Source: Streptomyces violaceusniger (GTDB lineage: Bacteria; Actinomycetota; Actinomycetes; Streptomycetales; Streptomycetaceae). From it: DNA of 64,000 bases. Every line of letters begins with the position of its first letter. Position 1 is the first letter of the stretch. Location of the stretch: NCBI GenBank assembly GCA_005405945.1, contig BJHW01000001.1, positions 868,001 through 932,000 of the forward strand, in the 5' to 3' direction. This document shows, in pieces, positions 1-64,000 of this stretch. The notes below the pieces were generated by a model. That model did not search any database and was not told the origin of the DNA. It was given only the letters and a program-made list of their open reading frames with translations. A program made the position numbers and the translations under genes.

Positions 1-174
1 CGCTATGAGGGCCTGGAGCAGTCCGCCGAGGCCCATCGCGACGGCCCCGATCGCGAGCGGGCCCACGTCCGGGGCGAGGGTGGCGGCCGTGCCCGTCGTA
101 CCCCACAGGACGGAAGCGGCGAGCACACACATTGCCCCGACGCCCGCGGACCGGCCGCGGCCGACGCTGCTCAC
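1..174 (-). CDS. DMT/EamA-type transporter, N-terminal part (cut by window edge)
   Basis: This frame starts with GTG at 174-172 and stays open to the window edge for 58 codons. The start overlaps the stop of the upstream TetR gene as GTGA, which points to translational coupling. The visible protein is strongly hydrophobic, with a first membrane segment carrying LAASVLWGTTGTAATLAP, the pattern usual at the N-terminus of EamA/DMT drug and metabolite exporters. Such proteins have ten membrane segments and export amino acids or small toxic metabolites. Its position directly behind a TetR gene suggests a repressor-controlled exporter. The substrate cannot be told from this fragment. Confidence 0.6.
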   Translation of the reverse strand, partial: MSSVGRGRSAGVGAMCVLAASVLWGTTGTAATLAPDVGPLAIGAVAMGLGGLLQALIA

Positions 175-776
175 AGCCGGTCCAGCAGTGCCGCAGCCAT
201 CGAGCGGGCGTGCTGGACACGGTCGCCGTCGCCCTCCAGGCCGGCACGGGCCATCGCCCCCTCCAGGAGGAAGGACAGGTGCTCGGCGGTCGCGTGCGCC
301 TCGCCGGGACGGTCGGGCAGGAGCCGCTCCAGGTGACCGGCGATCAGCTGCTCGACCTCCTCCTTGTGGGCGCGGACCACGGCCCGGCCCTCGTCGCCGG
401 CCGGGAGCTCGGCGGCGGCGTTGAGCAGGCCGCAGCCGCGGAAGCCATGCTCGTAGGCGAAGGCCGCGTGATCGGCGTACGCGTCGAAGACGGCCAGCAC
501 CCCCTCGCGCGGTCCGTCGGCGGCCTCCAACCGGGCCCGGTAGAGACCGAGCCACTCCTCGTGTCGGGCGTCCAGGTAGGCGCGGACCAGGTCGGCCTTG
601 GAAGAGAAATTGTTGTAGAGGCTCATCTTCGCCACGCCCGCCTCGGCGGTGATCGTGTCGATGCCGGTCGCAGCGACCCCATCCGCGTAGAAGCGACGGG
701 CCGCCGCCTCCAGCAACCGCTGGCGGGCGGGACGACGCCGCCCGTTCCCCGCCGTGTTCACATCAGTCGCGCTCAT
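171..776 (-). CDS. TetR family transcriptional regulator
   Basis: A protein of about 201 residues starting at MSATDVN. It has an N-terminal helix-turn-helix (RQRLLEAAARRFYADGV, then TAEAGVAKMSLYNNFSSKADL) and a C-terminal ligand domain, as in AcrR/TetR repressors. An upstream ATG at 812 in the same frame is less likely because it lies inside the palindrome at 791-810, which is the probable operator. The following DMT transporter gene overlaps its stop codon, so the regulator probably controls its own operon and releases it on binding an unknown ligand. Confidence 0.88.
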   Translation of the reverse strand: MSATDVNTAGNGRRRPARQRLLEAAARRFYADGVAATGIDTITAEAGVAKMSLYNNFSSKADLVRAYLDARHEEWLGLYRARLEAADGPREGVLAVFDAYADHAAFAYEHGFRGCGLLNAAAELPAGDEGRAVVRAHKEEVEQLIAGHLERLLPDRPGEAHATAEHLSFLLEGAMARAGLEGDGDRVQHARSMAAALLDRL

Positions 777-790
777 TACAATCCAAATTA

Positions 791-810
791 GGTAGGTAGG
801 TCTACCTATC
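791..810. promoter_or_regulatory. Palindromic operator upstream of tetR
   Basis: GGTAGGTAGGTCTACCTATC is a near-perfect 20-bp palindrome (9 of 10 arm positions pair if the central G/T step is set aside). It sits 15 bases upstream of the tetR start at 776, in an AT-richer patch. TetR dimers typically bind such sites and repress their own operon. Its assignment to this TetR protein is inferred from position. Confidence 0.65.
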
Positions 811-1847
811 ATATCAGTGGGATCGCGCCCGTCGGCGAGCTGGGAGAACGATGACGGTGGTCGGCCACTTGACCCCGGACATGCTCTTGCTGGCAGACCG
901 TGCCTTCGACAGCAACGAACTGCTCGCAGACATCGCAGCCCAGGGGGCGCAGTTCCTGATTCGTGCCACCAGCACCCGACGCCCGCCGGTGCTGGCGCTG
1001 CTACCCGACGGCTCCTACCTGACCCGGATCGCGGGCCTCCCGCTACGGGTGATCGAGGCCGAGATCCACTCCCGCACCGCCGACGGCGGCGACTTCGGTG
1101 GGACCTACCGCCTACTGACCACGCTCAGCGACCACCGCACCGATCCCGCCCACCACCTGGTGCGTCTCTACCACGAGCGCTGGGGTGCGACACGAAGTCG
1201 CACGAGTTCGAGTGAATTGCCTGAAGGGGGACGACAGTTGATGTCGACAGCGTAGTTCCGGGCCAGTGCTCAAGGCCTGTCCCCACTTCGGCATGCGTCG
1301 CCGGTAACGGCGGGGTGTGAAGCCCGGAGGAGAAGCCCAAGGACTCCCGTTCCATCCGGGGGTTACAGGCAAGGGGAAGACCGGACGGGTGAACGCGAGT
1401 GAACCCCTGATGATGCTTCGTGATCGTGGGCCCCGCCGATGGGAGGTTCCAGCGGGGTGCAGGACTGGCCGCTGAGAAGCGGCAGGCGCCGGCTGAACAC
1501 CCAACGTCAGCCGGGAGAGCATCGCCGTCCCGGAGTTTAGGGGGCACCCACCCCGGTCGTATCTCACTCGTGTGGAACGTGGAAACCCCGTTGGGGTCCG
1601 GGCGCGAAGCGCCCGGTCAGCCGACCGTGAGGAAGGCTCAACTCCCCAGCGGGCACAGGATGACCCAAGAAGCCAATGCCGGTGGCCGAAAGGCAGCGGG
1701 AAACCGAAGCACGTGGCCAGCACCTCCGCTGGCCGCTTCGGATAACCGGCCGGATACGGGATCTGCCCGGACCCGAAAGGGTGCTGACGTGGGTCAGGTG
1801 GGCCTGTGGGGAACCGATGACCATCAGCACCGGAACCGAAGGACAAG

Positions 1848-3650
1848 TTGGACGCTGTGACGACACGAACACCCGAGGCGAGAACCGCCACGGACAGTGC
1901 CAGTGCGGCGAACGGACCGGAGGACGACTCCACCGACTGGCAGTCGATCGACTGGCAGCGCGCGGAGGAGGAAGTACGGCGGTTGCGGCAGCGGATCTTC
2001 ACGGCAACACAGGCAGGGGACCTCAAGAAGGTCCGCAATCTCCAGAAACTGATGCTCCGTTCCCGCTCCAACACGCTGGTGAGCGTGCGACGGGCGACGG
2101 AGATCAACGCTGGCCGCAAGACGGCAGGGGTCGACGGACGAGTCGTCCTGCTGCCCCAGGGCAAGGCCGAGGTGGCCGACTGGATGCAGCACCGGGCGGC
2201 CGTCTGGAAGCCCCTGCCCGTCAGGCGGGTCTTCGTGCCGAAAGCCAACGGCCGCCAGCGCGGCCTGGGTATTCCCGTGATCATCGACCGGTGTCTTCAA
2301 GCCGTCGCGCTGAACGCGTTGGAGCCTGAGTGGGAGGCACGGTTCGAGCCGAGGTCCTACGGATTTCGGCCGGGCCGCGGCTGCCATGACGCGATCGGAG
2401 CGATCTTCCTGGCCGCCAAGGGCAAGAGCCCCAAACGGCAGTGGATCCTCGACGCGGACCTGGCGGCGGCGTTCGACCGCATCGACCATGATCGCCTACT
2501 GGCCGCCATCGGACAGTTCCCCGCCCGGGGGCTGGTCGAGCAGTGGCTCAAGGCGGGAATGATCGACCGCGGTCGCTTCGCTCCGACCGGGGAAGGGGTC
2601 CCGCAAGGCGGGATCATTTCCCCCGCGCTGATGAACGTGGCCCTGCACGGGATGGAAGAGGCTGCCGGAGTCCGCTACCGCCCCACCGGCCCCCGCGCCG
2701 GTGAACTGGCAGTGGGCTCACCGACCTTGATCAGGTACGCCGACGACCTGGTGGTGCTCTGTCACAGCCGTGATGAAGCCCAGCAGGTCAAGGAACGGCT
2801 TGCCGTGTGGCTGGCGCCCAGGGGCCTGGCCTTCAACGAGGACAAGACGCGCATCGCGCATCTCGACGAAGGCTGCGACTTCCTGGGGTTCACCGTCCGC
2901 CGCTACCACGGCATGCTGCTGATCAAGCCGAGTAAGGCAGCCGTGCGACGGATCCGGGCACGGCTCACCGCCGAAGTGCTGGCCCTTCGGGGGCAGAACG
3001 CGGCAGCGGTGATCGCCAAGCTCAACCCCATCATCCGGGGCTGGGCTGCCTACTATCGGGGTGTGGTCTCCAGTGAGGTGTTCACCTCACTGGACAACCA
3101 CGTGTGGAAGCTGGTCTACAAATGGGCCAGGCACACGCACCCGAACAAGCCGAATGGCTGGGTGACAGCCCGGTACTTCGGCCGGTTCAACACCTCCAGG
3201 CAGGACCGGTGGGTCTTCGGCGACCGGGAGACCGGCCGCTATCTCACCAAGTTCGCCTGGACAAAGATCGTCAGACACCAGTTGGTCATCAAGGGCGCGT
3301 CCGTCGACGACCCGGCACTGACCGACTACTGGGCCTTGCGACGGCGCAGGAACAAGCCCCCGCTGAGTCCGTTCGGGCTGCGCCTGCTCCAGGAGCAGCA
3401 CGGGCGGTGCCCCCTCTGCGGAGGTTTCCTCCTGCACGCCGACCAGGAGCCCCAGAGCCCTCAGGAATGGGAGCAGTGGCTGCGGGCGACCCGGACGGCG
3501 GTGCGCAAGAACGCGATCACCGTCGACTCGGGCGGAGGCCACTCTGGCGATCATGCCGCCTTCCGAATGACCCATGTCCACTGCCACCGCTGGCGCGGTA
3601 GCCGTGGACCGGCAAATCTGGCTGCCCGTGGGCCTTCAGAGCCTGCTTGA
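1848..3650 (+). CDS. ltrA: Group II intron reverse transcriptase/maturase with HNH endonuclease
   Basis: A 600-residue protein. It has an N-terminal RT domain (residues 30-95, DWQSIDWQRAEEEVRRLRQRI), RT core with DADLAAAFDRI near 202 and the catalytic YADD at 297-300, a maturase/thumb region with PIIRGWAAYYRG near 395, and a C-terminal HNH region with CPLC at 521-524 and HVHCHR near 576. It drives splicing and retrohoming of the intron. The start is TTG at 1848 with AAGGA five bases upstream; GTG at 1857 is an alternative. The stop overlaps the first two bases of RNA domain V, as is normal in compact introns. All key motifs are intact, so it may be active. Confidence 0.95.
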   Translation: MDAVTTRTPEARTATDSASAANGPEDDSTDWQSIDWQRAEEEVRRLRQRIFTATQAGDLKKVRNLQKLMLRSRSNTLVSVRRATEINAGRKTAGVDGRVVLLPQGKAEVADWMQHRAAVWKPLPVRRVFVPKANGRQRGLGIPVIIDRCLQAVALNALEPEWEARFEPRSYGFRPGRGCHDAIGAIFLAAKGKSPKRQWILDADLAAAFDRIDHDRLLAAIGQFPARGLVEQWLKAGMIDRGRFAPTGEGVPQGGIISPALMNVALHGMEEAAGVRYRPTGPRAGELAVGSPTLIRYADDLVVLCHSRDEAQQVKERLAVWLAPRGLAFNEDKTRIAHLDEGCDFLGFTVRRYHGMLLIKPSKAAVRRIRARLTAEVLALRGQNAAAVIAKLNPIIRGWAAYYRGVVSSEVFTSLDNHVWKLVYKWARHTHPNKPNGWVTARYFGRFNTSRQDRWVFGDRETGRYLTKFAWTKIVRHQLVIKGASVDDPALTDYWALRRRRNKPPLSPFGLRLLQEQHGRCPLCGGFLLHADQEPQSPQEWEQWLRATRTAVRKNAITVDSGGGHSGDHAAFRMTHVHCHRWRGSRGPANLAARGPSEPA

Positions 3651-3723
3651 GCCGGATGCGGTCAACGCCGCCCGTCCGGTTCTGAGGGGGGTGCGGCGCA
3701 GCAATGCGCCGCACCTACCCGAC
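3649..3723 (+). ncRNA. Group II intron domains V and VI
   Basis: Domain V spans 3649-3682: GAGCCGGATGCGG pairs with the distal CCGCCCGTCCGGTTC around a GTCAAC turn, giving the standard 34-nt catalytic hairpin with an AGC-type triad near its base. Domain VI follows at 3683-3723, with a 10-bp GC-rich stem and an unpaired A at 3717, seven bases from the 3' splice site, as expected of the lariat branch point. Confidence 0.88.
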
Positions 3724-4185
3724 AGATCGAGATCACCTACCTGGCGCTCCGTCACACCCTGCTCAGAGGCCGAGTCCTACGGTCGAAGGACCCAGTGGGT
3801 CTCAACCAGGACATGTGGGGACTGCTCACCCTCTACCAGGCCCTGCGCTCGGTCATGGTGACCGCCGTGGAGACAATGCCCGGCTGCGATCCCGACCGGG
3901 CCGGCTTCACCATCGCTCTGGAGGCCGCCCGCGACACGGTGGTCAGCCTTGTCGGAACGACCCCGGCCTCAAGGCCGAGCAGCCGCTCCGACCTGGTGGG
4001 ACACATCGGCGTCCGTGTCCTGCACGCGCTGCTCCCCGGGCGTCGGCTGCGGCTGTCCGCCCGCATCGTCAAGTGCGGAACCTCCCGCTACAACATCTGG
4101 AACCGCGACGGGCGTCCACGCGACAGCACACCGATCACCGCTATCGAGATCACCGTGCATCCACCGGCTCTCCCCAGTGAGATCG

Positions 4186-4243
4186 TTTCATCCTGAAGTC
4201 GCAGGTCGCGGTACTGGTGTGAGTCTGTGACGGGGTGCTCGTG
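4186..4243. repeat. Left terminal inverted repeat of the IS5-like element
   Basis: A 58-bp end whose reverse complement matches 5759-5816 in four blocks (TTTCATCCTGAA, TCGCAGG, CTGGTGTG, GTGCTCGTG) with equal spacing. It overlaps the stop codon of the IS4-type transposase remnant. Confidence 0.75.
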
Positions 4244-4280
4244 TTGGCAGGAGTCGTGATCGTCAGCGGGAGATCGTCCG

Positions 4281-5114
4281 TCAGCGTTGGACTTCGGAGT
4301 TCGCCAGGACGAGCAGTGCCCGCAGCAGGATGGTGGCGTGACGGGTGTTCATGCGGACCTTGGCCAGGACGCGCCAGGTCTTGAGATTCGCGAAACCGTG
4401 CTCGTTGGCCGCGCGTTCGCGGCTGACCAGGCGGTTCGCCTCCTTCTCGGCCTCGGTGAGGCGGTGGGAGCGGGTGGTTTTGAAGCCGGTGATGATGACG
4501 GGATCGTCGTCGGGGTGGTCGTCCAGGCCGACGAAGCCGAGGTCGGCCAGGGCCCCGAGGCCGGCCTCGCGCAGATGCGCGGTGATCTTGTCATGGCGGG
4601 CGGCGGTGATCTCACTGGCCCGTCCGGGGCGAGCCGAGGAGATCCAGATCAGGTTGCCCCTCTCGTCGGTGAGGGCGAGGAAGAGCAGGCCGTGGGCCTT
4701 ATGTTTCCCGCTGTAGTTCTTGCGGTTGGCTGTCCCGGTGCGGCGCCGGGTGCGGACCAGGGTGCCGTCCAGCAGGACCACCACCCCGCCCCGCCTGGCG
4801 ATCTTCTTCAGAGCACGGTCCAGGCGCGGGGCCCGGGCGGACAGCAGACCGATCACCTCCAGGACCCAACGGCGCACGGTGGCGGCCGACACGTTGTTGC
4901 CGCCGGCCATGTCGGCCAGGCGCTGGTCGTGGCGCAGGACGGCGAGCACGACGATCGCCTGGGTGCCGGGAGCGGCCTTGCGCCAGCGGGTGCCCAGCTG
5001 CTTGCGCCTGCGGCGTATCAGGCCGGCGACGAGATCGACGATCCGCTTCGACAGGGGAAGCCGGACCTGGTAGACAACGCCGGGAGAGCCCTCGGCGGGC
5101 GGCTGCTTCTTCAC
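4281..5114 (-). CDS. IS5-family DDE transposase
   Basis: A 277-residue protein with a helical N-terminal region and a DDE catalytic domain of the DDE_Tnp_4 type. The likely catalytic residues are D116 (in VVLLDGTLV), D191 (in ALADLGFVG) and E238 (in AANEHGFANLKTW). The length is normal for the family and no lesion is seen. It cuts and rejoins the ends of the surrounding element. It is transcribed after the accessory gene at 5181-5645 on the same strand, inside the 58-bp inverted repeats. Confidence 0.88.
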   Translation of the reverse strand: MKKQPPAEGSPGVVYQVRLPLSKRIVDLVAGLIRRRRKQLGTRWRKAAPGTQAIVVLAVLRHDQRLADMAGGNNVSAATVRRWVLEVIGLLSARAPRLDRALKKIARRGGVVVLLDGTLVRTRRRTGTANRKNYSGKHKAHGLLFLALTDERGNLIWISSARPGRASEITAARHDKITAHLREAGLGALADLGFVGLDDHPDDDPVIITGFKTTRSHRLTEAEKEANRLVSRERAANEHGFANLKTWRVLAKVRMNTRHATILLRALLVLANSEVQR

Positions 5115-5180
5115 ACAGGCGCCAACTCCCGCCGGGGGCCCTCGCGTTACGGCCGGAACCGGCCGGACCGCCGCCGGTGG

Positions 5181-5645
5181 TCAGCGCGGCAGACAGCGTC
5201 CCGAGCCCGTGCGCGACAGCCAGCCCCGGTCCGATAGCTTGCGCAACTGGCCGCGGACCGGCTCGACCTTGCCCGGGGTGTTCTCCCGGCCCAGCGCGAG
5301 CGCGACGTCCTTGGCCATCACAGGCCCTGACGCAGTCGTCACGATCTCCATGATCCGCCGGTACTCCGGCGTGAGCGCCTCTGTCCCCCCCTCCTCGCGG
5401 TCCGGGATCAGCCGCATCCCGGCCGCCCCGGGTGTCGCCACCACCCGCTCCGGATCCGGCCCGGGCTCCACGGCCGGCGACGACTGCCGTCCGCCGTCCG
5501 TCGCCTCGGCCCACTGCCCGAACACCACCTCGGCGGCTTCCAGCCGGGCCAGCTCGGCGTCGGTTTCCGCCAGTTCCTTGCGCAACACTTCGGCCCGCTC
5601 AGCCAGCTGCATCCGCCGCTCGATCGTCCACGTCAGCACGTCCAC
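5181..5645 (-). CDS. IS accessory protein: coiled coil plus winged-helix-like domain
   Basis: About 154 residues, read from GTG at 5645 with GGAGGGAGG just upstream; the longer frame to 5732 has no good ribosome binding site. The N-terminus (DVLTWTIERRMQLAERAEVL to EAAEVVFGQW) is a charged coiled coil. A proline-rich linker follows, and the C-terminal 60 residues (EYRRIMEIVTTASGPVMAKD, then GQLRKLSDRGWLSRTG) look like a winged helix. Similar proteins are common beside Streptomyces transposases. Because it lies inside the terminal repeats it is probably carried by the IS, perhaps binding DNA as a regulator or transposition helper; this role is inference. Confidence 0.65.
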   Translation of the reverse strand: MDVLTWTIERRMQLAERAEVLRKELAETDAELARLEAAEVVFGQWAEATDGGRQSSPAVEPGPDPERVVATPGAAGMRLIPDREEGGTEALTPEYRRIMEIVTTASGPVMAKDVALALGRENTPGKVEPVRGQLRKLSDRGWLSRTGSGRCLPR

Positions 5646-5758
5646 CCTGTGCCTCCCTCCTGCCGCGGAGGCTACGAGGCACCCCGGCAAACCACCCAAG
5701 AACCCGGGAAGTCCCCCGTGGCAGACGATCACCTGCTACCGATCAGCCCTCGGAGCAC

Positions 5759-5816
5759 CACGAGCACACCACTCTCCGCCCACACCAGCGGCCTGGCCTG
5801 CGAATTCAGGATGAAA
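5759..5816. repeat. Right terminal inverted repeat of the IS5-like element
   Basis: Reverse-complement partner of 4186-4243. Its outer edge abuts the MFS pseudogene, whose C-terminal codons are replaced by IS sequence from about 5818 leftwards. Confidence 0.75.
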
Positions 5817-6268
5817 ATGGATCAACAGGAGCAGTTTCCGCCGCCCGATGCGGTTGATCACGGCGAGTCCGGCGAGGGTGCCGAGCAGGAAGAGGACGTT
5901 GATACCCGCCTCCCCGACGTTCGAGAGGGCACCGTCGAGGTGGAGGGCGTCGAACAGCGTCGGCCCGAACGCGTAGATCGCGAAGAGGGGGATGATGGAG
6001 CAGGTCCAAAAGGCGATGATGAACGCGAGCCGTCCGAGGTAGCCGGAGCACACCAGCGCTCGTGCCGGCAGTGGTGTCATCTCCTCGGGGAGGTCCGACA
6101 GCCGTGCGCCCGGGCCGAAGACCTTCCGCAGCAGCTGCTGGGCCTCGTTGTAGCGGCCTTGCTTGAGTAGCCAGCGTGGTGACACCGGGGTTCCGAACCG
6201 GAGGAGCGCGATGCCCGTTGCAGGGATGGCTGGGCTGAGCAAGAGCCAGCGCCACCCGTCGGGTCCTA

Positions 6269-7160
6269 GGTTCTGTCGTCAAATGTCACGCCCACATCAG
6301 CAGGGCTGCGAGGGTGACTGCTGCTTGGTAGGACTCGGTGGTCTTGTCGTACCGGGTGGCGATGCCGCGCCACTGCTTCAGCTTGTTGAAGCACCGTTCC
6401 ACCACGTTGCGCCGCTTGTAGGCGTCGCGGTCGAAGGCCGGGGGCCGTCCACCACGGCTGCCGCGGTTCAACCGGTTGCGGACCTGGTCGGCTCGCTCGG
6501 GAATGGTGTGGCTGATCCCGCGCCGACGCAGCCAGCTTCGGATCGCCCTGGAGCTGTAGCCCTTGTCGCCCAGGACGTGTGAGGGCCGCACCCGGGGCCG
6601 TCCCGGACCCATCCTGGGCACCCGGATCGCCTCCATCACGGCGATGAACTGGGTGCAGTCGTTGGTGTTGCCGCCCGTGACGGTGAAGGCGAGCGGGCGG
6701 CCGGCGCCGTCGCAGGCCAGGTGAATCTTGCTGGTCAGGCCGCCTCGGGAGCGTCCGAGCGCCGGGTTGCGGAGCCCCCTTTTCGGGCGCCGGCGGCATG
6801 CTGGTGGGCGCGGACGATCGTGGAGTCGACCGACACAAGCCAGTCGATGTCCCCGGCGGCGTCCGCCCGGACCTGGGCGGCGCGGAGCATCCGCTCGAAC
6901 GTGCCGTCCGCCGCCCACCGGCGAAAACGGGTGTGCAGCGTGGCCCACGGCCCGTACCGCTCGGGCACGTCCCGCCAGGCCGTGCCTGTACGGAACTTCC
7001 ACACGATCCCGTTGAGGACCCTGCGGTCGTCCAGCCGCTTGCGCCCACGCGACGACACGGGCAGCAACGGCCGGACGAACTCCCATTCGGCATCGGACAG
7101 TTCATGGCGACGTATCACCCGACCATGATCCACCACTCAAGATCATTTGAATACACTGCC
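6269..7160 (-). mobile_element. IS5-family (IS427-group-like) insertion sequence, copy 1
   Basis: An 892-bp element flanked by TA at both ends within CTAG targets. Its ends start GGCAGTGTATTCAAATG and GGTTCTGTCGTCAAATG, an imperfect inverted repeat with 12 of 17 matches. Encoded proteins are identical over full length to those of the copy at 54316-55207, which lies in the opposite orientation. It interrupts MFS transporter 1. Confidence 0.9.
6286..7136 (-). CDS. IS5-family transposase made by -1 frameshifting (copy 1)
   Basis: Two overlapping frames. The first (7136 to 6735) encodes the N-terminal domain with LSDAEWEFVRPLLP and the first catalytic Asp in WLVSVDSTIVRAHQH. The second, in the -1 frame and ending at 6286, encodes GRSRGGLTSKIHLACDG, VLGDKGYSS with the second Asp, and the Glu in RNVVERCFNKLKQW. 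The overlap contains an A4-G5 run after codon CGA, a plausible slippage site. Fusion gives a complete DDE transposase of about 280 residues. Confidence 0.85.
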
Positions 7161-7693
7161 TAGAGCCTGCAGCGCGATTCCGACCAGGTAGGCGACAGTG
7201 GCTCCGAGGAACCAGACGGCGATCATGGCGCCCAGCATCGGCCCGCGGTAGCGGCGTGGCATGAACTCGGCGAGCAGCGAGGTCGCGATCGGGTAGTCTG
7301 CCCCGACCGCGATGCCGGTCAGCAGCCGCAGGACAAACAGCGCAAGTGCGCCTTCGATGAAGTACTGCGCCACCGACGTCGCGATGATCAGGAGAAGGTC
7401 CACTGTGTACATGGCCTGGCGGCCGAAACGGTCGGTGAGGAAGCCGAACACTACGCCGCCGAAGAGCATGCCGATGAGGGCGGAGGCGCCGATCAGGCCC
7501 TGCCACGCGGCCGAGAGGCCGAACTTCGGGACGATCTGCACGAGGGAACGGCCCGCCCGAGCTGTAGACGGCCAGTCGTTTGTGGAAGGGACCGAAGGGC
7601 GCGTCGTCAAGGACGCTTCTGTTCGCCGGGGGCCGGTGTCCGTCGGGTCGGCCTGCCGGATCCGTGTGGGGAGGCGATCGTCGGAGTGATTAC

Positions 7694-9053
7694 TCATCGT
7701 TTGTCGTCTTCCAACTGGGACACCGCGGTCGGCTGGGCGGGATCCTGAGGGGACAGGGCGCTTGCCTCGTCGAGTTCCAGCCCACCGGTCTCGGGAGCCC
7801 AACGCAGCGAGGCGAGGAACCCGACGACGAGGATGGCGGCGGCGAGGATCATGGTCGGGCCGATGCTGAGCGAGGCGAGGGCGATGGGGACGACGTAGAC
7901 GCCGATCGCGGAGCCGATGCGGGTGATGGCGGTGACCAGTCCGACCGCGGTTCCGCGCACGCTGGTCGGGAACAGTTCGTTGGGATACACCCAGGTCAGC
8001 ACCTGCGGGCCGCCGTTGAACACCGAGAAGCCAGCGAACGCGAGCAGGACGACCCAGGTCGGGGCGCTGGGAAAGAGCCCCATGACCAGCAGCATGAGCC
8101 CGGCGAGCAGGGAGCCCCAGATGACCATGGGCCGCCTGCCGGTCCGGTTGATCACGAGCAACGCGACGACGACACCGATCAGGAAAAGCACGCTGAGCGC
8201 TGCCGAGCCGATGTTGGCGTTCGCCTTGCCGAGCCCCAGCGCGTCCAGGATCTGAGGCCCGAAGGCGTAGATCGCGAACACCGGGATGTTCGAGCAGGTG
8301 TAGAAGGTGACGACGTAGGCGAGACGACCGAGGTAGCCACCGCGCAGGAGGTCTCGCGCGGTCGTTGGCGCGGTCGACGGGACGGCCAGATCGGTGGTAG
8401 TCACGGTGTCGCCGTACACATCGCGCAGGACCTGGGCGGCCTCGGCGTCCCGTCCGCGGGACAGCAGCCACCGCGGCGACTCGGGGGTGCCGAGCCGGAG
8501 GAATAGCAGCACGGCCGCAGGGACGGCCGAGCTGAGCAGCATCCATCGCCAGCCGTTCGGGCCGAGCACAGTCAGGGCGTTGCCGACTACGTAGGCCGCG
8601 ACGGCGCCGACGAAGAACATGCACACCAGCCCGCTCAGCATCGGTCCGCGGTACCGGCGTGGCATGAACTCCGTGACTAGCGAGGACGCCATCGGATAGT
8701 CGCCGGCGACGAAGACGCCGAGCAGCAGCCGCAGGACAAGTAGCTGGGGCACGTCGGTCACGAAGAACTGCAGGATCGACAGCACCGCGATCGCGCCTAG
8801 GTCGAGGGTGTACATGACCTGACGGCCGAACCGGTCGGTCAGCCACCCGAACACGCTCCCGCCGATCAGCATGCCGACCAGCGACGCGGCGCCGAGCAGG
8901 CCCTCCATGCCGGGGGAGACGCCCAGCTGCGGCGTGATCTGGACCAGTGCGACCCAGGATGTAGCCGTCAAGGAACGGTCCGCCAGCCGCGTAGAGGGCC
9001 AGGCGCTTATGGAATCCGGACAGTGGCATGTCGTCCAGGGCGTGCGAGCTCAC
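7694..9053 (-). pseudogene. MFS transporter 2 with an N-terminal frameshift
   Basis: The main frame (8971 to 7694) encodes about 425 residues of an MFS porter with GWLTDRFGRQ, FMPRRYRGPM, ESPRWLL and NRTGRRP motifs, so eleven membrane segments are intact. The start and first segment (SSHALDDMPLSGFHKRLAL and GGPFLDGYILG) are in another frame, from GTG at 9053 with GGGGAG upstream. The two frames meet near 8955, inside membrane segment 1. Either the gene is dead, a base was missed in sequencing, or a shortened protein is made. It is divergent from the thioesterase gene at 9296 across two GntR-type operators, so it is probably the uptake system for that pathway. Confidence 0.8.
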
Positions 9054-9161
9054 GATGACTCCCCTTGTCGTGTCGAGCGATGGCCCGAGCCGACCCGGAC
9101 GGCGAAGTGGCGCCGAACGGAGCCGAGGCGCAAGTGTCGAGGTACCTTCGATTACCAGGAG

Positions 9162-9180
9162 TTACTGGTCTGGCCAGTAA
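9162..9180. promoter_or_regulatory. FCD/GntR-type operator, site 1
   Basis: TTACTGGTCTGGCCAGTAA is a perfect 7-bp inverted repeat around a 5-bp centre. The core TGGTC-N-GGCCA recurs at 9262 and 11214, all beside genes of the cluster that contains the GntR regulator at 10385-11176. Confidence 0.7.
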
Positions 9181-9261
9181 TGAGAGGCAACTGTGAGGTG
9201 GCCCAGGTCATATGTCAAGGCGCGAAACATGACCTTGACAAGCAGGGAAGAGTTTCCGACG

Positions 9262-9280
9262 CTAGTGGTCAGGCCAGTGA
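9262..9280. promoter_or_regulatory. FCD/GntR-type operator, site 2
   Basis: CTAGTGGTCAGGCCAGTGA matches site 1 at most positions, including the TGGTC and GGCCA arms. It lies just upstream of the thioesterase ribosome binding site (AAGGAGAGG), a position suited to repression of the 9296-11176 operon. Confidence 0.65.
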
Positions 9281-9295
9281 ACTAAGGAGAGGTCA

Positions 9296-9667
9296 ATGAG
9301 TACCTTTGAACTCGAGAAGGACGTCAGGGCAGACGACACCGCCGCGGCGTTCGGCGCCCATTTCCCCGCTGCGGCGTCCACGCCGTTCGTGCTGGGGCTT
9401 GCGGAGGTGGCCTGTCACAATGCCGTCGCCGATGAGCTTGAGCCCGGTGAGGTGACAGTCGGGGTCTCGGCGACGATCGAGCACCTGCTGCCCAGTCCGG
9501 TGGGTGCCCGGCTCGTCGCTCGCGCCCGGCTCGTGGAGCGCAGCGGTCGGCGCCTGGTGTTCACTGTCGAGATCTACGACGGCGACGACCTGTGCGCGCG
9601 AATCCAGCACAGGCGCGCTATCGCGTCGACCGCCCGCCTGGCCGAGAAACTGGCGGCCTCGCGGTGA
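9296..9667 (+). CDS. FlK-like hotdog thioesterase
   Basis: A 123-residue single hotdog domain. The residues matching the catalytic triad of fluoroacetyl-CoA thioesterase FlK (Thr42, Glu50, His76) are present as T29, E37 and H63 with the same spacings of 8 and 26, followed by the conserved Pro and Gly (LLPSPVG). The ATG has AAGGAGAGG upstream. It probably hydrolyses a short or unusual acyl-CoA. The next gene, a HAD hydrolase, overlaps its stop, and an acyl-CoA ligase lies downstream. Selectivity for a halogenated acyl-CoA is possible but not shown by sequence alone. Confidence 0.82.
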   Translation: MSTFELEKDVRADDTAAAFGAHFPAAASTPFVLGLAEVACHNAVADELEPGEVTVGVSATIEHLLPSPVGARLVARARLVERSGRRLVFTVEIYDGDDLCARIQHRRAIASTARLAEKLAASR

Positions 9668-10380
9668 CCAGGCCGGAGACCCGTGCGGCCGGGCCGATGA
9701 GCGACAACTGGCTGACGTTCGACTGTTACGGCACTCTGGTCGACTGGCGCTCCGGGATGCTCGGCGACCTGCATGCGGTGGCTGGCGCCCGTGCGGGCGA
9801 GCTGCTGGATGCCTACCACCGGCACGAACCCGCGGTGCAGGCGGAAAATCCCGCCGCGAGCTACCGCGAAGTCCTCGCCGAGTCGCTGCGCCGGGCCGCG
9901 GCCGACACGGCGATACCCCTTCCCCCGGGTGGCGACCAGGTATTCGGCGACGGTCTGACCCGGTGGCCGCGATTCCCCGAGACCGACGAGGTCCTCGCGG
10001 CGCTGGCGGACGCCGGCTTCCGGCTCGGAATCCTCTCCAACGTCGACCGGGAGCTCATCGAGGTCACGGTCGACGGTTTCCCCGTACCCATCGACCTGGT
10101 CCTGACCAGCGAGGACGTGGGTTCCTACAAGCCCGCCGCAGGACACTTCGCCACGTTCGCCCAGCGGGCCGGCGTCGCACCCGGGCGATGGGCGCACGTC
10201 GCGTGCAGTTGGTTCCACGACGTCGAGCCGGCGCAGCGGCACGGCGCACTGGCGGTGTGTGTCGAGCGTGAGCCGGACGGCAGGGATACTCGTGGTGCAG
10301 CAGCGGTCATCTCCAGCTTGGAACCGCTGCCCGACATCGCGAGGGCGTTGTTCAAGGGCACGCCCCATACCGAGGAGTGA
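9664..10380 (+). CDS. HAD-superfamily hydrolase, haloacid dehalogenase type II-like
   Basis: About 238 residues from GTG at 9664, which overlaps the thioesterase stop as GTGA; ATG at 9697 is an alternative start. HAD motif I is FDCYGTLVDW with nucleophile D20, motif II is ILSNVD, the motif III Lys is in SYKP, and the acidic motif is FHDVEPAQRHG. This is the layout of type II haloacid dehalogenases. However, the positions of the DehII Ser175 and Asn177 read Cys and Trp (ACSWFHD), so haloacid activity is uncertain; another small phosphate or halo substrate is possible. The neighbour context is acyl-CoA metabolism. Confidence 0.78.
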   Translation: MTRPETRAAGPMSDNWLTFDCYGTLVDWRSGMLGDLHAVAGARAGELLDAYHRHEPAVQAENPAASYREVLAESLRRAAADTAIPLPPGGDQVFGDGLTRWPRFPETDEVLAALADAGFRLGILSNVDRELIEVTVDGFPVPIDLVLTSEDVGSYKPAAGHFATFAQRAGVAPGRWAHVACSWFHDVEPAQRHGALAVCVEREPDGRDTRGAAAVISSLEPLPDIARALFKGTPHTEE

Positions 10381-10384
10381 CCTG

Positions 10385-11176
10385 GTGCAGCACGAGGCGT
10401 CCGCCGACCGGCCCACTTTCATCCCCGCCCGGCCCGTCCGGGCGTACGAGAGCATCGTGCGCCAGATCGAGGATGCGATATACCGGGGCGAGCTCCGGCC
10501 CGGCCAGCGGCTGCCGAGCGAGCGCGAGATGACCGCGCAGTTCGCGGTGAGCAGGCCGACCGTCCGGGAGGCGCTGCGGGTGCTCGAGAGCTCGGGCCTC
10601 GTGCGGTCGCGTCAGGGTGACGCCACCGGCGGCGCCAAGGTGCAGCCCTTCTCGCCGGACAACCTCCGCCGGTCGATGACCGCGCTCGTACACCTCGAGC
10701 AGTCGGACCTGGCCGACGTCGTGCAGTTCCGGATGATCATCGAGGGCTCCACAACCTACCTGGCCGCGACCGAGCACACCGAGGAGGAGCTGGCTCGGAT
10801 GCTGGACGCCCACAAGCGGCTGGCCGCCAGCATCGCACGGGGCCACGAGGCGTTCTCGCGCGCCGACGTCGAGTTCCACCAGACGATCGCGGAGGCCGCG
10901 CACAGTGGGCTGCTGCGGGTGTGCAACGAGGTCGCGCGCGGCGTGGTCGCCAACCTGATCGAGTCGAAGCTGTCGTTCACCTCGGACAGCGAGCAGCTGA
11001 TGCGCGATAGCTGCGCCCGGCACGAGCGGGTGTTGGGCGCCATCGTCGCGCGCGACGGCGAGACCGCTGCCCGGCTCGCCCGGGAAGACATGATCGACCA
11101 CTTCGGCCGGTTCCTGCCCGAGGAGCGCGCCGCACGCCTGCGGGTCTTTGCCTCCCGGGTTCCGCCCATCCTCTGA
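10385..11176 (+). CDS. FCD-domain GntR family regulator
   Basis: About 263 residues from GTG at 10385, five bases after the HAD stop. The N-terminal winged helix has LRPGQRLPSEREMTAQFAVS and RPTVREALRVLESSGLV. The C-terminal FCD domain has helical metal/ligand sites (DVVQFRMIIEG, ADVEFHQTIAEAAHS, RHERVLGAIVARD). FCD regulators usually repress catabolic operons and bind a carboxylic-acid or acyl ligand. Three similar palindromes (9162, 9262, 11214) flank this gene's operon and the next, so it probably controls the transporter, its own operon and the hydratase/ligase genes. Confidence 0.9.
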   Translation: MQHEASADRPTFIPARPVRAYESIVRQIEDAIYRGELRPGQRLPSEREMTAQFAVSRPTVREALRVLESSGLVRSRQGDATGGAKVQPFSPDNLRRSMTALVHLEQSDLADVVQFRMIIEGSTTYLAATEHTEEELARMLDAHKRLAASIARGHEAFSRADVEFHQTIAEAAHSGLLRVCNEVARGVVANLIESKLSFTSDSEQLMRDSCARHERVLGAIVARDGETAARLAREDMIDHFGRFLPEERAARLRVFASRVPPIL

Positions 11177-11213
11177 CGCGCCGAGTTCCGCGCATGGCCT
11201 TCACGCGCCATGT

Positions 11214-11232
11214 CCAGAGGTCTGACCAGTAA
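11214..11232. promoter_or_regulatory. FCD/GntR-type operator, site 3
   Basis: The segment around AGGTCTGACCAGTAAT keeps the GGTCTG and CCAGTAA arms of site 1. It lies directly before the enoyl-CoA hydratase ribosome binding site AGGAG at 11234-11238, so this gene has its own controlled promoter or a second operator. Confidence 0.6.
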
Positions 11233-11246
11233 TAGGAGTGTTTCTA

Positions 11247-12007
11247 GTGAACTATCAGACACCAGTGCTCGTCGATCACCAGGATCGCGTCGCGGTAGTC
11301 ACGCTGAACCGCCCCTCATCACTCAACGCGATCAACCTCGCTCTGCTGACCGGGCTCGTGGAGGCGCTCCGCACCGTCCAGGACGCCGACGCGATCGTCG
11401 TCCAGGCCTCGGGCCGCGCGTTTTGTGCGGGCGAGGACCTGAAGGAGACGCTGGCGCCGACGAGCGGATCACTGGAGGAGCTTCGCCGCTCGTTCGACCT
11501 GCTGCAGGACGTGACCCGGCTGATGGCCGGGGCGCCGTGCCCGGTGGTCAGCGCGGTCCAGGGCTACGCCGTGGGGGCGGCGCCGAGATCGCGCTGGCCG
11601 CCGACCACGTGGTGGCCGGGCCGCAGGCGCGGCTGAAGTTCCCCGAGGCGTCCATCGGACACGCGCCCACGGGCGGCATCACCTCCCGGCTGCCCGCCAT
11701 GGTCGGCCTGCTGCGAGCCAAGGAGCTGCTGCTCAGCGGACGCTGGGTCGAGCCAGAGGAGGGCCTTCGCATCGGCCTGTACACCGAGCTGCACGACGAG
11801 CCGTCCGCGCGAGCCGTCCAGGTGGCGGCCACCTATGCGGCCGCGCCGCAGCGCTCGCAATCAGCCGTGAAGCGCGCGATCGAGCTAGCTGCGGCCCCGA
11901 CCTTGGAGACCAACCTCCGCCTTGAGGTTGAGACCGCCACCTACTGCTTCCAGTCGCCCGAGACCGCCGAAAGCTTCGTCCGGTTCGGGGCCAAGGGCCG
12001 GCCCTGA
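11247..12007 (+). pseudogene. Enoyl-CoA hydratase/isomerase with a one-base frameshift
   Basis: The first frame, from GTG at 11247 (AGGAG eight bases upstream), encodes the crotonase N-terminus with VTLNRPSSLNAINLAL, the oxyanion-hole loop ASGRAFCAGEDLKE and VVSAVQGYAVGA. The second frame continues as AEIALAADHVVAG, FPEASIGHAPTGG and the C-terminal helices to 12007. The shift is near 11575 in a run of five G; one extra G gives the expected GYAVGAGAEIALAADH. The whole reads as a normal hydratase of about 253 residues. It may be a fresh pseudogene or a sequencing error. The predicted role is hydration of an enoyl-CoA made by the following ligase pathway. Confidence 0.85.
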
Positions 12008-12042
12008 ACCAACCCTGACCACCTCGAAGGGAATCCAGCCCG

Positions 12043-13665
12043 ATGAACGACGACACGACCGGCACCCGGACGCCCGACCTGCCCATCTTCGCCGACACAA
12101 CGCTTAACTCAGCGCTGCAGCACGCCGTGACAGCCTGGCCCGACCGGCCCTTCCTGCGGATTGACGGCCGCGACGTGACCTTCGCGCAGTTCGACGACGC
12201 GGTCGGCAGGCTCGCCGCGGGGCTGCGCGCGCGGTTCGGCATCGGAAGCGGCGACCGCGTCGCGGTGTTCCTCCGCAACTCCCTGCTGTGCGAGCACACC
12301 TGGTTCGCGGCGAACCGGCTCGGCGCCGTGTGGGTCCCGATCAACACCGAGTTCCGCGGGCTCGGGCTGGAGAACGCCGTCCGGCTCGCCGAGGCCACGG
12401 TGATTTTCGCCGACCCCGACCTCCGGGCACCCCTCGAGGAGGCGTTGGCGAGCTGTGGTATGGAGACGAGTGTGGTCGTCGCGCATGAGGACGGCGGCAC
12501 CGACGACCGGAACCTGCTGCGCGCCAGCGAGCTGTACCTGGACACGCCGGTCCCGCCGCTGGAGGTGGCCGCGTCCGACCTGTCGGCCCTGCTTTACACC
12601 TCCGGGACGACCGGCCGGTCGAAGGCCTGCATGCTCTCGCACCGGTACTTCGTCTCCCAGGCGAGCATCGCTGCCCGGGACTTCGGACTGACCCACGACG
12701 ATGTCCTCTACTGCCCCTTCCCGCTCTTCCACGCCGACGCCACCGCCCTGACCACCGTGCCAGCGTTGCTGTTGGGCGCGACGGCTGCGATCGGGCGGCG
12801 GTTCAGCGCCTCCCGCTTCTGGCAGGAGGTCCGGGAGACCGGTGCCACGGTCTTCGACTTCATGGGGGCGACGCTGTCGATCCTCTGGAAGGCAGAGCCG
12901 CGGCCCGACGACGCCGACAACCCGGTCCGGCTCGCCTGGGGAGTCCCGGTCCCCGATTGGGCCCCGAAGTTCGAGGAGCGGTTCGGGCTCACGATCGTCG
13001 AACTCTACGGCTCCGTCGAGGCCAACATCCCCGTCACGCAGCGGTTCGACCAGCCTCGGGTGACCGGCTCGTGTGGCCGGGTCACCCCCGACTTCGAGAT
13101 CCGGATCGCCGACGACCAAGACCACGAGCTGCCCGCCAACGAGGTCGGCGAGCTGCTGATCCGTCCCCGCCACCCCGACACAATGTTCTCCGGATACCAC
13201 TCCAACCCTCTGGCGACCGTCGCGGCCACCCGCAACCTGTGGTTCCACAGCGGCGACCTGGCCTGGGTCGACGAAGACGGGAACGTCTACTTCGTCGGCC
13301 GGAAGAAGGAGGCAATCCGGCGCCGCGGTGAGAACATCTCCGCCTTCGAAGTGGAGGAGGGAGTCCGCCAACACCCGGCCGTGCTCGACTGCGCGGCGTT
13401 CGGCGTCCCCTCCGAACTCACCGAGGAGGAGATCAAGATCGCAGTCGTGGCGAAGGCGGGGCATACCCTCAGTGCCCGGGAGATCTGGGACTTCACCCGC
13501 GCCACCATGGCCAGGTTCCAGGTCCCCCGCTACGTGGAGATCGTCCCCGCCTTGCCGGTAACCCCCACCGGCAAGGTCGAGAAGTTCCGGCTCCAGGAGC
13601 AGCCGTTCACCCAGAACACCCACGATTTTCAGCTGTCTCCTTCGGACCGGGCCGCCGTCTCCTGA
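12043..13665 (+). CDS. AMP-dependent acyl-CoA synthetase/ligase
   Basis: A 540-residue class I adenylate-forming enzyme. The P-loop YTSGTTGRSKA lies at 185-195, YGSVEANIP replaces the usual YGxTE motif, FHSGDLAWVDEDGNVYFVGR forms the hinge region, KKEAIRRRGENIS follows, and the catalytic Lys is in PTGKVEKF near residue 515. It activates a carboxylic acid as the acyl-AMP and transfers it to CoA. It is closest in pattern to crotonobetaine/carnitine-CoA ligases. The ligase at 59880 shares several segments (FSASRFW, MFSGYH), so the two are paralogues. It is probably co-transcribed with the hydratase and controlled by the GntR regulator. Confidence 0.92.
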   Translation: MNDDTTGTRTPDLPIFADTTLNSALQHAVTAWPDRPFLRIDGRDVTFAQFDDAVGRLAAGLRARFGIGSGDRVAVFLRNSLLCEHTWFAANRLGAVWVPINTEFRGLGLENAVRLAEATVIFADPDLRAPLEEALASCGMETSVVVAHEDGGTDDRNLLRASELYLDTPVPPLEVAASDLSALLYTSGTTGRSKACMLSHRYFVSQASIAARDFGLTHDDVLYCPFPLFHADATALTTVPALLLGATAAIGRRFSASRFWQEVRETGATVFDFMGATLSILWKAEPRPDDADNPVRLAWGVPVPDWAPKFEERFGLTIVELYGSVEANIPVTQRFDQPRVTGSCGRVTPDFEIRIADDQDHELPANEVGELLIRPRHPDTMFSGYHSNPLATVAATRNLWFHSGDLAWVDEDGNVYFVGRKKEAIRRRGENISAFEVEEGVRQHPAVLDCAAFGVPSELTEEEIKIAVVAKAGHTLSAREIWDFTRATMARFQVPRYVEIVPALPVTPTGKVEKFRLQEQPFTQNTHDFQLSPSDRAAVS

Positions 13666-14068
13666 CGACGGAGGTCCATTAACGAAGGAGACACGGACGA
13701 TTTCGCTCTGAACCTGGTCGCCAAGGCACGCATCCACGCGCTCACCAGGACGGACGCCACTTCGTGGTGGGCTGGTCAAATCTCCGCCCTCACGCGCTAC
13801 CGCGCGAACTGGCAACGAGGGGCCAGTTCCACCGAGACCCGACCATGCGTACCACGGGCGGAGAAGCCCGCCACTGATTTCCAAAGACAGAGCGAAAAGG
13901 ACCCAGTGCCGGCACCAAGGTCCCCCACCGCACGGCCGGGAACTCGTCGCGTCCGAGGTCGGCGAGCTGCGTCAACTGCGGAAACCCCTGCGGCAGTTCG
14001 TCACCGGGCCCGGACGCGCCGAGGTCTTTCTGGAGGGCGAGCTACGCGCCCTGGGCCTCACCGTCGAG
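13666..14068 (+). pseudogene. Upstream coding remnant of the pPIWI-RE associated nuclease/helicase, without start codon
   Basis: Right after the ligase stop the same frame stays open and reads protein-like sequence without an ATG, GTG or TTG (DDFALNLVAKARIHALTRTD, then WWAGQISALTRYRANWQRG). At a run of five C at 13922-13926 the protein-like reading moves by one base into the frame of the 14069 gene: HGRELVASEVGELRQLRK, then TGPGRAEVFLEGELRALG. The latter segment provides the first helix expected of the nuclease fold. The real gene therefore begins upstream of ATG 14069. Either one C is surplus here or the gene is frameshifted, and its original 5' end was probably lost at the junction with the ligase. 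A GTG at 13906 with AAGGA upstream is one possible restart. Confidence 0.55.
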
Positions 14069-17000
14069 ATGTGGCCCGGCTTCGACGCGTACGACCTTCG
14101 CATCACCTTCCCCGACGGTCATGTGTGGGCCGTCGACGTCAAGGACTGGGCACACCCCGCCTTCCTCGGACGCGCGGCCACCGCCGTCCGACCCGAGCCC
14201 CCGTACGACGAAGCATGTTGGGTGGTGCCCGCGTTCCGGGTGTGCGCCCGCCGTGACTACCTGGCCATATACGCCAAGGAGCGGGGCGTGAGGGCGGGCG
14301 GTCTTCGGCTGCTGACGGACGACCAGCTGAAACAGACCGCGCGGCTGCGGCTCTCCGGTGAACGCGGGCCGGACGCGTCCATCGCGCCCCTGCACACCGT
14401 GCCTCCGGCCAGGGAGTGTGACCGCAGCAGCTGGTACCAGCCGATCGTCGCCGCTCTGAAGCCTTGGCCCGAAGAACACGCAGGGACTCGCCCCGCTCTG
14501 CTCTGCCAGGTCGAGCTCGCCCTGCGGCTGATGGAGACCGTGGCGCCCGGTCACGCTGCCGCCGGGGCGTGGACGCTCCTCGGCGGCTACGGCCTCGCCT
14601 TCGCACGAGCCTCGAAGCTCGGCACCGGCACCACCGAACAGGTCGCGTTGGCCGCGGCCCGTCACCTGCTCTGGCCGATGCGCCGCGGCCGGATGTGGCA
14701 GCAGAGCCTGGACGCCTACCTGGAATTGCCCGAACGGCTGCGCGCGTACCGCGTCCCGGCAGCCGGGGAGCCCGCCTATCGGGTCCCCCTCAAGGTGGCG
14801 GCCGACCGCTTCACCACCTACGACGACGCTCTCGCGAAACTCCCTGGCTTCGCCACGAAGGCGCTTCCCCCGGCGGAGGCGGGCGAGCACCGCTTCATGG
14901 ACCGCCGTAACCGACGTACTTCCGTCACTGTCCCCGACGATCTCGTTCGGGACCCCTTCCCCGGCCACCCTCTCACCGCCGAACGCCCGGCCACCGCAGG
15001 CCCCCTCGACGTGCCACTCGACGAACTCGCCGACATCGCACGGTGGATGGACGCGGAGGAGCAGCGGCGTGGGCTCAAGGCGGGGAACTGGGAGCAGCGT
15101 CTCGCTCAACTCGACCTCGACACCCGTACCCCGGACGGGACAGTCTTCGAAGCGGCGTCCGCCCTGCCGCTCGACCGGCTCACCCACCTCGTCGGCATGG
15201 TCGGCGCCGGCAAGTCGACCTTGATGACCCTGCTCGCCGTCTGGGCGTACCACAACGGCCTGCGGATCACTCTCGTCGTCGGCGACGTGGCCGAACAGCT
15301 GACGCTGACCGAGCTGTTCCGCACGCTCGGCCTGAGCGCCGCCCTGGTGCAGGGGGGCACGACGCGGCCCCAGCACACCCAGCGGCTGCACCGCAGACTC
15401 GCTGCACGGGGAGAACACTCACTACTGGCGCACACCGGACCAGTCTTCGCCCACCTCAGCACCGCCTGTCCGCTGGATGCCCTGCGCGCGCTCGACACGT
15501 CCGAGCCGCTGCGCTACACCGACGCGCCTTGCGGTGCTCTTCACCCCACCCGGCGCCAGGGGACCGCCGAGGAGCCCGCGGCCGAGCGCGCAGTACGCGA
15601 GCTCGAACGAGCCCGAGGCGCCGTCGACGGGGAGGGCGCCACGGACGACACCGACACCGACGAGGAGGACCTGGGCACCCCGCACGCCTGCCCCCTGTGG
15701 AGCGTCTGCCCCCGGCACTCCGCCGCGCGTGACCTCGTGGACGCGCTGATCTGGGTAGCCAACCCAGCCAGTCTCGTCCAGACGGCGGTTCCGCGGCAGC
15801 TCAACGCCGAGCGCCTGCGCTATCTGGAGCTGGCCTGCCTGCGCAGCGACATCGTCGTCGTCGACGAGGCCGACCGCGTACAGATGCAGCTCGACCAGAT
15901 GTTCGCCCCGTCGGCCACGCTCGTCACCACCGGTGTCTCCGACTCCTGGCTCGACCAGCTGCAGACCCACGAGATCGCCGAACTCGCCCGGCAGGGACGG
16001 CTGCAGCTCTCCGACCAGGACGTGGAACGGTGGTCCGCCGCCCTGGACGTCGTAGGTTCCGCCGCGGACCGGCTGTACGCCATGCTCATCGACGACGGAA
16101 GCCTGCGGGACTGGGCGCAGATCGACTACTTCAGTGCGTGGACTCTCCAGGAGAAGCTTCTGCACGCCTGGTACCCGCTGGCGCGAGGCGAGGCCACCGG
16201 GCGACCGGACAGCACGAACGAACGGGACGTCGAGGACGAGGGCGCACTTTACGAGGACGAGGATGGGCTCGGGGCCGATGGCGACTCCACCGTCCCCGAC
16301 GCTCCCTGGGCGCGGCGACGCACCGAGATCACCGGGTTCTTCGACACGTTCCGCGACGATCCGCTCGGCGGACGCGGCCCCTACGGGACCCCCGCCGACG
16401 AACTCACCGCCCTTGCCCACGACGTCCTGCACACCCTCGACGAGAAACAGACACGGCGCCGTGTCCGCGCGCTCCTGGACTCCCTCCTGGTCGGAGCGCC
16501 GGGCCCGGAACAGCGCCCCATGCCCGCTGCCGAGCGAGGCAAGGAGCCCGCCCCCGAGGACGTACCGCTCACCGAGGAGTGGCGGGAACTCAACGCGCGG
16601 CGGCTGGAGTTCACCCTCGTCCTCGCCGCCCTACACCAACGGCTGGACCGGGTGACGTTCCTCTGGCCTCAGGTGGAGGCCGCGCTACGGCTGGACTCGG
16701 CGGCCCACGAGCTGACCCGCCGCCCGCCGCTCGACTACGCGCCACTGCTGCCCGAAGCGCCCATGGGCAACGTCCTGGGCTTCCAGTACCTGGTGGACGA
16801 ACGGGCTGCCGCGCGCAACGAGGACGGACACCGCACCGGCACCCTGCGCTTCTTCCGTTGCGCGGGCGTGGGCCGGGAACTGCTCCTGCTCCTGGGACTT
16901 CCTCAGCTCGGCGCCGACCCGGGCCTCGGGAAGGCAGGCCCACACGTGCTGCTGATGTCGGGCACCAGTTGGGCCGGCACCTCTACCCGGGCCCATGTCC

Positions 17001-18190
17001 TCGCTCCCGTCCGCGCCGTGCTGAAGCCGCAGCGCAAGGCTCTCGACGCCATCCGGGAGACCGTGTTCCGCACCGAGTTCCTCTACGACGCCGCAGGACA
17101 GCCGATCCGGCTCTCCGGCCAGGGCCCCGACCAGCGCGAGGATGTCTTGCGCCTGATGATCGACCGGCTCGCCCGGTCCCGGAGCGACGGCAATTCCTCC
17201 CCTCTCCAGAGCGAACTCGCCCGAATCCCCGACCAGCGCCGCAAGCGTGCCCTGCTTTTGGTGGGCAGCTACGCGGAAGCCAAGGTAGCCGCCACCACCC
17301 TGAACGAGATCCCGCGCTGGCGTGGCCGGGTCCGCGTCCTGGCCGCAGACGACGCCGAACTGGAGGCCGCCATCGACGGGACGGCACCGGCGCGGAGCCA
17401 GACGCCGGGCACGGGATGGGGTGCGGGAGCGGTCCGGCGTGGAGACCTCGCGTCCTTCGCCGATGACCCGGACGCCGAACTGCTCGTGGCGCCCCTCCTC
17501 GCCGTGGAGCGAGGGCACAACATCCTCACCACCCCCCAGCGGCCCGGCGAGGAGAAGGTGGCGGCGTTCGGGACGGTGTTCTTCCTGGTCCGCCCGCACC
17601 CCCGCCCCGACGACCTCTCCCTGGCGGTCTTCGCCATCAACGACTGGGCGACGCGGTTCGTACGCGGTCAACTGAAGCTGCCGGACGAAGGGACGTTCAG
17701 CGACATGGTCACCCAGGCGGGGGACCTGAACGCGGCGAGCAGTGCTTTCAGGACCACCGCACGCGGCGTTTGGCGGCACGTGCTGTCACGGCCCTACATC
17801 TACTCTTCGCTCTCCGATGACGAGAAGAAGTCCTTCGTCTGGGACCAGCTCGTCACCATCTGGCAGGTCATCGGGCGCCTCGTCCTCGGTGGCGTGCCCG
17901 CCCGCGTCGTGTTCGTCGACGCTGCCTTCGCACCCCGACTCGCTGCGGGACAAGCGCCCTTCACTGGCCAGAACCGGCGTCCACGCCGCTCGGGCGACCC
18001 GGGGCTGCTGGTCAGGCTAAGGGACGTTCTGGCTCCGTACTTCGCCCAGACCGACACGGACACCGACGCCGTCTGGTACGGCGCGTGCACCGATCCCGCC
18101 GACGCCGCACTCGTCCAGTTGCTCTACCGCCCGCTCTACGAAGCACTGTGCGCCATGGGGACGTCACCCGGCCCGCGACCGGTCGACTGA
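14069..18190 (+). CDS. pPIWI-RE system protein: PD-(D/E)xK nuclease fused to DinG-like helicase
   Basis: The open frame is 1373 residues from ATG 14069, although coding continues upstream. The start region has a restriction-endonuclease core: D9 in FDAYDLRITF and D23-V-K25 in WAVDVKDW. A superfamily 2 helicase follows: Walker A GMVGAGKST at 376-384, DEAD box DEAD at 599-602, motif IV-like LLLVGSYAEAK, motif V-like VAPLLAVERGHNIL, and motif VI WQVIGRLVLGG with Q1266, G1269 and R1270. Between Walker A and DEAD lie C467, C488, C541 and C547, a possible Fe-S ligand set as in DinG/XPD. The next gene, a pPIWI-RE protein, starts 81 bases downstream. Nuclease, helicase and pPIWI-RE are predicted to act together against invading DNA or R-loops; function is not demonstrated here. 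Confidence 0.85.
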   Translation: MWPGFDAYDLRITFPDGHVWAVDVKDWAHPAFLGRAATAVRPEPPYDEACWVVPAFRVCARRDYLAIYAKERGVRAGGLRLLTDDQLKQTARLRLSGERGPDASIAPLHTVPPARECDRSSWYQPIVAALKPWPEEHAGTRPALLCQVELALRLMETVAPGHAAAGAWTLLGGYGLAFARASKLGTGTTEQVALAAARHLLWPMRRGRMWQQSLDAYLELPERLRAYRVPAAGEPAYRVPLKVAADRFTTYDDALAKLPGFATKALPPAEAGEHRFMDRRNRRTSVTVPDDLVRDPFPGHPLTAERPATAGPLDVPLDELADIARWMDAEEQRRGLKAGNWEQRLAQLDLDTRTPDGTVFEAASALPLDRLTHLVGMVGAGKSTLMTLLAVWAYHNGLRITLVVGDVAEQLTLTELFRTLGLSAALVQGGTTRPQHTQRLHRRLAARGEHSLLAHTGPVFAHLSTACPLDALRALDTSEPLRYTDAPCGALHPTRRQGTAEEPAAERAVRELERARGAVDGEGATDDTDTDEEDLGTPHACPLWSVCPRHSAARDLVDALIWVANPASLVQTAVPRQLNAERLRYLELACLRSDIVVVDEADRVQMQLDQMFAPSATLVTTGVSDSWLDQLQTHEIAELARQGRLQLSDQDVERWSAALDVVGSAADRLYAMLIDDGSLRDWAQIDYFSAWTLQEKLLHAWYPLARGEATGRPDSTNERDVEDEGALYEDEDGLGADGDSTVPDAPWARRRTEITGFFDTFRDDPLGGRGPYGTPADELTALAHDVLHTLDEKQTRRRVRALLDSLLVGAPGPEQRPMPAAERGKEPAPEDVPLTEEWRELNARRLEFTLVLAALHQRLDRVTFLWPQVEAALRLDSAAHELTRRPPLDYAPLLPEAPMGNVLGFQYLVDERAAARNEDGHRTGTLRFFRCAGVGRELLLLLGLPQLGADPGLGKAGPHVLLMSGTSWAGTSTRAHVLAPVRAVLKPQRKALDAIRETVFRTEFLYDAAGQPIRLSGQGPDQREDVLRLMIDRLARSRSDGNSSPLQSELARIPDQRRKRALLLVGSYAEAKVAATTLNEIPRWRGRVRVLAADDAELEAAIDGTAPARSQTPGTGWGAGAVRRGDLASFADDPDAELLVAPLLAVERGHNILTTPQRPGEEKVAAFGTVFFLVRPHPRPDDLSLAVFAINDWATRFVRGQLKLPDEGTFSDMVTQAGDLNAASSAFRTTARGVWRHVLSRPYIYSSLSDDEKKSFVWDQLVTIWQVIGRLVLGGVPARVVFVDAAFAPRLAAGQAPFTGQNRRPRRSGDPGLLVRLRDVLAPYFAQTDTDTDAVWYGACTDPADAALVQLLYRPLYEALCAMGTSPGPRPVD

Positions 18191-18271
18191 AACACGTCGA
18201 CCACCGCCCCGAGCAGCGCTGTTGGCGATCTACCCCATCGCCTACGCATGGACATCGCAGGGAGAACCGAC

Positions 18272-21200
18272 ATGTACAAGAACATCCGCCGATCCGCGTA
18301 CCACCTGGCCGAGGAGGGCAACCCCTGGACCGAAGACTTCCACGCACTCCCCTTCCCCGAACACTGGCATGCCGGACTCCTCGAACTGCACAACCACGGG
18401 CGGGACGAGGAGAAGCGGCAGCAGACGCTGCCCACCCGCCGACTCGACGGCGTGCTCCAGACCCTCGCCCCCGACGTGATCGTCCGCCCCCGACCACGTA
18501 TCCCCGTCGAGCCGGGGCCGCAGGCCGCCGAGGACTTCTGGATGTACGTACCGGCCTCAGCACCTGACCCCCTACCGGGCCGTTCCATGCAGCAACTCCT
18601 CGATGCCTGGCTCCGTACCCTCGGTCCCAAGGACTCCGCACAGGATCCCCGGTTCCGCTCACTGTTGCTCGCGAGCAGCACCGAGCTGAAGCGGAACCTG
18701 CCCGAGTGGCAGCCGGTCACCGGCGTCGAACTTCTCACCACCCCGACCACTCAGGGCGGCACCGCCGCCCCGGAACCGCGCCAGTTCCAACTCGCCACCG
18801 ACGCCCTGGCACGCCGCATCCTGACCCTCGATCCCTTCCCGTTCGAGGGCGGGGAGCTGCGGTTCCGAGCGCTGCCCCGCGGACCTCGCGACCAGGGTGC
18901 GGAACTCATGTCGCAGCCTCTGTGCCGGACCGTCAAACGCAAGGAGTGGTGGTTCTCCGTCATCCTGAACATCTCCCTGCACACCACGCCGTTCGACCCC
19001 AGGCCGCGGCTCCACCTGCACTGGGGTGTACGCCGCTGGGCGACCCACCCTCGGGCCACCACCAAACGCCTCAACCTGCCCTACCGGGAGGCCACCACGG
19101 TCTACCTGCGGCCCACCATCCCCTGGCTGCCCGGCGCACCGGCCACCGAACGCTACGCACTGGCACGCCTGCGCCGCGACAGGGCCGCCGACACCTTCGT
19201 CTGGTCGGAGAACGACACCGCCGGCATCCTGCGCGGCCTCAGCCTCGCCGGCAACTTCCCCGACCCCGAACAGCTCCTTACCGAACCGGTCTCCTGGATC
19301 AGCGAGGGCCGCGGCGTCCGCGGCGCCGTGGTCCACAGCACCAGGATGGGCAAGCATGAGATCGGCACCGGCTTCATGCCCAACCAGCGAGCCCAGCTCA
19401 CCGAATGGGCTGAGCAGGCCCTCCCTGAAACACTGGCCCGAGTACCCGACCTCACGCGCGGACGCGGCAAGGGCATCGGCGCGCCGGAGAACCGACGGCC
19501 CAAGCCCAGAACCGACGAGGCCAAGAAGGCCGAGCTGCTGCGCGAGACCCAGGCACGGCGCGTGGCACTCGCCGCACAGGCCCGGATCGCCTCCCACGGC
19601 CCGGAACAGGCCGGCACGCCCGTAGTGGAGGCCCGTCTGCTGTGGCAGTCGCCCGAGGTACGCGGCGAGGCAGTGGAACAGTTCGCCAAAGCCCTGGGCC
19701 TCGACGGCGACGGCGGCGCCAGTGCCGCCCACGTCACCGACCGGGACTTCGACGAGGCCACGCCCGGAGCACCGGTCGTCCTGGAGTGGCGGACGGCGGA
19801 GGTCACACTCCGGCTGCGCTGCCTGCCCCTCGCCGACGGACTGGGCGACCGGCTCGTGCCCGACCCGGTGGCCAAGGGCAAAGGCGCGGCGCTCGCGGCA
19901 GCCGTTGCCAAACGGCGCCGCGCCCTGCGCGCCTGGCTGCGCGCGGACGGCGCGGACCCCTCCCGCCCTGAACTCGCCCTCGTGGAAGTCGCACACCGCA
20001 GCACTTTCCGCCCGGCGTCGACGGACCCCAAGTTCGCCATCCGCCTCGGGTGCGCCGACGCGGGCCTGCTGACTCAGTTCGTCGTCACCCCGTCCACCGA
20101 CCGGCAGATCGACAATGCGGAAAGCCTCGACCACCGCACGTACAGCTCGTGGCTCGACGGACTGCGCCAGCTCGGCGTCCGCGTCCTGCCCCAGCACACC
20201 CTCGGTGACGATCTTCCGGACTCGCTGCAATACGCGGCGGTGTGGATGGTGAAACGTCGCAAGGACGGCCCGACCCGGTTGCCCAAGCACCTGCCTGTGG
20301 CCGTGCTCGTCACCCCGCTCCCGGCAGGGGAAGGCCTCGCGGCTGTACGCGGCTGGGATGACACCGCGGGGGAATGGGTGCCCTATCCGCAGTTCCTCCT
20401 CGGTCTGGTGAAACAGGCGGAGATCGGCCCCGAAGCGTTCACGGAACCCGAGACTTCAGACGATGACGCGCGTCCCGATGCCCCTCGGGTCACCGGCAAG
20501 CAGTGGCGCAGTAACCTCGCCCAACAGCGCAGGGAGACCGCGGCATTCCTCCAGCGCGTGCTGCACTCCCTCCGAGGACAACCCACCGCACTGATCACCC
20601 ACGCTCAGAACAGCCGACTGCACTGGCCATGGCTCCAGGACGGCCAGACCGAACGCGACCTGATCAAAACCGGCCATGCCTCGGCAGGCCGGCTGGACGA
20701 CGAACTCCGCCTCGTACGTGTGCGCGGGTGCGGCGGTCGCGAGAGCGCCCAATGGTGGGGCCTGGCCGACCCGGGCAAGCCCCACGGACAGCCGGCCGGC
20801 TTCTGGGCACAGAATCCACAGCAGCGGTACAGCGACGGGGCTTCGTCGCGCGAGCGGGTCTTCTACAGCACCACCGAACGCCCAGGAACCCATGCAATCT
20901 CCCCCGCACTCGACCGCCTCGCCACACGGGTCAACGCGGCAGGCAACCTCACCTCGCAGGCGGGCACCAGCGCCTGGAACCCGACCCTGGTGGAGATCGC
21001 GGTACTGGGCTGCCACGAAGACGACGACTCAGCGGCCCCTGTACTGGAAAAGCCCGACGACCCCGAGGCTCTGGCCCTCGCCATGCACCAGCTCCGGCAG
21101 GCCCCGGACTACGCCGCCGCCCTGTCTCTCCCCCTCCCCCTCCACCTCGCGGGGCTGGCCCAGGCATATGTCCTCCCGACACTCGCCGACATCGACCGGA

Positions 21201-21319
21201 CTTCGAGCGAGGAGTCGGACACACCTGCTGGAAACCAGAGCTTGGAGGACCCAGACCTCGCCGACGCGGCCGGGCTGTCCACGACGCCGGACGACGAGGC
21301 CGAGACTGCCAACGACTGA
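18272..21319 (+). CDS. pPIWI-RE family protein (prokaryotic PIWI with conserved Arg and Glu)
   Basis: About 1015 residues from ATG 18272, preferred over ATG 18248 because GGGAGA lies six bases upstream. The N-terminal half matches the DUF3962/pPIWI_RE_X type, followed by a MID-like region (EARLLWQSPEVRGEAVEQF) and an RNase H-like PIWI region. Its marks are QNSRLHWPWLQDG with R782, WNPTLVEIAVLGC with E908, and the C-terminal LPLPLHLAGLAQAYVLP. Members lack the usual Argonaute catalytic tetrad and carry Arg and Glu instead, so guide or R-loop binding rather than slicing is predicted. It follows the nuclease-helicase gene in the same operon. No lesion is seen. Confidence 0.88.
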   Translation: MYKNIRRSAYHLAEEGNPWTEDFHALPFPEHWHAGLLELHNHGRDEEKRQQTLPTRRLDGVLQTLAPDVIVRPRPRIPVEPGPQAAEDFWMYVPASAPDPLPGRSMQQLLDAWLRTLGPKDSAQDPRFRSLLLASSTELKRNLPEWQPVTGVELLTTPTTQGGTAAPEPRQFQLATDALARRILTLDPFPFEGGELRFRALPRGPRDQGAELMSQPLCRTVKRKEWWFSVILNISLHTTPFDPRPRLHLHWGVRRWATHPRATTKRLNLPYREATTVYLRPTIPWLPGAPATERYALARLRRDRAADTFVWSENDTAGILRGLSLAGNFPDPEQLLTEPVSWISEGRGVRGAVVHSTRMGKHEIGTGFMPNQRAQLTEWAEQALPETLARVPDLTRGRGKGIGAPENRRPKPRTDEAKKAELLRETQARRVALAAQARIASHGPEQAGTPVVEARLLWQSPEVRGEAVEQFAKALGLDGDGGASAAHVTDRDFDEATPGAPVVLEWRTAEVTLRLRCLPLADGLGDRLVPDPVAKGKGAALAAAVAKRRRALRAWLRADGADPSRPELALVEVAHRSTFRPASTDPKFAIRLGCADAGLLTQFVVTPSTDRQIDNAESLDHRTYSSWLDGLRQLGVRVLPQHTLGDDLPDSLQYAAVWMVKRRKDGPTRLPKHLPVAVLVTPLPAGEGLAAVRGWDDTAGEWVPYPQFLLGLVKQAEIGPEAFTEPETSDDDARPDAPRVTGKQWRSNLAQQRRETAAFLQRVLHSLRGQPTALITHAQNSRLHWPWLQDGQTERDLIKTGHASAGRLDDELRLVRVRGCGGRESAQWWGLADPGKPHGQPAGFWAQNPQQRYSDGASSRERVFYSTTERPGTHAISPALDRLATRVNAAGNLTSQAGTSAWNPTLVEIAVLGCHEDDDSAAPVLEKPDDPEALALAMHQLRQAPDYAAALSLPLPLHLAGLAQAYVLPTLADIDRTSSEESDTPAGNQSLEDPDLADAAGLSTTPDDEAETAND

Positions 21320-21785
21320 CGACGGCATCGACACATGCGCAGTGCCTGACGCCGGAGGACACCGGTATCCACAGGGCCTGTGTTCTGAGAGACCGACGAC
21401 AGCCCCTCCGTGCACCCTTCTCTACTCGTGTGCGCGGTCCAGCGGAGGAAGGCGGAACACTGGGGTGACCGTGACCAGTTCTGGTCTGGCCGCAGCGTCG
21501 GTCACGTCGCCATCGGTACCCTCGCCGCCGGCGCGGTCAGGCCTTTCTCCTCGCTCATCCCGTTCCAGGGTTCGAACCTGCAACCGCTCACTCGACAGCA
21601 CGTCTGACGAGCCAAGTCACGCTCTACTGGCCGTTCCCGCATCTCACAACCGTTGCACAGTTACGCGGGAACTCTTGGGAATGGGCAGGTAGAAGGGGAA
21701 CCCCCTCAACAAAAGACATCCCTGACCTGGGTAAACTCCCAGGTCAGGGCCATGGGGCAGACGAGTCGGGCTGTATGCCGGAGAC
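21320..21785. other. No convincing gene; contains a tRNA T-arm-like motif
   Basis: No frame here has convincing protein features. On the minus strand near 21566-21590 the motif GCAGGTTCGAACCCTGG resembles a tRNA T-arm, but no acceptor, D-arm or anticodon arm can be folded around it. It might be a remnant of an attachment site. Confidence 0.4.
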
Positions 21786-22406
21786 TCAACCATGAACGTG
21801 GCCATTGCGGCTCGCGCGCAGCAATGCGACCAACTCCCTCGACCGTGCCGCGCCGATGCGCAATTCCTTACGCAGCGACTCAGCCGACACGGGCCGCTGA
21901 TGCAACTCCCGGTGCCGGGCGTCCACTTGCCGGGCGCGCACAAAGAGTGGATCACCAACTCCGGCACCTTCGTCCACGCGTGGTTCCGCAATTGCAATCT
22001 CCGTCTGATCGCCGGAGCGGTGGGCAAGAAGCTCCACCGCGAGCAGAAGCGCCACCGGCGGCCACCCCGCCACCAGGACCGGCTTCCACGCCAGGGCAGG
22101 CGCCGCGGCCATGTTGGCCGCGAGGGAGACAGCGATCCCGAGGAGGAAAGCCAGCCGCACCACATACCGCGTGCGCCGGTCACACGCGGCTGGCTGCTTC
22201 AGGACACCAGCGGTCGCCAACAGGAGCAAACCGTCGACCGACAGCGGCCACAGAGACGCACTGACCCGATCCGCCCCGCCCTGCAGCGCGAACTCACTCC
22301 GATGGATATACGAGGCATACGCCGCCACCCCCGCGACCACCAACGCTCCCGTACACCGAACCCACATCTCCAGATCGGCTCCGGGCCGTCCGACGGGCCG
22401 CCTCAC
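21786..22406 (-). CDS. DUF2637-type membrane protein with C-terminal helix-turn-helix-like region
   Basis: A 206-residue protein from GTG 22406 with GGAGGG upstream. The N-terminal 125 residues contain four membrane segments in the DUF2637 pattern (VRCTGALVVAGVAAYASYIH, WPLSVDGLLLLATAGVL, LAFLLGIAVSLAANMAA, WPPVALLLAVELLAH). The C-terminal part (RPVSAESLRKELRIGAARSR) resembles a small helix-turn-helix. DUF2637 proteins are typical of Streptomyces conjugative plasmids and actinomycete integrative elements. With the recombinase at 23375 it suggests this stretch derives from such an element. The exact role is unknown. Confidence 0.75.
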   Translation of the reverse strand: MRRPVGRPGADLEMWVRCTGALVVAGVAAYASYIHRSEFALQGGADRVSASLWPLSVDGLLLLATAGVLKQPAACDRRTRYVVRLAFLLGIAVSLAANMAAAPALAWKPVLVAGWPPVALLLAVELLAHRSGDQTEIAIAEPRVDEGAGVGDPLFVRARQVDARHRELHQRPVSAESLRKELRIGAARSRELVALLRASRNGHVHG

Positions 22407-22691
22407 CGGGCCGCCCTCCCCCGCGCCGTAGGGCAGAAGCTCCCCTCAACGACGAGTTTCCCCACCGAAACGCCCAGTTCAGACCGCCATCCTTCTGCGA
22501 CGCGCCCCGCCCAGGACTCGAACCTGCGGCCACGTGCGGCCTCGGGACAGCCATGACGTCCAGCCAACCGGTCCGTGGGGGCAACGACATGGCCGTTCGC
22601 CGCATCCAGGCCCCAGGGCGCGATTACCCGAAGGGCTCGGCCCACGCGGGCATACAGGCCGCACCTCCGAACCGACTCGCCGTTCAGCTAC

Positions 22692-22776
22692 ATCCAGCAG
22701 CGATCCAGCCAGCGTGCGGGGAAGGACGGACGACAACAGGTGACGAAGCGTCAGTTTATCCAGCCAAAATCCAGCC
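22692..22776. repeat. Phased direct repeats ATCCAGC in two pairs
   Basis: ATCCAGC(C/A) occurs at 22692, 22703, 22758 and 22769. Members of each pair are 11 bp apart and the pairs are 66 bp apart, so all copies face nearly the same side of the helix. This is typical of cooperative protein binding sites such as recombinase arm sites, replication iterons or operators. Confidence 0.6.
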
Positions 22777-22788
22777 AGGGGCGCGTGA

Positions 22789-22820
22789 GCGGAGTCGACC
22801 CGAATTCGGGTCGACTCCGC
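22789..22820. repeat. Perfect 32-bp palindrome
   Basis: The half GCGGAGTCGACCCGAA is followed directly by its exact reverse complement, with no spacer. It lies 13 bp after the last phased repeat and 555 bp before the serine recombinase. It contains GTCGAC twice around GAATTC. It could extrude as a cruciform or bind a dimeric protein; it is not followed by a T run, so it is not a classical terminator. Confidence 0.8.
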
Positions 22821-23374
22821 CTGACCTGGCGTTTTGCCAATTCGCCGAACCCACGTTAATGCGTGGCCTATACATTGAAGCGGACTCCACCACGTTCCGC
22901 CCTGCATCACGTAGTTCTACGCGATCTTCCATCGATGCCTCGCCCTTGACGCAGTCCTTGGCCGCCGAGCTGGCCTCCAACAAGTCCTTGGCCGCCGCAA
23001 GATGGCAAATCTGCCGTGCGACATCTCTATAGGGGACATGCAAGGGACAGCCCAGTTCCCTGGCCTCGGCGCCCAACCGCACGTACCCCCAGCCGGCATC
23101 CGAGCAGGACCCGGGCCCGGGTTCCTCGGGGCGGACCCAGGTGGTCCTCCCCGAGGAGCCGCCCGAGGTGACTGAGCCGGTCGCTGCCGCCCTTCTGCAG
23201 CTCCTTCGCATCCTGATCGCCGATTCGAGCCAGCAGCACCCCGAGCCCGGCAACGGCTAACCGAGAGACGCCGGCCGCCGCTGGCTCTTCTCCCCCATTC
23301 GAGGTACGACAGAACGCCATATAACACCCGCAGCGCGCCCATGCCGCGCGCCCGCACCGGGAGTCTCACCGCAC
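22821..23374. other. Region with no confidently assigned gene
   Basis: Minus-strand frames read short protein-like pieces (LAVAGLGVLLARIGDQDAKE near 23200-23260, and HVPYRDVARQICHLAAAKDL near 22980-23060) in different frames. They may be a decayed gene but match nothing I recognise. It probably also holds the promoter of the recombinase. Confidence 0.35.
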
Positions 23375-25078
23375 GTGATCCGTTTCGCCTTCGCCGGACG
23401 CTGTTCGACCGAGGACCTCCAAGACCCCGAGGCCTCCAGAAACTGGCAGCTCACCCGCGCCCGAGCCCTGATCGAACCCGCCGGCGGTCACATCGTCACC
23501 GAGTACTTCGATGTCGGCCACAGCCGCTCGCTTCCCTGGCAGCGCCGCCCACGCGCCAACGACCTCCTCCAGGCCCTCCGCAACCCCAACCGCGGCTTCG
23601 ACGCCGTCGTGATCGGCGAGCCGCAGCGCACCTTCTACAGCAATCAGTTCGGCAACACCTTCCCCGTCTTCGTCCACTTCCACATCCCCCTGTGGGTCCC
23701 GGAGATCGGCGGCCCGATCGACCCGGACAATGAAGCCCACGACCTCGTCATGTCCGTCTTCGGCGGCATGAGCAAGGGCGAACGCAACCGCATCAAGATC
23801 CGGGTCCGGACCGCCATGAGCTCCCAGGCCCAGCTCCAGGGCCGCTACCTCGGCGGAAGACCTCCCTACGGCTACCGGATCACTGACGCCGGACCCCACC
23901 CCAACCCCTCCAAAGCCGCCGTCGGCCAGCGCATCCACAAACTCGAACCCGATCCCGCCGCCGCACCCGTCGTGCAGCGGATCTTCTGCTTGTACATCGA
24001 CGGCATGAGCGACAAAGCCATCGCCGCTCAGCTCACCCGCGACGGCATCCCCTGTCCCTCCGCCCACGACGCCGCCCGCAACCCGCACCGCAAGAAGACC
24101 GCGTGGCAGCAGGGCGCCGTGCGCGCCATCATCATCAACCCCCGCTACACCGGCTACGAGATCTGGAACAAGCAACGCAAGGAAGAACGCCTCCTCGACG
24201 TCGACGACGTCACCCTCGGCCACCGCACCAGCATGACCCACAACCCGGTCGGGGAGTGGATCCGCTCCAACGAACCCGCCCACGAAGCGATCATCAGCTC
24301 CAACCGGTTCGACACCGTCCAAACCCTCCGCAGACAGCGCGCCCGCAACCAGGGACGCCAGGAACGAGCCGGAAAACAAGGCGGACGCCCCTACGCCCTG
24401 CGCGGACGGGTCCGCTGCACCCTGTGCGGACGCAAGATGCAGCCCGCCACCATCCGCAACCACGTCTACTACCGCTGCGAATTCAAAGACCAGGAACAAG
24501 CCCTCTACCCCGGCCTCACCCACCCGCGCACCGTCAACCTGCGCGAAGACGTGGTGTGCCGTGCCCTGGACCAGTGGATCGCCCGGGCCTTCGCCCCCGA
24601 CCGGCTCACCGTCACCCTCACCGCCCTCACCCATGCCAGCGCCGCGGCGAGCACCGCAGAAACCCACACACCCGAGCAGGCCCAGGCAAGCCAGGCGATC
24701 AAGGACTGCGAGCGACGACTCGCCCGCTACCAGGCAGCCCTCGAAGCCGGAGCGGACCCAGCCGTCGTCACCCAGTGGATCAACGCAGCACAGCAAGACA
24801 AGGAGACGGCGCAGAGGAATCTCGACGCGCTCCCCACCCTCACCCGGAAGAAGCAATCCCCACTCGACGCCCAGCAGATCCGCGAGATCACTGACAGCCT
24901 TGGAGACATTGCACAGCGCATCCAGACGGCCGAGGTCGACAAGAAAGGCCCGCTCTACGAAGCCCTCGGCATCACCATCAGTTACGAACACGCAAAGAGG
25001 ACCGCGACCGTAAGGTCGAGGCCCTCATCACCGTATCGTCAGTGGTTGTGTCCGAGGACCGACACTGGGCCAACGTAA
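23375..25078 (+). CDS. Large serine recombinase (integrase)
   Basis: 567 residues from GTG 23375. The N-terminal resolvase domain has the catalytic Ser in GRCSTEDLQDP (S11). The central recombinase domain has GRYLGGRPPYGYRI, then GMSDKAIAAQLTRDGIPCP and NPRYTGYEIWNKQ. A zinc-ribbon region (CTLCGRKMQ, then YYRCEF, about 348-370) and a long coiled-coil-rich C-terminus complete the usual large serine integrase layout. It would integrate or excise a mobile element at a short att site, forming a phosphoserine link. No phage structural or conjugation genes are beside it, so its element is mostly lost or is the DUF2637/pPIWI stretch to its left. Confidence 0.93.
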   Translation: MIRFAFAGRCSTEDLQDPEASRNWQLTRARALIEPAGGHIVTEYFDVGHSRSLPWQRRPRANDLLQALRNPNRGFDAVVIGEPQRTFYSNQFGNTFPVFVHFHIPLWVPEIGGPIDPDNEAHDLVMSVFGGMSKGERNRIKIRVRTAMSSQAQLQGRYLGGRPPYGYRITDAGPHPNPSKAAVGQRIHKLEPDPAAAPVVQRIFCLYIDGMSDKAIAAQLTRDGIPCPSAHDAARNPHRKKTAWQQGAVRAIIINPRYTGYEIWNKQRKEERLLDVDDVTLGHRTSMTHNPVGEWIRSNEPAHEAIISSNRFDTVQTLRRQRARNQGRQERAGKQGGRPYALRGRVRCTLCGRKMQPATIRNHVYYRCEFKDQEQALYPGLTHPRTVNLREDVVCRALDQWIARAFAPDRLTVTLTALTHASAAASTAETHTPEQAQASQAIKDCERRLARYQAALEAGADPAVVTQWINAAQQDKETAQRNLDALPTLTRKKQSPLDAQQIREITDSLGDIAQRIQTAEVDKKGPLYEALGITISYEHAKRTATVRSRPSSPYRQWLCPRTDTGPT

Positions 25079-25116
25079 CGCAGGCCACGGCTGGATGGCT
25101 CCTGTCTGGGGCCGGA

Positions 25117-25344
25117 TCAGCCCGCTCGCCGGTGGGGCCCCGGCACTTGCTCACTGTGCCCCGCGTGCGGGGACCTGATCGCCGGGGTGGGCAGGGGGCT
25201 CACCGGGCGGGAGGTTCCGTGCGGGTGAGCTGCGGTGCGCCCGGACGCGAGTGCCGCGATCAGCGCAGCCGCGACAGCCGTGGCCGCCATGCCGGCCGCC
25301 ACGATGAGCGTGAACGACATCCAGAAGCCTTCGGGGAGAAGCAT
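25117..25344 (-). CDS. Small predicted membrane protein
   Basis: 75 residues with one hydrophobic segment (SFTLIVAAGMAATAVAAALIAALAS) and a proline/histidine-rich tail. No family is recognised and the ribosome binding site is weak (GAGAG). It lies between the recombinase and a broken flippase-like gene. It could be a chance frame. Confidence 0.35.
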   Translation of the reverse strand: MLLPEGFWMSFTLIVAAGMAATAVAAALIAALASGRTAAHPHGTSRPVSPLPTPAIRSPHAGHSEQVPGPHRRAG

Positions 25345-25530
25345 GAGTCTCTCACCCCCACAAACGCAGTTCTCCTTGCATTAATAGTGTCCCGCTCTCC
25401 GCCGTCTCCTGCAAGGCGCCTTCTGACACAGCGAGTTGCCGCCGCGGGTGGCACCCGTCACCGGTGTGACCGGCCACGTGTCCGGAGGGTTAGGGCAAGC
25501 CGGCACACGCCGGCACACCCAGCCGATCGG

Positions 25531-26080
25531 CTACCCGGCCCAGAAACTCACCGCCCGGTACCGGAGCGTCGCGGCGATCGCCGAGGCCGACGGCAGGCCG
25601 TTCAGCACCAGGAGCGCGGACAGGCTCGTCTCCACCACGCCGAGGCTGCCAGGAGTCAGCCGCAGACTGCCGGGGATCTGGGTGAGGGCGTAGGCGAGCA
25701 GCAGCCCGTGACAGGGCACGCCGACGTCCAGCGCCCACAGGGCGGCGGCCAGGCAGGCGACATCGAGAGCCCAGTTCAGCAAGGCGAGCGTGAACGGGCG
25801 CCACCATGCTCGCAGGCCACGGGCCTGCTCGACCAGGCGGGCCAGCGCCTGCTGCCCCTGCCGGATGCGACGCGAGCGCAGACCCGCTCGCTCCCACGTC
25901 CGCTCCACCACCCCACGGAAGCCGGCGAGCGGGACGCCCCGAACACCGCCAGGACGATCCCCAGCACCGGCAGCAGGACGACAAGCGGGAGCAGTACGGT
26001 GCGCAGCCCCGCCAGCCTGCGGCGACCACGCCGGCCACGAACAGGACGGCCTTGCTCAGTACGGACAGCACACCGGCCAT
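25531..26080 (-). pseudogene. Lysylphosphatidylglycerol synthase/flippase-type membrane protein remnant
   Basis: Three frames together read the C-terminal half of a UPF0104/LPG-synthase transmembrane protein. The order is VMAGVLSVLSKAVLFVAGVV, then LRTVLLPLVVLLPVLGIVLA in a second frame, then the long final piece 25911-25531 with FTLALLNWALDVACLAAALW, ALTQIPGSLRLTPGSLGVVE and ATLRYRAVSFWAG. The LTPGSLGVVE motif is typical of the family. The N-terminal membrane segments are missing and at least two frameshifts separate the pieces, so the gene is dead. Confidence 0.7.
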
Positions 26081-26146
26081 GACCGCACGGGCACCGCCAG
26101 CCGCCGCAGTGCCGCGCCGGGCCCGTTGAGCTGGTCGAGGTGGCGG

Positions 26147-26674
26147 CTATCCCACCGGCACGCGGGCCCGCGCGATGTCCGGGTGCCGCATCTGCAACAG
26201 GGTCGCGCCCAACCCGTAGGCAACGAACTGGCCGTCGGGGACGATCTCGATGATCCGGCTCCCGGCCAGCCGTCCGGCGGGCAGTTTCTTCGCCAGTTCC
26301 TCGGGGATCTTCAGCGCGTCCGCCGGATGGACCGTCGCCGTGGCGTGGAAGCTGACGGTGGCGGGCGGGATCGGCATCAGCAGGGCGAGGAGCCCGCCCC
26401 GGCGTATCGGCACCGTCACCGCGACGCGCCCGTGGGCGGTGATGTGCCGGGCCTTCCAGCTGTCGGGCGCGACGACCGTGTACAGCCGCCGCCCGGCGAC
26501 GGCGTAGAGCACGCCGCTCGATCGGGGCTCGCCCGTCGGCGTGACATGGCTGAGGACAGCGAACGACGCCTTCGCGATCTGCCGCCACACCCGCTCGCCG
26601 GTCAGCCCGGACATGCTCGCCGTGTCACCATCCCCGACGGCCTTCACGGTGTCAGGCTCTCCTTTGTCCGCCAT
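26147..26674 (-). CDS. Pyridoxamine 5'-phosphate oxidase-like (PPOX) flavin/F420-type protein
   Basis: 175 residues from ATG 26674 with GAGGAGG eight bases upstream; the longer upstream frame is a shadow. The split-barrel PPOX fold is seen in FAVLSHVTPTGEPRSSGVLY, RRLYTVVAPDSWKARHITAH and GRVAVTVPIRRG. Proteins of this size bind FMN or F420 and reduce or oxidise small substrates. It stands near universal stress and nitroreductase genes, a grouping common in actinobacterial hypoxia or dormancy regulons. The substrate is unknown. Confidence 0.82.
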   Translation of the reverse strand: MADKGEPDTVKAVGDGDTASMSGLTGERVWRQIAKASFAVLSHVTPTGEPRSSGVLYAVAGRRLYTVVAPDSWKARHITAHGRVAVTVPIRRGGLLALLMPIPPATVSFHATATVHPADALKIPEELAKKLPAGRLAGSRIIEIVPDGQFVAYGLGATLLQMRHPDIARARVPVG

Positions 26675-27434
26675 GAACGGCACCTCCTCGTCACGCACTC
26701 GACCGGGGCCATACTCATGGACACCCCACACCGTGTTTCCAGCGCCGGGCCAGGGCCCAACGGCACGACCCGACCGGGCCGTTCGTCCCGATCCCCCTTC
26801 GGACGGGGTGCCCGAACTCGTCGACCCAGCGGGCGATCCTTGGCTTGGCCAAGCCGTCGCGATCGTCGCGACGTGGTCCACGTCGCCCTGTTCATCTGCC
26901 ACGCCCTCGCCCCGTGTGCGGCGAAGCGCGGGCCTCTTTGCAGGCGTTGGCGATGGGCTCCTCCCGCGTCTTCGCCACGGCCCCGTGCAACGTCCGCGAG
27001 GTGCGGCGTGCGGGTGCCGGACTTCCCGGAGGAGTCTCCGCACTGCCGATGCGCGGGCGTCTTGTGTTCGACGCCGTTGGACCGATCGGCCGGACCAGTG
27101 CCCACTGGGCCCGTGCGTCGCGTGACGTGAGCGCACCACGCTGGTGTTGAGGGCGGAGAAGCGACCTGGCATGCCGTCGGCCGGACCGGCGGTCCCACGC
27201 CGCGGGTCTGCCGCGGAGGAAAGTCCCGTCGGACCAGGAGGAAGAGAAAGGGGGGCGAACTCTGATGCCGAACACAACGTTCATGTCCCCGGTGGGCATC
27301 TGCTGTCGGCAGGCAGCAGATACGTCCGGACCAAGTCCCCGGCGGCTTGCCCATGGCCACCAGATCAGGCAGGGCACGGTGCATCCGGCAGCACAAACAC
27401 GGCGGACAAGGACGAGCATCGGCGGGAAGTGAAC
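26675..27434. other. Intergenic or degraded region
   Basis: Frames on both strands are arginine/proline-rich and lack recognisable motifs. It contains the promoter of the PPOX gene at its left edge. No RNA structure or repeat stood out. Confidence 0.4.
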
Positions 27435-28130
27435 ATGCTGGACGAGTGCCAGACCCTCTGGGACTACGGCAAGTACGCACCGGGAGCAGGCATGTGCTGC
27501 TCGGAGTGGACAGATCGGCCGAGGCGGTGCGTGCCCTGGACCACGCGATCGTGGAGGCGCGGGCTCGCTACGCGCCGCTGGAAGTCCTGCAGGGCTGGCC
27601 GTGGGCCAAGCATGCCGAAGCCGGGCCGAGCGGAGAGGGCGCGCCCTCTCTCATCGACCGTGCGCACGGTGTGCTGGAGTCCGCCGTCGAGCGGGTTCGC
27701 GAGCGTGCTCCCGAGCTGGACGTGACACCGGTCCTGAGCCCGGAGCCGGCGGCGGCAGCACTGGTGTGCCGCGGCGCACACGCCGCGCTGGCGGTCATCG
27801 GCAATCGTGGCCCGGGCGAGGTCACCGGGCCGTTGGCGGACTCCGTGAGCCTGCGGTGGCTGTCCACTGCGTGGGCCCGCTGCTCGTGGTGCGGGGGAGG
27901 GGCGGCGTACGGCCTGCTCGAACACGGCACCGTGCTGGTGGGTGTGGCCGACGACACCGATACGGACGCCGGGCGGTTCGCCTTCGAACTGGCCCAGCAA
28001 CGGGGAGCCCGGGTTCGGGTCCTGCACGCCAGCGCCCTCCCGGCGTCGCTGGGCGGCGCACCTGCCGTTCACTCCGATCCGGTCCACCGGGCATGCAGCG
28101 TGAGTGCAGCGTCAGCGGTCCTAACCTCAT
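27435..28130 (+). pseudogene. Tandem universal stress protein, frameshifted and truncated
   Basis: ATG 27435 (GGGAAG upstream) begins MLDECQTLWDYGKYAPGAG, then the reading moves to another frame: RHVLLGVDRSAEAVRALDHA, ALVCRGAHAALAVIGNRG and EVTGPLADSVSLR. VAVHCVGPLLVVRG follows in a third frame, and the second Usp domain starts as GTVLVGVADDTDTDAGRFAF back in the earlier frame. The second domain ends after about 50 residues. Intact tandem Usp proteins have about 290 residues and bind ATP, so this copy is broken. An intact paralogue lies at 33107-33988. Confidence 0.75.
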
Positions 28131-28154
28131 CATCGGACAAGGGAGTTGAGGACC

Positions 28155-28754
28155 ATGTCTTCATCCATCACACTGCGTGGCCTGCTCGGCCTCAGCGACC
28201 GGCCGGCGGCGCTCAAGGACTCCGTACTGATCATGATCGACTGCCAGAACACCTATCGGCAGGGCGTCATGCAACTCGACGGCGTCGAGGAGGCACTCGC
28301 CGAGGCGGCCCATCTGCTGTCCCGGGCACGGGCGTTGGGCATCCCGGTCGTCCACGTCATGCACGACGCGGGCAAGGGCTCTCCCTACGACGTCACCGCC
28401 TCCATCGGCCGGATCAGCGACGAAGTGGCACCGCACCCCGGGGAACCCGTCATCGTCAAGAACCACCCCAGCTCGTTCTTCAGCACCGACCTGGACGAAC
28501 GTCTGCAACAGACGCAACGAAACGACCTCGTCCTCGCCGGGTTCATGACCCACATGTGCGTCAACTCGACCGCCCGTGACGCCTTCAACCTGGGTTACCA
28601 CCCCACCATCGTGGCCGCCGCCACCGCCACTCGCGACCTCGCCGGCCCGGACGGCGCACCGGTGCCCGCAGCGGCACTCCAGACGGCAACGCTCGCCGGA
28701 ATCACCGACCTGTTCGCCCTCGTCGTCGGTAAAGCCGACGAGATCCCCGACTGA
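28155..28754 (+). CDS. Isochorismatase-like cysteine hydrolase
   Basis: 199 residues from ATG 28155, with a GGAG-type site upstream. The catalytic triad of the isochorismatase-like fold is complete: D29 in IMIDCQNTY, K102 in IVKNHPSSFF and C135 in THMCVNSTARDAF. The cis-peptide motif before the Cys (GFMTHMC) is normal. Enzymes of this type hydrolyse isochorismate, nicotinamide or N-carbamoyl compounds. The sequence does not fix the substrate. It follows the broken Usp gene directly and may share its promoter. Confidence 0.88.
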   Translation: MSSSITLRGLLGLSDRPAALKDSVLIMIDCQNTYRQGVMQLDGVEEALAEAAHLLSRARALGIPVVHVMHDAGKGSPYDVTASIGRISDEVAPHPGEPVIVKNHPSSFFSTDLDERLQQTQRNDLVLAGFMTHMCVNSTARDAFNLGYHPTIVAAATATRDLAGPDGAPVPAAALQTATLAGITDLFALVVGKADEIPD

Positions 28755-28940
28755 GAAACGGGGGCCGAACGGTGTCGCCTTCACCGCTCCGACTCCGACG
28801 ACGCACCCCGGGGCACGACGGCCGGTGCAAGCCCTTCGCCGTCAGAGTCCGCACCCAACGGCCCTCCCGCGTCCTGCCCGCCACATTCTCCCGTGGAAGC
28901 GGAAAGGACGAACTCGACGACTGAAACGGCAGTACCGGCC

Positions 28941-30026
28941 ATGACGAATCCCACCCGCACGCCAGTCGACCACGCGGCCTACTACCTGGTCCACGCGGCC
29001 GTCACTGCGCCGTCCCTCCACAACACCCAGCCCTGGCGCTTCGTGCACCAGGACGGCGAACTGCAGCTGTACACCGACGCCTCGCGCCGCCTCCCCGTCG
29101 CCGACCGGGACGGCCGCGAGCTGGTCATCAGCTGCGGCGCCGCCCTGTTCAACGTGCTCCTGGCCATGCGCCACCTCGGCTTCCTGCCTCACGTACACGC
29201 TTTCCCCGACCCCGCCACACCAGATCTCCTCGCCTCCATCCGCTGGGGACCGTACGCCAGGCCCACCACCGCGGGGGAGGCGATGTACGCCACGCTCCTC
29301 CACCGCCACACCCACCGCGGCCCGTTCCGGACCGACCCGCTCCCCGCCACCCTGATCGACGAGCTGCGGGAACACGCCCACCACGAGAACACCGACCTGT
29401 GGCCGCTGACCCGGACTGACGAGCTGCGGCGGCTCTCCGCACTCATCCGCGCCGCGGAGACCCGTCAACGCGATCACCCCGCGTACACCGCGGAGCTGGC
29501 CAACTGGACCCCGCCGCCCCATAGCCTTCGCCGCGACGGAGTACCCGCCGACGCCTACCCGCGCGACCCGGACTCCACCGCCTTCGCCGGACGCGACTTC
29601 GCCGCCCACGCCAGGATGGGCTACGGCGACAAGGAGATGCCGCCCGCCGCCCGCCGGAGCCTCGGTCTGGCCACCGTGCTGAGCACCGGATGCGACCGGC
29701 GCGACGACTGGCTGCGGGCCGGGCAGGGCCTTCAACGCGTCCTGCTGCACGCCGCCGCCCACCACGTCTCGGCCGCCTTCCACACCCAGCCGCTCGAACT
29801 GCCCGAGCTGCGAGAACAACTGCGCCCGGCAGCCATGACCAACCACTACCAACAGGTGGTCCTCCGGCTCGGCTACCACGCTCACCCCCACCCGACGCCC
29901 CGGCGCCCCGTCCACGATGTCCTCGCCCACCGGGCACTCCTGCCCACCCCACCTGCGAGAAACGGGGCCGAACGGCCCTCACGCCCGGCACCGTCCAGCC
30001 CTGTGCAAGCACGGGGGCAGACATAA
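28941..30026 (+). CDS. Acg-type nitroreductase family protein
   Basis: About 361 residues from ATG 28941; a GTG at 28893 would add 16 residues. The Acg family pattern is clear: AVTAPSLHNTQPWRF near the N-terminus, LYTDASRRLPVADRDGREL, a central RHTHRGPF, and the C-terminal LQRVLLHAAAHHVSAAFHTQ. Acg proteins are double-length nitroreductase folds, often with weak flavin binding, and are linked to hypoxia or dormancy regulons in actinobacteria. A second, Tat-exported member is at 40283-41530. Neighbouring Usp and PPOX genes fit the same stress role. Confidence 0.87.
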   Translation: MTNPTRTPVDHAAYYLVHAAVTAPSLHNTQPWRFVHQDGELQLYTDASRRLPVADRDGRELVISCGAALFNVLLAMRHLGFLPHVHAFPDPATPDLLASIRWGPYARPTTAGEAMYATLLHRHTHRGPFRTDPLPATLIDELREHAHHENTDLWPLTRTDELRRLSALIRAAETRQRDHPAYTAELANWTPPPHSLRRDGVPADAYPRDPDSTAFAGRDFAAHARMGYGDKEMPPAARRSLGLATVLSTGCDRRDDWLRAGQGLQRVLLHAAAHHVSAAFHTQPLELPELREQLRPAAMTNHYQQVVLRLGYHAHPHPTPRRPVHDVLAHRALLPTPPARNGAERPSRPAPSSPVQARGQT

Positions 30027-30627
30027 GCTGGAAGCAGCCTGCGGGGCGAGCGAGGGAGTCCGCCCGGAACGGCCGCCTCCAACAAGGGAGATTCCGCCCC
30101 TGTCAGGAGAGGGGGTCGAAATGTCGACGGGCGGACTGAGAGGCCGGAAGGTCGAAAGACCGGACGGCGACCTCCACCACCTGATCCGGACCATGCCGGC
30201 GAAGGGAGCCCACCTCGCAGGTTTCCGTCGTCGTTCCCACCCACCGCAGCCCGGGGCAGCCTGCGCGGAGCGTCCCCGACGCAGCCGAACGCCGACCCGT
30301 GTCGATCCGCCGGCCCCGCGTACTCCGCCCAAGCCACCCTTCGGTCAAAGAGCCGTACGCCATCGCGCTCCCCCACCCCTACGCAGGCCGTCCATCCGGA
30401 CTCGGCCCGCAACCGGATGATGGGATTCCGCACCCTGTCGCAGCGTCCGCCCTTCCACACTGGCCAGCCGCTGCTGGAGACCGCCCGCGCCGTCCTCGCC
30501 CGCGAACTGTTCCTGACCGCCAACCACCCTCCCCAAGGCGACCACAGGTCCTGAACCGGCGCAGATACTCCGCGCTGCCACCGTGACTTCCCCTCGCAAT
30601 GAGCCTTCGCCAACTTGAAGTTGCTGG
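30027..30627. other. Mostly non-coding; one short protein-like frame
   Basis: At 30418-30552 (+) the frame starting MMGFRTLSQRPPFHTGQPLL and ending before TCCTGA looks protein-like (LETARAVLARELFLTANHPP) but is only about 45 residues. It may be the 3' end of a decayed gene. Nothing else in the stretch is supported. Confidence 0.35.
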
Positions 30628-30790
30628 TCACGGGCCTCGTGTGGGTCGTTGATCGTGTGCTCGTGCAGGTCGCGGGCGGCTGCCTGCGGACAAGATCGTC
30701 TGCCAGTGGGCGACCTCGGTGTTGGTCAGCATGAGCAGCGCCCGAAGCAGCATGGTCGCCCAGTGCGCGAATATTCGGAGCTTGGTGAGA
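30628..30790 (-). pseudogene. Remnant of an IS5-like transposase (relative of the 4186-5816 element)
   Basis: The frame reads LTKLRIFAHWATMLLRALLM and LTNTEVAHWQ, matching the C-terminus of the transposase at 4281 (AKVRMNTRHATILLRALLVL, ANSEVQR). DNA identity is visible in the same block (GAGCAG-GCCCG-AGCAG-ATGGT). The bases to its left include GTGTGCTCGTG, as in the terminal repeats of that element. Only the 3' end of the old insertion survives. Confidence 0.65.
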
Positions 30791-31102
30791 ATCGCCAGTT
30801 CTTCGGGTTCGGGCGGGCGCTGTATCGAGGTCCCTCGCAGAGCTGCCTCCCGGCGCTTGAGGTCGTGACCGACGCACGTCAGCTCGGACGGCATGACCTG
30901 CACCCTCATCTGCTACCGACGACTCGCCGAATGAGATGAGCCGTTGGCGCAGATCTCACCGGGATGAGCAAGGAAGGGATACGCCGCGGACAGGGCAGCT
31001 CTTGCCCGATTGAGCCGTTCGGCCCATGGCCCGACCGGGTCAGCAGGCCGAGGGTTTTACAAGGCGCTCTACTTGCTCTCAGACTTCGAGGGGAGCCGGC
31101 CC

Positions 31103-31291
31103 ATGACAGGACATCCGCACTCCGTCGAGCGCGTGCTTTCCGCGCCCATCGATCTCAACGGCACCGGGCACTATGTGCACTGGGGCGTGGTGCAACTGTC
31201 CGTCGCCAACCTCCTGGTGATCGGGGTGATGCTGATCGTCTTCGCGGCTGCCCTGCTCCTGCCCTTCCCCCGGAGGCGAGGTCGGCAATGA
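31103..31291 (+). CDS. Small single-span membrane protein of the cytochrome operon
   Basis: 62 residues from ATG 31103, with GAGGGGAGCC upstream. The N-terminus is soluble (VERVLSAPIDLNGTGHYVHW) and one membrane segment follows (LSVANLLVIGVMLIVFAAAL). Its stop overlaps the cytochrome b start as ATGA, so it is translationally coupled to that gene and is probably a small subunit or assembly factor of the same complex. No named family is recognised. Confidence 0.7.
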   Translation: MTGHPHSVERVLSAPIDLNGTGHYVHWGVVQLSVANLLVIGVMLIVFAAALLLPFPRRRGRQ

Positions 31292-31938
31292 GCGAGCTGG
31301 GCGGGGCCGGCGGAGGCTGGACCGGAGCGGTCCGGCGGCGAGCGGTGCGGGCGCTGCCTCCGGACAAGCTGCTGCCGGACACCCAGCCCGCGTACATGGC
31401 CTCATGGATCTACGTCTTCGGTGTGCTCACCCTGGCCGCGCTGATCGTCGTCCTGGCCACCGGCGGGGTGCTGGCCCTGAAGGGGCCCGCGTGGTGGCAC
31501 GTCTCGGGGACCGGCAAGTACGTGAACGGCCTGCACCTGTGGAGTGTCGAGCTGTTCATGTTCTTCATGGTCATCCACCTGTGGGGCAAGTTCTTCATGG
31601 CCGCCTGGCGCGGTCGGCGGGCGCTGACCTGGGTCACCGGTACGGTGTGCTTCTTCGCCTCGATCGGTACTGCCTTCACCGGCTACCTGGTCCAGCAGAA
31701 CTTCGACTCCCAGTGGATCGCCGGGCAGGCCAAGGACGGGCTCAACTCGGTCGGCATCGGGGCGTTCTTCAACGTGCTGGACTTCGGGCAGATGCTGATG
31801 TGGCACATCGTCCTGCTGCCCTTCGTCCTCGGCCTGCTGACGGCCTGGCACATCCTGCTGGTCCGGCGACACGGGATCGTCCCGCCGATCGACGCCACCG
31901 ATCCCGCGGCCGTAACCACGGGGGAGGCAGCGCGATGA
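31288..31938 (+). CDS. Cytochrome b6-like diheme membrane subunit
   Basis: 216 residues with four membrane helices. Bis-histidine heme ligands are H83 and H97 in helix 2 (H-x13-H) and H173 and H188 in helix 4 (H-x14-H), the spacing characteristic of cytochrome b6. It starts ATGA over the stop of the small upstream gene and ends ATGA into the next gene. A complex of b6-type core with the next two subunits would move electrons between quinol and an unknown acceptor. No Rieske or cytochrome c gene is adjacent, so partners are unclear. Confidence 0.88.
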   Translation: MSELGGAGGGWTGAVRRRAVRALPPDKLLPDTQPAYMASWIYVFGVLTLAALIVVLATGGVLALKGPAWWHVSGTGKYVNGLHLWSVELFMFFMVIHLWGKFFMAAWRGRRALTWVTGTVCFFASIGTAFTGYLVQQNFDSQWIAGQAKDGLNSVGIGAFFNVLDFGQMLMWHIVLLPFVLGLLTAWHILLVRRHGIVPPIDATDPAAVTTGEAAR

Positions 31939-32636
31939 ACCGGCGCCCCCGGAAGCCCGCCGTGCCCGACCCGGCCGCCTTCCCCACCAGACCGTATGAC
32001 CTGATCAAGGAGTTCACGATCGCGCTGGTCGTGGTCGCGCTGCTCACCGCGGGCCTGGCCGCCGTCTTCTCCTCGCCCGACGTCAAGCCGGTGACGCTGG
32101 CCTCCTGGTCGCGGGCAGACGGCGCCGACTTCACGGCGACCGCCGTGACCGAACTCGGCGGCACCAATGGAACGGCCGAGTACGGGCCGCCGTACAACCA
32201 CACGCCGGGCGCGGCGCAAAAACTCGGCCCGGTCGGGCTGCAGAGCGCCGCGGGGGTCCGCATCCCGGTAGACACGGCCAACGACTTCGTGCTCCGCCCG
32301 CTGCGCGATGCCCCAGAACCGCCCGCCGTCACCGCGGCCCTCGCCACCTGGACCGCCGCCCCGGCCGCCCGGCAGCAGGCATGGACCAAGGCCTATTCCG
32401 ATGCCCTGGCCAAGGCCGGTGGCGGCGCCCCCGCCAAGGGCGACTACGGCCCGATCCCCGTCCTCACCTCGCGCCTGCTCGGTCTGGCTCGCAGCGGCGC
32501 GCTGGACGGCGAACTCCAGGCGGAGGGCAAGTTCTACCAGACCGACTACACCCGCCCGCTGCTCTTCCTCTCCGACGGTTCCTACCTGGAGTCCCGGGCT
32601 CGTGCCGAGCACCTCGGCGGTGACCAGTGGGGATGA
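31935..32636 (+). CDS. Membrane-anchored extracytoplasmic subunit of the cytochrome operon
   Basis: 233 residues with a single N-terminal membrane anchor (FTIALVVVALLTAGLAAVF) and a long exported domain containing GGTNGTAEYGPPYNHTPGAA. It has no CxxCH heme motif and no Rieske motif. The start overlaps the cytochrome b stop and its own stop overlaps the next start, so the operon is tightly coupled. It is likely a structural or electron-transfer subunit of the b6-type complex; the family is not one I can name. Confidence 0.7.
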   Translation: MNRRPRKPAVPDPAAFPTRPYDLIKEFTIALVVVALLTAGLAAVFSSPDVKPVTLASWSRADGADFTATAVTELGGTNGTAEYGPPYNHTPGAAQKLGPVGLQSAAGVRIPVDTANDFVLRPLRDAPEPPAVTAALATWTAAPAARQQAWTKAYSDALAKAGGGAPAKGDYGPIPVLTSRLLGLARSGALDGELQAEGKFYQTDYTRPLLFLSDGSYLESRARAEHLGGDQWG

Positions 32637-32890
32637 TGAACGAGACCGGGAACTACCCGGGCCAGGCGTGGCTGTGGCTGTACACCTTCTGGTACCAGAT
32701 CGAGCCCTTCAAGTCCTCGGGCAACGCCGACGCCCTGATCTGGGGTCTGATGGCGCTGCTCAGCCTGGGCCTGATGCTCGTGCCCTTCATCCCCGGCGTG
32801 CGATCCGTACCGCGCTGGACGCGGGTGCACCGGCTGATCTGGCGCACGTACTACCGCGAACAAGTTGTGGAACGGGACCGGCAGGAGTGA
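32633..32890 (+). CDS. Two-helix membrane subunit, cytochrome b C-terminal/subunit IV-like
   Basis: About 85 residues from ATG 32633, overlapping the previous stop. It has a helix (ALIWGLMALLSLGLMLVPFI) followed by PGVRSVPRWTRVHRLIWRTY, a pattern like the end of cytochrome b or subunit IV. The N-terminal YPGQAWLWLYTFWYQIEPF also looks membrane-associated. It probably completes the split cytochrome b of this operon. Confidence 0.65.
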   Translation: MMNETGNYPGQAWLWLYTFWYQIEPFKSSGNADALIWGLMALLSLGLMLVPFIPGVRSVPRWTRVHRLIWRTYYREQVVERDRQE

Positions 32891-33106
32891 TCTTCGCTCC
32901 GGCGTACGCTCGCTGCGGGCGGTTGCACCACTTGTTCCGCTGTGAACGCTCCATGAGGTATCGCACCCATGAGATGGGCCGCCGCCTGGGGCCGCCCTCC
33001 GGGAACCGACGCCGTCACCGTCACTGGATCGCCTGTCCCGGACACCGCTCCCCGGCGCGATCCCGCCTACCGCACCTCAGGGGGCACATGTGTCCCCGCT
33101 TCCAGT

Positions 33107-33988
33107 TCAGCGTTTGGGATGCGGAACGACGATGACCGGGCACTGAGCGTGGTGCAGCACCCCCTGGCTGACGGACCCGAGGAGCATGCCGGCGAAACCG
33201 CCATGGCCTCGGGTCCCGACCACCAGGCCCAGCGCATGCGCGGACTCCTTGGCCAGAACCTGGACCGGGTGACCGCTCACGACCTCGTGGTGCACCTCCA
33301 CGTTCGGATGGGCGGCCGTGCGGCCGGCCACCGTCTCCGAGAGGAGCCTGCGGCATTCCTGCACCGCCGCCGCCTCGTCCAGCACGCCCAGGAGCGGCCG
33401 GTGCCACACATACAGGGCCCGCAGCACGGCACCGCGCAGGTCCGCCTCCTCGTACGCGTAGTCCACGGCAGCCACCGAGGCGGGGCTGCCGTCCACACCG
33501 ACCACGAAGAAGGACGGCTGCTGGGTGATGTGCTCCGCCTCCCGCACGACCACCACCGGGCAGCGCGCATGGGCGACCACCGGCAGGGCCACGGCCGTCG
33601 AGCCGAAAAGCTCCTGCGCGGGTGTCAGGTGCCACGAGCCGAGCACGACCGCCGCGGCCTCCTCCGCCTGCCCGCCCAGCACCCACGCCGTGTCCCCCTC
33701 CGCAAGGACGGTCCACACCTCCACGTCCGGGTGGCGGTCGGCGACGAATGCGGCTGCCAGCTCCAGGGTGCGTTCCCCGGCCGTGTGCAGTGCCGCGTTC
33801 CACCGCTCCCACGACGGTCTCACCTCGGTCATCCGGTACCCGCCGGTCGGCGTGCCCTGGGCGTGCACCAGACGCAGCGGCAGGCGCCGGCGGTGCGCCT
33901 CATCGGCGGCCCAGGCCAGCGCGGCCCGCTTGGCAGGATCGGGATCGACACCCATCACGATCGGCCGGACACCAGGTTGACTCGTCAT
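33107..33988 (-). CDS. Tandem universal stress protein (UspA family)
   Basis: 293 residues from ATG 33988 with GGGAGG seven bases upstream. Domain 1 (1-145) starts RPIVMGVDPDPAKRAALAWA and domain 2 (150-293) starts SFFVVGVDGSPASVAAVDYA. Domain 2 keeps the ATP-binding motif GTRGHGGFAGMLLGSVS (G-x2-G-x9-G-S), and domain 1 has a weaker version. Tandem Usp proteins of this size are common in actinobacterial hypoxia and dormancy regulons. It is convergent with the cytochrome operon. Confidence 0.92.
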   Translation of the reverse strand: MTSQPGVRPIVMGVDPDPAKRAALAWAADEAHRRRLPLRLVHAQGTPTGGYRMTEVRPSWERWNAALHTAGERTLELAAAFVADRHPDVEVWTVLAEGDTAWVLGGQAEEAAAVVLGSWHLTPAQELFGSTAVALPVVAHARCPVVVVREAEHITQQPSFFVVGVDGSPASVAAVDYAYEEADLRGAVLRALYVWHRPLLGVLDEAAAVQECRRLLSETVAGRTAAHPNVEVHHEVVSGHPVQVLAKESAHALGLVVGTRGHGGFAGMLLGSVSQGVLHHAQCPVIVVPHPKR

Positions 33989-34147
33989 GCCTGCCTCCCG
34001 GCGTGACCTCTGTGCCGCTGTTCGCTCGCGATCAGCGGCACGCCCGACGACGATCTGCTGCGGTCCCCTCTCCACCCGTGTCCGCTTTCCAGCGTGACCC
34101 CGTCCGCCGCGTGGCGCCACAGCGCCTGTCCAAGGCGCCCGGTCGGC

Positions 34148-34336
34148 TCAGGTACAGAGGTCGACATGCCGGACGGCCAGGACGTGCGCGGCGGCGTCGA
34201 TCAGACGGTTGCGTGCGAGGGAGCCGTCCGCCACCGCGGTCGTGATCGCCGAGGTGATCGCGGAGGTCTCGGTACCGACGTGCTTCAGCAGCCCGAACAT
34301 GACCATGCCGGTGCCGGAGAACAAGATCACGGCCAT
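34148..34336 (-). CDS. Short hypothetical protein
   Basis: 62 residues from ATG 34336 (MAVILFSGTGMVMFGLLKHV, then TSAITSAITTAVADGSLARN). It has one hydrophobic N-terminal stretch and a helical tail. The frame could be the end of a longer decayed gene, since it stays open upstream without good protein character. No function is proposed. Confidence 0.3.
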   Translation of the reverse strand: MAVILFSGTGMVMFGLLKHVGTETSAITSAITTAVADGSLARNRLIDAAAHVLAVRHVDLCT

Positions 34337-34962
34337 TCGTATGCGTACGCCGCCGACGCCACGCACCAACAGCACCGGTGACCACCACCCAGTGGCCCCA
34401 GCCCGGCGGGCAGCCGCCGCGGTGGGGCGCCGGGCTCGCGGCACGGTCCAGACGACCCGGTACCAAGCCCACGGCAAGGGGGGCAAGCCACGCCGGGCGC
34501 AGTCCCCCACCGCGCCGGCCCGATGCCCGGCTGGGCACGGACCCGTGGGACAGAGCGCGACCGGCTGCGACGATCATCGGCACCGCCTGCCACAGACAGG
34601 CCGTCATGACCATCGGGTTGAGCGGCCGACCAGCGCCCGGGCCCGGGCCGAAGAACCGACCAAGGCCGACTGAACTCCTCTCCAGCCCCTCAACACCGCT
34701 GGATCGGCCTGTGCGGGCCGAATCGCGGGCTGTCGCCCGGCGGCGACACCGTTCTCGGCTGCGCTGCCGAAGGGGCGGGCATCCGTCCCTCCCAGCCTCC
34801 AGTCACCGAGCAACGAGCGACCTCACCGCACACTTCGGACGGCCGGAGCCCGCCTCCTCCCGCGTGAGCCTTCAGCAGGCTCCGGCCCAGCCTCCGCCAT
34901 CGCCGACAACCGCCACGCCCTGACCTTCCCAGTGACCGGTCCGTCCGCACACCCGTCCGCCC
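34337..34962. other. No supported gene
   Basis: Frames here are rich in Arg, Pro and Ala on both strands and show no motif, ribosome binding site or repeat worth calling. Confidence 0.4.
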
Positions 34963-35169
34963 TCACCGATCCGGCGGCCCCTGGCGCCACTGCATGAGGG
35001 TCCGGCTGGCCTCGACGATGCAGGCGTGTTCATGCCTGAGCTGATAGTTCTCGTCCTGCAGCCGGCGGCTCTCCTCGATCAGCAGACGAGCTGTCCTCCG
35101 CAGCTCACGGGCGCACTCACGCGTGCCTTTCAGATGCTCCCGCAGGGTCCACTGCGCGTCCGCTGCCAT
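34963..35169 (-). CDS. Small helical protein, function unknown
   Basis: 68 residues from ATG 35169, with GGGGAAG about nine bases upstream. The sequence is almost wholly helical and charged (LREHLKGTRECARELRRTAR, LLIEESRRLQDENYQLRHEH), suggesting a short coiled coil. It is divergent from the Hsp20 gene. It may be a stress-linked adaptor, but this is a guess from position. Confidence 0.5.
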   Translation of the reverse strand: MAADAQWTLREHLKGTRECARELRRTARLLIEESRRLQDENYQLRHEHACIVEASRTLMQWRQGPPDR

Positions 35170-35457
35170 GAGGACCGGCTTCCCCGATCCGGCCCTGCCA
35201 TGTCGGCATCAGCCTCTGACCCGACTCAGCTGTGAAGTGACGGCGTTTCTCGTGAACATCCACGATCCCCAAGATCACGAACTGCTGCCCGAACCGGCAT
35301 CCAAACGCAGCTGCTTGAAGTGACCGGAGCCAAGGGGCCGTTCCGCTGCTGCTGCGCCTGTGCCGGCTGTCCGGGGTCGACCGGCGGGCTGCCGCCGAGC
35401 AGTATGGAGGGAGCAGACAGTCCTGTTCCCTTTCCCTCCCCTTGGAGGTGAACTGCG

Positions 35458-35925
35458 ATGACTCTGCCCGTACGACACCGGCACGGCAGCCTGCTGGAGC
35501 GGGCCTTCCCGTGGCGGGAGCCGATGGCCACCGAATTCGACGAGCTGTTCGAGAGGATGAACCGGTTCCTGGAGGCCGCCGCGCCTACATGGACCGAGAC
35601 GATGGCCTGGGCCCCGCTCGCAGACCTGTGCGAGACCGACGACGCGTACCTTGTCGAATGCGAGCTGCCCGGCCTCAAGCGCGAGGACATCGACGTCGAG
35701 GTCGGCGACCGGGAACTGCACATCACCGGAGAACTGAAGGAAAGCGAACGCGAAGGCGTGCTGCGCCGCTCCACGCGCCGCACCGGGCGTTTCGAGTACC
35801 GGGCCCTGCTGCCCGCCGAAGTCAAGTCCGACCAGGTCAGCGCGTCGCTGACCGAAGGGGTCCTGACCGTGACCATCCCCAAGGCGCAAGGCACCAAGCC
35901 CCGCCACATCGAGATCACCACCTGA
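35458..35925 (+). CDS. Hsp20/alpha-crystallin small heat shock protein
   Basis: 155 residues; ATG 35458 has GGAGG nine bases upstream. The alpha-crystallin domain (about 50-145) shows DAYLVECELPGLKREDIDVE, LHITGELKE, the GRFEYRALLP strand and EGVLTVTIPKAQ. The short C-terminal tail lacks a clear IxI motif apart from HIEITT. Such proteins hold unfolded proteins without ATP. Together with the Usp, PPOX and Acg-type genes it fits an actinobacterial dormancy/hypoxia stress group. Confidence 0.93.
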   Translation: MTLPVRHRHGSLLERAFPWREPMATEFDELFERMNRFLEAAAPTWTETMAWAPLADLCETDDAYLVECELPGLKREDIDVEVGDRELHITGELKESEREGVLRRSTRRTGRFEYRALLPAEVKSDQVSASLTEGVLTVTIPKAQGTKPRHIEITT

Positions 35926-36158
35926 CCGCTGCCCCGCCGTGAAGGGATCGGGGTACGTGGCCCACCGACCGGTGCGGCTAGGTCGATGGTCTTCCCCTCC
36001 GCACAGGTCTGTGGGCCACCGCGACCCGCTGTCGACCCGGGCCATGCTGAAGTGGCTCGGACAGTTTCTGTGGTCGAGCCAGATCTTTCCTTGACCTGTG
36101 GCTGCAGCTGAGATGGGCGCAATTCCCACACCCATCGCGGATGTGCGACAGCGGGCCG

Positions 36159-36851
36159 TCAGTGTATGGCCGTGTCAACGGACTTGGTCAGGCGGGCGTA
36201 GACCACGACGTTCGCCTGGTAGCCGGTGGCCTTGGTGTAGGCGCCGCCGCAGGTGATGACGCGCAGTTCCGGCTGCTGCGTGGCGCCGTAGACACGGTCG
36301 TTGGGGAAAGCATTCTTCGCGTAGATCTCGATGCCGTACACGAAGAACACCGCTGTGCTGCGGTCAGCACGTGTGACGGTGATGATGTCGCCCTTGCGCA
36401 AGGCGCCCAGAGAGTAGAAGACGCCTGGCCCCCGCGCGGTGTCGACGTGCCCGGCGATGATGGCATTTCCTGTACTTCCGGGACGTGCACCGTCCCGGTA
36501 CCAGCCCACCACGTTGCTGGGGCTCGTCGGCGGGGTCTGGAGATGCCCGGCCTGGTCTGCGTGAAGGCCGATGACTGGTGCGTCGACCCCGATCCTCGGG
36601 ATGCGGATGCGCGTGGGCGGCGATTCCGCCATCGGCTTCATGTACGGCGCCGTTGCCTGGACGGACCGCGAAACTGCCTGCGCGGCATCGGGCAGCGGCG
36701 GACTCTCGGTACGCCCACCTGCGTAGATCATCCAACTGCCGGCCACGAACGCCACAGCGGCCGCGGCGAGCCCTGCTTGCGGGCCGTACGGACGTGATGC
36801 TGCCGGTCGGGGGCGCCTGCCGGACGGTGCCCCCGACCACTGGCCGCTCAG
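36159..36851 (-). CDS. Class F sortase
   Basis: About 230 residues with an N-terminal signal anchor (AGLAAAAVAFVAGSWMIYAG) and a sortase domain: PTRIRIPRIGVDAPVIGL, NAIIAGHVDTARGPGVFY with the catalytic His, and LRVITCGGAYT with the catalytic Cys. The strand that usually carries the Arg reads YQANVVVYARL. No ATG or GTG fits; CTG at 36851 overlaps the upstream stop as CTGA, so coupled initiation at CTG is likely. The upstream gene encodes a secreted protein with a C-terminal membrane tail, the probable partner. Confidence 0.85.
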   Translation of the reverse strand: MSGQWSGAPSGRRPRPAASRPYGPQAGLAAAAVAFVAGSWMIYAGGRTESPPLPDAAQAVSRSVQATAPYMKPMAESPPTRIRIPRIGVDAPVIGLHADQAGHLQTPPTSPSNVVGWYRDGARPGSTGNAIIAGHVDTARGPGVFYSLGALRKGDIITVTRADRSTAVFFVYGIEIYAKNAFPNDRVYGATQQPELRVITCGGAYTKATGYQANVVVYARLTKSVDTAIH

Positions 36852-37401
36852 AGCCGGCCGCTGGCCGCGGCACCGCGGCGACGCAGCAGAACCACCCCGC
36901 CGACGAGCGCGGCCGCGGCAAGTCCGCCGCCCCCCAGCACCACGGCCGTGTTCACTCCGGACACCGCACCTCCAACACCGGCCTTCACCCCGTTCTTCAG
37001 ACTGGTGGGGGCACGAACGCCGTGGTGGTGGGGAAGAGTTCCTTCCCACAGGTGACCTCGGCGCTGACTCCGCCGACGGACACCTTCACGGTTCCCTGCC
37101 GGACCGTCTTGACCTGAGTGCCTGCCGACGTCGTGAACGTCGTACCGGCACCGTCGGCGTCGCGTATGACCCCGTTGGACTGCACGACCTGCAGTTGTCC
37201 GGCCCCCGCACAGGCGATGATGTCGCCGTCCTTGAGGATGAGGCTGCCGCCCTCAGTGCGGCCCGTGAACGGCGTCGCCTGTGTGCTCGGGGGCCCACCC
37301 GCATATGAAGGGCCCGCGAGGGCTACGGTCGCCGCGAAGGCTCCCGCCGCCGCCATGGTGGCTGCACACGTCGCTGCCTTCCTCTTGGTTGCCGTGGGCA
37401 T
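36848..37401 (-). pseudogene. Secreted protein with C-terminal membrane anchor, one-base frameshift
   Basis: ATG 37401 starts a clear signal peptide (AATCAATMAAAGAFAATVAL, cleavage near SYAGG) and a domain with two internal Cys (DIIACAGAG and AEVTCGK). The frame ends at FVPPPV, but one base further in, the same region continues as PTSLKNGVKAGVGG, then VVLGGGGLAAAALVGGVVLL and RRRG, a typical membrane anchor with positive tail. The shift lies in a run of five C near 37010. With one extra C the protein would be about 184 residues, anchored, and next to a sortase. No LPxTG motif is visible. Confidence 0.72.
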
Positions 37402-38239
37402 TCAAGTCTCCTGTCACGCGGCGAAGCCAGCGGGGAATTCCGCTGGCCTTCGTGCCTCATGAGTTCCGCGGACATAACGGAAAATATATAGCCCAAACGG
37501 GTATTTCTTCGTATCGCTCGGCGTGGCTCGGTGACAGGACAGTCAGGGTCTGCCCTCCACCCTCGGGGAGGCTCAGGTGCATATGGGGCCTCGGGCATGT
37601 CCGGGATCACGTTGTCATCCGTATGAACAGAAGCTTCTGGTCAAGCGGTGAAGTCGTATTCCTGGGGCTAGCGTTTGAGGTGGAGGCGGTGGTGCTCGCG
37701 GGTGGCATGAGGCGCCAGCGGACGTCGAGATCGCCGTTGCCGATGATCTTCTTCACCTCCGCGGGCAGCCCTCCGTGGCACGACCTGTTCCGCCCGCACC
37801 GGCCCTGGAGCGTCCTGGACCACCTCCACAATGTCCCGCTACACCTGCGTCATCACCTCCACCCCATCCCCGGCTGCCACTTGGGCACGGTCAACACCCC
37901 ACCACCCGCCGCTCCGCACCGCGTACGGACAGGACTCCCGATCACCGCCTGCCGGCTCGCGCTCCGGCCCCACCAAGGCGTCCGCCGAAATCTCGGCCAT
38001 CACCTCGGCCACCTTCTCCCGGGCGATCCGCAACGGGCTCCAGAGTCCCGCGATCCTGCTCCAACTGCCCAGCCAACTCTGCCAGTTCGACAGAGTCGTC
38101 GGGGTGTGACGAGGGCAGGCCCGGCCGGGTTCGCACCGCACCCGGCTGAGATCGTGCCGGACCGGATCCGCGGGCGACCCCACGCACCGATTCGTGCCAG
38201 AACCCGCCAAGAGACGGTGGGCTGCAACGCCCGCAGGCG
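37402..38239. other. No confident gene; scattered coding-like fragments
   Basis: The first 100 bases hold the promoter of the secreted protein gene, in AT-richer DNA. On the minus strand near 37640-37760 a frame reads LPAEVKKIIGNGDLDVRWRL, and near 37980-38090 another reads IAREKVAEVMAEISADALVG. They look like ends of decayed genes but cannot be named. Confidence 0.35.
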
Positions 38240-38734
38240 TCACCCGCCGGCGGGCGGCAGGGCCGAAGGCGCCGCAGCCGGAGGCAGTTGCCTCTGAGCA
38301 GCCTCGTCCGCGCAGACCACAGCCGCCCGATCCGCCCGCAGCCGCCCAGGAAGAGACAGAGCCGAAGTACCCGCAACATCGCCTACGAAGCCGAACCTCA
38401 GCCCGTGCTGGTCTGCCAGAGTGCGCGCCAGGTGCAACACGCTGAGGCCACTGGCACCCAGCTCGGCGGTGCGCCGCAGATCGACCAGGACCGCGGTGCC
38501 GCCGGGACGGATCGCGGCGTGCAGCAGGCGGCCCAGATGGGGTTCGGCGGCCGGACCCACCTCCTGCCGCACCTCGATCACCAGGCACCCGGAGTAGCAG
38601 CGGATCGCGATGGGCGAAGGGCCCGGGCTGGGATCGATGGCCCGCGCCGCCCACAGCCGGGACGGCAGCACGCGCCGTCGACGGGACAGGAGTGCCGCCC
38701 GCGGGCGGATGGCGAGAGGAACGCTCCACGTCAT
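38240..38734 (-). CDS. STAS-domain protein (anti-sigma factor antagonist-like)
   Basis: 164 residues. The central domain follows the STAS pattern: CLVIEVRQEVGPAAEPHLGR, then TAVLVDLRRTAELGASGLSV with the phosphorylatable Ser position in GASGLS, and LRFGFVGDVAGTSALSLPG. Such proteins bind or release anti-sigma factors depending on Ser phosphorylation. The Arg-rich N-terminus and Pro/Ala C-terminus are unusual, so the true start may be internal. No partner kinase is adjacent. Confidence 0.65.
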   Translation of the reverse strand: MTWSVPLAIRPRAALLSRRRRVLPSRLWAARAIDPSPGPSPIAIRCYSGCLVIEVRQEVGPAAEPHLGRLLHAAIRPGGTAVLVDLRRTAELGASGLSVLHLARTLADQHGLRFGFVGDVAGTSALSLPGRLRADRAAVVCADEAAQRQLPPAAAPSALPPAGG

Positions 38735-39515
38735 GGTGCCCCCTGAGCACGAACGGAGAGGTGGAACCGCAGCAGCACGTAACTGAACAAAGAGTCCCGC
38801 CGTCGACCAGCGGGCGACAGGGACCGATGGTCCCGAACCAGGGCCGATCGCCCCTGCCCCCTTGCTTCACCCGGCGCCGCAATGAAGGAGTCAACTGACT
38901 TGTGCGGCACGGCGGTCGAGTGCCATCGGCCACGGTGGGCGCGCGAGGAGGCGGCACTCATGCGTTGCGACGACCGCCGGGCCGCCGGACGGCAGCCGGC
39001 CTGGCTCTGGAGTTTCTGCGCGGAAAGACGCAAATCGATCACGCCGCGTCTGCGCCCAGCTGGCACTGGGCCAGTCCATCGCCCAGATCATGGTTGAGAT
39101 CAGCGCAGGTATCGACCTGGAACATGTGCTCGATGACCCTGACCTCCAAGCCCTCGAGCGGGCCGACAACAACCGTGCCGCGGCAAGGACTGGAGCGAGG
39201 CCACCGCCGATGGCCTGTGGGGCTTCGAGGACTGGCGAACCCGGCCGCCTAGAATGCAAGCCGTCAACTCAGCTCTGCCTGCGACACGTTGATCGGTTGT
39301 CCGTCGGCAAAGCGCGTCGGGGTGCGACACCAGGCAGCGATAGTCATATTTGCCGCCCGACGAGTGCGGGTGCACTTGTGAATGCGCCCCGTGTCCGAGC
39401 TCCTCGACCATGTCCCGCTCGTGCCCCCTTTTGCTTCTGTTGCTCCCTCGTCCCGGCCCTGAGTGAGCAGGACGGTTGAAGTGTGAACCGCTTTTCGGGC
39501 TAACAGGAGGCACGT
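38735..39515. other. Degraded region without a callable gene
   Basis: Plus-strand pieces in different frames read like one helical protein (GLALEFLRGKTQIDHA, then LGQSIAQIMVEISAGIDLEH and VLDDPDLQALERADNN at 39070-39180). No family is recognised and frameshifts separate the pieces. Confidence 0.35.
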
Positions 39516-39950
39516 ATGCGAGCGGCTGTCCGAAGTGAGGACGGGCAGGTCAGCGCCGCGAACGTACCGGACGCCGAGGTGAAGTCGCCGTCCGACGCCC
39601 TGGTGCGCGTCGTCCTGTCGGCCGTGTGCGGGACCGACTTGTGGGGGCTGAGAGGTTTCCCCGCCATTCCTCCCGGGCCTCGGGCCGGGCAGGGGTTCAT
39701 CGGTGTCGTGGAGGACATCGGTGCCGATGTGCGGTTCCTCAAGCCTGGCAACGTGCTACTGGCACCGTTCTGGTGGTCGGACGGGACCTGCGTCGCGTGC
39801 AAGGCCGGTCTGCCCACGTCGTGTCCGAACGGCGGCATGCAGGAAGGCGGTCAGGGAGAGGCGGTGCGGGTGTCGGCAGCGGCAGGAACGGTTCGGGGCT
39901 CGACGGATCCCACTCGCCCACGGACTCGTCGCCATAGTTCCCGACACCCG
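39516..39950 (+). pseudogene. Zinc-type alcohol dehydrogenase (MDR) N-terminal remnant
   Basis: ATG 39516 with AGGAGG upstream begins a GroES-like alcohol dehydrogenase domain: ALVRVVLSAVCGTDLWGLRG with the catalytic zinc Cys, GQGFIGVVEDIGADV and CVACKAGLPTSCPNGG from the structural zinc loop. The reading then breaks: RIPLAHGLVAIVPD appears in another frame near 39905-39940. The Rossmann domain and C-terminus, about 220 residues, are absent. The gene is a truncated relic. Confidence 0.75.
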
Positions 39951-40282
39951 CGATCAGAATCCGCACCAAGGTCCTGCCAACCCCCCGCTCCAGTCCCCTC
40001 CACTTACGTCTGCCTGGATGGCATCTACTAGATCAGGATGCGCGTCCACACCGCCTTGCCCTGGCCTTGCGGGCTCCCCCCAGACCGCTGGCAGGCCGGC
40101 TACGACGTTCAGCCCCCGCCCTTCGGTGGCCGGGTTGTCGGCCGTACCCTACGGGGTAGCGGGGTCCGTACGGTCCACGGCATCTGGACCGGGTGGCCCT
40201 GTGGAACGAGGCCCCGCGCCGGGCAGAGTCGGACCGCGGGCACGCGCGTCGAGTGCCGTCCCGGCGATCTGGAGTGCAGGCC
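39951..40282. other. Promoter region of the Tat nitroreductase; no gene
   Basis: No coding frame is supported. A short symmetric motif, GGGGTCCGTACGGTCCAC near 40157, may be an operator for the gene at 40283, but it does not fit a known consensus well. Confidence 0.35.
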
Positions 40283-41530
40283 ATGTCCACCACAGACCCC
40301 TCAGCGACGTCCCGGCCACCGGGCGAGCCCCGTGAGGAAGACGAAGGGGCCAGCGCAGTGAGCAGGCGACGAGTGCTCCACAGCGCCGGCATCGGTGCAC
40401 TGACCGTCGCGGTGACCGGCACCGGCATGCTGTCCTACCGGGCCTACGACAACCGGGTGCTCGGCGCGGACGGCGGCGCGGCATTCGATGCCTGGCGGCA
40501 CTGGAGGGACGACGCCGGCCCGCGCGGCGTGCTGGCGGCGGCCGTGCTGGCGGCGAGCCCGCACAACACCCAGCCCTGGCTGTTCCACCTCAGCGGCGAC
40601 GACCGCATTGAGCTGCATGCCGACCTGAGCCGACGGATCGGAAGCGTGGATCCCTACGCCTGCGAAACGCACGTCGGACTGGGATGCGCGCTGGAGAACC
40701 TGGCCCTGGCCGCCCACGCGCGGGGCCTTGAGCCCCGCATCACGCTACGGCCCGAACCGGGCCGTCCATCGCTGGTCGCACCGGCCGACCTGACCAAGGC
40801 CACCCAGCAGCATTCGCCCCTGTACGACGCGATCGGGTACCGCCACACCAACCGCGGCCCCTACCGCGACCGGCCCATCGACACCGCCGTACTGACAGAT
40901 CTGGCGGCGCTGGCCGACGACCCAAGGGCGTCGGTCATCTGGGTCACCACACGCGCGGGCCGGGACGACCTCGGCGACCTCATGATCCGGGCCGCCCGCG
41001 CGGTGACCGAGGACGAGCAGCAGTCGCGGGAGAACTTCGCCTGGTTCCGCGGCAGCGCGGACGCCATCGAGAAGCACAAGGACGGGCTCACCCTCGACGG
41101 GCAGGGCCTGTCCGCCGTGGTCACCTCGGCCGCCAAGCTGATGCCCGCCACCTCGCGCACCAGCGGGGATGCATTCTGGGTGAAGCAGACCCGCACGGTG
41201 CACACCGCCACCGCCACCGTCTACGGCCTGGTCCTGGTACCGGACCGCTACGACCCGCTGCACCAGCTCACCGGCGGACGGCTGCTGGAGCGCATCCACC
41301 TCGCGGTCACCGCACGCGGCCTGGCACTGCAGCACATGAACCAGATCACCGAACGCATCGACCGCGACCGCAGCCAGGGCCGCGACCCGGTGTTCGGACC
41401 ACCACTCGCGGCGCTGGCCGACCGGGCGGGCGGTGACGGCCGTCAGGTGCTGGCCGCGTTCCGCCTCGGTCATCCGGTACGGCCCGGCCGGCGTTCACCC
41501 CGCCGTCCCGCGACGCAGGTGCTGCGATGA
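40283..41530 (+). CDS. Tat-exported Acg-type nitroreductase family protein
   Basis: 415 residues from ATG 40283. A twin-arginine signal (SRRRVLHSAGIGALTVAVTG) predicts export. The rest follows the Acg/nitroreductase pattern: AAAVLAASPHNTQPWLFHLS, ELHADLSRRIGSVDPYACE, GYRHTNRGPYRDRP, and the C-terminal HLAVTARGLALQHMNQITER. The family has two nitroreductase folds per chain and binds flavin poorly or not at all. Its stop overlaps the next gene as ATGA, so the two are co-translated. It is a distant relative of the protein at 28941. Confidence 0.88.
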   Translation: MSTTDPSATSRPPGEPREEDEGASAVSRRRVLHSAGIGALTVAVTGTGMLSYRAYDNRVLGADGGAAFDAWRHWRDDAGPRGVLAAAVLAASPHNTQPWLFHLSGDDRIELHADLSRRIGSVDPYACETHVGLGCALENLALAAHARGLEPRITLRPEPGRPSLVAPADLTKATQQHSPLYDAIGYRHTNRGPYRDRPIDTAVLTDLAALADDPRASVIWVTTRAGRDDLGDLMIRAARAVTEDEQQSRENFAWFRGSADAIEKHKDGLTLDGQGLSAVVTSAAKLMPATSRTSGDAFWVKQTRTVHTATATVYGLVLVPDRYDPLHQLTGGRLLERIHLAVTARGLALQHMNQITERIDRDRSQGRDPVFGPPLAALADRAGGDGRQVLAAFRLGHPVRPGRRSPRRPATQVLR

Positions 41531-42177
41531 GCCGCGACCAGGCCGCCGCGCTCGCCGGTACGGCTGGCGGGCTTCTCGGCGTCGCCGCCGGGCTGACCGC
41601 CGCCGTCTGGGGCGACCGGCTCGGCGCCTGGGCCGGCGACAAGCAGGACCCCACCACGCTCGGGTTGTTCACGGTGGCCCTGTCCGCCGTCGCCTTGGCC
41701 GGTGCTCTCCTGCTGCTGCGCGATCGCGGAGCGGGCCCTGGGTGGAGAGCTGCTGTTGGTGCTGGTCTGCTGCTGCCGGGCCTGCTGGGCTTCACCACCG
41801 TCGGACGCCTGTGGTGGATCCCGGGTGCCCTGCTCGTGCTCGCCGCGGGCTCCACGGTCTGCGTCGCGCCGCGGGCGGTCGGCCGGGCGGTGCGTGACCG
41901 GTGGGCGGGCGTGCTCACCGCGGCCCTGGGAGCGTGCCTGGTCCTGGTCGCCGTCGACGCATCGGCGCCTCTTGTGGCGGTGGCCGCAGTGAGCGGCGGG
42001 CTGGTGGCCGCCGCGCCGTGGGTGGCCCGCGGTCCGCGTCGGCTCGCCACGGCGATGCTGCTCGCGGGGACGCTGCCGTTCGCCGCACTCACCTGGTGGA
42101 CCCTCGTCACACCGGCAATCGCCCTGCTGTCCCTGACAGCCGGGTTCACGGCCCTGCGCACCAGCGGACCGGACTGA
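41527..42177 (+). CDS. Multi-span membrane protein, function unknown
   Basis: 216 residues with about seven hydrophobic segments (for example LGLFTVALSAVALAGALLLL, AVGAGLLLPGLLGFTTVG, GVLTAALGACLVLVAVDA). ATG 41527 overlaps the nitroreductase stop, so it is probably a membrane partner of that exported protein. No conserved motif identifies a family. Confidence 0.75.
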   Translation: MSRDQAAALAGTAGGLLGVAAGLTAAVWGDRLGAWAGDKQDPTTLGLFTVALSAVALAGALLLLRDRGAGPGWRAAVGAGLLLPGLLGFTTVGRLWWIPGALLVLAAGSTVCVAPRAVGRAVRDRWAGVLTAALGACLVLVAVDASAPLVAVAAVSGGLVAAAPWVARGPRRLATAMLLAGTLPFAALTWWTLVTPAIALLSLTAGFTALRTSGPD

Positions 42178-42186
42178 CCACGTGCG

Positions 42187-42370
42187 GACCTCGATGCCGT
42201 TGCCCTCGCCACCGATGTCGGGGGCGGCCCACATCGTGATCGTGTCGCCATCGGTGGCCAGTTTGAGGGGATTGCGGGCTTCTGGGTCGCAGGAGTTCGC
42301 AACGGGCTTCGCCTCGGGCCCGCCGATGAACGCGGTGCAGCCAAGGGTGGTTGGGGTGTCCGACAGACCG
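42187..42370 (-). pseudogene. Fragment of an unidentified secreted-type protein
   Basis: One frame reads well-formed protein (GCTAFIGGPEAKPVANSCDP, then LKLATDGDTITMWAAPDIGG) and then runs into the end of the upstream gene's antisense strand without a natural boundary. No start, stop or family can be assigned. It is listed because its composition is unlike the surrounding shadow frames. Confidence 0.35.
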
Positions 42371-42676
42371 CTGTGACGTGACCGTCGGATGTCAGCGGTT
42401 GAGGTCGAGGACGGGCACGCCCCGACCCTCGTATGCCTTCGGCGCCACCGTGGGGACCAGCGCGCCCGCGCCCCACTCGCGGGGAGCAGTCTCAGGAGCT
42501 TTACGTCGTTGCGGGGCAGGGCCATCCCCGCGGGTGCGGGGAGCAGTTGTTCCGCGTGCGCGAAGGTGGACTGTCCTCAAGCACCAGGAGTCCCGAGCGA
42601 GCACGGTCTGCGCTCGGCAGGTAGCCCAGGGCTCCCTCCACATCGTCGAGGGCAGGCGCCGTCCAGCCCGTTGGCG
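42371..42676. other. No supported gene; holds the CRISPR-repeat-like sequence
   Basis: No frame carries a recognisable domain. The stretch contains the hairpin-forming repeat at 42519-42546 and the weaker relative ending at 42489. Confidence 0.4.
42519..42546. CRISPR. Orphan type I-E-like CRISPR repeat (remnant)
   Basis: The core CATCCCCGCGGGTGCGGGGA forms the CCCCGC/GCGGGG hairpin of actinobacterial type I-E repeats and ends AGCAG. A degenerate relative (CCCCACTCGCGGGGAGCAG) ends at 42489, giving a 57-bp period near the usual 61. Its minus-strand translation gives APRTRGDGPAPQ, the kind of spurious peptide such repeats produce. No third repeat and no cas gene are present, so this is at most a relic. 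Confidence 0.4.
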
Positions 42677-43150
42677 TCACAGCCAGCCGTTGCGCTTGAA
42701 GCCGCGGTGGAGGAAGAAGCAGGCGAGGGCGATGGCGCCGAGTGCGAGGGGGTAGCCGAAGCGCCAGCGGAGTTCGGGCATGTGGTCGAAGTTCATGCCG
42801 TACATGCCGGTGACCATGGTGGGTACTGCGATGATCGCGGCCCGGGCGGTGATCTTGCGGGCGTCGTCGTTCTGGGCGACGGCGACCTGGGCGAGGTGGG
42901 CCTGGAGGATGGAGTCGATCAGGGCGTCGAAGCCGGTGATCTGGTCGGTGACGCGGGCCTGGTGGTCGGCGACGTCACGGAATTAGGCGCGTATGGCGGG
43001 GTCGATGGAGGGCAGCGGCTGGCTGGAGAGCGTTTCCGAGGGGCGGCTGAGGGGGGCCACGGCGCGCTTGAGTTCGAGGAGTTCGCGCTTGAGCTGGTAG
43101 ATGCAGCCGGCGTCGGCGGTCTGGTTGCTCTGGGGCGAGAAGACCGTCCA
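42677..43150 (-). pseudogene. CorA-type Mg2+ transporter, C-terminal remnant with in-frame stop
   Basis: The frame reads CIYQLKRELLELKRAVAPL and then RA-stop-FRDVADHQARVTDQITGF, where TAA at 42983-42985 stands at a position where CorA proteins usually have an aromatic residue. It continues to the two C-terminal membrane helices, with the CorA signature GMYGMNFDHMPEL and the positively charged end HRGFKRNGWL. The N-terminal soluble domain is missing beyond about 43150. CorA forms pentameric magnesium channels; this copy cannot. Confidence 0.82.
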
Positions 43151-43261
43151 GGCAGTTGGCCGACCGGATCTTTGCCGTGTCGGCCAAGGAGGCGCGCAGG
43201 GAAGCGAGGTGGGCAGTGTGGCCCACGCCCGGGATCTCCGTCGTGCCGCAGCAGCGGCAGG

Positions 43262-43580
43262 GGCAAGAAGGCTGGTCCGCCGGTGCACGGCGATCTCGTG
43301 AGCCGCAACTTCATTGCGGCCAGCCCGAACCGGCTGTGGCTCGCCGACATCACCGAACACGCCACGGGCCAAGGCAAGCTGTACCTCTGCGCGCTCAAAG
43401 ATGTCTTCAGCAACAGGATCGTGGGCTACTCCATCGACGCGCGGACGAAGTCCCGCCTGGCCGTAGCCGCGCTGGACAACGCGGTGGCCCGGCGTGAACA
43501 CGTCGACGGGTGCATCCTGCACAGCGACCGCGGATCAATTCCGGTCCCGGAAGTTCGTCCAGACCGGCGACCCTCTCGAA
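43262..43580 (+). pseudogene. IS3-family transposase (orfB) fragment
   Basis: The frame reads GPPVHGDLVSRNFIAASPNR, LWLADITEHATGQGKLYLCA, LKDVFSNRIVGYSIDARTKS and CILHSDRGS. These are the first catalytic Asp block and the second (HSDRGS) of the rve integrase core. After GGATCA the reading shifts and continues as FRSRKFVQTGDPLEELG. The third catalytic Glu and both element ends are absent, so this is a relic. Confidence 0.8.
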
Positions 43581-43766
43581 GAACTCGGCCTGCGGCTCGG
43601 TCGCCCGCTTCGGCGCCGCATCAGTCCGATTCCGGCTCAGCGTTCGTGATCCAGCAGAGCGATCGAGTACGCAAGCGTCTTGGGCCCGCGCACGCGGACG
43701 CAACGGTGTTCCTCTCAGCCCTGCGGGAGTACGCCGATCTCTGAGAGGGCGGCAATATAGCGGTGA

Positions 43767-43791
43767 ATCCCCGGTTACCGAAACCGGGGAT
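43767..43791. terminator. Hairpin, possible terminator or operator
   Basis: ATCCCCGGTT and AACCGGGGAT form a perfect 10-bp stem around the loop ACCGA. It lies between the IS3 fragment and the convergent DUF5655 remnant. There is no T run, as usual for Streptomyces terminators. It could also be a leftover regulatory site. Confidence 0.5.
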
Positions 43792-43792
43792 C

Positions 43793-43907
43793 CGCCGAAT
43801 ACTTGTAGATCCACCGCCATTCCCTGACCGCCCCGTCGAAAGGCAGTATCACGACGATCCACAACTTCACCTGGGAAGCGCACATGGCCACGCGGGCCAT
43901 TGCTCTT
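43793..43907. other. Non-coding spacer beside the hairpin
   Basis: Nothing is supported between the hairpin and the DUF5655 remnant. The stretch 43581-43766 before the hairpin is likewise without a callable gene. Confidence 0.35.
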
Positions 43908-44423
43908 TCACGCCGCGGCGTAGCTGAGCCGGAACAGGTCCTGGGCTCGCTCCAGGTCTCGCTGAGTGCACAGTTCCACCTCCAGGTCCCCCGTGCCGTG
44001 GTGGCCGAGTCCCGTCACGTCCCGGGTGAAAGCGGGTACGAGGTCGACCACCTTCGGATCGGCCTTCAGGTAGACCAGCGCCTTGGTCGGCTGGGGCGGG
44101 ATCAGTCAGGCGAAGTTCCGCAGCCACTGGTATGCGGCGTACGGCTTGCGCTGGACCCGGGTAACACCATCCCCGAGGCCGAGAAGCACTTCGTCGGCAG
44201 CGTCGGCCAGCTGCGCCATGGCCCCTGTCTGCTCCCGGGGCGCTTCCAGAACGGCTGCGCGCCGACGCACGCGCCTGTCCGGAGACGACTTTCCGTGGCG
44301 GAGGCACTCGTTGCACGACGCACCCGCGATTACGGGCCGTCGTCGATGCCGACCGCGCCGCGCGAGCCAAGACGCTGGCCTTCCCAGGGGTCGATGCGCT
44401 GCTGCGCGAGTTGCACCCACCAT
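43908..44423 (-). pseudogene. DUF5655-type protein remnant with in-frame TGA
   Basis: The last 65 codons read LIPPQPTKALVYLKADPKVV, LVPAFTRDVTGLGHHGTGDL, EVELCTQRDLERAQDLFRLS and YAAA, a good match to the DUF5655 C-terminus. The same frame upstream of TGA 44106-44108 reads VTRVQRKPYAAYQWLRNFA, and TGC is expected in place of TGA. Further upstream the frame loses protein character. DUF5655 domains occur in predicted transport or DNA-associated proteins of unclear function. The gene is dead. Confidence 0.68.
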
Positions 44424-44550
44424 CTCCTGGGAGCCGCCCTTCCTCGTGCTGTCCTTCCATGAAGAGTCAGCTTTTCGGCTTCAGGGGTGGGGTGTGCTAA
44501 TCAGCGGCCCCGACTTCTGCTGGCCGCGGCCGCGCGTGCAGATGAACGAC

Positions 44551-44723
44551 GTGGGCGCGCCCGGGCCCGCGTCCTGATAGCCATCGTCGAGGCACCGAAC
44601 AGCGGCACGGCCGACCTCGCCCGACGGCTAGGCATGTCCATGACCTCGATGTCGGCACACGCCACCGTCCTGCGTCAGGCGGGCCTCTCCACAGCCACGG
44701 ACCGTCCACCACTCGACAGGTAG
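44551..44723 (+). pseudogene. Winged-helix regulator fragment (ArsR-like)
   Basis: The frame reads GRARARVLIAIVEAPNSGTA, DLARRLGMSMTSMSAHATVL and RQAGLSTATDR, a clear helix-turn-helix followed by the start of a wing. It lacks the upstream domain usually fused to this type and stops early, so only the DNA-binding piece is left. Confidence 0.6.
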
Positions 44724-45082
44724 AGCCTCCTCGCCCGAGGTGCCCCCGAGGCAGTGGCACCCCAGTCGGAGTTGTCTGGGGCGCCCCTGCCGCGACGACC
44801 GTTTCCCAGTGCCTCGGCACGTCCGTCCAGCGCCCCACTGGGTGCTCGGGAGGAGCGTGAGTCCGGTCAGACAGATATGACGGCCGGCCGTTCAGCCCTG
44901 GGTGTCGTCTCGGTCGACCGGGTACCTCCAAGCTCGCTGGGGCGACTCAAAGGGAGGACAACCAGGAGCGACTCTGCCAAGGACCCTGACATCAGTTCTG
45001 ACATCTGCCGCCGTGGGCGACAGTGGGTTTGGACGGTCGTCAATGGTCCGACGAACTGCCGCTGACCGCCTTGCGCCCAAGG
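44724..45082. other. No supported gene
   Basis: The stretch holds the lost 3' part of the tannase-like gene in scrambled form at most. No frame shows a recognisable domain. Confidence 0.4.
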
Positions 45083-46312
45083 TCACAGCGGTAGGCCCGG
45101 GAGACGCAGATCCGGATCTGTCGCGTCGATGATCGAGCCGAGCTTGGCTCGCGCGAACCGCAGGTCGCGGTGGTAGTCGAAGTTCCACCAGTTCCAGTTC
45201 CGGTCGCCGAACACCCAGTACCGCCAGAAATTGGCCCGCGCGGGTTCGGTGGTGCCCCAGTACTTGCTCCAACCCGACAGCACGCCACCCGAGGCATCCA
45301 CCACCGGCGCCTCGCTGCCGACAGGCCAGCCCGGGTAGACCTGCCGTCCGGTTCGCGGGTCACGTGCCCCGGCGTACATCTTCCGTGCCGCCCGCACCTG
45401 TGTATCCGTCAGACAGGACGGTCTGTCGTCCATGGCACAGCGCAGGCGCCCCGGGTCGAACGAGCACCGCGTCGGATCGGTGAGGAAGCCATCGGTGGCG
45501 CTCCCGCCGTCATGGCCGCGGCACTGCCGCACCGCGGCTGCGGTGAGCAGGCGGAGCTTCGAGGCGGGAATGACGGGACGGCTGTCATCGCCCGCCTCAT
45601 GGTTGTTCAGGTACTGCCAGAGGAATCCGGCATTGAGGCTGATCCGGTTGTTGCCAGGGGCCCCGGCCACGATGCCGTCGAAATCGTTCGGATAACGCTG
45701 TGCCTCCATCAGCGCCTGCTGACCGCCCGTGGAACAGCCGACGAAATAGGAATAGCTCGGTTTCGCACCGGTGAACGCCTTCACCACTCGCTTCGCATTC
45801 ACGATGGACTCATGTACCGCACGGTGCCCCCAGTCCACGATGATCTCCGGGTTGGCCGCGCCCTGCATGAAGACGTCCGGGTCATCGCCAGTGTGCCCGG
45901 TATCCGTGCCGACGGTGACGTATCCGGCGGACAGCAGACGGCCCATGGAACCGAAGTCGATGGCCGAGCTGTATCCGCCGTTGCCGAACATGACCAATCG
46001 GTCGTTCCAGCCCCGCTGGGGCAGCCAGACTTCGAACCCGATAGTCGAATCCGGTACTGGTTTGGCGACTCCGCGCACCCGACAGAACGCCGGTACGGGC
46101 ATCGTCCGGCCGTCGGGGGCGATGTACTGCCCGGCGGGCACGGACTCAGCGACGCTCACCGTCGCGTCCGGCAGCCGGAGGCCGGTCAGATCGGCGCATC
46201 CGCTTCGAGAATCGTCAGCCGTGGCCACGGTCGGCAGAATCAGCAACAGCACCGCCGAGGTGGAGGCCAGGGTGGCCAGAACGCGCCGAAACCATGCGAA
46301 CGCGATCATCAT
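45083..46312 (-). pseudogene. Secreted tannase/feruloyl esterase, C-terminally truncated
   Basis: 409 residues from ATG 46312. A signal peptide (RRVLATLASTSAVLLLILPT, ending TVATA) is followed by the tannase domain, with the nucleophile region YSYFVGCSTGGQQALMEAQR and paired Cys residues typical of the family. After IIDATDPDLR the frame runs into a stop, about 110 residues before the normal end, where the catalytic Asp and His should lie. It would be secreted but inactive. It points to past use of plant-derived esters. Confidence 0.78.
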
Positions 46313-46570
46313 CAGTCCTCCATCAGGGGGAACAGGCCATGGACAGCGCGGTCATGGGCGCTACGCGAGAGTCTCCGGACAACACCGAATCGGCGTCCAG
46401 CATCAAACCGACATCTCTTCATGCCATGTGCACATAAATCTCGGTTGCCGAGATCGTCGCGCACTGTTCGGTTCAGCGGGCGCGAGGGAATCAGCACCTC
46501 TTCACCAGGGTCACCGACCCGAGTGTCCTGACCTCGGCCGGCTCGATCACGTAGTTACCGCAGCGATGAG

Positions 46571-47875
46571 TTACCGTGGCGATCCGCGTCCGGCCAGCTC
46601 ATTGAACCAGCGCGCCACCTGGGGTGCCGACACCGCGAAGGACCCGAAGTGGTCCACCTCGCCCTGGTTCACGACGGGAACGTGTGCCTGGTGAGCGGCA
46701 AGCTGGAGCGCACAACTGCGCGCGTTCCCGATCGGCACGTCGGTGTCGGCCGCCCCCGCGTACAGCCGCACCGGGGCGTCGGGCTTCCAGTCGCAGGTGT
46801 GATCGGCCGAGCGCATGGCGTCCAGCAGCGGGCCGCTCGGGTGCCGCAGACGGTCGTGGAAAGCGGGCGTGAGCAGTTGCTTCACCGAGGGGGCGAGGCC
46901 CTTGATCACGTCATCCTCATCGTGCGTTCCGTCGAAGAGTGACTCCACGCGGCTCGCGTACGGCGCACGGAAGACCTCGCCCGGGTCCTTGTAGAAGTGA
47001 TGCAGCCGGTTCTGGGCGACCAGCCAGTACGAGATGTAGAAGACGCCGCTGGTGTCGTTGACCCGACCGTCGAACAGGGCCGGGACCTCCTGGCCCACCA
47101 GGTCGTACGGCCCGCTCACCGGGGCCAGCGCCTTCAGCCGGAAGTGCTTGTCCGCACCCCCGTCCAGCGCCCGGCCGAGCGCCATCGCGACCTGGCCGCC
47201 CTGCGAGAATCCGGTCGCGTAGACGTCACCGGTGAGCGGACGGCCGAGCCGGTCCGCGGTCGCGCGGGCGGCGCGCAGCATATCGACGGAGGCGGTGACG
47301 GCGGAGCGGGTGTCCATGTACGGGTGCGGGCCCGGCCCCTCACCGAGCCCCAGGTAGTCGGGCGCGGCTACCGCACGCCCGGCCGATGCGTTCAGATACG
47401 ACGGCACGCGGCCCAAGTCCTCGCTCGCGGAGGGCGCGTAGGTGCGCTTGACCATGGTGCCATGCATGTCCGAGACGAGGTCGAGCCGCTGGGTTCCGCC
47501 CTTGGGAAGGGTGAGGAGACCGGTTGCCGTCGTGGGTTTCCCATATGGGTCCACGGTCCGGTACGTCAGCCGGTACGCCCGTACGCCGTACCGCACCGAA
47601 TCGGTCGCGATGTCACTCCCGGCCAGGAATTCCCTGACCTGCCCGGCGTCACGGTCGGCGACCGGGACGACGGAGACGACAGTGCCGCGGTGGGCGGTGT
47701 CGCGGTCGGCGGTGTCGCGGTGGGCGGTGTCGCGGTGGGCGGTGTCGCGCTCCGCCGCCGTGGCGACCGGCGCGACGGCGAATCCGGCGAGGAGTATGGC
47801 CGCCACGCCGGAGAGCCTTTTCCGCATCGGCCAACTGGTCCGTCTTTCTTGGGTTTTGCATCTCTCATCACTCAT
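46571..47875 (-). CDS. Secreted lipase/alpha-beta hydrolase
   Basis: Up to 434 residues; an internal ATG at 47827 (MRKRLSGVAAILLAGFAVAP) begins the signal peptide directly and is the more likely start. The mature N-terminus carries five RDTAH-like repeats. The hydrolase domain shows LVSDMHGTMVKRTYAPSASE, AVAAPDYLGLGEGPGPHPYM, the nucleophile in YATGFSQGGQVAMALGRAL, and PVRLYAGAADTDVPIGNARS with the acid; the His is probably in GEVDHFGSF. This is the secretory lipase (LIP) pattern. It is intact and divergent from the NagB-like gene. Confidence 0.85.
   Translation of the reverse strand: MSDERCKTQERRTSWPMRKRLSGVAAILLAGFAVAPVATAAERDTAHRDTAHRDTADRDTAHRGTVVSVVPVADRDAGQVREFLAGSDIATDSVRYGVRAYRLTYRTVDPYGKPTTATGLLTLPKGGTQRLDLVSDMHGTMVKRTYAPSASEDLGRVPSYLNASAGRAVAAPDYLGLGEGPGPHPYMDTRSAVTASVDMLRAARATADRLGRPLTGDVYATGFSQGGQVAMALGRALDGGADKHFRLKALAPVSGPYDLVGQEVPALFDGRVNDTSGVFYISYWLVAQNRLHHFYKDPGEVFRAPYASRVESLFDGTHDEDDVIKGLAPSVKQLLTPAFHDRLRHPSGPLLDAMRSADHTCDWKPDAPVRLYAGAADTDVPIGNARSCALQLAAHQAHVPVVNQGEVDHFGSFAVSAPQVARWFNELAGRGSPR
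47690..47760. repeat. 15-bp tandem repeats encoding RDTAH-type pentapeptides
   Basis: GCGGTGTCGCGGTGG-type units repeat five times in a row inside the lipase gene and encode RDTAHRDTAHRDTADRDTAH. The count could change by replication slippage, altering the spacer between signal peptide and enzyme. Confidence 0.75.
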
Positions 47876-48192
47876 GTCGGAGACGTTACGGACTCACTGT
47901 TCGCATCGACATCCGAGACGCCCCCGTGTCCATGGTGCACTCAAGCCCACCATGGACAAGACGATCCCGTCCTCGGCCACCGGACCCGCGGTGGCGCACC
48001 GACCGCGCGGCCGGTGCGCCGGGTGCGCACCGCACCGACCGCGAGCCGGGTCACGGCGGGGACTGAGCCGGTCTCCTGATGACCTTCCCGCCACGACGTC
48101 ACCTTTCGAGCATTGCCTATACCAGTCAGATCACAGCATGGTCTGTGGCGTAACTGGTCTGCGTAAGAGTTGACCGAGAGGGAGTTCCTCCT
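47876..48192. promoter_or_regulatory. Divergent promoter region with a DasR-like half-site
   Basis: This 317-bp gap separates the lipase and NagB-like genes. Near its right end ACTGGTCT (48153-48160) matches half of the DasR site consensus A(C/G)TGGTCTAGACCA(C/G)T, with a weaker CCAGTCAGATCAC upstream. DasR, the GlcNAc regulator, controls nagB in Streptomyces, so the link is plausible. The full palindrome is not present. Confidence 0.4.
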
Positions 48193-48633
48193 GTGCGGGT
48201 GTCGCCGATCGTCTTCCCCGACCCAGAGACCCTGGGACGTAAGCTGGCCGCGGAGATCGCCCTGGAAATCGAGGATGCCGCGCGAGCGGGGCGGCCGTAT
48301 GTGCTCGGATGTCCGGGCGGGCGCAGCGCCGCCAGCACGTACCGGGCACTGGCGGACGAGGTGGCCGCGCGGCGGCTGGATCTGGGACACGTCGTCATCG
48401 TAATGATGGACGAGTACGTCGAGGCCACGCCGCTGGGTTCGCATCGCTGGGAGTACCACGCGATCGACCCCGGTTTGCCGCACAGCTGCCTTCGCTTCGG
48501 GCGGGCGCCGACCATGCTGGACACCATCAACCGCGCCATGCAGAACGCGCTGGCCGGAAGGTCCACGCCGAAAGCGGTGGTCACCGCCGCCGACGAGGAC
48601 GCCACCGCCTTTGTGAAGGGCCTGGCGAGGTAG
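48193..48633 (+). pseudogene. NagB-like sugar isomerase N-terminus fused to a solute-binding-protein C-terminus
   Basis: 146 residues from GTG 48193 (AGGGAG upstream). Residues 1-105 look like glucosamine-6-phosphate isomerase/deaminase (PYVLGCPGGRSAASTYRALA, VVIVMMDEYVEATPLGSHRW, then SCLRFGR). The rest (TMLDTINRAMQNALAGRSTP, KAVVTAADEDATAFVKGL) resembles the end of an ABC sugar-binding protein, and an ABC permease gene follows. An in-frame deletion probably fused the two genes near 48510, removing the catalytic C-terminus of NagB and most of the binding protein. Confidence 0.65.
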
Positions 48634-48635
48634 CC

Positions 48636-49160
48636 ATGGCCACACTCAACGAAAGCCATACCTCCGAGGCCGTCTCCGTGGCCGCGCCCGACACCGCGGG
48701 CCCCGAAGCCATCCGTCCCTCACGGCGCACGAACCGCCCTCGGCGGTCCTCGCGTCGGCGCCGCCGCCAGTTGGGGCTGGTGTACCTCGCCCCCGCACTG
48801 CTGATCTACGCATGCGTGGTGCTGCTACCGGCCGGGCAGGGGGTGCTGTCCTTCTACCACTGGGATGGAATCACCGCGGCCACCTGGGCGGGGCTGGAGA
48901 ACTACACCGACTTCTTCTCCCATCCGACGCTGCGGCAGGCGGTCGGCCACACCCTGTTCTTCATCGTTTTCTTCTCTCTCCTGCCGGTCATCCTGGGGAT
49001 GGTGAGTGCGGCACTGACCGCGCGCAAGGACACGCGCGGTGCCGGGGTCTACCGCTGGATCATCTTCCTTCCCCAGGTGCTCACCCCGGCCGTCGTCGCG
49101 GTGGTGTGGAAGCAGATCTAGGCCCCGGGCAGGCCCCTCAACAGCGTGCTCACCGCCTTC
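48636..49160 (+). pseudogene. ABC sugar transporter permease (MalF type), stop codon and truncation
   Basis: ATG 48636 follows the fusion gene stop by two bases. The Arg-rich N-terminus precedes the first helix (LGLVYLAPALLIYACVVLLP), then GVLSFYHWDGITAATWAGLE, NYTDFF and the second and third helices (TLFFIVFFSLLPVILGMVSA, YRWIIFLPQVLTPAVVAVVW). KQI-stop follows, where TAG at 49119 replaces an expected Tyr codon (KQIYAPGGPLNSVL). Homology ends near 49160, so the EAA loop and the C-terminal helices are gone. Confidence 0.8.
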
Positions 49161-49319
49161 GAACGCGATCCTCGGCTACCAGAAGCACTCCGAGTTGCAC
49201 CAGTTCGCCGAGCACACCAGCGCCATCGACATCACCGCAGTTCCACGTTCGGCGAAACACCCCACCACCAGCAGCGCCGAGAACACGGCGGCCGAGCCGC
49301 ACACCGCGAAGCCGAGGCG

Positions 49320-49745
49320 TCAGGCGAGCCCGTTCCCGGCGACGCGCGCCAGGAGCGTGTGCAGCGTCTCCCGTTCGGCGGGGGCGAGCGGGATGAGCAG
49401 TTCGTCGGTCACCTGCCGGCCCGCCTGATCCGTGTCGCGGAGGAACGCGCGGCCGTCCTCGGTGAGGACGACGATGCGGCTGCGGCGGTCGTCGGGGGCG
49501 GGGCGGCGCTCGGCGAAGCCCAGCTTCTCCAGGTCGTCCACCAGGCCGACGATCGCGCTCGGGTCATAGCCGAGCCGGGCGCTGAGCTCTCGCTGCAGCG
49601 CGCCCTCGCAGGTGGCGAGGTAGCGCAGCACGGCGTAGTGCCGCAGCCGCAGCCCCGACTCCTGGAGGAAGGTGTTGAACAGCTGACCCGAGCGCAGGCC
49701 CAGGCGGTACAGCAGATAGCCCGTGTCCGCGTGCAGCGCCCGCAT
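49320..49745 (-). CDS. MarR family transcriptional regulator
   Basis: 141 residues from ATG 49745, a normal length; the frame is open further up to 49970 but that part lacks protein character. The winged helix is seen in LRHYAVLRYLATCEGALQRE, LSARLGYDPSAIVGLVDDLE and KLGFAERRPAPDDRRSRIVV with the wing. It is divergent from the SDR/amidohydrolase/ligase/MaoC operon that starts at 49991, and probably responds to an aromatic or acyl substrate of that operon. An AT-rich patch with ACAACTGTTG near 49896 lies between them. Confidence 0.85.
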   Translation of the reverse strand: MRALHADTGYLLYRLGLRSGQLFNTFLQESGLRLRHYAVLRYLATCEGALQRELSARLGYDPSAIVGLVDDLEKLGFAERRPAPDDRRSRIVVLTEDGRAFLRDTDQAGRQVTDELLIPLAPAERETLHTLLARVAGNGLA

Positions 49746-49990
49746 CCACGGTTCGTCCGCGTCGATGGGGGGCGGGGTGTCGGTGTGCCGGCGGGCGATG
49801 GCGGGCTCCCTGGTCTCGGCCCCGGGGTGCCGGTCTCGGCTCTCCCGGAGGGTGGGTCTCGTGTGCAGAGTCCAGCATGACGCACCCGAGGTGGACAACA
49901 ACTGTTGACGATACCAATTATTGCGCTTAGCTTCGATCTCGCCGCCGCACTCCGCGCCGCACCGGCGCACCCATGCGAAGGGACCCGCTC

Positions 49991-50908
49991 GTGCCCACCA
50001 TCGATCTGACCGGCAAGTCCGCCGTCGTCACCGGTAGCGGCCGGGGCCTCGGCCTCGCCTACGCACACGCCCTCGCCGCCCACGGCGCGTCCGTGGTCGT
50101 CAACGACATCGACGAAGCCGTGGCCGAACAGGCCGTCAAATCCATCACCGAGGCCGGTGGCGCCGCCGTGGCCGAGGTGGTCCCGGTCGGCTCCGCCGAG
50201 GCCGCCGACCGGCTGGTGAGCCGTGCCGTCGAGGAGTTCGGCCGGCTCGACGTCCTGGTCACCAACGCGGGCATCCTGCGTGACAAGGTGCTGTGGAAGA
50301 TGACCGACGAGGACTTCGACGCGGTCATCACCACCCATCTGCGCGCCACCTTCACCTGCGCCCGCGCCGCCGCCGTGCGCATGCGCGAGCAGGGCGAAGG
50401 CGGCACACTCGTCCTCGTCGGCTCCCCGGCCGGGCAGCGCGGCAACTTCGGCCAGACCAACTACGCCGCCGCCAAGGCCGGAATCGCCGCCATGGCCCGC
50501 ACCTGGTCCATGGAACTGTCCCGCGCGAACATCACCGTCAACGCGATCGTGCCGGTCGCCGCCACCGCGATGACCGAGACCATTCCCGCCTTCGCCCCGT
50601 ATGTGGAGGCCCTGAGGAGGGGAGAACCGCTGCCGGACTTCCTGCGCAAGGGCGAGGGATTCGGCACCCCGGAGGACTGCGCCGCCCTCGTCCCCTTCCT
50701 GGCCTCCGACGCCGCCCGCGGCATCACCGGCCAGTGCGTGGGCATCGGCGGCGACAAGGTGGCGCTCTGGTCGCATCCGCAGGAGATCCGGACCGCCTAC
50801 GCCGACGGCGGCTGGACCGCCGAGGCCCTCGCCGCCGCCTGGCCCACATCGGTCGGCGCCGAGCCGCAGACGGTGGGCATCCCCGCGCCGAAGACTCCGG
50901 AGGCGTGA
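49991..50908 (+). CDS. Short-chain dehydrogenase/reductase
   Basis: 305 residues from GTG 49991 with GAAGGGA upstream; an ATG at 49973 is less well placed. The NAD(P) motif TGSGRGLG (about 15-22), the NAG motif (VLVTNAGILRDKVLWKMTDE) and the catalytic set Ser (LVGSPAG) and Tyr-x3-Lys (NYAAAKAG) are complete. The type resembles MFE-2-like 3-hydroxyacyl-CoA dehydrogenases, which fits the MaoC dehydratase and ligase in the same operon. The stop overlaps the next start as TGATG. Confidence 0.9.
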   Translation: MPTIDLTGKSAVVTGSGRGLGLAYAHALAAHGASVVVNDIDEAVAEQAVKSITEAGGAAVAEVVPVGSAEAADRLVSRAVEEFGRLDVLVTNAGILRDKVLWKMTDEDFDAVITTHLRATFTCARAAAVRMREQGEGGTLVLVGSPAGQRGNFGQTNYAAAKAGIAAMARTWSMELSRANITVNAIVPVAATAMTETIPAFAPYVEALRRGEPLPDFLRKGEGFGTPEDCAALVPFLASDAARGITGQCVGIGGDKVALWSHPQEIRTAYADGGWTAEALAAAWPTSVGAEPQTVGIPAPKTPEA

Positions 50909-51781
50909 TGGACCTGGAGAATCTGGTCGCCATCGACGTCCACACCCATGCGGAGGTGTCCGCCAAGGGCCACTCCTCCCTGGACGACGATCTGCACGAC
51001 GCCTCCTCCGCCTACTTCAAGGTCGAGGGCAAACGGAAGCCCACTCTCGAGGAGACGGCCGCCTACTACCGCGAGCGGCGGATGGCCGCCGTCATCTTCA
51101 CGGTGGACGCCGAGTCCGCCACCGGCACCGTGCCCGTCCCGAACGAGGAGGTCGCCGAGGCCGCCGCCGCCAACGCGGACGTCCTCATCCCCTTCGCCTC
51201 CATCGACCCCTTCCGGGGAAGGCGGGCGTGCGGCGGGCCCGGCGGCTGGTCGCGGAGTACGGGGTGAAGGGCTTCAAGTTCCACCCCAGCATCCAGGGCT
51301 TCTTTCCCAACGACCGCTCGGTGGCTTACGGCCTGTACGAGGTGATCGAGGAGACCGGCACCATCGCTCTGTTCCACACCGGCCAGACCGGCATCGGCGC
51401 CGGTGTTCCCGGCGGGGCGGCATCCGCCTGAAGTATTCCAACCCGCTCCATGTGGACGACGTGGCCGCCGACTTCCCGCATCTGAAGATCATCCTGGCGC
51501 ATCCGTCGTTCCCCTGGCAGGACGAGGCGCTGGCGGTGGCGACCCACAAGCCCGGCGTGCACATCGACCTGTCCGGCTGGTCGCCGAAGTACTTCCCGCC
51601 GCAGCTCGTGCAGTATGCCAACACGCTGCTGAAGGACAAGGTCCTGTTCGGTTCGGACTTCCCGGTGCTCACCCCGGACCGATGGCTGGCCGACTTCGAC
51701 AAGCTCTCCATCAAGGACGCGGTCAAGCCGAAGATCCTCAAAGAGAACGCGGCCCGGCTGCTCGGGCTGACCACACCGTAA
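50908..51781 (+). pseudogene. Amidohydrolase (ACMSD/decarboxylase-like) with two one-base frameshifts
   Basis: Three frames read one protein. The first has the metal motif AIDVHTHAE and continues to LIPFASIDPFRG. The second covers RRARRLVAEYGVKGFKFHPS, IQGFFPNDRSVAYGLYEV and ETGTIALFHTGQTG. The third covers NPLHVDDVAADFPHLKIILA with the HPSFPW metal ligand, and VLFGSDFPVLTPDRW with the catalytic Asp, ending at 51781. The shifts lie at G runs near 51220 and 51412, and adding one base at each restores the frame. This is either a damaged gene or sequence error. The family hydrolyses or decarboxylates aromatic and lactone acids. Confidence 0.83.
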
Positions 51782-51791
51782 GGGGTGCCAG

Positions 51792-53317
51792 ATGCGCAAC
51801 GAGGGACTGGGGTCATGGCCCGCACGCCGGGCCCGCAAGACCCCGCACCGCACGGCCCTGATCCACGGCGAGCAGTCGACCGACTACCGCACCCTGCACA
51901 CCCGCACCACCCGTCTGGCCCACGCCCTGCGCGCCCGGGGCATCAGGCGTGGCGACCGCATCGCCCACCTCGGCCCCAACCACCCCGCCTATCTGGAGAC
52001 CCTGTTCGCCGCCGGTCTCCTCGGCGCCGTCTTCGTCCCCTCAACACCCGGCTCTCCGGCCCCGAGATCACCTACCAGCTCGCCGACTCCGGCGCCAGGG
52101 CCCTCATCCACGGCGCGGCACACGCCGGGCTCGTCGCCGGACTGCCGGCCGGCATCGATGTACGGATCCACGTCGAGATCGGCGACGCATACGAAGCGGC
52201 CCTGGCAGCCGCGTCGGCCGAGCCGATCGACGAACCGGTCTCCCCCGACGACACCTGCCTCATCATGTACACCTCGGGGACGACCGGCCACCCCAAGGGC
52301 GCGATGCTCACCCACTCCAACATCATCTGGAACGCCGTCAATGTCCTGGTCGACCACGATCTGTTCGCCGACGAGCGCGCCCTGGTGTCCGCCCCGCTGT
52401 TCCACACCGCCGGACTGAACATGATCACCTTGCCGGTACTGCTCAAGGGTGGCGCCTGCGTCCTGGTGGAGGCCTTCGACCCGGGGACGACCCTCGACCT
52501 GATCGAACGGCATCGCATCACCTTCATGTTCGGAGTGCCGACGATGTTCGACCAGGTGGCCCGGCACCCCCGCTGGGCGAACGCCGATCTGTCCTCGCTC
52601 CGCATCCTCACCTGCGGCGGATCCCCGGTGCCGACCCCGCTCATCGCCACCTACCAGGAACGCGGGCTCACCTTCCTCCAGGGCTACGGCATGACCGAGG
52701 CCGCGCCCGGCACACTCTTCCTGGACGCCGAGCACGCCGCCGACAAGGCGGGCTCGGCAGGCGTACCGCACTTCTTCAGCGACGTACGGGTCGTACGGCC
52801 CGACCTCACCCCGGTCGGCACCGGCGAGACCGGCGAAGTGGTGGTGCGCGGACCCCATGTGATGTCCGGCTACTGGGGGCTGCCCGAGGAGACGGAGGCC
52901 GCCTTCGCGGACGGCTGGTTCCGCAGCGGGGACGCGGCCCGGGTCGATGACGACGGTTATGTGTATATCGTCGACCGGATCAAGGACATGATCATCTCCG
53001 GCGGCGAGAACATCTACCCCGCCGAGATCGAGGACCTCCTGCTCGCCCACCCGGGCGTCGCCGAGTGCGCGGTGATCGGTGTCCCGGACGACACGTGGGG
53101 CGAGGTGCCCCGCGCGGTCGTCGTCCCGGCAGCGGGTATCGGACTGGACCCGGAGCAGGTGCTGGCATCACTGTCCGGCCGGCTCGCCAAGTACAAGATT
53201 CCCAAGTCGGTGGTGGTCGCGGACGACCTTCCGCGCACCGCCTCCGGAAAGCTCCTCAAGTCCCGGGTGCGCGACCGCTACGGCACCCCTGCCCCTGAAC
53301 AGGAAGCCGATTCATGA
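51792..53317 (+). pseudogene. Acyl-CoA synthetase with a one-base frameshift
   Basis: The first frame from ATG 51792 (GGGG upstream) reads WPARRARKTPHRTALIHGEQ and ETLFAAGLLGAVFVP. The second takes over at LNTRLSGPEITYQLADSGAR and runs to 53317 with the P-loop MYTSGTTGHPKGAMLTHSNI, YGMTEAAPGT, DGWFRSGDAARVDDDGYVYI, VDRIKDMIISGGENIYPAEI and the catalytic Lys in RTASGKLLKS. The shift is in a C run at about 52038; one more C restores GAVFVPLNTRLSG. Apart from that the enzyme is complete (about 508 residues) and would activate a carboxylic acid with CoA. Confidence 0.87.
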
Positions 53318-53769
53318 GCATCACCGTCAACGGCCTGGACGAACTGAAGAAGCTCGCCGACGCGGACCTCGGCACCAGCGAGTGGATCGAGGTCACACAG
53401 GACCGCATCGACACCTTCGCCGATGCCACCGACGATCACCAGTGGATCCACACCGACCCGGAGCGAGCGGCCCGGGGCCCCTTCGGCGCGCCGATCGCGC
53501 ACGGCTACCTCACGCTGTCGCTGTTCATCCCTCTCTTCACCCAACTGCTGGACGTACGGGGCGTGACCACCAAGGTCAACTACGGCCTGAACAAGGTGCG
53601 CTTCCCCGCACCGGTGACGGCCGGATCCCGGATACGGCTCGTGGCCCGGCTCGCCTCGGTCGAGGACGTACCCGGCGGCGTCCAGATCACCGTCGACGGC
53701 ACGATCGAGGTGGACGGCGGCACGAAGCCCGCGGCCGTGGTGCAGAGCCTGTCCCGCTTCTACGTCTGA
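53314..53769 (+). CDS. MaoC-like (R)-enoyl-CoA hydratase
   Basis: 151 residues, starting ATGA over the ligase stop. The hotdog-fold MaoC signature is complete: FADATDDHQWIHTDPERAAR with the Asp-His catalytic pair, GAPIAHGYLTLSLFIPLFTQ, and VNYGLNKVRFPAPVTAGSRI. It would hydrate trans-2-enoyl-CoA to an (R)-3-hydroxyacyl-CoA, matching the SDR and ligase of the operon. No lesion. Confidence 0.92.
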   Translation: MSITVNGLDELKKLADADLGTSEWIEVTQDRIDTFADATDDHQWIHTDPERAARGPFGAPIAHGYLTLSLFIPLFTQLLDVRGVTTKVNYGLNKVRFPAPVTAGSRIRLVARLASVEDVPGGVQITVDGTIEVDGGTKPAAVVQSLSRFYV

Positions 53770-53806
53770 CCTGCCGCAATGCCAGCCAGGCAAGGGCGTG
53801 CGGGGC

Positions 53807-53848
53807 CTAGGGTCCTTCTGACGGATCTCCGTGGAGGAAGGACCCTAG
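53807..53848. terminator. Bidirectional terminator hairpin
   Basis: CTAGGGTCCTTC at 53807-53818 is repeated in exact inverse as GAAGGACCCTAG at 53837-53848 around an 18-base loop. It lies in the 86-bp gap between two convergent genes, the usual place for a shared terminator. Confidence 0.75.
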
Positions 53849-53855
53849 CCGCCCA

Positions 53856-54227
53856 TCAGGCGGCGAGCGCCTGTGCCACCGCCCTCGCGGGCAGGGGCGC
53901 CGACGGAATGCGTACCGGCGCGACCGGGCCATGAGCGGGCCACACGCGGTATGTGGTCTTGGCCGGATCCACCAGGGGCTCACCGAGAGTGATCCGCCCC
54001 TGGGAGTACAGCCTGTCGCATACGGGGGTGGGCAGCGCGACGTAGCAGCCTCCCCTGTTGGTGACGGAGTCGTACGGCTGCCAGTAGCCGTACCGGCGTC
54101 GTCCACTGGCGTGCACGGTGCAGAACACCGGAGTGCGGGAGTTGGACATGACGCGGAGAACACCGGCGTCGGCAGCCTCGAACGGGACCTCGGAGCGGGA
54201 GCGGGCGGGGTAGAGGACCGGGGACAT
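53856..54227 (-). CDS. Hypothetical protein (Streptomyces type), convergent to MaoC
   Basis: 123 residues from ATG 54227 with GGAAAGG nine bases upstream. It starts MSPVLYPARSRSEVPFEAAD and contains RTPVFCTVHASGRRRYGYWQ, GGCYVALPTPVCDRLYSQGR and a proline/alanine end. No domain is recognised; the composition and ribosome binding site support a real gene. The 892-bp IS copy 2 sits 88 bp upstream of the start and may have separated it from its promoter. Confidence 0.6.
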   Translation of the reverse strand: MSPVLYPARSRSEVPFEAADAGVLRVMSNSRTPVFCTVHASGRRRYGYWQPYDSVTNRGGCYVALPTPVCDRLYSQGRITLGEPLVDPAKTTYRVWPAHGPVAPVRIPSAPLPARAVAQALAA

Positions 54228-54315
54228 CAAGGCTGCCTTTCCGAGGGGCCGGGGCTCAAGATCAGCTACCCAATTAAAGCAGTGATTTGATCTCGATGAC
54301 ACAACTCCCGCCCTA

Positions 54316-55207
54316 GGCAGTGTATTCAAATGATCTTGAGTGGTGGATCATGGTCGGGTGATACGTCGCCATGAACTGTCCGATGCCGAATGGGAGTTCG
54401 TCCGGCCGTTGCTGCCCGTGTCGTCGCGTGGGCGCAAGCGGCTGGACGACCGCAGGGTCCTCAACGGGATCGTGTGGAAGTTCCGTACAGGCACGGCCTG
54501 GCGGGACGTGCCCGAGCGGTACGGGCCGTGGGCCACGCTGCACACCCGTTTTCGCCGGTGGGCGGCGGACGGCACGTTCGAGCGGATGCTCCGCGCCGCC
54601 CAGGTCCGGGCGGACGCCGCCGGGGACATCGACTGGCTTGTGTCGGTCGACTCCACGATCGTCCGCGCCCACCAGCATGCCGCCGGCGCCCGAAAAGGGG
54701 GCTCCGCAACCCGGCGCTCGGACGCTCCCGAGGCGGCCTGACCAGCAAGATTCACCTGGCCTGCGACGGCGCCGGCCGCCCGCTCGCCTTCACCGTCACG
54801 GGCGGCAACACCAACGACTGCACCCAGTTCATCGCCGTGATGGAGGCGATCCGGGTGCCCAGGATGGGTCCGGGACGGCCCCGGGTGCGGCCCTCACACG
54901 TCCTGGGCGACAAGGGCTACAGCTCCAGGGCGATCCGAAGCTGGCTGCGTCGGCGCGGGATCAGCCACACCATTCCCGAGCGAGCCGACCAGGTCCGCAA
55001 CCGGTTGAACCGCGGCAGCCGTGGTGGACGGCCCCCGGCCTTCGACCGCGACGCCTACAAGCGGCGCAACGTGGTGGAACGGTGCTTCAACAAGCTGAAG
55101 CAGTGGCGCGGCATCGCCACCCGGTACGACAAGACCACCGAGTCCTACCAAGCAGCAGTCACCCTCGCAGCCCTGCTGATGTGGGCGTGACATTTGACGA
55201 CAGAACC
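54316..55207 (+). mobile_element. IS5-family (IS427-group-like) insertion sequence, copy 2
   Basis: An 892-bp element with the same ends as copy 1 (GGCAGTG and GGTTCTG), TA at both flanks within CTAG. All its encoded proteins are identical to those of copy 1, so the copies moved recently or are kept identical by recombination. Copy 1 lies in reverse orientation 47 kb away. It is inserted between the hypothetical gene and the hxlR-type regulator. Confidence 0.92.
54340..55190 (+). CDS. IS5-family transposase made by -1 frameshifting (copy 2)
   Basis: Identical to copy 1. The first frame spans 54340-54741 and the second, in the -1 frame, ends at 55190. The switch probably occurs in the CGA-AAA-GGG-GGC codons at 54691-54702, where AAA can slip back one base. 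The fused product carries the three catalytic residues (Asp in SVDSTI, Asp in LGDKGYSS, Glu in VVERCFN). Confidence 0.87.
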
Positions 55208-55339
55208 TAGTGGCAGGACTTGGCTTGAGCACACAACCCACGCACCCGCGGCACAGCCGTGAAGGACCGGCGTTCCTAGTAGCATTGCAGGACTACTTTT
55301 ACTTCGAGACTACTACGGGACCACCGAAGAGGAGAAGCC

Positions 55340-55801
55340 GTGTCCGACCATGGGAGCCGCGTCACCTTCCAGCACGGCCAGGAGTTCCTGGCCGCGATCT
55401 CCGAGCGCTGGAACTACCAGATCCTTCGGGAGGTGTTCTTCGGCGTCGGCCGGTTCGGCGAGCTCAAGCGGGCCCTGGGCATCTCGGCGAACATCCTCAC
55501 CGCGCGACTGAACAGCCTGACCGAACTGGGTCTGCTCACCAGGCGGGCCTACCGCCCGGACAAGCCGTGGTACGAGTACGAGCTCACCGACAGCGCCCGC
55601 GAGCTCGTCGTCCCCGCCATCGCGGCCATCACGCGCTGGGCCGAGAGTCATGCGACCGACGATGACGTCACACATCACCCACTGATGCACACGGTGTGCG
55701 GCAAGCCGACCAATCCGTACCTCGCGTGCAGCAGCTGCCATCAGCCGGTCGAGGCCACGACGCTGCGGCCGGTGCCCGCCGAGGAAGGAGGCACCCGCTG
55801 A
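55340..55801 (+). CDS. HxlR family transcriptional regulator
   Basis: 153 residues from GTG 55340 with GAGGAG eight bases upstream. The HxlR winged helix is clear: FLAAISERWNYQILREVFFG, VGRFGELKRALGISANILTA and RLNSLTELGLLTRRAYRPDK with YELTDSARELV. The C-terminal tail carries CGKPTNPYLACSSC, a possible zinc or redox site not found in all members. CTAGTAGC-type repeats lie on both sides of the gene, so it probably represses itself and the hydrolase operon at 55906. Confidence 0.88.
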   Translation: MSDHGSRVTFQHGQEFLAAISERWNYQILREVFFGVGRFGELKRALGISANILTARLNSLTELGLLTRRAYRPDKPWYEYELTDSARELVVPAIAAITRWAESHATDDDVTHHPLMHTVCGKPTNPYLACSSCHQPVEATTLRPVPAEEGGTR

Positions 55802-55845
55802 CCCCTCGCTCCGGGGGCGACCGAGGAGACTAGTAGCGTTTTGGA

Positions 55846-55868
55846 ACTAGTAGCAGTACGCTACTAGT
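55846..55868. promoter_or_regulatory. HxlR-type operator palindrome
   Basis: ACTAGTAGC and GCTACTAGT form a perfect 9-bp inverted repeat around AGTAC. A further half-site (CTAGTAGC) is at 55830 and related ones occur at 55276 and in the stretch to 55316 upstream of hxlR. The site is just before the ATG of the hydrolase gene at 55906. Confidence 0.7.
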
Positions 55869-55905
55869 GACTTGAACGTCCCCTCGGTCACGGAGAGGAC
55901 TGATC

Positions 55906-56754
55906 ATGAGCACCAACTGGCTCGAAGGGGTCACCGAGAAGCTGATCCCGACCTCACTCGGCCTGATCAATGTGCGCGTCGGCGGCCGTCCCGACGGCCC
56001 GGCCATGGTGTGCTGGCCCAGCCTGATGATGGACGGCACCATGTGGCGGTACCAGTACGAGCACTTCGCCCCGACCCACCGCGTCGTGCTCATCGACAGC
56101 CCCGGACACGGCAAGTCCGACGCGCTACGCAAGATCATCGACCTCAAGGACTCCTCCGACGCGCTCGCCGAGATCCTCGACGCGCTCGACATCGACACCT
56201 GCGTCCTGGTGGGCAACAGCTGGGGCGGCATGCTCGCCGGGGTCTTCCCGGCCTACTATCCGCAGCGGACCGCGGCGGCGATCGGCATCAACTGCACCGC
56301 CTCCCTGCCCACCATGTTCGAGAGCGTCTGGGCCACCGCGCTGTCCACGTTCCTCTCGCTGCACGCGAAGATGCCCCCACTGGCCGCCCGCGCGGCTCGC
56401 GCCGCGTTCGCCGGCCCCACCGCCGAGGCCACCAACCCCGAGTTCGTGGAGTTCACCAAGTTCGTGCTGCGGAACGACCCGAAGTCGGTGGCATGGGCGC
56501 TGCGCTCCATCCTCATCGGCCGCAAGGACGAGCACCGCCGCCTGAACACCATCAGGAACGTGCCCGTCCTGATCATCGCCGGCGAGGAGGACAGCCAGTT
56601 CCCCGTCCACGTGGTGCGGAAGATGGCCGACGCCATTGAGGACAGCACCTTCCGCTTGCTGCAACACACCGCCCACCTCGCCGCCCGCGAGAACCCCGAC
56701 GCCGTCAACGCCGAGATCGACGCCTTCCTCGCCGCCCTGCCCGCAGCGGCCTGA
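55906..56754 (+). CDS. Alpha/beta-fold hydrolase
   Basis: 282 residues from ATG 55906. The alpha/beta hydrolase core has HRVVLIDSPGHGKSD, the nucleophile elbow LVGNSWGGMLAG, the acid in LIIAGEEDSQFPV and the His in LLQHTAHLAARENPDAVNAE. The oxyanion region CWPSLMMDGTMWRYQ is typical of esterase or C-C hydrolase types. The HxlR operator lies directly before it, and the SnoaL-like gene follows after 16 bases. Confidence 0.9.
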   Translation: MSTNWLEGVTEKLIPTSLGLINVRVGGRPDGPAMVCWPSLMMDGTMWRYQYEHFAPTHRVVLIDSPGHGKSDALRKIIDLKDSSDALAEILDALDIDTCVLVGNSWGGMLAGVFPAYYPQRTAAAIGINCTASLPTMFESVWATALSTFLSLHAKMPPLAARAARAAFAGPTAEATNPEFVEFTKFVLRNDPKSVAWALRSILIGRKDEHRRLNTIRNVPVLIIAGEEDSQFPVHVVRKMADAIEDSTFRLLQHTAHLAARENPDAVNAEIDAFLAALPAAA

Positions 56755-56770
56755 CCAGGAGACCACCACC

Positions 56771-57169
56771 ATGACAAACACGGCACAAGCGACATCGGTG
56801 CCCGACTGGGTCCTGAAGTTCATGGACGCCATCGACACCCTGGAGTTCGACGAGGGCTTCGCGCCGCTGACCGAGGACACCGACATGTTCTTCGGCACCG
56901 CGCACATCCACGGCGTCGAGGCCATCAAGGCGTTCTTCGTCAAGATCGACGCGCCGCTGATCATCACCCACGAGGTCCTGGAGTTCTGGACCGCAGGCGG
57001 CGGCGTCCGCCTGTTGCGCGGCGAGGCGACCATGGCCAAGAAGAGTGAGCCGGACCGGGTCGTGCGAGCCCCGTTCACGCACATCTTCTACCTCGACCAG
57101 GAGGACCCGGTTCGCGTCCGGACCCTGCGCATCACCGCGGGCCCGCTTCAGACCGACGCCGTGATGTGA
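56771..57169 (+). CDS. SnoaL/NTF2-like small protein
   Basis: 132 residues from ATG 56771. It has the cone-shaped NTF2-like fold pattern: DWVLKFMDAIDTLEFDEGFA, EDTDMFFGTAHIHGVEAIKA, FFVKIDAPLIITHEVLEFWT and ITAGPLQTDAVM. Members act as small isomerases, cyclases, dehydratases or hydrolases, or bind a ligand only. It is in one operon with the alpha/beta hydrolase, so it probably works on the same compound. Confidence 0.78.
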   Translation: MTNTAQATSVPDWVLKFMDAIDTLEFDEGFAPLTEDTDMFFGTAHIHGVEAIKAFFVKIDAPLIITHEVLEFWTAGGGVRLLRGEATMAKKSEPDRVVRAPFTHIFYLDQEDPVRVRTLRITAGPLQTDAVM

Positions 57170-57270
57170 CGTCCGCCGGGGGCGGCCACCGCCCCCGGCG
57201 GAGCAGCCGGTTGCCGCCCACGCGCGGCGCCCACCCCCATCGACGCCCCGCCGCTCCACGGCACACATCC

Positions 57271-57320
57271 GCATGCTTGCCATTGTCTTCGCATGCTTAT
57301 ATTTTGCCAGCATGCTTATG
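57271..57320. promoter_or_regulatory. Triple GCATGCTT operator upstream of the Ldh operon
   Basis: GCATGCTT-type boxes begin at 57271, 57291 and 57310, with spacings of 20 and 19. A TATATTTT stretch between the second and third could be the -10 element. The same three-box arrangement with the same 20/19 spacing occurs at 63712, 63732 and 63751, next to the MarR gene. This points to one regulator for both promoters. Confidence 0.75.
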
Positions 57321-57361
57321 AACGGGCGAATGTCAAGCTTCCTCACTGCGGAGGTCGGCCC

Positions 57362-58354
57362 ATGACGGCCCTGTCCCTGCCCGACGCCCGCGCACTCGTC
57401 ATGGCGGCGATGACCGCCTGCGGGCATTCCGCCGGGGCCGCCGAGACCATCGCCGATCATCTGCTCGACTGCGAACTGCGCGGGCTGTCCTTCGGCGGTC
57501 TCGCCCGCGCGCTGTCCATCGCGGAGCGCATGCGCACAACCGAGGCGCCGCCGCGGCCGCTCCAGGTCGTCTCCGAGACGCCGGTGTCCGCCACCGTGGA
57601 CGGCGGCGACCAGGTCGGCTACCTGGTCGGCATGCATGCGCTGCGGCTGGCCATGGCGAAGGCCCGCGCCCAGGGAGTCGCGGTCGTCGGCGCGCGCAAC
57701 ACCTGGTACACCGGGATGTTCTCGTACTACCTGGAGAAAGCCGCGGTGGCCGGGCTCGCCGGGATGATCGCGGGCAGCGGACCGGCGGTGGTGGCCCCGC
57801 ACGGCGGCACCGAAGCCCGGTTCGGCACCAACCCGATCGCTTTCGGGGTCCCGGCCACCCCGACTCCGATCATCTGGGACATCGGTACCTCCGCAGTGAT
57901 GTACGGGGAGGTGCGGCTGAAGGCGCGGCTCGGAGAGAAGCTGGCGCCCGGCCAGGCCTACGACGCGACCGGGACCCCGACACTCGACCCGGCCGCCGCG
58001 CTCGAGGGCGCGTTCGGTGTGTGGGGTGCCCACAAGGGTTCCGGGCTCGCCCTGGTCGTCCAGCTGCTCGGCATGATGACCGGCGCGGCCGCCGACCCGC
58101 CGGGCGTTTCGGACTGCGGCTTCTTCGTCGTGCTGTTCGATCCCGGCGTGCTCACCGACCGGGACGACTATCGACAGCGGGTCGCGGCATTCGCCGAATC
58201 GGTCCGCGCCACCCGTCCCATCGAGGACGGCCACGCGGTCCGGATGCCGTTCGACCGCTCGGCGGCCCGCCGGAACGAGACGCTCCGGCGCGGTGCCATC
58301 GATGTACCCGAAGCGGTGGTGGCGGCCCTGCGCGCGGAGGCCGTAAGTGGCTGA
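57362..58354 (+). CDS. Ldh-family NAD(P)-dependent dehydrogenase (malate/L-lactate type)
   Basis: 330 residues from ATG 57362 with GGAGG eight bases upstream. The family pattern is present: ELRGLSFGGLARALSIAERM, GYLVGMHALRLAMAKARAQG, VAVVGARNTWYTGMFSYYLE, GGTEARFGTNPIAFGVPATP and GAHKGSGLALVVQLLGMMTG. The usual S/T-R-G-H near the catalytic His reads RGLSFGG, so the proton-relay His of this family is not obvious. It would reduce or oxidise a 2-hydroxy or imino acid. It is the first gene of the MarR-controlled operon. Confidence 0.87.
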   Translation: MTALSLPDARALVMAAMTACGHSAGAAETIADHLLDCELRGLSFGGLARALSIAERMRTTEAPPRPLQVVSETPVSATVDGGDQVGYLVGMHALRLAMAKARAQGVAVVGARNTWYTGMFSYYLEKAAVAGLAGMIAGSGPAVVAPHGGTEARFGTNPIAFGVPATPTPIIWDIGTSAVMYGEVRLKARLGEKLAPGQAYDATGTPTLDPAAALEGAFGVWGAHKGSGLALVVQLLGMMTGAAADPPGVSDCGFFVVLFDPGVLTDRDDYRQRVAAFAESVRATRPIEDGHAVRMPFDRSAARRNETLRRGAIDVPEAVVAALRAEAVSG

Positions 58355-58847
58355 GGACCCCGACGCCTTCGCAGTCGAGCCCTCTCCGTCCGGCCGGTTC
58401 CTGTGCGGCGGCTGCGCTCCGCACGACGCCTGCCGTCTGGGCGTCGAGATCGCCGATGCGCGGGACGACGCGGTGCGGTTCGAGGTCGTCTGCCCACCGT
58501 TCTGGCACGGCGGACCCGGCGTCGCGCACGGTGGCTGGATCGCCGCGGTGTTCGACGACGCGCTCAACGTGGTCGCACTGCGGATCGAACCGCGACTGGT
58601 CACAAAGTCACTGACGGTCTCCTATCTCCGCCCGGTCCCGGTCGGGCGGCCCGTGGAGGTCTCCGCGCGGATCGATCGGCACGCCGGCAGGCAGTGGGAG
58701 GTCTCCGCCGAAATGACGCTCGCCGACACCGCGCTGGCCACCGCCCGGGCCGAGCTGCGGACCCGCCGACCGCTCCACTTCGCCCACCACCAGGCCCGGC
58801 TCACCCGCCCATCACCGTCCGGCAACGGACCCCGCACAGAGAGCTGA
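58347..58847 (+). CDS. PaaI-type hotdog thioesterase
   Basis: 166 residues from GTG 58347, overlapping the preceding stop by eight bases. Hotdog features are FLCGGCAPHDACRLGVEIAD, WHGGPGVAHGGWIAAVFDDA with the conserved HGG, and SLTVSYLRPVPVGRPVEVSA. The HGG-and-Asp pattern is that of PaaI acyl-CoA thioesterases. A CxxC motif (CGGCAPHDAC) near the N-terminus is unusual. It likely releases an acyl-CoA in this pathway. Confidence 0.85.
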   Translation: MAEDPDAFAVEPSPSGRFLCGGCAPHDACRLGVEIADARDDAVRFEVVCPPFWHGGPGVAHGGWIAAVFDDALNVVALRIEPRLVTKSLTVSYLRPVPVGRPVEVSARIDRHAGRQWEVSAEMTLADTALATARAELRTRRPLHFAHHQARLTRPSPSGNGPRTES

Positions 58848-58854
58848 GAACGCC

Positions 58855-59883
58855 ATGGTCGAATTCTTCACCGGGCTACAGCCCCTCCAGACCGACGAAA
58901 CCGACCCCGACCTCATGATCTCCAGGATCCAGGAACTGGACCGTTCGCAGGTCATCGACCGGATCCTCCTCGGGTACTCCTCCACCTGGCCGCACAACCA
59001 CGCCACCGCGCCGTTCGCGCTGGCGATGTCGGAGAGGTTCTCGCCGATCGTCGCCCACCGTCCGGGCGTGATGGCTCCGGTGGCCGCCGCGCGCTACTTC
59101 GCCACCCTCGACGTGCTCGCCCGGGGCAGGCTCGCCATCAACGTGGTCGTGGGCGGCTCCGACAAGGACCTGCGCCGCGAGTCGGACGACCTGTCCAAGA
59201 CCGACCGCTACCGGCGGGCGATCGAGTACCTCGACATCATCCGCCGCGCCTGGACCGAAACCGAGCCCTTCGACCACCGCGGCGAGTACTACACGGCCGA
59301 GGCGGTGAAGCTGCGGACCAAGCCGTTGCAGGGCCAGGTGCCCATCCTCATGGGCGGCGAGAGCGCCGACGCCGTGGACTTCGGCGCCCGCCACGCCGAC
59401 CTGTACATGCTGTGGGGGGAACCGCTCGCCGGCACGAAGGAACGCATCGACCGGGTCACGGCGGCGGCCGAACGCCACGGCCGTGCCATGCGCTTCTCGC
59501 TGAGCCTGCGCCTGTTCATCGGTGACACCGACGACGACGCCTGGGCCCGGGCCCGGGCCGTGGAACGGCAGATCGCCGATGCCGCCGGAACCCCGGCCTT
59601 CCTGCGCTCGTCGTCGACCGACACCTCCGTCGGGCGGCAACGGGCTCTCGCGCTCACCGACCACGAGCTGCACGACGACTGCTTCTGGACCGGGCTGACC
59701 AAGCTCCTGGGCGGCTTCGCCAACTCCCAGGCGCTCGTCGGCACCGAGGAGCGCGTGCTGGACACCCTCGGCAGGTACCGGGAGCTCGGAGTCGACGCGT
59801 TCTTGGTGACCACCGGCGCCGAAGCGGCCTGGGACCCGTCGCTGGAGGGCTTCCTGGCCCGTGCGAAGAAGGAGCTGGCATGA
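58855..59883 (+). CDS. LLM-class flavin-dependent monooxygenase (alkanesulfonate monooxygenase-like)
   Basis: 342 residues from ATG 58855. The luciferase-like barrel is clear: FALAMSERFSPIVAHRPGVM, ATLDVLARGRLAINVVVGGS, RYRRAIEYLDIIRRAWTETE, GEYYTAEAVKLRTKPLQGQV and PILMGGESADAVDFGARHAD. These enzymes use reduced FMN from a separate reductase to oxygenate sulfonates, nitriloacetates or other carbon compounds. A flavin reductase gene behind the same type of operator array begins at 63753 and is the likely partner. Confidence 0.92.
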   Translation: MVEFFTGLQPLQTDETDPDLMISRIQELDRSQVIDRILLGYSSTWPHNHATAPFALAMSERFSPIVAHRPGVMAPVAAARYFATLDVLARGRLAINVVVGGSDKDLRRESDDLSKTDRYRRAIEYLDIIRRAWTETEPFDHRGEYYTAEAVKLRTKPLQGQVPILMGGESADAVDFGARHADLYMLWGEPLAGTKERIDRVTAAAERHGRAMRFSLSLRLFIGDTDDDAWARARAVERQIADAAGTPAFLRSSSTDTSVGRQRALALTDHELHDDCFWTGLTKLLGGFANSQALVGTEERVLDTLGRYRELGVDAFLVTTGAEAAWDPSLEGFLARAKKELA

Positions 59884-61523
59884 CGGTATCCACCGCTCGG
59901 GGCAACGGCGCCCAGGGCCTGGAGGGATTCTCCGATCTCGCCGACGGCACGGTCGGCGGGCTCATCGCCGCCCGCGCAGCGCTGCACCCCGACAAACCCG
60001 CGCTCGTCTTCGAGAACAGCGAACTGACCTACGGCGCACTCGACACGGCAGTCACCGACGTGGCACGCGGTCTGATATCGGCGGGCGCCGCCCCGGGCTG
60101 CTCAGTCGGGATCCTCCTGCCCAACCGGCTCGAATACCTGCTCGCCTGGCTGGGAGCGGCCCGCGCCGGCGCCGTCGAGGTCCCGATCAACATCGCCTAC
60201 AAGGGCTCGTTCCTCGATCACGCGCTCCGCAGCACCGGCGTGCGGGTGCTGGTCACCGACGCGGCCCTGTTGGAACTCGTCGCCGACCTGCCGGGCCCAC
60301 CTCACACCCTCGAGACCGTCGTACTGCTCGACGGCGACCGCCACCGCCGCACCCCGCCCGGGGTGACGGTACTGACCTGGAACGACCTGCTCGCGGCCGG
60401 CGACCCAGCGGTGGAGCTCCCCCGCGTCGCACCGCGGGACCCGGTCGCCATCATGCTTACGTCCGGAACGACGGGACGCAGCAAAGGAGTTGTGCAGCCG
60501 CATCTGATGCCGCTGGTCGCCGCGCGCGAGTGCGCGGCACAGATGGCCACGACCGCCGATGAGCGGCTCTACACCTGCCTGCCGCTCTTCCACGGCGCCG
60601 CGCAGATCAACATATCCCTGCACGCCTTCTACGCGGGGGCGACCGTGGTCCTCGGCCGCCGGTTCAGCGCCAGCAGGTTCTGGGACGAGCTGCGCGCCCA
60701 CCGGGTCACCCAGTTCAACGCGCTCGGTTCCGTCCTGCCGATGCTCCTGGCCCAGCCCCCGTCCGACCGCGATCGCGACCACCGGGCGACGAAGGTGTTC
60801 GCCGCGCCCGCCCCACCGCAAGTACTCCATCCGTTCGAGGAGCGCTTCGGGGTACACGTCGTCGAGGGCTACGGGCTCACCGAGATCAAGAATGTTCTCT
60901 ACAACCCTCTTGGCGCCCGGAAGGTCGGCTCGCTGGGCCTGCCCACCGCCTCGTCCGTTCTGGAGATCCACGACGAGTCCGGGCACCGTGCCGCGCCCGG
61001 CCGAGCCGGGGAGATCGTGTACCGGCCCCGCCTGCCGGACATCATGTTCTCCGGCTACCACCGCGATCCCGAAGCGACGCTCGCCACCATGAAGGACCTC
61101 TGGTGGCACACCGGCGACCTGGGTTACACGGACACAGACGGCTACTTCTACTTCATCGACCGCAAAAAGGACGCGTTGCGCCGCCGCGGTGAGAACATCT
61201 CCTCCCACGAGATCGAATCGGTCCTGCTCGCCCACCCCGGCGTCGTGGCCGCCGCCGCCATCGGCACACCGTCGGAGCTGGGCGAGGACGAGGTCCTCGT
61301 CGTCGTGCAACCCGAACCCGGCCAAGAGCTGGACCTCACTGAGCTGTTCGCTCACTGCGACCGTTCGATGCCGCACTTCATGGTCCCCCGCTACTACCGC
61401 GTCGCGGACCGGCTTCCCGTCACCCCGAACGGCAAGGTGCGCAAACACCAGCTGCGTGACCAGGGCCGCACCGGAGCCTGGGATGCGTCGGCCGCCGGAT
61501 TCAAACCCACTCGCCACGCCTGA
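59880..61523 (+). CDS. Acyl-CoA synthetase, paralogue of the 12043 ligase
   Basis: 547 residues, starting ATGA over the monooxygenase stop. P-loop MLTSGTTGRSKGVVQPH, then FHGAAQINISLHAFYAGATV, EGYGLTEIKN, IMFSGYHRDPEA, WWHTGDLGYTDTDGYFYFID, RKKDALRRRGENISSHEIES and the catalytic Lys in TPNGKVRKHQL are all intact. Shared segments with the ligase at 12043 (GRRFSASRFW, the MFSGYH region, RRRGENIS) show common descent. It activates a carboxylic acid made or used in the MarR-controlled pathway. Confidence 0.92.
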   Translation: MTVSTARGNGAQGLEGFSDLADGTVGGLIAARAALHPDKPALVFENSELTYGALDTAVTDVARGLISAGAAPGCSVGILLPNRLEYLLAWLGAARAGAVEVPINIAYKGSFLDHALRSTGVRVLVTDAALLELVADLPGPPHTLETVVLLDGDRHRRTPPGVTVLTWNDLLAAGDPAVELPRVAPRDPVAIMLTSGTTGRSKGVVQPHLMPLVAARECAAQMATTADERLYTCLPLFHGAAQINISLHAFYAGATVVLGRRFSASRFWDELRAHRVTQFNALGSVLPMLLAQPPSDRDRDHRATKVFAAPAPPQVLHPFEERFGVHVVEGYGLTEIKNVLYNPLGARKVGSLGLPTASSVLEIHDESGHRAAPGRAGEIVYRPRLPDIMFSGYHRDPEATLATMKDLWWHTGDLGYTDTDGYFYFIDRKKDALRRRGENISSHEIESVLLAHPGVVAAAAIGTPSELGEDEVLVVVQPEPGQELDLTELFAHCDRSMPHFMVPRYYRVADRLPVTPNGKVRKHQLRDQGRTGAWDASAAGFKPTRHA

Positions 61524-61532
61524 GGAACCACC

Positions 61533-62468
61533 ATGTCCCTGCCCGACGGAGTGCGCATCCGTGAGATCGCGCCCCGGTTGACCTTCCAGGACCATGTGGT
61601 CCCGACCGACGTCAAGGTCGAACTCGTGCGGCGGCTGATCGATGCCGGCGTCCGCGTGTTCGAGCTGTCCTCCTTCGTCCGGCCCGATTTCGTACCGGGC
61701 CTCGCCGACGCCGCGGAGGTGTTCGCCCGCGTGCCGCGAGCGGCCGGGCTCAGCCTCGGCTGCTGCGTCGGCAATGTGCGCGGGCTCGCCCGCGCCGTCG
61801 ACGCGGGGGCCGACTCGGCGTACTTCCTGCTCTCCGCCGACGAAGAATTCGCCCGCGCCAACATCGGACGGTCCACCGCGGACTCGTTGCGCGAGCTGGA
61901 GCGCATGGCCGCGTACGCCGCGAAAGAGAACATCCTGCTCGGCACCTACCTCATCTTCGCCTGGGGCGGGCCGACCGGCCCCGCACGCACCGGCGAGGAT
62001 CTCCAGCCGCTGGCACGGCGCCTCCTCGACATCGGGGTGGAGCACTGGATCCTCGCGGACTCCTCCGGCTACGCGGCACCGCCCCAGATCCGCGGACTCG
62101 TCACCGCCGCGCTCAGGCACGTACCACCCGGGAACCTGACCGTGCAGATCCACGACGACCGCGGCATGGGCCTCGCCGCTCTGCTCCCGCTCCTCGAACT
62201 CGGCGTCCGCGCCATCGACACCTCCCTCGCCGGCAGCGGCGGCCACCCGGCGATGCCCGGCGCCCAGGGCGGGGGACTGTGCACCGAGGACGCCGTGCAG
62301 ATGCTCGAACTGTGCGGTGTGGAGACCGGTATCGATCTGCCCCGCCTCATCGAGACGGCGAACTGGCTCACCGCCGAGGTCGGCGTGGCGGGGAAGGGGT
62401 TCGTCCGGCACACCGGTCGCGTGCCGGGCAGGGCCGGCACCGGCTATCCGCTCGCCTTCACCTGGTGA
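61533..62468 (+). CDS. HMG-CoA lyase-like TIM-barrel lyase with altered active site
   Basis: 311 residues from ATG 61533. The fold follows HMGL/DRE-TIM lyases (VELVRRLIDAGVRVFELSSF, NILLGTYLIFAWGGPTGPAR, DSSGYAAPPQIRGLVTAALR, DTSLAGSGGHPAMPGAQGGG). Key sites differ. The N-terminal GPRDGLQ-type motif reads APRLTFQ, so the metal-binding Asp is Leu. The HxHD motif reads QIHD, and the catalytic Cys in GGCP is replaced by His (GGHP). It may be a different lyase or aldolase acting on a related acyl-CoA, or a changed-function member; standard HMG-CoA lyase activity is doubtful. Confidence 0.75.
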   Translation: MSLPDGVRIREIAPRLTFQDHVVPTDVKVELVRRLIDAGVRVFELSSFVRPDFVPGLADAAEVFARVPRAAGLSLGCCVGNVRGLARAVDAGADSAYFLLSADEEFARANIGRSTADSLRELERMAAYAAKENILLGTYLIFAWGGPTGPARTGEDLQPLARRLLDIGVEHWILADSSGYAAPPQIRGLVTAALRHVPPGNLTVQIHDDRGMGLAALLPLLELGVRAIDTSLAGSGGHPAMPGAQGGGLCTEDAVQMLELCGVETGIDLPRLIETANWLTAEVGVAGKGFVRHTGRVPGRAGTGYPLAFTW

Positions 62469-62550
62469 CGGCCCGGCGAGAGTCCGCGCCTGGCTCGCCA
62501 CAGCCACGTCGACCCACGCATACCGGTTCAGCACGAATCAAGAAGGGCCA

Positions 62551-63060
62551 GTGACGTATACCCGTACGCCCACGATCGTCGTCGCCGGCGCCGGGCTGAC
62601 CGGCCTCTCCGCGGCGATTTCCGCCCGGGAGGCCGGCGCCCGCGTCGTGCTGCTGGAGAACGGCAGCCGCGAGGACGTCGGCGGGAACGCCGCCTTTTCC
62701 GGCGGTCTGTTTCCGTTCTGCTATGACGGGCCGGACGATCTGACGTCGATCACGGAGGACTTCGAGCCGGGCATGAAAGCCGACCGAATCGAGGCACCGC
62801 CCTACACCCGCCCTGCCTACGCGGCCGAGCTGTCGGCGATGAGCGGCGGCCAGGCCGAGCCGCGGCTGGTCAACGCGCTCGCCGCACGGTCGTTGGACAG
62901 GTCCGCTGGCTGGCCGCGAAGGGCGTCCGCTTCACGTTCAACCGCACCCTGGGGGCCGAGGTCCGCGGCGGTGTCCTGCACATCCCGCCCGGCCAAGTGC
63001 TGACCTGCGTCGGCGAAGGAATGTCGCGCGGGCCTGACGACCACGGCGGCGGGTTGGAGC
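62551..63060 (+). pseudogene. FAD-dependent oxidoreductase (fumarate reductase/tricarballylate dehydrogenase-like), truncated
   Basis: GTG 62551 begins TIVVAGAGLTGLSAAISARE with the dinucleotide-binding motif GAGLTGLSAA, then NAAFSGGLFPFCYDG and SGGQAEPRLVNALAARSLD. There one base is missing and the protein continues in another frame as VRWLAAKGVRFTFNRTLGAE and VRGGVLHIPPGQVLTCVGEG. It ends near 63060, leaving only about 170 of the usual 450 residues. It belonged to the upstream operon, but can no longer make an enzyme. Confidence 0.75.
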
Positions 63061-63155
63061 CAGGCTCGGGCCCGCCGTCGCGCGGCCGAGCGCGACGAGG
63101 GCGCCGCCCCTCGACAGGGGGCCGGACTGTCCCCGCGCGCGGTCCACCCGCGCGT

Positions 63156-63677
63156 CTACTCCTCCGAGCGGCCCATGTCCCGCAGTTCGTTCTCCACCAC
63201 GAGCGCGGCCTGCCGCAGGCGGCCATCAGTGGCGACGACGTCGTCCCGCCCCAGCGTGGCGTTCAACGTGTCGCTGATCTTGAGGACCTCGTTGCTCATC
63301 TCCTCCAAGGCGGCCAAGCCAGCCTCGGTGACCCGGAGCGAGAGTGCCCGTTCGCTCTCCGGATGCGCGTCGCGGGCCACGAAACCTCGGCTTTCCAGTT
63401 GGGTGACCATCCGCGTCATGGTCTGCGGCCGCGCATAGCAGCGTCGTGACAGCTGGGCGAGGCTGAGATGGGGCTGATTGGCCAGGATGCGGAGAGCGGT
63501 GTAGCTGGACAGCGTCATCTTCCACGGGCGCAGTCGTGTGTTCCCGATCCTGGTGACCGCCCGCTCGAACCGGAAGACGGCATCGATCATCGAGGACGCT
63601 TCGTCCATGTCGGCGGCGGCCTCGGTCGGCGAGCGACCGTCGTCGAACGGGTTGATGTAGGGGAGAGGGCTTGTCAC
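63156..63677 (-). CDS. MarR family transcriptional regulator of the monooxygenase pathway
   Basis: 173 residues from GTG 63677. The winged helix is complete: MTLSSYTALRILANQPHLSL, AQLSRRCYARPQTMTRMVTQ, LESRGFVARDAHPESERALS and LRVTEAGLAALEEMSNEVLK. The extended N-terminus (40 residues) is longer than usual. Operator arrays with three GCATGCTT-like boxes lie at 63712-63757 between it and the divergent flavin reductase, and again at 57271-57320. It is the best candidate for the regulator of both. Confidence 0.88.
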   Translation of the reverse strand: MTSPLPYINPFDDGRSPTEAAADMDEASSMIDAVFRFERAVTRIGNTRLRPWKMTLSSYTALRILANQPHLSLAQLSRRCYARPQTMTRMVTQLESRGFVARDAHPESERALSLRVTEAGLAALEEMSNEVLKISDTLNATLGRDDVVATDGRLRQAALVVENELRDMGRSEE

Positions 63678-63711
63678 TCGTACAGGATACGGCCTGCGTG
63701 ACCGGACATCA

Positions 63712-63757
63712 GCATGCTTGCATTTTAGTAAGCATACTTCTATTTTATAAGCATGCT
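63712..63757. promoter_or_regulatory. Triple GCATGCTT operator between MarR and flavin reductase
   Basis: Boxes at 63712 (GCATGCTT), 63732 (GCATACTT) and 63751 (GCATGCTT) keep the 20/19 spacing seen at 57271. A TATTTTATAA stretch lies between the second and third boxes, and the third overlaps the ATG of the flavin reductase gene. Confidence 0.75.
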
Positions 63758-64000
63758 TACATCAACGAGTTCTCGGCGGCCGGGCCCCGACACCGCGCGT
63801 TTCCGGGCCGTCCTCGGGCACTTCCCCAGCGGCATCACCGCGATCACTTCGCGCGACGCGCAAGGCGGGCCGGTGGGCATGACCGTCGCATCGTTCACTT
63901 CGGTCTCGCTCACCCCTCCGCTCGTGGCGTTCCTGCCCGGAAAGACGTCAGCGACCTTCCCGGTCATCGCCGAGCGCGGCACCTTCTGCGTGAACGTCCT
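63753..64000 (+). CDS. Flavin reductase family protein, N-terminal part (cut by window edge)
   Basis: The frame from ATG 63753 is open to the window edge (82 codons). It shows the flavin reductase pattern: RFRAVLGHFPSGITAITSRD, GPVGMTVASFTSVSLTPPLV and FLPGKTSATFPVIAERGTFC. These small split-barrel enzymes reduce FMN or FAD with NAD(P)H for a partner monooxygenase, here most likely the LLM enzyme at 58855. The ATG lies within the third operator box and no ribosome binding site precedes it, so the mRNA may be leaderless. Confidence 0.8.
   Translation, partial: MLTSTSSRRPGPDTARFRAVLGHFPSGITAITSRDAQGGPVGMTVASFTSVSLTPPLVAFLPGKTSATFPVIAERGTFCVNV

Follow-up and report, generated by a model that had tools for sequence, protein, structure and literature searches.

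A 64,000-nucleotide stretch of Streptomyces violaceusniger DNA (contig BJHW01000001.1, positions 868,001 to 932,000; hereafter the window) carries a pPIWI-RE locus in which a nuclease appears fused to a helicase, which raises the question of whether this fusion is a new architecture or the trace of a loss. The first-pass annotation had described two large neighboring genes, for a pPIWI-RE protein and a DinG-like partner, and both were present on the plus strand. A frame of 1373 aa without internal stop (14069–18190) adjoined a second long frame of 1023 aa (18248–21319), the likely start of which is the ATG at 18272. The first frame matched Pfam pPIWI_RE_REase (E = 2.1e-32) and pPIWI_RE_Z (3.6e-54), and the second matched pPIWI_RE_X (2.1e-130), MID_pPIWI_RE (4.7e-41), and RNaseH_pPIWI_RE (1.6e-83), the latter three all over cut-off; with PADLOC models, PprDinG scored 1093 bits and PprPIWI 1512 bits, and PprRE gave only a partial match. 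The HMM check proposed in the annotation thus bore out both identities: the 18272 protein matched all three pPIWI_RE families, and the 14069 protein, with pPIWI_RE_Z and PprDinG matches, is not an unrelated ATPase. RNaseH_pPIWI_RE matched once in the strain's own genome. The gene order (REase remnant, DinG helicase, pPIWI-RE) was that of a pPIWI-RE island, but the separate first gene of such islands, with Y, Zn-ribbon, and REase domains, was lacking in the window copy.

Comparison with relatives 93–96% identical in DNA revealed that all sequence upstream of REase residue ~223 was gone, amounting to over half of the gene and including the Y domain and three of the four Zn-ribbon cysteines. Homology to the four nearest relatives (L053, L032, L040, and L048) begins at 13903, inside the REase gene, and the pprRE remnant (13903–14416, plus strand), as delimited by BLASTN blocks against these four loci, an alignment of 22 PprRE proteins, and partial Pfam and PADLOC matches, retains native residues ~223–393 of 422. 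At the deletion junction (14416–14418, plus strand), which falls at codon 117 of the fused frame, a single base stands for 86 bases of L053 (10349–10434), a net loss of 85 bp that took the REase end and stop as well as the Shine-Dalgarno sequence and ATG of the helicase. The PD-(D/E)XK core of native PprRE (E, D, and DxK) was present, with E262, E266, D283, D286, D300, and K302 invariant in the 22 aligned rows, and was also seen in a predicted model, with weak to middling fold matches. The first ATG, GTG, or TTG of the fused frame (14069–14071, plus strand) is REase Met278, which lies inside this core, at the end of strand 1 and downstream of the invariant helix-1 glutamates, and is preceded by a weak ribosome site. 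If 14069 is the start, the REase is translated only from residue 278.

REase and DinG were separate genes in all 75 loci having both (77 examined), as the annotation had stated for such islands, and an REase domain occurred in none of 120 homologue clusters among the matches listed. Together with the junction alignment, these loci and listed clusters rule out the fusion as a conserved architecture. As read from these sequence comparisons, the fusion is a deletion scar, unique to the window copy among everything examined; being the scar of one copy, it represents no new architecture and no piece of an intact island, and we see in it no new effector worth chasing. What stands of the proposed nuclease-helicase fusion is a PD-(D/E)xK remnant joined to a DinG helicase, not a complete nuclease. 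The missing REase half and upstream flank were not found elsewhere in the strain's own genome, one of these searches having run without a positive control, and a search of this genome for the methyltransferase of related islands found none. Among 294 other genomes of the genus, matches extended at most about ten bases across 13903, the first 252 query bases gave only two matches of about 42 bases each, and no second genome sharing the junction and usable for dating the losses was found.

The rest of the island remnant was better preserved. The helicase part (pprDinG, 14418–18190, plus strand), identified by Pfam, PADLOC, relatives' DNA, and a motif check, lacks its native start codon and ribosome-binding site, and its roughly 1250 codons are fully open. 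It includes the Z domain (14483–14974) and, in fused-frame numbering, Walker A (residues 376–383; 15194–15217), DEAD (599–602; 15863–15874), and QVIGR (1266–1270; 17864–17878), as well as cysteines 467, 488, 541, and 547 (codons at 15467, 15530, 15689, and 15707), each conserved in at least 95% of 27 relatives, all on the plus strand. The window copy therefore has the DinG-like helicase of pPIWI-RE islands, with Z domain and Cys-rich insert. The pPIWI-RE gene (18272–21319, plus strand, frame open from 18248), supported by Pfam, PADLOC, structural modeling with fold matches, and alignment, retains its own ribosome site and encodes X, MID, and RNaseH/PIWI domains. Both frames look selected as judged from their substitutions, and, being fully open as well, suggest that DinG and PIWI may still work.

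Structure prediction, another check that the annotation had suggested, gave a pPIWI-RE model with fold matches to Argonautes, and no PDB sequence relative of the fused-frame or PIWI protein was found at E ≤ 1. R821 and E916 were retained in columns conserved in 26 and 27, respectively, of 28 rows (PIWI rows taken from longest-frame starts, here and in the tree below), and they probably correspond to the published family R and E. These are additional conserved residues outside the catalytic set. The protein had no Asp at 686–691 and carried His785 (codon at 20600) at the position of an Asp in two Nostoc relatives; Asp occupied both putative catalytic columns, as we assigned them, only in L125 and L126 of the 28 rows. 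The window protein is thus predicted to have an Argonaute fold without the catalytic Asp pair of Argonaute and PIWI-RE nucleases. The first-pass reading of Arg/Glu in place of the Argonaute tetrad holds for the presence of R and E but not for their position, and the Asp columns were lost separately.

The remnant lies, as had been noted, between a damaged catabolic cluster, in which an enoyl-CoA hydratase gene is split over two frames by a frameshift, and mobile-element genes, including a large serine integrase (23375–25078). To the left, 13666–13902 (unstranded) showed no island relation when compared with the four nearest relatives, PHROG families, and the 37 named loci (no convincing protein match). 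To the right, 21320–21647 (unstranded) is 93% identical to L053 and marks the limit of detectable island homology; the flank-sharing comparison excluded L055, L056, and L066, which were too short. There was no tRNA in the window, no convincing direct or inverted repeat on either side of the remnant, and no island in phage records; plasmid carriers comprised three Nostoc records, each with a three-gene island.

The interesting part of this locus's relatives is their layout. The gene-order comparison that the annotation had called for showed no fusion in relatives, and six genes, not three, in 34 of the 37 named loci, which were found with patterns from the window's helicase/REase frame and so represent near relatives, not a random sample, in genome collections that may overlap in species. 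Beside REase, DinG, and PIWI, these islands encode an N6-adenine methyltransferase, a Ser/Thr kinase, and a PD-(D/E)XK nuclease, and their methyltransferase, kinase, and helicase motifs look intact; L053, from Streptomyces sp. DSM 15324, and L040, from S. gardneri NBRC 12865, each have an intact island of this kind. The three additional genes are absent from the window locus, which nonetheless nests inside the six-gene clade of the PIWI tree, in which L056 was labeled six-gene though its contig stops short of the methyltransferase, and in which some of the long branches are uncertain. The three-gene island invoked in the annotation accordingly holds in that REase, DinG, and PIWI are separate genes there, but most near relatives are larger. 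More distant islands lacked the methyltransferase and/or kinase or had three genes only, so not every pPIWI-RE island requires them. Nor is the methyltransferase family exclusive to these islands, given that 144 of 199 genomes of the genus have it outside them; in L128, L129, and L132, near homologues are accompanied by kinases, and all three loci have in common a long protein, which in L128 scores as DrmD. No description of a methylase or kinase with pPIWI-RE was found among the matches listed from open-licence PMC papers (bioRxiv preprints not among them), nor did broader searches on defence yield one. In dozens of actinobacteria, a methyltransferase and a kinase lie next to the island at an almost constant position, and the layout supplies a concrete gene set for cloning in a family that has seen hardly any experiments.

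We consider it probable that the locus is a truncated pPIWI-RE island copy that has likely lost full function, and that its intact six-gene relatives likely restrict foreign DNA, with predicted self-marking by methylation. In such relatives, the conserved MID pocket of PIWI would hold a guide strand, and the protein would locate a target without cutting, then load the DinG helicase, which would open the target. The opened DNA could be cut by the REase and/or the PD-(D/E)XK protein, although the latter may make guides instead; self DNA would be protected by the N6-adenine methyltransferase, and the kinase would gate activity. Given that the methyltransferase, kinase, first nuclease, and over half of the REase are gone, with the rest joined to DinG, full function was likely lost in the window copy. 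With no complete gene for cutting or for self-protection and gating, and the helicase start signal lost, any residual activity would amount to what PIWI and a poorly translated DinG can still do, namely target binding and unwinding, respectively. The most plausible reading of the window copy is a relic, truncated recently, of a restriction system that was likely guide-directed and coupled to methylation. More tentatively, and with somewhat less than even confidence, we propose a methylation-licensed Argonaute system in Actinobacteria, in which the methyltransferase would mark self, the kinase would gate, and nuclease-dead pPIWI-RE, DinG, and two PD-(D/E)XK nucleases would destroy unmarked DNA; the window would then be a natural loss-of-nuclease mutant.

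Could the fused REase-DinG nevertheless be a working new effector in the source strain? Its 1373 codons form a single stop-free frame, D283, D286, D300, and K302 (D and DxK) lie downstream of the start codon, and window-only changes in the REase remnant, counted at codons shared by the other four rows, were 6 synonymous against 2 nonsynonymous. However, the first start codon comes only after core helix 1 (with invariant E262 and E266) and almost the whole of strand 1, the Y domain and Zn ribbon are lost, the ribosome site is weak, no locus (0/75) or listed cluster (0/120) shares the fusion, and chance alone keeps frame in one-third of deletions, which makes this very unlikely. We also regard as unlikely, if less so, a working two-gene module in which DinG and nuclease-dead PIWI-RE, working with host nucleases, would bind targets, unwind DNA, or aid repair. 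Open frames in which changes along the branch of the window are mostly synonymous, the retained PIWI ribosome site and helicase motifs, the stand-alone pPIWI-RE genes listed in PMC3702460, and the ciprofloxacin sensitivity reported for a Pseudomonas stutzeri PIWI-RE knockout in PMC10991935 agree with such a module, but the helicase start and ribosome site are deleted and the selection signal may for the most part be older than the losses. An assembly or sequencing artefact, with breakpoints absent from the strain, seems very improbable: completeness of the assembly is listed as 97.0% and its contamination as 4.6%, and the neighboring hydratase gene is frameshifted, yet small indel errors do not typically produce a net loss of 85 bp or a join to unrelated DNA, and the missing sequence did not turn up elsewhere in the genome. 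The truncated relic remains our preferred reading.

The closest described system is the three-gene pPIWI-RE island of Burroughs, Iyer and Aravind (2013; PMC3702460), whose REase was stressed as having no associated methylase and whose published model avoids self-damage through an R-loop requirement. The window shares its order of REase, DinG, and pPIWI-RE on one strand, and the window's relatives share its Y/ZnR/REase, Z, and X/MID/PIWI domains; in contrast, the window REase is truncated and joined to DinG, and most near relatives add three genes, including the methyltransferase. Self-DNA marking would be a second, testable answer to the self-damage question, beside the R-loop requirement. The PADLOC PprDinG, PprPIWI, PprRE, and PprPDDEXK models all match relatives, so the link between PDDEXK and the island was already known to PADLOC, whereas none of the Ppr models compared here is named for a methyltransferase or kinase. 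Experimental support for the family is indeed slight: we found one biochemical study, of P. stutzeri PIWI-RE, and the matching passages of PMC7641849, considered as a further source and set aside, deal with Piwi-related proteins. According to PMC10991935, the P. stutzeri protein is an active nuclease whose knockout phenotype its authors link to DNA replication, not defence; it belongs to the PIWI-RE family with dinG just upstream, as here, but has catalytic Asp525 and Asp610, whereas the aligned columns of the window protein lack Asp. In DdmDE plasmid defence, helicase and nuclease are by design a single protein, DdmD, whereas nuclease and DinG are separate genes in these islands, which add a methyltransferase and kinase; any resemblance would thus be in working, not membership. 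MADS, BREX (PglW), and DISARM-like (DrmD) systems include a methyltransferase and a kinase similar in general type, but L053 proteins scored far below curated cut-offs (MAD2, 20 of 720 bits; MAD6, 153 of 460; PglW, 92 of 990), placing the island outside MADS, and its effector is REase-DinG-PIWI. If our proposal is true, a methyltransferase-kinase chassis of the BREX, MADS, and DISARM type would here be joined to an Argonaute-fold sensor.

We conclude that the pPIWI-RE locus of the window is a relic, whose fused REase-DinG frame is a deletion scar. The first of two adjacent forward-strand frames (14069–18190), in which a restriction endonuclease (REase) remnant is joined to a DinG-type helicase, matched Pfam pPIWI_RE_REase at residues 1–98, with the profile entered at position 20 of 117, and pPIWI_RE_Z at residues 139–302. 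The second, the PIWI gene (18248–21319), contained all three pPIWI-RE protein domains in the Pfam search; ATG 18272 is favoured as its start by a ribosome site of −8.1 kcal/mol, vs. −4.7 for 18248. PADLOC named the frames PprDinG and PprPIWI and, together with Pfam, upholds the family identities given by the first-pass annotation, a pPIWI-RE protein beside a DinG-like helicase. The helicase has Walker A, DEAD and QVIGR motifs and four cysteines, and the conservation of each cysteine across 27 relatives is 95% or higher. The PADLOC PprRE model was covered solely over positions 250–340 of 340.

That annotation had also reported a nuclease-helicase fusion; our comparison of 77 loci (37 named relatives and 40 loci from other genomes) does not support a fused effector. 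REase and helicase occupied different frames in all 37 named relatives and were separate in every locus where both were identified, 75 of 75 (74 by frame, one by an intervening stop), with one or both genes missing from the other two. BLASTN against the four nearest loci gave two blocks, 13903–14416 and 14418 onward. At the junction between them, 86 bases (10349–10434) of L053, the intact island of Streptomyces sp. DSM 15324, correspond to one window base, and the end and stop of REase as well as the helicase AGAAGGGAGC and ATG all fall within the missing bases. The two frames are in phase because of this net loss of 85 bases, an outcome expected of about one deletion in three. Upstream, similarity to relatives stops at 13903, within the REase Zn ribbon. 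Among the 120 homologue clusters of the fused protein listed, of 394 over threshold, none exceeded 91% coverage and none lists an REase domain.

The relatives have a larger layout, at the core of which methyltransferase, kinase and PD-(D/E)XK nuclease (PDDEXK) genes (L053 3688–9174) precede REase, DinG and PIWI. In L053, one product of this upstream block matches N6_Mtase (4.6e-31) and, weakly, an HTH domain at its N terminus; a Ser/Thr kinase (6.1e-46) is encoded on the opposite strand, and a third protein matches PDDEXK_1 (7.6e-19; PprPDDEXK in PADLOC). The motifs NPPF, HRDLKPAN and DFG occur in this locus. PDDEXK, REase and DinG were found in all 37 named loci, and methyltransferase, kinase and PIWI in 36 each. 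The set was complete in 34, and order and orientation were identical in 31 of these; L037 and L051 have the methyltransferase downstream, and L064 arranges methyltransferase and kinase differently. The L064 kinase relative lies within a 1756-aa frame (2–5269) that reaches the locus edge and may therefore belong to a larger fused protein. The incomplete loci were L056 and L066, at contig ends, and L067, in which the kinase was not found. Named loci come from Streptomyces, Streptantibioticus, Wenjunlia, Micromonospora, Umezawaea, Nocardia and others. In a flank comparison, the upstream flank was common to at least one other locus over at least 2 kb in 32 of 34 loci of sufficient length, and the downstream flank was shared in 7. 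Within the genus, 35 of 199 surveyed genomes, including this one, had a helicase match. A methyltransferase relative was nearby in all 13 full-length loci at 51% or above (L003–L015), beginning 6.4–6.9 kb upstream of the helicase match in 11, and was more divergent in genomes G110 and G128 (35% and 43%). This six-gene form deserves experiments.

On the PIWI tree, the window copy grouped with L048, L053 and L032, all six-gene islands; the ancestor of this copy thus likely carried six genes. Searching its own genome with native upstream DNA returned short kinase-like stretches, one 33-base match and nothing else; neither the methyltransferase nor the Y domain was found in this genome, nor was the REase N-half in a search run without a positive control. 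Synonymous and nonsynonymous window-only changes numbered 54 and 20 in the helicase, 39 and 6 in PIWI, and 6 and 2 in the REase remnant, and the other four tips had a similar or weaker skew toward synonymous changes in helicase and PIWI. The losses are therefore probably recent, or else PIWI and DinG retain some role. The surrounding DNA is battered: toward the left end of the window lie a group II intron reverse transcriptase/maturase (1848–3650, forward strand; RVT_1, RVT_N, GIIM) and a DDE transposase (4281–5114, reverse strand), and a large serine integrase (23375–25078; Resolvase, Recombinase, Zn_ribbon_recom; phrog_95) follows the PIWI gene by ∼2 kb. The damaged catabolic cluster noted earlier is borne out by an enoyl-CoA hydratase (11210–12007) divided over two frames, with profile positions 3–102 in 11238–11636 and 98–244 in 11210–12007.

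The PIWI structure model (pLDDT 77.5, pTM 0.81) matched Piwi and Argonaute chains in fold comparison, and E580, D593, D637 and R640 of MID were invariant across 28 aligned proteins. For Pseudomonas stutzeri PIWI-RE, activity requiring two Asp, with R and E dispensable, is described in the one biochemical study found, whose authors infer a role in DNA replication from the greater ciprofloxacin sensitivity of a knockout (PMC10991935). We found no Asp at residues 686–691 of the window PIWI, and residue 785, which closes strand 780–785, is His. Seven of the eight six-gene rows in the alignment also have His there, and the eighth, L060, has Asp. Both columns were Asp in just 2 of 28 rows, the Nostoc proteins L125 and L126. 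Given that Asp is missing from both columns, the window PIWI is predicted to bind, not cut.

More distant loci fetched from further genomes had other gene sets. Eight had kinase and PDDEXK with no methyltransferase match; in the two inspected, an NB-ARC/TPR (STAND-like) protein adjoins the kinase (L097 10647–13478; L111 3372–6176, with weak BTAD/Trans_reg_C matches). Nine had PDDEXK with neither methyltransferase nor kinase, L096 and L100 had methyltransferase and PDDEXK but no kinase match, and others had three genes only, as on three Nostoc plasmids, or distant methyltransferase/kinase matches. Island types clustered on the PIWI tree (7 changes, 7 groups; minimum 6, shuffled mean 27.7), on which several long branches are unsure. 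The island methyltransferase family occurred in 144 of 199 genus genomes (E ≤ 1e-30), and close relatives stood beside kinases in L128, L129 and L132, loci with no PIWI that share a long protein, DrmD-scoring in L128, the one scanned. The methyltransferase is thus a reusable part, tied in islands to a PIWI effector. An island-type methyltransferase in L131 (2248–12954) neighbours both a UvrD/GajB-like helicase and a protein of 1923 aa bearing AAA_11/AAA_12 and REase_MTES_1575 domains.

Intact relatives likely carry out guide-directed restriction, a scheme in which we infer every functional step. PIWI would locate the target and make no cut, DinG would open it, and REase, perhaps with the PDDEXK protein, would cut, while methyltransferase and kinase would hold the system off self DNA; such self-protection in pPIWI-RE islands was not found in the literature searched. 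The PDDEXK protein might instead supply guides, by analogy with Cas4-like Argonaute partners. The finding, opening and cutting steps follow the 2013 pPIWI-RE model as outlined in PMC3702460. These steps would resemble the working of DdmDE, where, according to a passage of PMC12409362, a helicase-nuclease is brought in by a pAgo that lacks catalytic activity (one sentence of PMC12904381 swaps the partner names). Six-gene islands with a methyltransferase depart from a remark in the 2013 paper on the absence of an associated methylase (PMC3702460).
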